Shown here: one piece after another, positions 1-20,230 of the stretch
Layout of the letters: each line of letters opens with the position of its first letter
How positions within the stretch are numbered: position 1 is the stretch's first letter
Source: a virus
Virus record (IMG/VR): IMGVR_UViG_3300005511_000100
Coordinates: 1-20,230 of that record
Strand: one strand, 5' to 3'
Length of the DNA: 20,230 nt
Position numbers and translations under genes: made by a program
The notes under the pieces: model-generated
Told to the model about the DNA's origin: nothing
The model's database searches: none
Seen by the model: the letters and a program-made list of their open reading frames with translations, nothing else

Positions 1-1448
1 TAGTCGCGCTCCATGCCCAGGCTGTACTCCATGGCCGTTCCCGCGATGGCTTGCTCCTTCGCGTAGCCGTCTTTGTCGGCGGCGAGCTTGGCGTCCCATT
101 CATGAATACGGCTCTTTTCCTTGTCGCCCTTGTCCTTGCTGAAGTCGTACGTCGGGCCGCCGGAAATCGTCTTGTCCTTGATCTCGGCCTGCTTGGATGG
201 GCCGCGCATCACAATCGCGTCCAGCCGTTCCTTGCCGGCCTCTGCGATGCCCTTCATCTTGTCCCAGTGCTTCTTCTGGATGTCCTCAATAATCTCGGTC
301 CCGGCCTGCCATGCCTGCTTAGCGCCGGAGAAGTCGCCATGCAGCGCTCGCTCGGCGGTATTGGCCATCCGCATGAGGTTGGCGACCAGCAGCTCGACGT
401 AGCCCTTGATGGCCTGGATGACTTCCTGGACCGTGACCTTGAACGCCAAAACAATGATTTCGATCACCTTGAGGCAATTGCCAAAGAACTCTAACGCCGT
501 TGGCGTCTCGCCGCCCATCACTTCCGAGATCAGATCTCCAATTGCCGTAAAGCCGTCCCGGATGTCGTTCCAGAGGTCCATTACCAGCTCGGAGCAGCTG
601 GACATCAGCTCCTCGATGGATTCCAGCACCATCGCCATGACCTTGCCGGCAGCCGGCGCCTGGCTGCTCATCCAACCGCCCAACTTGACGAACGCCGGCA
701 GCAGCGCATTGCCGGCCTGCACCTCCAGGGAGGTGATGACCAGCTTCATATCGTTGATGGACTCCTTGTACTTCTTTGTGTTGGCGACGCCTTCCTCGCC
801 AACAACCAGGCCGAGATCCTTGGTCTTTTGTTCCGCTGCCTTGATTTCCTCGGTCGTCAGCTTCAACGTACCACGCACGTCGTTCCAGGACTTGCCGTAG
901 ATCTCCGTGCCGGCGATGTTCTGCTCGATGGGATTCTTGATTTCTTTGAGCTTGGCATTCACCTCGCCCATGATTTCCAGGGTCGGGCGATATTGGCCGT
1001 TGGCGTCTTTCACCTTGACGCCCAGCTTTTCGTAGGCGTCGGAGTTGGTGGCGATCTGCTTAGCCATTTTCCCGGCCGCCAGCGTGACCGTTTCGGAATC
1101 GATGCCCAGGTGGCGCATGGCGACCATCATCACGCTGGCGCGCTCGGTGGTGATGCCCATTTGGGTTGCCAGCTTCTTCGCTTCGCCGTTCCATTCGTTG
1201 GCCTTGCCGATCACCTCTTTGAAGGCCGCGCCGCCGGCGATCACGCCCGACATCTTCCCGAACCAGCCGGTGACCGAGGACAGGACTCCCGATACCTGGC
1301 CAAGGCTCGACTGGATCTGCTCCATGCTGGAGGCGATGCTCTTGGCGGCCGTGCGGGCTGTTTCCGCAGCCTTGTTCATGCCGGCTTCAAAGCCGGCGGC
1401 ATTGGCCGAGATTACGTACTCGGTGGCACTCTTGTCGTTGTCTGCCAT
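1..1448 (-). CDS. Phage tail tape measure protein (N-terminal part, runs off window)
   Basis: The minus-strand frame is open from an ATG at 1448 to the left window edge, giving at least 482 residues with no stop. The product begins MADNDKSATEYVISANAAGF, typical of tape measure proteins, which start with a short beta segment and then long alanine-rich helices. A long helical region with Lys/Glu-rich stretches follows, and hydrophobic segments occur around residues 320-350 (an IIVLAFKV stretch). Tape measure proteins set tail length, act as a scaffold for tail tube polymerisation and are ejected during DNA entry. Its position directly after the tail tube and tail assembly chaperone genes is the standard siphovirus order and supports the call. 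A hairpin terminator lies between it and the chaperone. The C-terminal part is outside the window, so total length and any lytic domain cannot be judged. Confidence 0.85.
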   Translation of the reverse strand, partial: MADNDKSATEYVISANAAGFEAGMNKAAETARTAAKSIASSMEQIQSSLGQVSGVLSSVTGWFGKMSGVIAGGAAFKEVIGKANEWNGEAKKLATQMGITTERASVMMVAMRHLGIDSETVTLAAGKMAKQIATNSDAYEKLGVKVKDANGQYRPTLEIMGEVNAKLKEIKNPIEQNIAGTEIYGKSWNDVRGTLKLTTEEIKAAEQKTKDLGLVVGEEGVANTKKYKESINDMKLVITSLEVQAGNALLPAFVKLGGWMSSQAPAAGKVMAMVLESIEELMSSCSELVMDLWNDIRDGFTAIGDLISEVMGGETPTALEFFGNCLKVIEIIVLAFKVTVQEVIQAIKGYVELLVANLMRMANTAERALHGDFSGAKQAWQAGTEIIEDIQKKHWDKMKGIAEAGKERLDAIVMRGPSKQAEIKDKTISGGPTYDFSKDKGDKEKSRIHEWDAKLAADKDGYAKEQAIAGTAMEYSLGMERD

Positions 1449-1464
1449 GGCGGCACTTCCAAAT

Positions 1465-1491
1465 AAAAACGCCCACCTGGTCAGGCGGGCG
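1465..1491 (-). terminator. Rho-independent-type hairpin before the tape measure gene
   Basis: Read on the minus strand, an 8-bp GC-rich stem (1484-1491 pairing with 1470-1477, one G-U pair, 6-base loop) is followed directly by five T residues. It overlaps the stop codon of the frameshifted chaperone extension and lies 17-43 bases upstream of the tape measure ATG. It may be a partial terminator that lowers tape measure transcription relative to the tail tube. Confidence 0.6.
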
Positions 1492-1753
1492 GGAACATTT
1501 CTAACAAGTCGTCGGCGTCCAGCTCGGCTTCCTGGCCTCCTAGGGTAGGAGCCTGGTAGCCGACCTGTGCCGCGACCAATAGGTGTACTGGCGGATGCAG
1601 ACGCCAGTACTCGGTCTGAGCGAGTATCGAGGGGATGTCCCACTCAGACCACGCCTGCTGCGGCGTGCATCCAGTGCTGGCTACCAGGTGTGCGATCAGG
1701 CCGTCGAGTCCGGCCCCATCATTTCCGCCTGCACTCGCCGCTGCATCTCCTTT
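1481..1753 (-). CDS. Tail assembly chaperone C-terminal extension reached by -1 frameshift (gpT-like)
   Basis: This frame has no start of its own. It is open through the end of the upstream chaperone gene and continues past that gene's stop (1696) to a TGA at 1481. The residues after that stop look like real protein: ASTGCTPQQAWSEWDIPSIL, then further aromatic-rich sequence and an acidic tail ending EMFPPA. Tail assembly chaperones of siphoviruses (lambda G/GT) are commonly made as a short form and a -1 frameshifted long form that contacts tail tube and tape measure. The shift needed here is -1. Candidate slip sites on the minus strand are A_AAG at 1750-1753 and G_GGG_C within 1712-1717; neither is a perfect X_XXY_YYZ heptamer. 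The exact site is inferred, while the open, protein-like overlapping frame is seen directly. Confidence 0.65.
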   Translation of the reverse strand, partial: KGDAAASAGGNDGAGLDGLIAHLVASTGCTPQQAWSEWDIPSILAQTEYWRLHPPVHLLVAAQVGYQAPTLGGQEAELDADDLLEMFPPA

Positions 1754-2148
1754 GCCTGGGCGACCAGGCCGGACATATTCAGCAACGCTTCCCACACGGG
1801 AAAGAAGTTGTCGTAGTCGATCAGCTGCTCGACGTCGTCCAACGTGATGCCTGGGTAGTTTCGCTGCAGGCTGGCCTGGGCCATCTTTGCCACCAGCTCG
1901 ATGTCGGGCAGGTTGCCGATGAAGACCGACTTGATCTCGTCCCGGAACTGCTTGACCGCTGCAGCGTTCAGAGGCGCGATGATGAAGGACTGGCCGGCCA
2001 ACGTGACTTCCTTGCCTGGGACGTGCAGCTCGCCTTGACGGCGCTCCGGCGCCACCCATTGGCTCGGGTCTAGTTCCGCCTTCGGTGCCGCCGCCGGGAC
2101 GCCGTGACCGAACAGGACCAGCAGCCATTTCAAGAATTTGACGATCAT
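1696..2148 (-). CDS. Tail assembly chaperone, short form (gpG-like)
   Basis: 150 residues. It sits between the tail tube and tape measure genes, which is the position of the tail assembly chaperone in siphoviruses. These proteins coat the tape measure and recruit tail tube subunits. The start at 2148 is chosen because its ATG overlaps the tail tube stop (ATGA) and is preceded by GGAG at 9 bases; a longer reading from 2163 would overlap more. The first 17 residues are hydrophobic. The central part (VTLAGQSFIIAPLNAAAVKQ onwards) resembles phage chaperone domains that process a tail tube partner, and the C-terminal part is helical. Near its end the -1 frame is open and protein-like. The family assignment rests mainly on synteny and the frameshift arrangement, since these proteins diverge strongly. 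Confidence 0.75.
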   Translation of the reverse strand: MIVKFLKWLLVLFGHGVPAAAPKAELDPSQWVAPERRQGELHVPGKEVTLAGQSFIIAPLNAAAVKQFRDEIKSVFIGNLPDIELVAKMAQASLQRNYPGITLDDVEQLIDYDNFFPVWEALLNMSGLVAQAKEMQRRVQAEMMGPDSTA

Positions 2149-2897
2149 TCGCTTGCACTCCATTTCCAGACCACGCCGGAGTCATCCGCCAGCGCGCTCA
2201 TATCCAGTTCGGGGATCATGAAATCTTCCTGCTTCGAAGACATGGCCAACTTGGAGCTGGTCACGTTCGGGAAGGACATCGTCAGCACCTTGCCGTTGCG
2301 CTTCATGCTGAAGTCCAGGCGGAAAGTCGGCGTCAGGCCCATCGGCAAGTTGCGCACGGTCAGAAGCTGCCCTTGATTGCTATCAATGATTTGGTAATCA
2401 ATGAAGATCGTGCGGCCTACGTCGCCAGCGTTGAAGGTATATTGGCCGTTGCCGTCGGTGGTGTATTCGCCGGTCTTGGGGGCGGTCGCAACGCGGATCA
2501 TCGGTGTACCCAGCGCATCGATGCGCACGCCCAGGTTCGCAAAGAACGTCGAGCCCGCCGGCGGTGCCACCGTTACCGTGGCCGCCGCTGCCTGGCCGAC
2601 TTCATCCTTGACCGAGGTAATCAAGCCCTTGACCGCCGATTGACCAAAGAAGCCGGCGGTGAAAGGCAGCATGTTGATATGGGCAAACTTGGCCTTCAAG
2701 CCGATCTTGCCCTTGCCACGGCCGCTGTCGACCGGGAAGCTACTCGTCCCGTACAGCAACTTTTCCTCGAACGAGGCATCGATGCCTACATCCTGCAGAA
2801 TGCCGAACTGAAACGGGGTTGGCGATGCATAGGCACTGCCGAAAGCGTCCTGCATGGGGGTCGCCCACAGAACGCCGGAACCAAAGTGACGCGCCAT
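2145..2897 (-). CDS. Major tail tube protein
   Basis: 250 residues, the usual size for a siphovirus tail tube subunit, which stacks in hexamers to form the DNA channel of the tail. It starts MARHFGSGVLWATPMQDAFG, with the early 'Phe-Gly-Ser-Gly' and 'Pro-Thr-Pro' pattern common in tail tube proteins. It continues with alternating beta strands (for example SFEEKLLYGTSSFPV and a KIGLKAKF strand near residues 65-72). A central region rich in Ala, Thr and Pro (about 105-125) is followed by beta-rich sequence with FIDYQIIDSN and LTPTFRLDFS. It lies between the tail terminator-like gene and the chaperone, as expected. Its stop overlaps the chaperone ATG, implying translational coupling. Confidence 0.8.
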   Translation of the reverse strand: MARHFGSGVLWATPMQDAFGSAYASPTPFQFGILQDVGIDASFEEKLLYGTSSFPVDSGRGKGKIGLKAKFAHINMLPFTAGFFGQSAVKGLITSVKDEVGQAAAATVTVAPPAGSTFFANLGVRIDALGTPMIRVATAPKTGEYTTDGNGQYTFNAGDVGRTIFIDYQIIDSNQGQLLTVRNLPMGLTPTFRLDFSMKRNGKVLTMSFPNVTSSKLAMSSKQEDFMIPELDMSALADDSGVVWKWSASE

Positions 2898-2915
2898 TGT
2901 TACTCCTAAAAACTG

Positions 2916-3353
2916 TTAAATTGAATGTGTGATGTCGTCCGAACTGGACAGGTAGATCAGGCGATAGGTGATGCTGTCGCAGCCGGCAGTCATGTCGCCT
3001 TCTTCGCTTTCCCACTTCCGGCCAGCCTTGCGCATGTCTACAACCATGTCACGCAGTTGGCCGTCGTGCATGAGAACCCGGTGAACGTCGATGACGATCG
3101 GATCTGCGGCGAGTCGCCAGGAGTCCGAGCGTACGAGGACGCTCACCGTAACGAGCGCCGTGTTCGAGTCGACGCCGTCACCAAAGACATTGCTGTCTTC
3201 GCTCTCAGGCTGTGCGACCACGATGCACGGCATCTCGTCTCTGGTGAACGCGGCTTCGCGCGACTCGAACACACGGTCCCCGGCGGACGTTGCATTCATC
3301 AGCGCGCCGACCATGCGGCTGACCACGCGGCTGCATACTGATTCGTTACTCAT
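2916..3353 (-). CDS. Tail terminator-like protein (gpU-like / minor tail protein)
   Basis: 145 residues. The mixture of an N-terminal helix and beta strands (PCIVVAQPESE, ALVTVSVLVRSDSW) followed by an amphipathic helix with IVIDVHRVLMHD is the pattern of tail terminator proteins, which cap the growing tail tube and join tail to head. These proteins typically contain a 'V-x-V-x-V-R...ID-x-H-x-x-L' stretch, which is visible here. It is encoded between the head-tail joining gene and the tail tube. The ATG overlaps the preceding stop (ATGA at 3350-3353), so it is probably translationally coupled. The call rests on synteny and fold-like pattern rather than a clear diagnostic motif. Confidence 0.65.
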   Translation of the reverse strand: MSNESVCSRVVSRMVGALMNATSAGDRVFESREAAFTRDEMPCIVVAQPESEDSNVFGDGVDSNTALVTVSVLVRSDSWRLAADPIVIDVHRVLMHDGQLRDMVVDMRKAGRKWESEEGDMTAGCDSITYRLIYLSSSDDITHSI

Positions 3354-3646
3354 GCTTTAGTGAGATTCAGTTGAGTGAACGCGCCGTCGTCGATCTGCTC
3401 GCATTCGCGCACGGTAAAGGAAACGCCGTCGACGGTGATTGCAGTGGTGAACTTGATGTCCAACTCCGCGACAACGGAGGTCTTGACCAGGACGGCGTAC
3501 ATGGTCGACTTGGAATTGAAGCCACCCACGCGGACCTCGGAATCGGGCTCCTCCTTGATGCCCAGGAAAGGCTTATCAGGGTGGCCCGCCACAACGCACG
3601 GCTTGCCGAACTCCCGCAGGAATACGTCGAGGTTTTCCGTGAACAT
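3350..3646 (-). CDS. Head-tail joining protein (gpFII-like)
   Basis: 98 residues, beginning MFTENLDVFLREFGKPCVVA. It is small and beta-rich, with successive strands (SKSTMYAVLVKTSVVAELDI, then AITVDGVSFTVRECEQID) typical of the lambda FII group of head-tail attachment proteins. These dock on the portal vertex after packaging and form the tail-binding surface. It lies after the capsid and two small genes and before the tail terminator-like gene, matching that role. The last four bases overlap the next start. Size is close to known FII-like proteins (about 100-120 residues). Annotation is by position and general character, not by a catalytic motif. Confidence 0.6.
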   Translation of the reverse strand: MFTENLDVFLREFGKPCVVAGHPDKPFLGIKEEPDSEVRVGGFNSKSTMYAVLVKTSVVAELDIKFTTAITVDGVSFTVRECEQIDDGAFTQLNLTKA

Positions 3647-3649
3647 GGC

Positions 3650-3823
3650 CTACTCCGAGGAAGCTGAAGCCGGCTGCATTGCGGCCGAATCGTCCACCAG
3701 TTCGACCTTTGCTGCATGCAAAGCGGCAACGTCGTCCGGCAGCTCGATAAGCTCGCCGGCGCCGAGAATTTCGGTCTCGGAAACGCGGAACGAGCAGCCT
3801 GGCTTAATGACATAGGTCTTCAT
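3650..3823 (-). CDS. Small phage protein, 57 aa, related to the upstream 102-aa protein
   Basis: A 57-residue frame from ATG 3823 to TAG 3650, fitting the gap between two genes with only 2-3 bases to each neighbour. The product begins MKTYVIKPGCSFRVSETE and continues ILGAGELIELPDDVAALHAA before a short Ala/Ser tail. The pattern (MK...V..G, then G-E-x-I-x-L-x-x-x-x-A-A-x-x-H-A-x-K-x-E) is shared with the 102-residue protein encoded just upstream. Small beta-rich proteins of this kind are frequent beside phage capsid and head-tail genes, but their function is generally not known. The tight packing and the related neighbour make it very likely a real gene. No catalytic or membrane features are visible. 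Confidence 0.75.
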   Translation of the reverse strand: MKTYVIKPGCSFRVSETEILGAGELIELPDDVAALHAAKVELVDDSAAMQPASASSE

Positions 3824-3825
3824 GT

Positions 3826-4134
3826 TCAGGCCGCCGGATCTTGGTTAGCGGATGCGATGGCCTGGGCGGCGACGATGGCCTGGGCCAGCAGCGCGTAGTC
3901 GATTGCGGCAGCTGCAGGCACAACTTGGACCGGCATCGGATGCTTGGAGGACAGGTATGCGTCGGACTTCTTGCATACCGGTTCCAGCTTGTGCGCATGC
4001 TGCGCGGCAGTCGCTTCGTCGAAATCAACTTCCTGGCCTTCGTAGTAGCTCGATTCCTGCACTTGTGGTTTGCCGCCGATCTCTACTACTTTGCGGTCGT
4101 GAACGACGAAGCCTTCGCGTACGATGAATTTCAT
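3826..4134 (-). CDS. Small phage structural-region protein, 102 aa, unknown function
   Basis: 102 residues starting MKFIVREGFVVHDRKVVEIG. The start has a good ribosome binding site (AGGAG, six bases before the ATG). The first 55 residues look like a small beta domain, including GQEVDFDEATAAQHAHKLEP. The C-terminal 35 residues are Ala/Val-rich (AAAAIDYALLAQAIVAAQAI), a probable helix. It lies directly downstream of the capsid gene behind a strong hairpin. It could be a head decoration, stabilising or head completion protein, but nothing in the sequence settles that. The N-terminal part shares a residue pattern with the next gene. Confidence 0.7.
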   Translation of the reverse strand: MKFIVREGFVVHDRKVVEIGGKPQVQESSYYEGQEVDFDEATAAQHAHKLEPVCKKSDAYLSSKHPMPVQVVPAAAAIDYALLAQAIVAAQAIASANQDPAA

Positions 4135-4157
4135 GTGTTACTCCTGAGTTGAATGGT

Positions 4158-4182
4158 GCGAGCGGCGCCCACCGCCGCTCGC
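4158..4182. other. Perfect 10-bp stem-loop between capsid and downstream gene
   Basis: GCGAGCGGCG at 4158-4167 pairs perfectly with 4173-4182 around a 5-base loop. No T tract follows on either strand, so it is not a canonical terminator. It lies 20 bases after the capsid stop and upstream of the next ribosome binding site. It may protect the 3' end of the capsid message or act as a processing or attenuation element. Confidence 0.5.
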
Positions 4183-4202
4183 GGGTTAAAGATGGCCAGC
4201 GA

Positions 4203-6320
4203 TTAGAAGCCTGGCGTCAGGGCATCGGACATGACCGAGAACGAGGCGCCATGGCGCACGCCGATGTCGGCGGTCTGGATGGCACGCAGCACGACGTCGC
4301 CCGACTTGAACAGGGTCGAATCGTAAGGGTTGATTGCGACTTCGATAGCGCCCCATTCCGCGATCAGAAGTTCCAGCCAGTTGCCGTAGATGATCTCGGA
4401 GCAGACGCCGACCGAAGTACCCTTCGTCAAGTTGCTGCGCAGCTGCTGCGACTCGCCATATGGCTTGCCCTTGATGCGATCCGGCGAGCCGGCAGTCAGG
4501 CCGCCTTGCGGGTCCCACAGATACTGGCCGGTGCTCGCCTTCAGGGTAGCCAGGTAGCCCAGCACTTTGCTGTTCATGGCAAACGCCATCGAGGTCTGCG
4601 CGGCGTTGGCCACACGCGGTGCGGTGTACAGCTTGATGATGTCGTCGAAGTCGACGTTCTTGCCGTTGGCGCCACCGATAACGGACAGGACACCGGCCTG
4701 GTTGGTGATGCCGGTCGGCGAGCCGCCAGCTCCGTTGCCCGACAAGGCTGCCAGGTCCAGGGCCAGCGCCATTTGCGCGATCAGGTCCACACGAGCCAGC
4801 ATTTCGATTGCCGGCGTCGCCTGCAGCATCATCATGCGGGAAATGATGCCCCAGCTGGTCAGGTTTTTCGGACGCAGCTGCACCTTATCGAAGGTCGCTT
4901 CGGACTCGGCGCCAGGCGTCAGCTCGCCGGCCCACGAAGCCTGCGCGCCGGTGATCTGGCGCGGGATATCGATGTTGCCCACCAGGCCGGACAGGAAGCG
5001 AGCGCCCAGGACCGGCGTCACCATCGCATTGCGCAGCACTTCGATGAAGCTGTCAGCCAGCAGCTCGGTAGCAACCAAGTTGCCACCAGTCGCCGGGGCG
5101 CCGACAGCGAAGGCGGAGCGCAGCTGCTGGTTCATGCGGCTTTGGCCGGCGATCAGCGAGAAAGCGCGCTGGTGCGCCTGGTCAGGAGCGAACGGCAGAT
5201 CGGAAGGCAGGAACATGCCTTCCGCCGAAGGGTTGCGCCCCAGTTGGCGTGCGATCTCGTTGGACACTTCGCGCTCGAACCCGGCATGTTTCCATTCCTT
5301 CGAGTGCAGGGCCTGCATACCGCGCAGCATCGAATAGCTACGGCGTTCCTTCTCGCTCATGTCCACGCGCGCGCCGGCCGCCGGGGTCTGCTTTTTCGGG
5401 TCATTCTCCAGGGCTTCCAGGAACGCGGAACGGGCGCCCTCGATACTAGTGCCGCCCTCGATCAGCAGCATCGCCAGGTCCTGGTTCTTCCATTTGTCGC
5501 CCAGGGCGCGGATCGCGGTCTGGCGTTCGCGTTCAGCGATGCGCATCTGCTCCTGCGTCAGGTGGATGACGGTCGGCGCGACGCCACCGCCGCCAGCTGG
5601 GGTATCGGCGGTAACTTGGTTCATCAGGATGTGCTTCTTTTTCATTGTGTCGTCCTCAACGATTACGGCAGGAGCCGGGGTGGTAGGGGTGGTAGTGCTG
5701 GGTTCAGTGCTGCGCACGCGCGTTTCGATACGCACGGCGCGGGCGTCTGCAGGAGTTGCAGCGCGCCCGACGCCGACAGTCGGGTCGGCAGGGATGGTGA
5801 CGAGCGAGATCTCGTACGCCAGCCAGCGCGGCGCGGTGTACGTGTCGTTGTCGCTGTAGCCGTTCGGGCTGTCGGTTTCGAGCACGTAATACTCGGGGTC
5901 GTACATGAAGGAGACATTGCGCAGGATGTTGTCCTGCACCATGCCCATCATTTCGTCGCCGCGTGCGGTCTTGGCGAAGCGCACGACGGCATGCCCGCGC
6001 TTGTCGGCGCCGATGGTCGCAGACTCAACGACGCCGATCACGTCGTCCGGGTTGTGGTTGAACAGCAGCGGGGCGCCGTCGTTCAACCGGGACAGGTCGG
6101 CCGCACCTGGTTCGTGAGACAGGATCTCCATTCCGAACCATCGCTCGACCGGCAGTTCGCTCGAAAAAGTCAGCACCAGGGTGCGGGCCTCCTCATCGAG
6201 CGCAGGCGCGTCTTGCGAACGGATCGACAGGAAGCGCCGCTGCGGCCCCAGCGCCGCGCCGTCGTCCAGTCGCTTGCGTACAGCTGGTTGTGCAGACGTC
6301 TGCACAGTTGGCTTTGACAT
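4203..6320 (-). CDS. Fused prohead protease / HK97-fold major capsid protein
   Basis: 705 residues combining two head genes. Residues about 30-190 match the HK97 prohead protease (U35) group: LLFNHNPDDVIGVVESATI at 85-103 with probable catalytic His89, and RNVSFMYDPEY at 134-144 with probable catalytic Ser137, then the usual WLAYEISLVTIPADPTVGVG segment. A Thr/Pro-rich linker lies at about 203-222. Residues 255-320 are charged and helical (delta/scaffold-like), and 355-705 are the HK97-type capsid (GGNLVATEL, DIPRQ, SWGIISRMMM and NPYDS are typical). The protease would mature the prohead and cut off the scaffold; the capsid part forms the shell. The start has GGAG six bases upstream. An internal in-frame ATG at residue 226 has its own ribosome binding site. 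Confidence 0.9.
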   Translation of the reverse strand: MSKPTVQTSAQPAVRKRLDDGAALGPQRRFLSIRSQDAPALDEEARTLVLTFSSELPVERWFGMEILSHEPGAADLSRLNDGAPLLFNHNPDDVIGVVESATIGADKRGHAVVRFAKTARGDEMMGMVQDNILRNVSFMYDPEYYVLETDSPNGYSDNDTYTAPRWLAYEISLVTIPADPTVGVGRAATPADARAVRIETRVRSTEPSTTTPTTPAPAVIVEDDTMKKKHILMNQVTADTPAGGGGVAPTVIHLTQEQMRIAERERQTAIRALGDKWKNQDLAMLLIEGGTSIEGARSAFLEALENDPKKQTPAAGARVDMSEKERRSYSMLRGMQALHSKEWKHAGFEREVSNEIARQLGRNPSAEGMFLPSDLPFAPDQAHQRAFSLIAGQSRMNQQLRSAFAVGAPATGGNLVATELLADSFIEVLRNAMVTPVLGARFLSGLVGNIDIPRQITGAQASWAGELTPGAESEATFDKVQLRPKNLTSWGIISRMMMLQATPAIEMLARVDLIAQMALALDLAALSGNGAGGSPTGITNQAGVLSVIGGANGKNVDFDDIIKLYTAPRVANAAQTSMAFAMNSKVLGYLATLKASTGQYLWDPQGGLTAGSPDRIKGKPYGESQQLRSNLTKGTSVGVCSEIIYGNWLELLIAEWGAIEVAINPYDSTLFKSGDVVLRAIQTADIGVRHGASFSVMSDALTPGF
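5643..5657 (-). promoter_or_regulatory. Internal ribosome binding site and in-frame ATG in the protease-capsid gene
   Basis: On the minus strand GAGGA (5653-5657) precedes an in-frame ATG (5643-5645) by seven bases. This would start a 480-residue product, MKKKHILMN onward, holding the scaffold and capsid parts without the protease. It lies exactly at the linker between the two domains, where a separate capsid start would be useful. Use of the site is inferred. Confidence 0.55.
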
Positions 6321-6330
6321 TCAAAACTCC

Positions 6331-6365
6331 AAAAGAAAAGGCCGCCGAACTTGCATTCGACGGCC
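6331..6365 (-). terminator. Rho-independent-type terminator between portal and protease-capsid genes
   Basis: Read on the minus strand, a 10-bp stem (6356-6365 with 6340-6349, one G-U pair, loop of six) is followed by TTTTCTTTT. It lies between the portal stop (6385) and the capsid gene ATG (6320). It is inside the late operon, so read-through would need antitermination, or the capsid gene must have another source of message. Confidence 0.65.
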
Positions 6366-6384
6366 TCGTGTTGGTGAAGCGGGG

Positions 6385-8022
6385 TTAATCGGCGCCGGTT
6401 GCCGCCTCCTCCTCGGGTTCCGATGCGGGGTTCGGATCGCCCGTGTTTCCTTGCCCGGTGTCGACTTCCTCGACCTCGGCCGCCTGACTGGCCCCCTTGT
6501 TGTCCGTCTGCCATGGATCGGATTCCATGACCAGGTTGTACTGCGCGGCGAGATCACGTTCCCGGCGCAGCTGCTTGAACACTTCTTCGTAGTCGCCGCC
6601 GCCTTCGCTGATAACGGCCTGCGCCGTGGTAAAGCCCGACCGCACGTTCATGCGATTGGCCGTCGCCTCCTTCAGCGGATCGACCGACTCCCAGCCGCGC
6701 GCCATCCACCGCACCTCGTTGTACAACTCGGGGTCGATTTCGTACGCCGGCAGATTGACCACACCGCATAGAACGGCCATTTCGAGCCACTTCTCGTAGA
6801 CCTCCTGCAGGAAGTTTTCGATCATCCAGTCCTGCAGGACACGCCAGTTGTCGCGGTCGTCCAGCAGCGCCAGGCGCGAGCTGGAGTAGTTCGACTGCGA
6901 GTAGTCGCGCGACAGCGATTCGTAGCTCAACCCGATGCCGGCTGATACCCCTCGCAGCATCAGCCGCATAAACGGGTCCATCTGGCCATTCGGGCGCGTC
7001 GGGTTGAAACCAGCGAAAGTCTCGCCAGCCTGCAGCTCCTTGATCGTTCCAGGCTCGAAGTCGTACACGCGCTCGCCGGCTTCGACACCATCGTCGCCTA
7101 TCGCATCGTTGCCCTCGGGCGACTGGATGAAGCCCATGACCGCCGCTGTGGCGCGCGCCGCGACGATTTCCGCCTCTTCGTATCCGCCCAGGTTGTTCAG
7201 GCGCTTGATGGCCGTGTGGAACCACGGCACGAAGCGCGTCTGCCCTACCCGCTCCGGGATGCCCAAGTGCAGCACCTCCTCCGCCGGCACGCGGATGTAG
7301 CGGCTGGCCACCGGAACGCCGGTGAACTGGTAGTCGCCTGGATGCTTCGGATAGAGGTAGTAGGCTGTCGGTCGGCCCCAGGCATCCACCTCCACGCCCA
7401 TCCGCACCTCATTGCCGTTCTCGGCGCGGCCGTTGTATTCGTCGACCAGTTGGTCGGCCTCGATGATCTCCAGGGCGAAGCGGACATTGCTGCCGCCGAA
7501 TGCCTGGTAGATGAAGCGGACCAGCACCTCGCCGGACTCGGCCACGGACGTGATGACCAAGCGCTGGATGTCTTTGAACGACAGCATGCCGGCAGTGTGG
7601 CAAGAGCGCTTGCGGCCCCAGCGTCGCCAAGCCTTCTCAAGTGCCGTGTTGGTCTTTTCGTCCAGCCGGTTGCCCCGGCGCATCATGACCTGGCCTTGGA
7701 AGGCGATCCCCTTGCCCACCACGTTATTCCGAATCGTGCGAATCGCGTTCTTCGCATAGTCATTGTCGCGGACCAGTTGGCGGGAGCGATTGCGCAGCGT
7801 GCGCAGGCTCATGCGGATCTCCGCATCTGCCGAGGTGTTCGTCGCTACCCAGTCGCTGGTTAGCCTGGTCATCTGGGCGCCGGCGTAGGCCCGCTTGCTG
7901 CGTCCGCGTCCTGCAGGCGGCGGGGGCGCCGGCTGCGTTGGAGGAGGAAGCGACGCGGGACTGCTACTCCTTTGCGGCGACAGCCAACCGGCCAGCCAGT
8001 TGCGTTGTTTAGCAAACATCAT
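6385..8022 (-). CDS. Portal protein, lambda family
   Basis: 545 residues, close to the usual length of lambda-type portals. The portal dodecamer forms the head vertex through which the terminase packages DNA. Recognisable blocks are the N-terminal basic region, AIRTIRNNVVGKGIAFQG at roughly 110-127, LVRFIYQAFGGSNVRFALEI near 180, DAWGRPTAYYLYPKHPGD, IRVPAEEVLHLGIPERVGQT, and the conserved LSYESLSRDYSQSNYSSSRL segment near 360, which is strongly characteristic of this family. The C-terminal tail is acidic and rich in Glu, Gln and Asn. Its ATG overlaps the stop of the upstream gpW-like gene, and AGG lies just upstream. A terminator follows. Confidence 0.93.
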   Translation of the reverse strand: MMFAKQRNWLAGWLSPQRSSSPASLPPPTQPAPPPPAGRGRSKRAYAGAQMTRLTSDWVATNTSADAEIRMSLRTLRNRSRQLVRDNDYAKNAIRTIRNNVVGKGIAFQGQVMMRRGNRLDEKTNTALEKAWRRWGRKRSCHTAGMLSFKDIQRLVITSVAESGEVLVRFIYQAFGGSNVRFALEIIEADQLVDEYNGRAENGNEVRMGVEVDAWGRPTAYYLYPKHPGDYQFTGVPVASRYIRVPAEEVLHLGIPERVGQTRFVPWFHTAIKRLNNLGGYEEAEIVAARATAAVMGFIQSPEGNDAIGDDGVEAGERVYDFEPGTIKELQAGETFAGFNPTRPNGQMDPFMRLMLRGVSAGIGLSYESLSRDYSQSNYSSSRLALLDDRDNWRVLQDWMIENFLQEVYEKWLEMAVLCGVVNLPAYEIDPELYNEVRWMARGWESVDPLKEATANRMNVRSGFTTAQAVISEGGGDYEEVFKQLRRERDLAAQYNLVMESDPWQTDNKGASQAAEVEEVDTGQGNTGDPNPASEPEEEAATGAD

Positions 8023-8591
8023 CGGAACCTCACCAAAACTTTGCCAGGGTTGCCCTGCCCGTTCGCTATGCGCTGGGCAGCCTTCTGGCGGTTGACGACC
8101 ATTCGCAGCCGGTCCTGCAGCGCCATCAGCGCCGCAATCGGCTCCTTCTTCAAGTTGCGGCTGCCGATGCTGTATTCGAGCGTGGCGCCGCCGCTGATCC
8201 GGCTACTGATCTCCGCCTTCACCGCGTCCAGGTCGCGCTCTTCTTGCGTACGTCCGTCGAACACGCCGTTCAGCGCGGCGAAGTTCGGCTTGACGATCAG
8301 CGTCCCTTCGCCGGCCAGCACTCGCTCGCCGGCCTTGGTGGCGTACGCCTGCCAGTACCAGGTTACGTTGCTTGCCGACGTGTTCAGCTGGGCGCTTTGT
8401 GCGGTGGTGATCGCTGTCGACCAGCCCGCACCGCTCGGCGTGGATTGCAGGTCAATGCCGGCAGTCGTCCCGCGTAGCGAGTACGACAGGCTGTAGGCGC
8501 TCGATACGAGGTTGCGCCCGTCACCGGTGCGAATGCTCGTATCGGTCCAGCTGGCGGAGTCACCAGCTGCAAGGGATGGAGGAATGTTCAT
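8019..8591 (-). CDS. gpW-like head-tail joining protein with an extra N-terminal domain
   Basis: 190 residues encoded between terminase large subunit and portal, the place of gpW in lambda-type genomes. Residues about 114-172 (GRTQEERDLDAVKAEI, then LEYSIGSRNLKKEPIAALMALQ) resemble the gpW family: two helices around a short hairpin with a conserved Tyr/Ser-Ile-Gly-Ser-Arg turn. gpW seals the portal after packaging. Residues 1-105 form a beta-rich segment (SASWTDTSI, YSLSYSLRG, VTWYWQAYA) not present in lambda gpW, which is only about 68 residues long. The start overlaps the terminase stop by one base (TAATG). The stop overlaps the portal start. The gpW identification is by pattern and position. 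Confidence 0.65.
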   Translation of the reverse strand: MNIPPSLAAGDSASWTDTSIRTGDGRNLVSSAYSLSYSLRGTTAGIDLQSTPSGAGWSTAITTAQSAQLNTSASNVTWYWQAYATKAGERVLAGEGTLIVKPNFAALNGVFDGRTQEERDLDAVKAEISSRISGGATLEYSIGSRNLKKEPIAALMALQDRLRMVVNRQKAAQRIANGQGNPGKVLVRFR

Positions 8592-10687
8592 TACCAGCTC
8601 GATACTGAGTAGCCTCCTCGCCGTGGAGGTGGCTTGATTGGTTTCTTGGCCACTGGCGCTTTCGCCGGTGGAGCTATAGGTTGCGGCGCCGGTTCGGGGC
8701 TATCTTCGGCGGCCGACTGCTGCACTTCTTCCTCCGCTGACTTGGCCGGCACCGGTGCGTCGTCCTCATCCTCGAAGAAGCCTTTCTGCCTGATCCGGTT
8801 TTCCAGCTCGGCCCAGTGATGCTCCTTGAACAGGTTCAGCTTCAGCGAACGCGCGGCGTGCAGGGCGTAGATCTCGCAGTCGGTACCTTCATTGCGCACG
8901 CCGGATTTCTTCTGCCACACCTTGCGGTTCCGCGCGGTGCGGTGCGGCGCCTTGATCTCGGCTGTGATCTGCTCCCAGTAGTCGGGGCGCACCGTCTTGT
9001 ACCAGTGCATCCGCCCTGGCCCCGTGCCGGTCAGCGGCATCCGGCCTTCGATCATCAAATCCTTGGCGCGCGTGGTGCCGACGATGTACGGCTTCAAACC
9101 GTACTTCCAAGCTTTGCTCTTCTTGTCGACGTCGACCGACTGGCCGGGTTTGGCGAAGATCTCGCGCTTGTCATCGCCGGTTTCCGATGCACCTTTGATC
9201 GCCATGTAGCCGCGCCCCTGGCGCGCACGCACATATGAGTAGACGGCGTCCGACGTCGTGCCGTCCGATGAGTCGACCGATACAGCGCGGATGCCCAACT
9301 TGGCGCCGCTGGCGTGTCGGAAGTCCTGCGTCAGCAGCGCATCCAGGTCCACCCAGGCGCCTTGCTCGGGGATCACGGTCACGCCGTGGATCTCGCCCCA
9401 GTAGACCAACCAGGATTCCTCGCCCCGACCCCAGGCCCGGATCACCACGGCCAGGCGCCCGTGCTGAACGTCGACGCCGGCTGTCAGCACCAGGCCGCCC
9501 CAAGGCACGGTCATTTCCTCGTAGTCCTCGGCGCGGGCTTTCAACGTCTCTTCGTCCGGCGTGTCCGACTGGTACTCGTAGGCCAGGCCTAGCGAGGAAT
9601 TCCAGAAGGCGATCATGGCGCCAACTTCGCCCTGGTTCATTTCATGCTGCGCGTTGAGGAACTTCTCCATCAGGCGCGTGAGCGTAGATTCCGGGAAGGA
9701 GCTGTACAACTCGTTCAGGTAGAAGCCAGCAACGCCACGAAATTCCGCAGTCGCGCGCCATTCGCCTTTGCGCACATTGCGGTTCTTGGCCGCGTCGTTC
9801 CATGCGGATCCACAGTGAGGGCAGATATAGGCGGCGGTGTCCGGCAGCGCCGTGCCGTAGATCATGTGTGTTCGGCTCTCGTCGTGCTGCACACGGACGT
9901 TCGCCCACTCCAGGACATGCGAATCGCCGCAGTCATGGCAAGGGACGTAGAAGTACCGCATGTCCGACAGTTCCATTTCCGCCGCGATGCTCGACACGCC
10001 CAGGATTGATGGCGTGCCGCCGACCAGGATCTTGTGGTCGCGGAAGGTCTTGACGCGCTCCTCGGCCAGCTTGATCGAATCGCCCTGGCCCTTGATGTTC
10101 AAGTTACAGTCATCCGGCTCCTCCACCACGACGTTCTTCAACGGCGTCGACTTCACGCCGCCGGTCGAGTTCGACCCGAACATTTTTAGGAAGCCGCCAG
10201 GGAACTTCTTGCGGTTCTGCGTGTTGTCGTTGGACCGGGTCTTGACATTGACGATCTCGGCCAGAACCGGCGTGGCCTCCACCATCGGGATGAACTTCTC
10301 GACGTTGTAATCCTTGGCGCTGCCGTCCTTCGGAAACATGATCCCGCTCGGCCCGGGATTGACGTGCATCGTGTAGCCCACGAAGTTGTTGATGACTCCG
10401 TCCGTCCATCCGACCTGGGCAGATTTCTGGCAGACGACTTTGCGCACTGCACGGTCGGTGATGCACTCCAGGATGCCGCGCAGGTAGGGAGTGATGGTCA
10501 GGCTGTACTTGCCTGGCAGCGCTGACGTGTCCGACGACAGCACGCGGTACTTTTCGGCCCAGGCGGCCACGGTGATCTTTGGCGGCGGCGCGAACTTCTT
10601 GACCGCCTTGCGCAAGAGCGCACGAAGGGGGTCAGTCGTCGTCGTCGTCGACTGGATCGTAGTTTGAGAGCTTGTGTAAAAATTCAT
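8591..10687 (-). CDS. Terminase large subunit (lambda gpA family)
   Basis: 698 residues from the chosen ATG at 10687, which has AGGA eight bases upstream; a longer reading to 10753 overlaps the small subunit more and begins with unlikely sequence. It is the ATP-driven packaging motor and nuclease. Visible motifs are the ATPase A motif CQKSAQVGWTD (about 86-96), the B motif VVVEEPD (186-192) and motif III-like VGGTPS (about 222-227). Two CxxC pairs (about 250-253 and 289-292) form a zinc-binding insert as in GpA proteins. The RNase H-like nuclease core has AGVDVQ (403-408) and VDSSDG (471-476). The C-terminal 70 residues are Pro/Ala/Glu-rich, as expected for portal contact. gpA-type enzymes usually cut at cos sites. 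Confidence 0.95.
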   Translation of the reverse strand: MNFYTSSQTTIQSTTTTTDPLRALLRKAVKKFAPPPKITVAAWAEKYRVLSSDTSALPGKYSLTITPYLRGILECITDRAVRKVVCQKSAQVGWTDGVINNFVGYTMHVNPGPSGIMFPKDGSAKDYNVEKFIPMVEATPVLAEIVNVKTRSNDNTQNRKKFPGGFLKMFGSNSTGGVKSTPLKNVVVEEPDDCNLNIKGQGDSIKLAEERVKTFRDHKILVGGTPSILGVSSIAAEMELSDMRYFYVPCHDCGDSHVLEWANVRVQHDESRTHMIYGTALPDTAAYICPHCGSAWNDAAKNRNVRKGEWRATAEFRGVAGFYLNELYSSFPESTLTRLMEKFLNAQHEMNQGEVGAMIAFWNSSLGLAYEYQSDTPDEETLKARAEDYEEMTVPWGGLVLTAGVDVQHGRLAVVIRAWGRGEESWLVYWGEIHGVTVIPEQGAWVDLDALLTQDFRHASGAKLGIRAVSVDSSDGTTSDAVYSYVRARQGRGYMAIKGASETGDDKREIFAKPGQSVDVDKKSKAWKYGLKPYIVGTTRAKDLMIEGRMPLTGTGPGRMHWYKTVRPDYWEQITAEIKAPHRTARNRKVWQKKSGVRNEGTDCEIYALHAARSLKLNLFKEHHWAELENRIRQKGFFEDEDDAPVPAKSAEEEVQQSAAEDSPEPAPQPIAPPAKAPVAKKPIKPPPRRGGYSVSSW

Positions 10688-11093
10688 CGAAGGCTTCCTG
10701 CAGTAGATCGCGCTTGCCCTCAGCACCTTCGGTGACTTCCAGCAGCTGGGCAAGGCGGTCAGGCTCGGCGCGGATGTAGGAACGCGCGGCGGCGACCATG
10801 CCCAACCAGGTTGGCTCGATCTGGTCGACCGGGATCAGCGTTCCGCGCTTGGTGGCGAGCGTCAGCTCCATGTCGTCGGCCTGCAGCCGGGTCAGCCTGT
10901 CGCGTTGCGTTTCCGTCTGCACCTTCGACAGCTCGCGCTGCACCATCCACCGGATCACATGGACCGTGTCGTACTCGTTGGCCAGGCCGTTCTGTTCGCG
11001 CTCGACCATCGGCATGCCGGACTTCTGCCATTCGGTCAGCGTCACGGTCGATATGCCGACAATTTCAGAGAGTTCTCGTTGGTTGACTATCAT
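10632..11093 (-). CDS. Terminase small subunit (Nu1-like)
   Basis: 153 residues. The N-terminus, MIVNQRELSEIVGISTVTLT, is a winged-helix DNA-binding domain of the Nu1 type: a first helix with 'Q-x-E-L-A-x-x-x-G-V-S', then a recognition helix before EWQKSGMP. Residues 50-100 are a charged helical region, and ARSYIRAEPDRLAQLL near 100-120 resembles the oligomerisation and large-subunit contact region. It ends in a run of aspartates. It overlaps the large subunit start by 56 bases. The small subunit recognises the packaging site and loads the motor. Confidence 0.88.
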   Translation of the reverse strand: MIVNQRELSEIVGISTVTLTEWQKSGMPMVEREQNGLANEYDTVHVIRWMVQRELSKVQTETQRDRLTRLQADDMELTLATKRGTLIPVDQIEPTWLGMVAAARSYIRAEPDRLAQLLEVTEGAEGKRDLLQEAFDEFLHKLSNYDPVDDDDD

Positions 11094-11192
11094 TTGGCCC
11101 CCACCAATTAACCCACGTGGGCTCGGAGATCTGGAGAATTTTCGGGGTCATGGCACCCGCGTGATCCCAACGCTAGGAAGGACCCGCCGAAT
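11094..11192. other. Intergenic region before terminase genes; possible cos site
   Basis: About 100 non-coding bases between the gpZ-like stop and the terminase small subunit start. It holds a perfect 10-bp palindrome CCCACGTGGG at 11112-11121 and GC-rich flanks. In lambda-type phages the cos site lies just upstream of the small terminase gene, so this is a reasonable candidate, but no cohesive-end sequence can be identified by eye. Confidence 0.25.
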
Positions 11193-11792
11193 TTATCGGG
11201 AGAGGTTCTTGATCTCATGCTTCAACCTTTCGACGAACTTCTCAGCCTGGAAGCGACGCATCACGTCCTGCACCTTCTCGTTCGCGTACATACCGCCCAC
11301 GCTTGGGCCATACAGTTTGCGTGCGGGCAGGCTATGCCAGCCACTACGGCTGCCACGCTTGTATTGCTTCTGCCGGCGCAGGATGATCTTACCGGCTGCC
11401 TTGTCTTCAATGAACACACCCGCCGCGCCGTTCAGGCGCTGGGCGATGAAGGCCCCCTTAATCAGCTTGGCCTGCCCATGGATGCGAACGGTGACGCCGG
11501 CCTTGTTCTCGCGCGGGTTGAAGTCCATCAGGCTTTTAGTCTTACGCCGAACCTTGATACTCGTCACCAGGTTGGTCGCCGACGCCTTGCGCTGGTACAT
11601 GGCCGCCTTGATCTCCGACGAGCTAACGTTATAGCCCTCGTCCCGCAACTCACGCGATGCCTGTGTGATCGACATGGCGCCGACTCGGTTGAGTGCCCTT
11701 GGAATGGCCTTCTCAAGCACGGCCTGCCGCTTCTTCACGATATCGGCAGCGATCTTGTCGACGCTACCGCGTACGTTTAGGACGAATACCAT
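11193..11792 (-). CDS. Minor tail protein Z-like (prophage gpZ family)
   Basis: 199 residues. The N-terminal half has the family pattern of a long helix (VDKIAADIVKKRQAVLEKAI) followed by PRALNRVGAMSITQASRELR, then a hydrophobic strand region with VRRKTKSLMDFNPRENKAGV. The middle part contains GAFIAQRLNGAAGVFIEDKA, and the C-terminus ends in a basic helix. Lambda gpZ and its relatives help the tail tip assemble and join heads. In lambda the gene lies among the tail genes, but here it is placed before the terminase, immediately after the early-region terminator, so it is probably the first late gene. The ribosome binding site is weak. Confidence 0.75.
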   Translation of the reverse strand: MVFVLNVRGSVDKIAADIVKKRQAVLEKAIPRALNRVGAMSITQASRELRDEGYNVSSSEIKAAMYQRKASATNLVTSIKVRRKTKSLMDFNPRENKAGVTVRIHGQAKLIKGAFIAQRLNGAAGVFIEDKAAGKIILRRQKQYKRGSRSGWHSLPARKLYGPSVGGMYANEKVQDVMRRFQAEKFVERLKHEIKNLSR

Positions 11793-11809
11793 GCTTGAAT
11801 CCGGAAATG

Positions 11810-11834
11810 AAAAAGCCCGCAGGGCAGCGGGCTT
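11810..11834 (-). terminator. Strong terminator at the early/late boundary
   Basis: On the minus strand an 8-bp perfect stem (AAGCCCGC type, 11827-11834 with 11813-11820) with a 6-base loop runs into five T residues. It lies after the candidate late regulator gene and before the gpZ-like gene. It is the natural barrier that a late antiterminator would overcome. Confidence 0.8.
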
Positions 11835-11869
11835 GATAGATTAATTCTCCCGGCGTGCGAACGCCTCCA

Positions 11870-12439
11870 TCAAGGAAGCGTCGTATCGACGGAAGGCACG
11901 GGACACCCCGGCAGGCAAATTTTAGATGCGATAGTAGCCGTCGGTTCCAGCTTTTTCAAGATCGCAACCAAATTATTTCGTGCGCGTGCGCAGACCAACT
12001 TAACGTGAGGGCCACGAACGCCTACAAGGTGACGTCGAATCGACGACTCTGGCCACTGGTGAATGTACAGGAACTTGAGTGCTTGACGCTCGTTGAAATC
12101 CGGCAGCATGCGCCACGCTGCCTCCACAAGCCAACCGTCCAGCTGATCGGCTGCTACCAGGCCTCCCAATGGTTTGATCTTCTGCTCGACGAGGTCGGAT
12201 GCTGGGGGAGCCTCCGACACCCGTAGCGCAACATACCAACGTGCCCAACTCGCACACACCGCGCCACCTCCACTTGCTCCGCTTCCTCTGACCACTCTTC
12301 GCCAATTGTCCATTCGCGCGACGAACTGCGAACTCTCGTTGTTCCCTGACCGATCCGGCTGACGCGCCTGGGAGCACGCTACAACCGCTACGTCGTCAAT
12401 CTTCTCGTAGGCTACGCCTTCAACTTCAATTACTTCCAT
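11870..12439 (-). CDS. Candidate late gene regulator (antiterminator Q-like, HTH)
   Basis: 189 residues, last gene of the leftward early operon and immediately upstream of a terminator, the place of Q in lambdoid phages. Residues about 107-160 (AAWRMLPDFNERQALKFLYI, then a segment with SSIRRHLVGVRGPHVKLVCA) look like a sigma-region-4 type helix-turn-helix: 'L-x-x-x-E-R-x-A-L-x-x-x-Y' then a recognition helix. Many phage late regulators of the Q, ArpU or RinA groups carry such a domain near the C-terminus. The N-terminal part is Ser/Gly-rich and not recognisable. The start has an AG-rich ribosome binding site. Function is inferred from location and the HTH-like part; a simple early-operon protein is the alternative. 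Confidence 0.5.
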   Translation of the reverse strand: MEVIEVEGVAYEKIDDVAVVACSQARQPDRSGNNESSQFVARMDNWRRVVRGSGASGGGAVCASWARWYVALRVSEAPPASDLVEQKIKPLGGLVAADQLDGWLVEAAWRMLPDFNERQALKFLYIHQWPESSIRRHLVGVRGPHVKLVCARARNNLVAILKKLEPTATIASKICLPGCPVPSVDTTLP

Positions 12440-12574
12440 CCCCTACTTCCTTTCCTCATTCGCCCATGCTTCCGATATTCCCGCTCCCTTGGCTATTCAC
12501 TCAAGTTCGTCCAACCTTAGTTTGGTTAGCCGAACTGGTTGGACGCCACAAACCCTTACAAATCCTTGGTTCGT
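12440..12574. other. Non-coding stretch between small coupled gene and late regulator
   Basis: 135 bases without a gene, carrying four copies or near copies of the GTTGGACG-type repeat and the ribosome binding site of the next gene. I see no convincing promoter or terminator in it. Confidence 0.5.
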
Positions 12575-12787
12575 CTAACCTCCCAACCTACCTAACCTAC
12601 TTTTGATTCTTACCAAACGACGCAATGACCCGTCGCGTACGTATGCGTGTCGCGCACGTATGCATGCGCGCTGTGGTGTGCGAGGTTGGACAGTTGGACG
12701 GAGCAAGTAACCATGCGGGTTTGCGCCGTCTAGCCTCAAATCCGGCAGGTTGGACGAACGTCCAACGTTGGCCTGATCAGCTGGACG
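12505..12787. repeat. Iteron-like cluster of a 12-bp repeat (GGTTGGACGAAC)
   Basis: Exact copies lie at 12748-12759 (direct) and 12505-12516 (inverse). An 11/12 inverse copy is at 12569-12580. Partial copies occur at 12524-12535, 12537-12545, 12684-12691, 12693-12700, 12759-12766 (inverse) and, more weakly, 12781-12787. The copies at 12749-12766 form a perfect palindrome with 8-bp arms and a 2-base centre. Density and mixed orientation suggest protein binding sites, such as a replication origin or regulator sites, beside the primase-helicase gene. Confidence 0.7.
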
Positions 12788-12892
12788 CTTTGCCTGTTCG
12801 AACACCTTTTCCGCATGCACAAATTGCGCACACGATCCCTGGTGCCGCACGAAGCTCATGCCAGCATTGAGATTGCATTCAGGACCGCTCAT
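12575..12892 (-). CDS. Small unknown protein translationally coupled to the primase-helicase
   Basis: A 105-residue frame whose ATG (12892) overlaps the primase-helicase stop (ATGA). The first 50 residues (MSGPECNLNAGMSFVRHQGS, then CAQFVHAEKVFEQAKRPADQ) look like genuine protein with normal codon use. The second half is Arg-rich and low in complexity, overlapping the repeat cluster and an alternating purine-pyrimidine tract, so the reading may be under constraint from DNA sites. I do not recognise a family. The coupled start is the best argument for a real gene. Phage origins embedded in a replication gene are known (lambda O), which would fit this arrangement. Confidence 0.45.
   Translation of the reverse strand: MSGPECNLNAGMSFVRHQGSCAQFVHAEKVFEQAKRPADQANVGRSSNLPDLRLDGANPHGYLLRPTVQPRTPQRACIRARHAYVRDGSLRRLVRIKSRLGRLGG
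12634..12671. other. 38-base alternating purine-pyrimidine tract
   Basis: From 12634 to 12671 purines and pyrimidines alternate with a single break (12650/12651), with GCGTAC, GTATGC, GCGCAC and GCATGC steps. Such tracts can adopt left-handed or easily distorted helices. It lies in the middle of the iteron-like cluster. Confidence 0.6.
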
Positions 12893-15420
12893 TGGGCCGC
12901 TCCTTGATCGGCAGCCGCGCCCCCATTGATGGCAGCCGGACGCTCGTAATACCATTCACGCGCGCCTGTTGGCTCGCGCTTCTTTGACCATCCAAACTTG
13001 CGCATGATCGCCCCCACGCGCATCGTCTCCGCACGCGCAGGTCCAAGCTTCGACAGTTCGAAGTGCAGCGCCTTCGTAAGGATTTCGCGCGCTGTAACAC
13101 GCTTGATTTTTCCAGACAGCGTCGGTTTTTTGTCGGAATCAATGCCTTCCAAATACTCGTAGATTCGTCCGCGCCAAGGATCCGGAATTTCCCTATCGTC
13201 TTGTACCGGCCCGATCAGCCGTTGTTGTTGCTCAAACGTGGGCCACCACTTGACGCCCTGGCGCATCAGCGCAATTGCTTCTCCGAATAGTTGATCGCGA
13301 TCCGCTGCCAGGCTTTTGAGGTCAATCCACCCCGTCTCTACCGGCCAGAACCGACGGTTACCTGTCGCATCCTTGAAATATGCATCTTCATTTGTTGTAG
13401 CGGCGAATGCGCATCGGCGCGGTACATTTTTCATCCTGCGGCCGTATGGCTCGCGGAAGCGGTCCACCGTGCTCGACATAAATGCCTTGATCGCAGTTAC
13501 CTCGGACCGATTGAACTGCTCCAACTCGGCAACTTCGTAAAGCCATACACCTTGGATCGACAGGAAGCCATCCTTGTCACCCATTCGGAAAGGTGTGTCG
13601 GCAAACCAGTCACCTCCCAACACTTTCAGCGCTGTAGATTTGCCTTGCCCTTGCCCGCCTTCAAACACAGGCGCATGGTCATTCTTCACGCCTGGCTTGT
13701 AGCCTCGCATCACGATCCCGATGAAGAACATAGTCGATACCAATCGCATGTACTCAGAATCCTCTGCACTCCAATAGCGTGACAGGGCGGTTGCTACGCG
13801 GGCTTGGCCGTCCCACGCGCTTTCGCAGTGGTCCAGATAGTCCTTCACAGGGTCGAAGCTATGCTCGCGAGCTGCTTGTGCGACACCGCGCTCAATATCG
13901 CCAATCGACGCCAGGACGAGTCCATAGTTCTGCGCCAGGTACATGCCGAGGCTAAAGTCATCTGACTCGGTCCATTCCCCGGGTGCCGATTGCCATGGGG
14001 TGGCGCGGCGCTTCATCTGGAGCCCGGAAAAGAGATCCAAGCCGACCAATCCTTGAAGTTTGGCGTCATGGCACATTACAAGGTAGACGTTCTCGCGGCA
14101 TCCTTTGATACCGCCGTTAGCCGTCGGGATCAGTCTCTCTCTCAATTCACCGGCCGAGAGTCCTTGCGCGGCGCTAGCCGGCCGTGGGGTAGAAGCCAGT
14201 TCCGTATTCGCGCCTTCGTCCAGCCATGCCGGAACTTCGCTGTCTGGAACGGAATCTACCGAACGCTCGGCTTGCGCGTGCAAGGGGTCTTTGTCCTGCT
14301 GCGCAAGCACATCGTGACGCAATCGCGTCACCCAGGCGACAACAGCGTCGGCGCCCCCGCCCTCATCAATCAGGTCGGCAACGTCCCAACCATCAGGCAC
14401 TTCGCCAGGTCGCGGGATGTCGACGAAGAAAACGTTGCAGCCCTGTTTGCCTAGCACCTCCGCGACCATTTGCATCGCCATCATGCCTGGCTGTTCTGAC
14501 TCGGGCTTGAGCTGGCCTTCCTTAGCGTGGCCCTTCTTGTAGCACTTCGCGTCCGCGTCTGGCCACAAGATCACATCGCAATCGCGGACAGCAGACCAAT
14601 CGGTCTTCTCTACCGCCTTGCCGCCGCCAGGCCATGAAATTAGATCGAACTCTGCCCCGACGAGGGCGTGCGCCTTGTCGGCACATTTCTCCCCTTCTAC
14701 CACCAGCTTTGGAACGCCCGCACGCAGAGCACCTTGCAAATATAGTGGACGCGGCTCCGGGAAGCTGATCCAACGCCACTCTCTTGCCTTCGTCTCAGGA
14801 TGTTGCGCGAATACGCACGGTAGGACTTCTTTGCCACCGTCGGAAGTCGTGAAGCGATACACGACGCCCAACAAGCGCCCTTCCTGGTCTTTATACTCCC
14901 AGGTTGCATCTGGCCGACCGCGCACCACATGAGCTTTGGGATATGGCCCTGCGTTGCTTGGCACCGGCAGGATCGGGCTCCAGGGAGTTTTCTTCTTCAC
15001 GGCCGGATGCGCTTCTACCCCACTTCGGGCTGGCGCAGGCGGCGGAGTCTTTGGTTTGGCCTGCGGCGCTGGTGTCGCTGATCGCGATGACGCTTTCGCC
15101 TTCCAGTCAGGATTGTCGGTCAAAGGCACGCCCAACACTCCAGCGAGCTGCGCGCATGCCTTGCCTTGCGAAAGTCCGTGGATATGCGCATACAGCGAGA
15201 TGAGGCCGCCGCCAGCTTCGCCGTCAGCGGAGAAGTCGGCCCAAAAGCCCGCCTTCTCGCCAACCAAACGAACGCGCATTGATTTTCCGGCCTCACCAAA
15301 ACGTGAGCCGATGCAGAACTCAGCGCCTTCGCGCACGCCGTTCGGGAACCACTCCGCAAGCAAGGAATCTATTGAGCCAAGTGCCGCCGACTCAACCCGA
15401 CCAAAATCGTCAAGTGTCAC
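12889..15420 (-). CDS. Primase-helicase with TOPRIM and VapE-type ATPase domains
   Basis: 843 residues with a GTG start overlapping the preceding stop (GTGA). The N-terminal 100 residues resemble the zinc-free primase-associated region of phage primases. A Pro/Ala/Lys-rich linker lies at about 115-150. A TOPRIM-like domain at about 235-365 has VVEGEKCADKA (240-250) and WPDADAK (286-292). The C-terminal domain (about 500-800) is the virulence-associated E / superfamily 3-like ATPase: Walker A GGQGQGKST (588-596), Walker B VWLYEVAELEQ (625-635), and the sensor region TNEDAYFKDATGNRRFWPVE (676-695), where the arginines are typical. It would prime and unwind DNA at the phage origin. It is the only clear replication enzyme in the window. 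Confidence 0.92.
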   Translation of the reverse strand: MTLDDFGRVESAALGSIDSLLAEWFPNGVREGAEFCIGSRFGEAGKSMRVRLVGEKAGFWADFSADGEAGGGLISLYAHIHGLSQGKACAQLAGVLGVPLTDNPDWKAKASSRSATPAPQAKPKTPPPAPARSGVEAHPAVKKKTPWSPILPVPSNAGPYPKAHVVRGRPDATWEYKDQEGRLLGVVYRFTTSDGGKEVLPCVFAQHPETKAREWRWISFPEPRPLYLQGALRAGVPKLVVEGEKCADKAHALVGAEFDLISWPGGGKAVEKTDWSAVRDCDVILWPDADAKCYKKGHAKEGQLKPESEQPGMMAMQMVAEVLGKQGCNVFFVDIPRPGEVPDGWDVADLIDEGGGADAVVAWVTRLRHDVLAQQDKDPLHAQAERSVDSVPDSEVPAWLDEGANTELASTPRPASAAQGLSAGELRERLIPTANGGIKGCRENVYLVMCHDAKLQGLVGLDLFSGLQMKRRATPWQSAPGEWTESDDFSLGMYLAQNYGLVLASIGDIERGVAQAAREHSFDPVKDYLDHCESAWDGQARVATALSRYWSAEDSEYMRLVSTMFFIGIVMRGYKPGVKNDHAPVFEGGQGQGKSTALKVLGGDWFADTPFRMGDKDGFLSIQGVWLYEVAELEQFNRSEVTAIKAFMSSTVDRFREPYGRRMKNVPRRCAFAATTNEDAYFKDATGNRRFWPVETGWIDLKSLAADRDQLFGEAIALMRQGVKWWPTFEQQQRLIGPVQDDREIPDPWRGRIYEYLEGIDSDKKPTLSGKIKRVTAREILTKALHFELSKLGPARAETMRVGAIMRKFGWSKKREPTGAREWYYERPAAINGGAAADQGAAQ

Positions 15421-15836
15421 GCGGTGGCTTTCTTGGCTGTGGATTTAAATGGGACCTCAACCCCGCCCATCACAGAAGGGTGGTCGCGGTAATCAAACGC
15501 GCCAGGGCGCACGACCATAGGGCTGCGACTTCTCAGTGGCCGAAAGCCTCCACCTACTCGCGGAGCGGCGGGAATGCCAACGTACTTATCTTGCTCGGGC
15601 ACGATGCCCAGGTAGCGCTGGCCATTGATTGTAATGGTGACCTTGTCGAATTCGACGCGAGCCAGACCTGCAACGCGAACGCGCGTCACAACCTTGTCTT
15701 CGAAGTCGTGCAAGGAATCCTTACGGTCGACAAGGTTACGCAGCTCGTCAACGGTCGCAGTCCCGCCCAACTGTTGAAGCATCGCCACACATTTTGCGGC
15801 GCGGCTGCCTTGACGCGGGAGATCATGATTAGACAT
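15417..15836 (-). CDS. Small early-operon protein, unknown function (139 aa)
   Basis: 139 residues. The start at 15836 is preferred because GGGAGG lies six bases upstream; it overlaps the upstream gene by eight bases. The N-terminal half (AAKCVAMLQQLGGTATVDEL, then RNLVDRK and RVRVAGLARVEFDKVTITI) looks like a winged-helix domain: a helix, a second helix and a beta wing ending in a hydrophobic strand. It could therefore bind DNA, perhaps assisting replication together with the primase-helicase, to which it is translationally coupled. The C-terminal half is Pro/Arg/Gly-rich and basic. I do not recognise a named family. Confidence 0.6.
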   Translation of the reverse strand: MSNHDLPRQGSRAAKCVAMLQQLGGTATVDELRNLVDRKDSLHDFEDKVVTRVRVAGLARVEFDKVTITINGQRYLGIVPEQDKYVGIPAAPRVGGGFRPLRSRSPMVVRPGAFDYRDHPSVMGGVEVPFKSTAKKATA

Positions 15837-16341
15837 TGGCGGCCTCCCGCGCGGCAATTACGGGGCTCGGCATCGGATAGCTAATCAGTTCCATCAGGGC
15901 CGTCATTTCGCTGATGGTTTTGTGCATGCGCCATCCAATTTCGCGCAGCGCGGCACGCTCCTTCGCATCGATGATGCCGTCCTCTTTGGCAGCCCGCCAT
16001 GCGCGCGACAAGTCGCCAAGTTCCTCATTCAGCTCAAAGAGTTTGTCATGGACCTCGTCGTCTGAAAGGTCGCCAGGTTGAGGCAGTTCACAGAACACGC
16101 CGCCACTCGCTTGCGCGACTGCCTGCGCAAAATGCGTGGTGCCGGCGTAGCGCTGGATCAGCAGTGCGGTATCGACACGCATGCCGCTGCCCTTCACTTC
16201 ATACACCCGTTGTTCGAGCGCGGACTTAGTCAGGCCCAGGGTTGCAGCAGTTCCGGCCCAGCCATGAACCTTGATCATTTCTTGGTATGCAGCTAACAAC
16301 TCCACAGTATCGTCCTTTAGTTCTTGGGTTTCAGATAACAA
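15829..16341 (-). CDS. YmfL-like putative regulatory protein (CII-position)
   Basis: 170 residues from a TTG start at 16341. Residues about 16-55 (AAYQEMIKVHGWAGTAATLG, then LTKSALEQRVYEVKG) form a helix-turn-helix matching the YmfL group of prophage regulators. Its C-terminal part (ALREIGWRMHKTISEMTALM) has the family's 'H-K-T-x-x-E-M/L' helix. It is the second gene after the leftward promoter, following the Cro-like gene, the position of cII in lambda. It may regulate lysogeny or early gene expression; related proteins lack a firmly established role. The ribosome binding site at the TTG is poor, so expression may depend on translation of upstream message; an ATG at 16278 is an alternative but would remove part of the first helix. 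Confidence 0.7.
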   Translation of the reverse strand: MLSETQELKDDTVELLAAYQEMIKVHGWAGTAATLGLTKSALEQRVYEVKGSGMRVDTALLIQRYAGTTHFAQAVAQASGGVFCELPQPGDLSDDEVHDKLFELNEELGDLSRAWRAAKEDGIIDAKERAALREIGWRMHKTISEMTALMELISYPMPSPVIAAREAANV

Positions 16342-16474
16342 AACTTTTATCTACTATTCGCTCACCCCTACTTCACTTCATTCGACTATGCCCACTGTTC
16401 ATGCAGCCGAACTGCACGCCCGCGAACCACCGACGGAAGAGGTGTTTCAAGCACCAAAGCAAGGAAATGGCGAA

Positions 16475-16696
16475 TTACTTCTCTTGGGGATCTGCCGGCG
16501 GCATCCAGATGTCGGGCCTGAGTTCGTGGAGAGACAGCCGCGACTCGGCGAGGACGAGTGCCTTGCACAATTTCGGTCCAGGGCGACGATGCCCGCCGCC
16601 GATCAAGTAGAGGTAGCCCACCGATGAGCCGACGGCAGCTGCCAACGATTCGCGCTCGGCTGGGGTTGCTTGCCTAAGGAAGGTTTTCATGTCCAT
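16475..16696 (-). CDS. YdaS/Cro-like small DNA-binding regulator
   Basis: 73 residues starting MDMKTFLRQATPAERESLAA. Residues 15-45 (AERESLAAAVGSSVGYLYLI, then GGGHRRPGPKLCKALVLAES) form a helix-turn-helix of the YdaS/Cro group, with the typical 'GTSVGYLxxIxGGHRRPxPxL' pattern. The family ends with 'LRPDIWP', seen here as ELRPDIWMPP. In prophages it occurs divergently from the CI-type repressor, as here, and is thought to act as the Cro counterpart that favours lytic growth. The start at 16696 is chosen for the family-like N-terminus; TTG 16702 and ATG 16691 are alternatives. Its promoter -10 box ends only seven bases before this ATG. Confidence 0.85.
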   Translation of the reverse strand: MDMKTFLRQATPAERESLAAAVGSSVGYLYLIGGGHRRPGPKLCKALVLAESRLSLHELRPDIWMPPADPQEK

Positions 16697-16702
16697 AGGC
16701 AA

Positions 16703-16731
16703 ACTTTACCTAAAAGATAAACTTACCGCAA
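16703..16731 (-). promoter_or_regulatory. Leftward early promoter (PR-like)
   Basis: On the minus strand a TTGCGG -35 (16726-16731), 17-base spacer and TAAAGT -10 (16703-16708). The -10 and spacer coincide with an operator copy. The same promoter sequence occurs in the opposite orientation at 17653-17681. The expected transcription start is at or next to the Cro-like ATG. Confidence 0.6.
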
Positions 16732-16771
16732 GCACTGTTTATCTTTTTGGTCATTTATCTTTTCGGTAAAA
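16704..16771. promoter_or_regulatory. Operator cluster with three copies (OR-like)
   Basis: Three copies of a TTTATCTTTTnGGTAAA motif: 16704-16722 (inverse), 16737-16753 and 16753-16771 (direct). They lie between the divergent Cro-like and repressor genes. Spacing and position match repressor and Cro operators. Confidence 0.75.
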
Positions 16772-16797
16772 ACGTTGATCATCCGGGGATGGGACCA

Positions 16798-17535
16798 ATG
16801 AAGAGAGAAGACATCCGGCGTGAAAACGCGCGAAAACTCGCAGCTGATGCTGGCGGGCTGACGGAATTCGCCCGTAAAACCGGGATGGAGAACTCTCAAG
16901 TCAGCCAGCTCATTGGAAAGAACCCAACCAAAAACATCGGCAACATAGTTGCAGCCCGAATCGAGAACGCCTTTGACCTTGTTGAAGGCTCTTTAGACAT
17001 TGCGCCGCAACCCGGGGCAGTCGAGCAATCCGAGATTTCGTCGAACCGCACCGGCGCCGATGCAACTATCTTCCCAGGCGCTCGCCCAATCAGGGTTGAG
17101 GACGAGAATTCGCCACATCTTCACCCGATTCCGAAAGTGACGTTGAAGCTCCAAGCAGGTGTAACCGGTTTTGAAACTGAACCCGATATGCGTGACGGCG
17201 GCACGCTGGGTATTTCTCGTTCGTGGATTGAGCGAAAGGGCTATAACCCTAAAGACCTGGTCGCAATCCAGGTACGCGGTGAAAGCATGGAACCGACGTT
17301 CTATGAAGACGATACGGTCGTCATCAATCTTGCGGACACAAAGCTAACTGACAATGGCGTCTATGCCGTCAATTACGAAGGCGAAGCTGTAGTGAAGCGC
17401 CTTTCTCGAGACGCAGGTCAATGGTGGCTTATGTCCGACAATCCCGATCAGCGCAAATATTTCCGGCGTGCGTGCCAGGGGAATCGCTGCATCATCGTTG
17501 GCCGCGTAGTCCGTCGCGAAGGCGACAACTTCTAG
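16798..17535 (+). CDS. CI/LexA-type phage repressor with S24 self-cleavage domain
   Basis: 245 residues from ATG 16798, preceded by GGGGA eight bases upstream; ATG 16789 is an alternative. Residues about 1-65 are a lambda-repressor-type DNA-binding domain (LTEFARKTGMENSQVSQLIG with a following helix). Residues 110-240 are a LexA-like peptidase: Ser163 in RGESMEPTFYEDD and Lys200 in EAVVKRLSR form the catalytic dyad, and Ala120-Gly121 (KLQAGVTG) is a likely autocleavage site. It would hold the early promoters shut in the lysogen and be inactivated by RecA-stimulated self-cleavage after DNA damage. It is the only rightward gene between the two operator clusters. Confidence 0.92.
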   Translation: MKREDIRRENARKLAADAGGLTEFARKTGMENSQVSQLIGKNPTKNIGNIVAARIENAFDLVEGSLDIAPQPGAVEQSEISSNRTGADATIFPGARPIRVEDENSPHLHPIPKVTLKLQAGVTGFETEPDMRDGGTLGISRSWIERKGYNPKDLVAIQVRGESMEPTFYEDDTVVINLADTKLTDNGVYAVNYEGEAVVKRLSRDAGQWWLMSDNPDQRKYFRRACQGNRCIIVGRVVRREGDNF

Positions 17536-17627
17536 GGCAAATCGCCCGAAACTTCACCTTTCTGGTAAACGCCTTCCCGACTACCGAGATAGATTTGGCT
17601 AAATAGCAACACTTCTGCACGCCGGCA

Positions 17628-17680
17628 ATTTAATCTTTTTGGTAAAAATTACTTGCGGTAAGTTTATCTTTTGGGTAAAG
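17628..17680. promoter_or_regulatory. Operator cluster with two copies (OL-like)
   Basis: Two direct copies of the operator motif, at 17628-17647 (slightly divergent) and 17662-17680. The second is part of the 29-base element (17652-17680) that mirrors 16704-16732 with one mismatch. It lies downstream of the repressor and upstream of the rightward early operon. Confidence 0.75.
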
Positions 17681-17681
17681 T
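17653..17681 (+). promoter_or_regulatory. Rightward early promoter (PL-like)
   Basis: TTGCGG (17653-17658), 17-base spacer, TAAAGT (17676-17681), identical in both boxes to the leftward promoter. The operator copy covers spacer and -10. The first gene starts 23 bases downstream of the -10 box. Confidence 0.6.
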
Positions 17682-17703
17682 TTCTTCATCTAGGCTAACT
17701 ACG

Positions 17704-18099
17704 ATGGAGAAACCAGTGATTGCCACATCATTTTCGGCCGCAATCTCGGCCAAGCTCACCCCCGGGCAGCTAATCAACCAGCTGATCGACGAGGCATTTA
17801 AGCCTTCGTTGAGACGGCTGGAGCGGAGCCCTGAATACGTTAATGGCGCGCGCGCGCTCTTATTGCAGCAGTTCGTCGGCAAGCCATTAGCTTCGCTTTA
17901 CCCATACGGAACCGCTGCAGCGGATGCATTCTTTGCCGGCGTTGAAGAGGGACGAGCAATCCATGCGAGGTATCTTGCTGCGAGACGAATTGGTACCTCT
18001 ATTTCCGGGCTCGCCGGCCTAAAGGGGCACGCCTACATCGCAGCCCGAAACCTGAATAAGCCGGTCGAGCGCGTAATTGATGCCGAGGTGGCGAAATGA
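17704..18099 (+). CDS. Unknown early protein, first gene of PL operon (131 aa)
   Basis: 131 residues from ATG 17704. An in-frame start further upstream (17671) would lie inside the operator and is rejected. The sequence is helical: LTPGQLINQLIDEAFKPSLR, then ARALLLQQFVGKPLASLYPY, and a basic C-terminal part with AARRIGTSISGLAGLKGHAY. No membrane segment, signal peptide or metal-binding motif is visible. It is the first product after repression is lifted from the rightward promoter. In other phages this position often carries host-takeover, recombination or anti-defence proteins, but nothing here identifies a role. The next gene starts within its stop codon (ATGA). Confidence 0.75.
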   Translation: MEKPVIATSFSAAISAKLTPGQLINQLIDEAFKPSLRRLERSPEYVNGARALLLQQFVGKPLASLYPYGTAAADAFFAGVEEGRAIHARYLAARRIGTSISGLAGLKGHAYIAARNLNKPVERVIDAEVAK

Positions 18100-18614
18100 T
18101 TGAGCGCGCACCAGCCATATCAATGGCAACGAGCGCTCTTAGCGATCATGCCGTGGCGCTGATGTCCAGCATGGAAAAACTCCGTGCGGCTGCGACGAGT
18201 GCCGCCGAGCTTTTGCTCCAGGCAGGATTTGCTGGAATGCGCGGTGACACTGCAGACGATCTTCGCGTTGCTATCGTAGTACATGAACATCTGCTGCAGG
18301 AATTCAACATCAAGGTTCGCACCAATACTGGCACGTTGGAATTTCAAACCCAGGCACGCGATGCGGTCAGCGCGGCGACCGCAGCTCTTGCCCAGGCTGG
18401 TGATTCGCCTTGCGGCGTCACCATCACTCCAGCAAATCCAGATCGAGCATCTCTTGCCGCTGCACATCGCGCCCTCAAAGTGGCGGCGCCTCTTGACGAC
18501 GCGCTCAAAGATCCAAGCCTGAGAACTGCATTGCACTCGTATGCCCGGAAGCATCCAGCACGCCGACCTACGACAACCGACTTCAAGTCCCTCGCGGCGA
18601 ACGACCGTGACTAG
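18096..18614 (+). CDS. Unknown early protein, second gene of PL operon (172 aa)
   Basis: 172 residues, starting in the ATGA overlap with the previous gene; an ATG at 18123 is a weaker alternative. It is Ala-rich and mostly helical (MEKLRAAATSAAELLLQAGF; DAVSAATAALAQAGDS), with a short segment TADDLRVAIVVHEHLLQEFN in the first half and a basic C-terminus containing HSYARKHPARRPTTTDF. It has no recognisable catalytic motif or membrane segment. The operon context (early, repressor-controlled) is the only functional clue. Confidence 0.7.
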   Translation: MIERAPAISMATSALSDHAVALMSSMEKLRAAATSAAELLLQAGFAGMRGDTADDLRVAIVVHEHLLQEFNIKVRTNTGTLEFQTQARDAVSAATAALAQAGDSPCGVTITPANPDRASLAAAHRALKVAAPLDDALKDPSLRTALHSYARKHPARRPTTTDFKSLAANDRD

Positions 18615-18624
18615 CCGAAAGAAT

Positions 18625-18903
18625 ATGAACGCATTCAAGAACCATACTTCCATTGTCGCGCAAATGAGCCCGATGCCAGCTGAACAGGTGATCGCCAGCC
18701 TTGTTAGCGAGTTGCTGGCCGCCGGTCAAATACTAAACGCGCTACATCACTATTCGCCGATGTCTTCGCTGCTGCATGCCATGGCTGATTTGCAGCAGCG
18801 CAACATCATCGAACAAGACCTTTTACGCGTCCCAGAGCGCAAAGCAGCTCTAAGCATGGCCAAGAATTTCGGGTCCACAGCTTTCAAGAAGGAGAATCGG
18901 TAA
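18625..18903 (+). CDS. Unknown small early protein, third gene of PL operon (92 aa)
   Basis: 92 residues from ATG 18625, with GAAAG nearby as a weak ribosome binding site. A GTG at 18607, overlapping the previous stop, is an alternative and would add six residues. The sequence is helical: PMPAEQVIASLVSELLAAGQ, ILNALHHYSPMSSLLHAMAD, LQQRNIIEQDLLRVPERKAA, with a basic C-terminus. It might form helical dimers. No family recognised. Its stop overlaps the next ATG (TAATG), so the four genes are one translational unit. Confidence 0.6.
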   Translation: MNAFKNHTSIVAQMSPMPAEQVIASLVSELLAAGQILNALHHYSPMSSLLHAMADLQQRNIIEQDLLRVPERKAALSMAKNFGSTAFKKENR

Positions 18904-19118
18904 TGAAGGCTGCCATGTTTTTAGTCCTCAAGTATGACCGGATGTTCATGCGCCTAGAAGAGATATGTGCCGAAATTGACATTTCGGTCGGCACTGCACG
19001 CAACAAGATGAGCGCTGGAACCTTTCCGATTCCTACCCGCAAATCCGGCAAACATGTGATTGCCGACGTACGCGATGTTGGCAAGTATCTTGATGACTGC
19101 AGGTTGGGCCCTGCATAG
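18903..19118 (+). CDS. Small winged-helix DNA-binding protein (PrtN- or excisionase-like)
   Basis: 71 residues. It begins MKAAMFLVLKYDRMFMRLEE and continues ICAEIDISVGTARNKMSAGT, then FPIPTRKSGKHVIADVRDVG and a final helix. This follows the PrtN/AlpA pattern: a short N-terminal strand ('FLxxxY'), a helix-turn-helix with 'L-x-x-I-C', a Gly-x-Phe-Pro-Ile-Pro turn into the wing, and a last 'D-V-x-x-Y-L/I-D' helix. Relatives either activate prophage/pyocin genes or act as directionality factors for excision. As the last gene of the early rightward operon near the attachment site, an excisionase role is attractive but unproven. A terminator follows. Confidence 0.65.
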   Translation: MKAAMFLVLKYDRMFMRLEEICAEIDISVGTARNKMSAGTFPIPTRKSGKHVIADVRDVGKYLDDCRLGPA

Positions 19119-19119
19119 C

Positions 19120-19153
19120 AAGGAGCCATGGAAAACCGTGGCCCCTTTTTTTT
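19120..19153 (+). terminator. Rho-independent terminator of the PL operon
   Basis: AAGG-A-GCCATGG, loop AAAA, CCGTGGC-C-CCTT (19120-19147; a 7-bp core stem with one T-G pair extended by four more pairs) followed by a run of T to 19153. It lies two bases beyond the last operon stop codon. Confidence 0.85.
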
Positions 19154-19175
19154 GGGAGTGCAACTGAGTACTGGC

Positions 19176-19640
19176 TCAGGCAATAATCTCTCCAGAATCT
19201 AAGTATGCTTCTGCGATTTTCGCAAATCGCTTCATTTGCAAGCTATCTTGAGTAGTCTTCATATCTGCAATCTTATGCGCGTCAGGCTCCGGGAGCACAT
19301 AGATTAGTAGAAATTCAGTATTTTTTCCGTTTGCAACATACACAAGGACGCGATTGCTGGTCTTTTTCGCTCCTTTCCCATTGTGGACGCCGCGGTCATA
19401 GGCTTTGTCCCAGCTTTTAAGTGCAAGCTGATCGGTAATTGGGACTAAGTGAACGTGTCGAAGTGCATATTGCTGAAGACCAACGGCGGGCGTCCTATAA
19501 CCGCCATCTTTTCCAAATAAGTAGTGCCCGTATTCGTCGCCTGACTTCCATTCAATGAAGCCATCGATCAGCTCGTCTGCATCATCCGGTCCCTGAGCGT
19601 CTAAAAGCGCCTTAAGGGCTTTGGTTATTTCAACCTTCAT
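19176..19640 (-). CDS. YafO-family type II toxin (putative ribosome-dependent mRNA interferase)
   Basis: 154 residues. The family pattern is clear: EYGHYLFGKDGGYRTP (36-51, YafO 'FGRD..Y'), LRHVHLVPI (60-68, YafO 'H-I-H-L'), NRVLVYVANG (96-105), LLIYVLPEPDAHKIAD (111-126, YafO 'L-P-E/P-H-x-x-A'), and a C-terminal MKRFAKIAEAYLD helix (136-148). YafO inhibits translation by ribosome-dependent mRNA cleavage. Classical YafO is about 130 residues; this one is longer in the middle (KAYDRGVHNGKGAKKTSN). It is convergent with the PL operon. No recognised antitoxin is adjacent: the upstream small gene is separated by about 100 bases and a terminator. It may be a lysogenic (moron) gene. Confidence 0.8.
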   Translation of the reverse strand: MKVEITKALKALLDAQGPDDADELIDGFIEWKSGDEYGHYLFGKDGGYRTPAVGLQQYALRHVHLVPITDQLALKSWDKAYDRGVHNGKGAKKTSNRVLVYVANGKNTEFLLIYVLPEPDAHKIADMKTTQDSLQMKRFAKIAEAYLDSGEIIA

Positions 19641-19668
19641 ATGCGCCTGTTACAAATGCCTGGTCAAT

Positions 19669-19708
19669 AAAAAAAGCCGCTGAACCGCAAATGCGGACCA
19701 AGCGACTT
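19669..19708 (-). terminator. Terminator between the small upstream gene and the YafO-like toxin
   Basis: On the minus strand an 8-bp outer stem (AAGTCGCT with AGCGGCTT, one T-G pair; 19701-19708 and 19674-19681) encloses a 4-bp inner hairpin (CCGC-ATTT-GCGG) and is followed by seven T residues. A second hairpin with a UUCG-type loop (about 19719-19730) precedes it. This should limit read-through into the toxin gene. Confidence 0.7.
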
Positions 19709-19744
19709 TTCAGCCATACCGCCGAAGCGGCAACTAGCGATAGA

Positions 19745-19939
19745 TTATTCTACGACAATGTGCGCAAACGCCTTGAAGGCGGACTCGGCGCTAAATGCTT
19801 CATTCGAATAGATTCGACCAAAAGCAGCTTTTCGCTTTTCCGAAATCGAAGCTGCAGCTTTAGCCGAGGTCGAACGGCCTGATGCCCCGCCGATCCGATG
19901 GGCCATGAAAGCCACCTTCATCAATTTTTTCTTCCTCAC
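19745..19939 (-). CDS. Small basic protein, unknown; possible toxin partner
   Basis: 64 residues from GTG 19939, which has AGGAG six bases upstream; a longer frame reaches 19984 and an ATG at 19921 is another candidate. The sequence is Ala/Lys/Ser-rich: MRKKKLMKVAFMAHRIGGAS, then GRSTSAKAAASISEKRKAAF and GRIYSNEAFSAESAFKAFAH. It is too short and simple to identify. It lies upstream of the YafO-like toxin, separated by hairpins, and beside the attachment site, so it may be an antitoxin, an unrelated accessory gene, or not a gene. The start and a fair -10 box argue that it is expressed. Confidence 0.45.
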   Translation of the reverse strand: MRKKKLMKVAFMAHRIGGASGRSTSAKAAASISEKRKAAFGRIYSNEAFSAESAFKAFAHIVVE

Positions 19940-19950
19940 GTTCTGCTCCT

Positions 19951-19980
19951 GTGGGGTGATCCCCAATGCAAAGCATTCTA
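19951..19980 (-). promoter_or_regulatory. Possible promoter and hairpins upstream of the small basic gene
   Basis: A TAGAAT box (19975-19980, minus strand) with a poor -35 (TTAAAG) 17 bases upstream. Two short inverted repeats follow: AATGC-AAA-GCATT, overlapping the expected transcript start, and GGGG-ATCA-CCCC, just before the ribosome binding site. They could be an operator and a translational control hairpin. Confidence 0.35.
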
Positions 19981-19984
19981 ACAC

Positions 19985-20106
19985 AAAAAAGCCTTAACTT
20001 TAACTTACGAGTACTTTGCAACACTCGATAGAAACCACGCCCTCTAGTGCTACAGATTTGCTACGAACAGACGGCTTCGCTTCAATTTCCCCTATGACAC
20101 AATGTA
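19985..20106. other. Phage end segment beside the attachment site
   Basis: About 120 bases without a gene. AT-rich next to the small gene, including a TTAACTTTAACTTA direct repeat at about 19992-20008. Probably part of the attachment-site arm region. No integrase gene here. Confidence 0.4.
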
Positions 20107-20178
20107 TCACTCGGTCCAATCCATCATCGGCGCCACGGAAAGGCGGCGGGAAGGCTTGGGGACGATCGAGGTGGTCAT
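20107..20178 (-). pseudogene. dusA: 5' end of host dusA, interrupted by the prophage
   Basis: From ATG 20178 on the minus strand the frame reads MTTSIVPKPSRRLSVAPMMD then Trp-Thr-Glu and a stop. Ser-Val-Ala-Pro-Met-Met-Asp-Trp-Thr-Asp is the conserved N-terminal motif of DusA, the flavin enzyme that reduces uridine 20/20a in tRNA (the motif is near the FMN site). Here the match ends at the codon after Thr, where Asp would be expected, followed directly by a stop in unrelated sequence. The remaining dusA should be at the far end of the prophage. The 23-residue peptide is very unlikely to be functional. DusA N-termini are known prophage integration sites. Confidence 0.85.
20108..20135. other. 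Prophage attachment junction in dusA (attL or attR)
   Basis: Homology to dusA stops at about 20111. The crossover lies in the part encoding Ala-Pro-Met-Met-Asp-Trp-Thr. The core cannot be delimited without the other end or an empty site. Confidence 0.7.
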
Positions 20179-20207
20179 AATGCAAAGGTCAACGAAAGGG
20201 GCTGCAC

Positions 20208-20213
20208 ATTATA
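20208..20213 (-). promoter_or_regulatory. -10 box of the dusA promoter
   Basis: A perfect TATAAT on the minus strand (20208-20213), about 30 bases upstream of the dusA ATG. The -35 would fall at or beyond the window edge. It would now transcribe into the prophage end. Confidence 0.55.
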
Positions 20214-20230
20214 CAGGCACCCGCCATCCC

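Follow-up and report, generated by a model that had tools for sequence, protein, structure and literature searches.

The window analysed here is an entire virus record of 20,230 bases (IMG/VR IMGVR_UViG_3300005511_000100), and it carries on its plus strand a gene for a CI-like repressor (16789-17535, with an alternative start at ATG 16798; PF00717, 1.4e-19; phrog_4, 5.8e-37) whose product combines a helix-turn-helix with an S24 self-cleavage domain. Residues A120-G121, S163 and K200 of this protein are invariant in 16 aligned repressors; we take A120-G121 to be the cleavage residues and S163 and K200 the catalytic ones. A structure model of low confidence (mean pLDDT 61.8) gave the lambda repressor as its top fold match, with LexA also among the best, and its four N-terminal helices reach a pLDDT of about 80-87; in view of the low mean, use of the model was restricted to these helices and to the class of fold match. 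To the left of the repressor gene, on the minus strand, stands a gene for a Cro-like lytic regulator (16475-16696; phrog_35 transcriptional repressor, 1.8e-09), whose ATG (16694-16696) lies six bases past a -10 box, and to the left of this a CII-like gene (PF06892 and phrog_101), the two standing in lambda order. The first gene of the right operon (17716-18099, +) starts with a GTG after the GGAG at 17706-17709 (an alternative ATG lies at 17704); it gave no Pfam or PHROGs match, and a homologue, 55-74% identical, occupies the same place in the related loci L004-L008. The right side holds three small genes without assigned function and an excisionase-like gene (phrog_1300). At the right end we also note a YafO-like toxin gene (19176-19640, -; PF13957, 8.5e-09), a protein similar to which was found by eye at 7283-7819 in L084, a locus of Duganella sp. 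Root336D2.

The repressor gene is flanked by a mirrored element, which the first-pass annotation had described as two inverted 29-base copies with a single difference, each holding both promoter boxes and one operator. Our alignment agrees, since 16704-16732, set against 17652-17680 in reverse complement, is identical to it at 28/29 positions. The arms were extended by a repeat finder to 41 nt at 90% (16701-16741 and 17643-17683), and the arm alignment gives an inverted match of 31/32 over 32 nt. With both flanks subjected to 2000 dinucleotide shuffles, the maximum score obtained was 13 as compared to 29 for the best local alignment observed, which places the mirror far beyond chance. The boxes, read by eye as TTGCGG-17-TAAAGT in each arm with one operator between them, make up a putative PR-like promoter directed into cro (16703-16731, -), overlapping the mirrored copy at 16704-16732, and a putative PL-like promoter directed rightward (17653-17681, +), overlapping the copy at 17652-17680; both are conserved in relatives. 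Just past the right -10 box an inverted repeat, GTTTCTTCATC / GATGGAGAAAC, at 17680-17690 and 17704-17714, overlaps the GGAG preceding the right gene, and a comparable dyad was seen by eye in L004-L006.

The putative operator is a 17-bp sequence, TTTATCTTTTNGGTAAA, located between the promoter boxes of each arm. An operator scan placed the left O1 (TTTATCTTTTAGGTAAA; 16705-16721, -) between the left promoter boxes and the right O1 (TTTATCTTTTGGGTAAA; 17663-17679, +) between the right ones. Two further sites lie on the left, or Cro, side, namely O2 (16738-16754, +; 2 mismatches), centred 43 bases before the repressor start codon (ATG 16789), and O3 (16754-16770, +; 0 mismatches), base 16754 being common to both; on the right there is one, O2 (17630-17646, +; 1 mismatch), 33 bases from the right O1. 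The earlier count of three operators on the left and two on the right is therefore borne out at 0-2 mismatches to TTTATCTTTTNGGTAAA, and to it we add a candidate weak third right operator (17553-17569, +; 3 mismatches) whose position is not conserved. At three mismatches or fewer the window contains 6 matches as compared to 0.02 expected from shuffles. When 18 records were scanned over their whole length, matches with at most two mismatches were confined to the putative immunity region, and a reversed control pattern gave 2 matches in total in the same scan.

Relatives of the repressor were collected from virus records (80 loci kept), from a set with one genome per species (17 loci) and from the genomes of one family (141/392); relatives of Cro added 9 loci and a promoter-operator scan 15 stretches, of which 7 came from new records. 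The comparison set (n=19) consists of the window and 18 related loci with the same operator, 11 of which were picked by protein similarity (L004-L008, L036, L139-L142 and L164) and the other 7 by operator pattern, so that in those seven one side is present by construction. Redundant copies were left out (e.g., L084, L104 and L135 for L004), and the near-identical L141 and L142 were both counted. Absence of the mirror from close relatives had been proposed as evidence against the first reading, and what we found instead was operators on both sides in all 18 testable loci: 11/11 of those picked by protein, 6/7 of those picked by operator, and the window. The seventh operator-picked locus, G411 (L163), comes from a record ending 1.7 kb past the left operators and is outside this count.

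In the 18 loci both arms preserve the operator and the TAAAGT box almost without change and, in most cases, the TTGC of the -35 region; the six-base stretch separating the -35 region from the operator varies, and beyond the operator and promoter boxes there is no conserved mirror. The spacing of the sites is tightly kept, with right O1 and O2 32-34 bases apart in 18/18 loci, left O1 and O3 48-50 bases apart in 19/19, and left O2 and O3 16 bases apart in all 16 loci in which O2 was found; a match to left O2 within 4 mismatches was absent from 3/19. The O1-to-O1 distance runs from 946 to 4629 bp in the 18 loci and is 2407 bp in lambda. In 19/19 Cro adjoins the operator triple, with the repressor directed away from it. 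Between the repressor and the right operators L007 and L008 have an extra reading frame, and L158-L162 and L164 carry longer cargo. The cargo, at L162:2257-4058, L159:953-2610 and L164:4148-4993, was observed to include a DUF7946/DUF7947 protein as well as a DUF3037 protein that weakly matches a candidate defence family (PDC-M66B, 2e-06).

No promoter was listed in 16200-18000 when this stretch was scanned for the sigma-70 consensus, which the boxes match poorly; it is on their conservation that we base the promoter call, and the poor match would count against promoter strength. The cro ATG lies 6-7 bases past TAAAGT in 19/19 loci, and a GATCAT-like hexamer stands 6-7 bases ahead of the repressor ATG in 18/19, the pattern having failed in L150; in the window this hexamer is GATCAT (16777-16782, +), presumably the -10 box of a repressor maintenance promoter, with a similar hexamer in relatives. 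Given start codons so close to -10-like boxes, the divergent cro and repressor mRNAs are probably leaderless. Such a case is described in phage PY54, where both the cI and the cro mRNAs were leaderless by RACE (PMC4488713); PY54 resembles the window by description, and differs from it in having a single Cro operator.

On the strength of these sequences we consider it very probable that the region governs immunity in a temperate phage and belongs to the lambda OR/OL type, with an operator sequence of its own. The likeness to lambda OL/OR that had been remarked on at first pass holds for the layout: in both, operators flank the repressor gene, O1 lies inside each outward promoter, and cro and a CII-type gene stand on one side with an early operon on the other. 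The divergent cro with a CII-type activator on the same side, a feature of membership in this kind, is present here. Genes between the repressor and the far operators, as seen in some relatives, are paralleled by rexAB between cI and OL, and the cargo genes at this rex position are possible exclusion genes. Even the distance from O2 to the repressor start is similar, at 43 bases in the window and 42 from the OR2 centre to the cI AUG in lambda. What differs is the 17-bp operator sequence and the operator spacing (33/16 in the window vs 24/23 in lambda). Lambda also has three operators on each side, whereas the window has three on the left and, on the right, two plus the weak unconserved site. 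Three per side were not taken to define the wider kind, as N15 is classed among the lambda-related phages and likewise has two OL sites. The OL/OR design itself is already well known from lambda, and it is the operator sequence that is the region's own.

The near-identical promoters, put forward earlier as a contrast to lambda, do not amount to a difference in kind. The arms of the window agree at 28/29 positions as compared to 22/29 for lambda PL/PR, lambda OL1 and OR1 agree at 16/17, and within the related loci the 31-base arms match at 21 to 30 positions. The window, at 30/31, stands at the top of these 18 loci, and its striking identity comes down to a functional core together with a six-base spacer whose agreement is due to chance or to a local copying event. 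As for origin, the mirror would arise simply from the same promoter-operator unit pointing outward at both sides, making an inversion unnecessary.

The arrangement suggests how the switch might operate. In the prophage a single repressor would close both early operons, since each outward promoter has an O1 between its -10 and -35 boxes, and we infer, with good support, that one CI repressor shuts both. The PR-like promoter would drive cro, CII and the replication genes leftward, and the PL-like promoter would drive early genes, including the excisionase-like gene, rightward. Left O2 appears to be placed for activating the repressor's own promoter and O3 for shutting the same promoter off, as O3 would cover its presumed -35 region. 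The Cro-like protein probably occupies the same operators, by which the lytic state would be locked, and DNA damage would free both promoters via RecA-stimulated self-cleavage of CI. Cooperativity between the sites may not be the same as in lambda, because the spacing differs and left O2 is missing in 3/19 loci.

It might be asked whether the operators are paired mainly so that repressor bound on both sides loops the DNA, strengthening repression and tuning the level of repressor, a reading that we find possible and somewhat doubtful. Lambda CI oligomerises through its S24 domain, and the CI of the window has a domain of this kind. Operators on both sides in every testable locus also speak for a loop, as does the layout, matching that of lambda OL/OR, whose CI loops about 2.3 kb (PMC5880393). 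However, the separation of the two O1 sites varies fivefold between loci, and the pair is kept in 7/7 testable loci whose repressor has no S24 domain (the eighth, L163, is cut off), which makes the pair independent of S24-mediated octamers. Repression of two outward promoters accounts for the pair without any loop, so looping, though possible, is not needed to explain it. A loop of fixed length is ruled out by the range of separations.

Alternatively, a recent gene conversion in this phage might have copied one arm onto its counterpart and so made the two near-identical, a reading that we judge to be unlikely. The window's rank at the head of the 18 loci, six spacer bases included, would fit such an event, as would the greater likeness of left and right operators within loci than between them (16.28/17 vs 15.83/17; permutation p 0.0008), but shared descent of the loci can yield the operator result, six bases can agree by chance, and spacer agreement within loci was not above the between-loci level (p 0.13). 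Only the right arm would have changed, as the left spacer GGTAAG also occurs in L004 and L005. Finally, the suggestion that the inverted repeat is a recombination site flipping the repressor gene is very improbable: at 41 nt and 90%, or 31/32 over 32 nt, it is long enough in principle for rare homologous recombination, but a flip between the arms would put Cro beside the operator pair and Cro is beside the triple in every locus (0/19 inverted), conservation confined to the operator and promoter boxes, with six variable bases intervening, fits protein-binding sites and not a recombination site, and the 9 ORFs searched around the switch include no recombinase gene except the excisionase-like one.

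Returning to the two-sided repression by one CI protein, we note that the operator sequence appears tied to the repressor that reads it. Repressors with the same operator have SQVSQ(I/L)IG..P.KNIGN in common, with slight variation in L164 (SQVSH) and L140 (SQVNQ), and L009 and L012, which differ in this segment as a whole, have other 17-mers common to their two flanks. Among 47 more distant loci, which are not independent of one another and were covered to at most 1200 nt downstream, a flank-shared 17-mer rose above shuffles in 18 at p <=0.01 and in 29 at p <=0.05, and in the other 18 none did so at p <=0.05; the paired layout is thus common in the repressor family. Judged from these comparisons, the operator sequence changes along with the DNA-binding domain.

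The repressors behind the one operator set are of two types. An S24-type repressor is found in 11/19 loci, by Pfam in the window, L158, L161, L162 and L164, by 79-85% identity in L004-L008, and by likeness to L158 in L159. The other 8/19 have a short type of 136-176 residues without S24, of which L036, L139, L141, L150, L160 and L163 gave no Pfam match, L140 was assigned by the same PHROGs repressor families and L142 by a translation identical to that of L141. A ribbon-helix-helix gene (Arc/HicB type) lies between the repressor and the right operators in 6/8 short-type and 0/11 S24-type loci; its profile was built from five of the six positive loci, which were thus mostly detected with a profile derived from themselves, and the independent part of the result is the absence from S24-type loci. 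The same operators served by repressors with and without S24 suggest one immunity specificity with two induction modes. Whether a single specificity, made up of DNA-binding domain and paired operators, is common to cleavable and short repressors, with the DNA from the end of the DNA-binding part up to the right operators serving as an exchangeable slot for repressor tail and cargo genes, is to us an evenly balanced question. The Gifsy phages of Salmonella have non-cleavable repressors that are released by antirepressors (PMC3121763), and antirepressor switching of this kind is a possible model for the 8 short-repressor loci; the window's own repressor differs in having S24.

Among other known systems, N15 is described as having two OL sites in addition to three operators that lie between its repressor and cro genes (PMC4488713), and differs in that OL overlaps the repA promoter in a plasmid prophage, the likeness again being by description. 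The lysis-lysogeny locus of the Variovorax phage VarioGold matches the window in gene order, with a CI-like repressor 37% identical to ours, a Cro-like and a CII-like gene and a primase gene; by eye, both flanks carry sites of the TAGCNNNNGCTA type, and they share a 17-mer above shuffles. Its operator sequence differs from that of the window, and the word “operator” is absent from the VarioGold paper (PMC9658991). When 16475-18700 was used as a DNA query against the phage collection no match was returned, and in the open-licence literature we found no account of switches from these hosts, nor of operators mirrored in this way. The nearest relatives with named hosts, from the search of one genome per species, are in Duganella, Janthinobacterium and Massilia.

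This study adds to the known range of the lambda OL/OR design a family of soil-bacterium phages, those with nearest host-assigned relatives in Duganella, Janthinobacterium and Massilia, and the clean operator consensus should make immunity groups predictable from sequence. If one specificity is indeed common to cleavable and short repressors, such phages would be mutually immune and yet answer different induction signals. The swapping of repressor tails behind a single operator set would make the coupling of immunity and induction testable in homoimmune phages that differ in how their repressor is switched off.

Follow-up and report, generated by a model that had tools for sequence, protein, structure and literature searches.

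A prophage edge in the 5′ end of dusA of an Oxalobacteraceae bacterium, with a YafO-like gene pair behind the stranded host promoter

The window analysed here is an entire IMG/VR virus record (IMGVR_UViG_3300005511_000100) of exactly 20,230 bases, and it closes on a short minus-strand reading frame that resembles the start of dusA and lies ahead of a small gene and a YafO-like toxin gene. The initial annotation read this as a prophage boundary within dusA, the host promoter being directed inward, and the locus raises the question of what has become of dusA, which is a tRNA-modification gene, and whether its former promoter now serves the toxin. We consider it very probable (roughly 0.94) that the window end is the edge of a prophage integrated into dusA, with dusA re-headed at the other end. 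On this reading the gene is re-headed and not simply broken, which makes the locus an unremarkable instance of a known mechanism: dusA-specific integration by islands and prophages with DusA-associated integrases was reported by Farrugia et al. 2015 (PMC4482086), in keeping with the annotated status of dusA as a known integration target. The features of the window are collected in Table 1.

Table 1. Positions and supporting evidence of the window features discussed in the text.
Feature	Position	Strand	Basis or remark
Phage body: tape measure, head, portal, terminase, primase/helicase	3..15857	-	Family searches; collinear with L031 at 68-83%
CI-like repressor with S24 peptidase domain	16747..17535	+	Family searches
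Excisionase (PrtN/RdfN-like) gene	18903..19118	+	phrog_1300 excisionase, E 3.7e-6
YafO-like toxin (phrog_1651)	19176..19640	-	PF13957 E 8.5e-9, 35.9 bits, cut-off 25
Terminator-like hairpin and U run, between small gene and toxin	19669..19710	-	Also in L031, L192 and L208
Small gene, 58 aa, candidate antitoxin	19745..19921	-	ATG at 19921 preceded by GAGGAA; a GTG at 19984 would give a longer frame
Possible -10 (TAGAAT) of the pair's own promoter	19975..19980	-	Weak -35, 3 of 6 by eye
Stranded host dusA 5′ end (22 dusA codons followed by E and a stop)	20107..20178	-	98% identity to intact G199 dusA up to 20111
Attachment-site core, 27 bp, CGTGGCGCCGATGATGGATTGGACCGA	20111..20137	-	Identical between both ends of the Duganella prophage
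TATAAT box, host dusA promoter	20208..20213	-	Sequence; box conserved in position ahead of dusA in five Oxalobacteraceae genomes

The stranded dusA start and the phage behind it

The last 246 bases of the window were used as a query against 393 genomes of the same bacterial family. Matches were returned in 170 of these genomes; the inspected ones correspond to the initial dusA codons, and almost all of the matches listed stop at or near query base 120. The best match (genome G199) is 98% identical over query bases 5-120, i.e. 116 bases, at an E value of 5e-52 that excludes a chance match. On the minus strand of the last 124 bases, the open reading frame starts with the ATG at 20178, reads MTTSIVPKPSRRLSVAPMMDWTE and terminates at the stop codon 20109-20107, and its first 22 codons, MTTSIVPKPSRRLSVAPMMDWT, are those of an Oxalobacteraceae dusA. 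The dusA gene of G199 is uninterrupted and has the identical N-terminus MTTSIVPKPSRRLSVAPMMDWT, from which it continues DRHCRHFHRL. In the window, identity to host DNA stops after 20111, just past the MMDWT codons, and is followed by a single codon and a stop (E*), so that the insertion lies at the conserved att sequence in the 5′ part of dusA. The predicted dusA-like N-terminus ending after its Trp-Thr motif, with a TATAAT box of its own, is thus borne out, and the comparison it called for, with an uninterrupted dusA in a relative, gives near-identity. The record runs out 17 bases ahead of the TATAAT box, and the -35 region therefore falls beyond it; the five Oxalobacteraceae relatives examined keep the TATAAT, with no recognisable -35.

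Stranded starts of this kind recur. A different Oxalobacteraceae genome (G024; L050, position 1524) holds another one, which ends MMDWTE* with unrelated sequence behind it, and a pattern scan of IMG/VR gave at least 120 loci at the dusA site, among which re-headed and stranded starts are both common. The notion that the phage att always brings an immediate stop (WTE*) was dropped, as the distance to the stop varies across dozens of stranded starts.

The gene set of the window is that of a temperate tailed phage, with head, portal, terminase, primase/helicase, CII-like, CI-like and excisionase-like genes. At its left end the record is cut within the tape-measure gene, so the second junction of the prophage lies beyond the record, and the truncated record has no integrase gene. 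A PrtN/RdfN-like gene, which is carried by about 64% of dusA-specific islands (about half of these elements being prophages; PMC4482086), is present by its phrog_1300 match, although against PF11112 PyocinActivator, the Pfam PrtN model, the same gene reaches only E 0.059, under the cut-off. Megablast of the window against phage records gave no match, and the YafO-like protein as sole query found no relatives in IMG/VR; the primase as query did. In the first 20 of these primase-carrying phage relatives, neither the dusA motif (fetched stretches) nor a Dus domain (records) was found, and several of them have integrases at the opposite end. Separately, three phages with a related primase (L021, L022 and L023) encode integrases that share 55-57% identity with the Duganella dusA integrase, and their records yielded neither the dusA motif nor a Dus domain.

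A homologous prophage with both junctions

Both junctions are visible in a prophage of ∼39 kb in Duganella sp. Root336D2 (L031), which is collinear with window positions 2526-19148 at 68-83% identity. One end carries the same stranded MTTSIAPKPSRRLSVAPMMDWTE* as the window. The same contig encodes, ∼39 kb away, a tyrosine integrase of 346 aa (L035 340-1380, minus strand), whose gene is divergent from a complete, re-headed dusA (L035 1417-2454, plus strand) that begins MIQSMSENRIAIEGKAEQSGVQASRRISVAPMMDWTDRHC and whose first codons are phage-derived. The 27-bp core shared by the two ends agrees with the semiconserved att repeat of 21 bp described in PMC4482086. Joining the two host flanks by script restores a dusA of 332 codons, of which 317 positions equal those of the intact gene of Duganella sp. 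CF458. The integrase aligns at 38-39% over 91-95% with those of phages BcepMigl, BcepIL02, DC1 and mEp460, all listed by Farrugia et al. as carriers of this integrase family (PMC4482086).

A DusA-associated integrase and a replacement dusA 5′ end are thus present in the Root336D2 prophage; as the window's own integrase and second junction lie outside the record, the re-headed match rests on a relative of 68-83% identity. The other junction and the shared core sought by the initial annotation are accordingly seen in Root336D2. The accompanying expectation of a dusA remainder at the other end was off the mark, since that end holds a complete re-headed dusA in the homologous prophage and in the published elements (PMC4482086, PMC8409611). 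In the latter study, the new promoter, the new N-terminus and the excision factor RdfN were tested: a reporter fusion showed that dusA is still expressed from the element-borne promoter, though more weakly, and the PrtN-like RdfN was required for excision (PMC8409611).

The small gene/YafO-like pair and the stranded promoter

The two-gene unit spans 19176-19921 (minus strand) in the window, 4646-5395 in L031 and 1183-1929 in L192. Its larger gene contains the YafO toxin domain (PF13957), as in YafNO of E. coli, and is 48% identical to the L031 homologue. Unlike in YafNO, this larger gene scores far under the cut-off of the NCBIfam YafO equivalog (NF007377; 34.6 bits versus 153), its small partner matches no antitoxin family, and in four loci a terminator-like hairpin stands between the two genes. 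The small gene has no family match in Pfam (window copy) or in PHROGs and NCBIfam (window and L031 copies). Counterparts are found upstream of YafO-like genes in L031, L192-L196, L201-L204 and possibly L208, and have in common a loose C-terminal pattern, F..I.....F(T/S)...A..AFA.I. Such recurrent adjacency makes the small gene a candidate for an undescribed antitoxin family, which may neutralise the toxin.

The hairpin of the window is a strong one, and equivalents that differ in sequence occupy, in three diverged loci, a gap of ∼105 bases in L031 (4850-4954), L192 (1384-1488) and L208 (about 1403-1506). The weakest of the four has a folding energy of -14 kcal/mol, a value reached by about 2% of random pieces. 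At the other pair loci, the genes are separated by ∼10 bases or overlap, with no space for a hairpin. From its position, the hairpin may keep expression of the toxin below that of its partner; in the literature on type II systems, judged by title or abstract, no directly comparable terminator between antitoxin and toxin was found. A promoter scan of 19100-20230 gave no full sigma-70 match.

That the host promoter faces inward, with the small gene and the YafO-like toxin on the same strand, was read correctly from the outset (the PF13957 score being well above its cut-off). The further proposal, i.e. that the host dusA promoter drives both genes in the lysogen and links toxin-antitoxin expression to host growth, appears unlikely. 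Stub, small gene and toxin do lie close together on one strand in the window as well as in the Duganella relative, and between the stub and the small gene that strand of the window has no terminator-like match. However, in the relative (L031) a terminator-like match directly follows the stranded start, in the window the hairpin separates the small gene from the toxin, the pair has a candidate promoter of its own, albeit weak, and the same pair is also located at other chromosomal and phage positions. Nor is there comparative support: behind the stranded dusA starts with enough flank (26 prophage ends), the first open reading frame is co-oriented with the promoter in 14 cases and opposed to it in 12, a count that rests on a crude ORF heuristic and includes some near-duplicate loci. 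The idea that cargo systematically follows the direction of the stranded promoter was rejected on this count. That the host promoter feeds the toxin is thus geometrically possible and otherwise unsupported. A composite version, in which the stranded promoter adds to transcription of the unit, the terminator restrains the toxin and integration itself turns on the YafO-like gene and its undescribed small antitoxin, is still harder to credit.

Probable re-heading of dusA and its implications

The reading that the fragment is the phage's own dusA-like start at attP is highly improbable: phages of this kind do bear a replacement start there, but the 98% identity to host dusA over 116 bases runs through the promoter, well beyond the att core, which marks the fragment as host DNA and not the phage's att copy, and the phage-supplied start in Root336D2, MIQSMSENRIAIEGKAEQSGVQASRRISVAPMMDWT, is unrelated upstream of the core, unlike the window fragment.

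Integration into dusA with re-heading would proceed as follows. The host would be an Oxalobacteraceae bacterium near Duganella, whose dusA a temperate phage would enter via a DusA-associated tyrosine integrase at the conserved 27-bp stretch that encodes the end of VAPMMDWT. Recombination would leave the host promoter, together with the first 22 dusA codons, stranded at the integrase-distal end, where phage sequence adds Glu and a stop codon. To the opposite end, beyond the record, the phage would bring a new promoter and first codons such that full-length DusA is still made; the second junction is presumably the same as in the relative, and DusA function would be retained. Excision probably depends on the PrtN-like gene at 18903 as its factor. 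As to the host promoter left behind, it would be a by-product, and whatever transcription ran on into the small gene and the YafO-like gene would do so incidentally and encounter the terminator ahead of the toxin.

With the elements of Farrugia et al. 2015, the window shares the dusA 5′ end as target, the original 5′ end stranded at the outer boundary and a PrtN-like gene, and the element-supplied replacement start is seen in the Duganella relative; phage body and host differ, and no integrase is visible in the window record. IMEVchUSA3 and other Vibrio dusA-specific elements use the PrtN homologue RdfN as excision factor, and several of them carry toxin-antitoxin genes, but these are IncC-mobilised islands whereas the window is a phage (PMC8409611).

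With this locus, a further Oxalobacteraceae phage lineage is added to the elements known to dock in dusA and re-head it, and the Root336D2 prophage indicates what the missing half of the window prophage should look like. In practical terms, stranded dusA starts are markers of prophage ends. For toxin-antitoxin research, the small-gene/YafO-like pair with its internal terminator offers a modest lead. In the dusA mechanism, the head of the gene is replaced and the gene is not destroyed.
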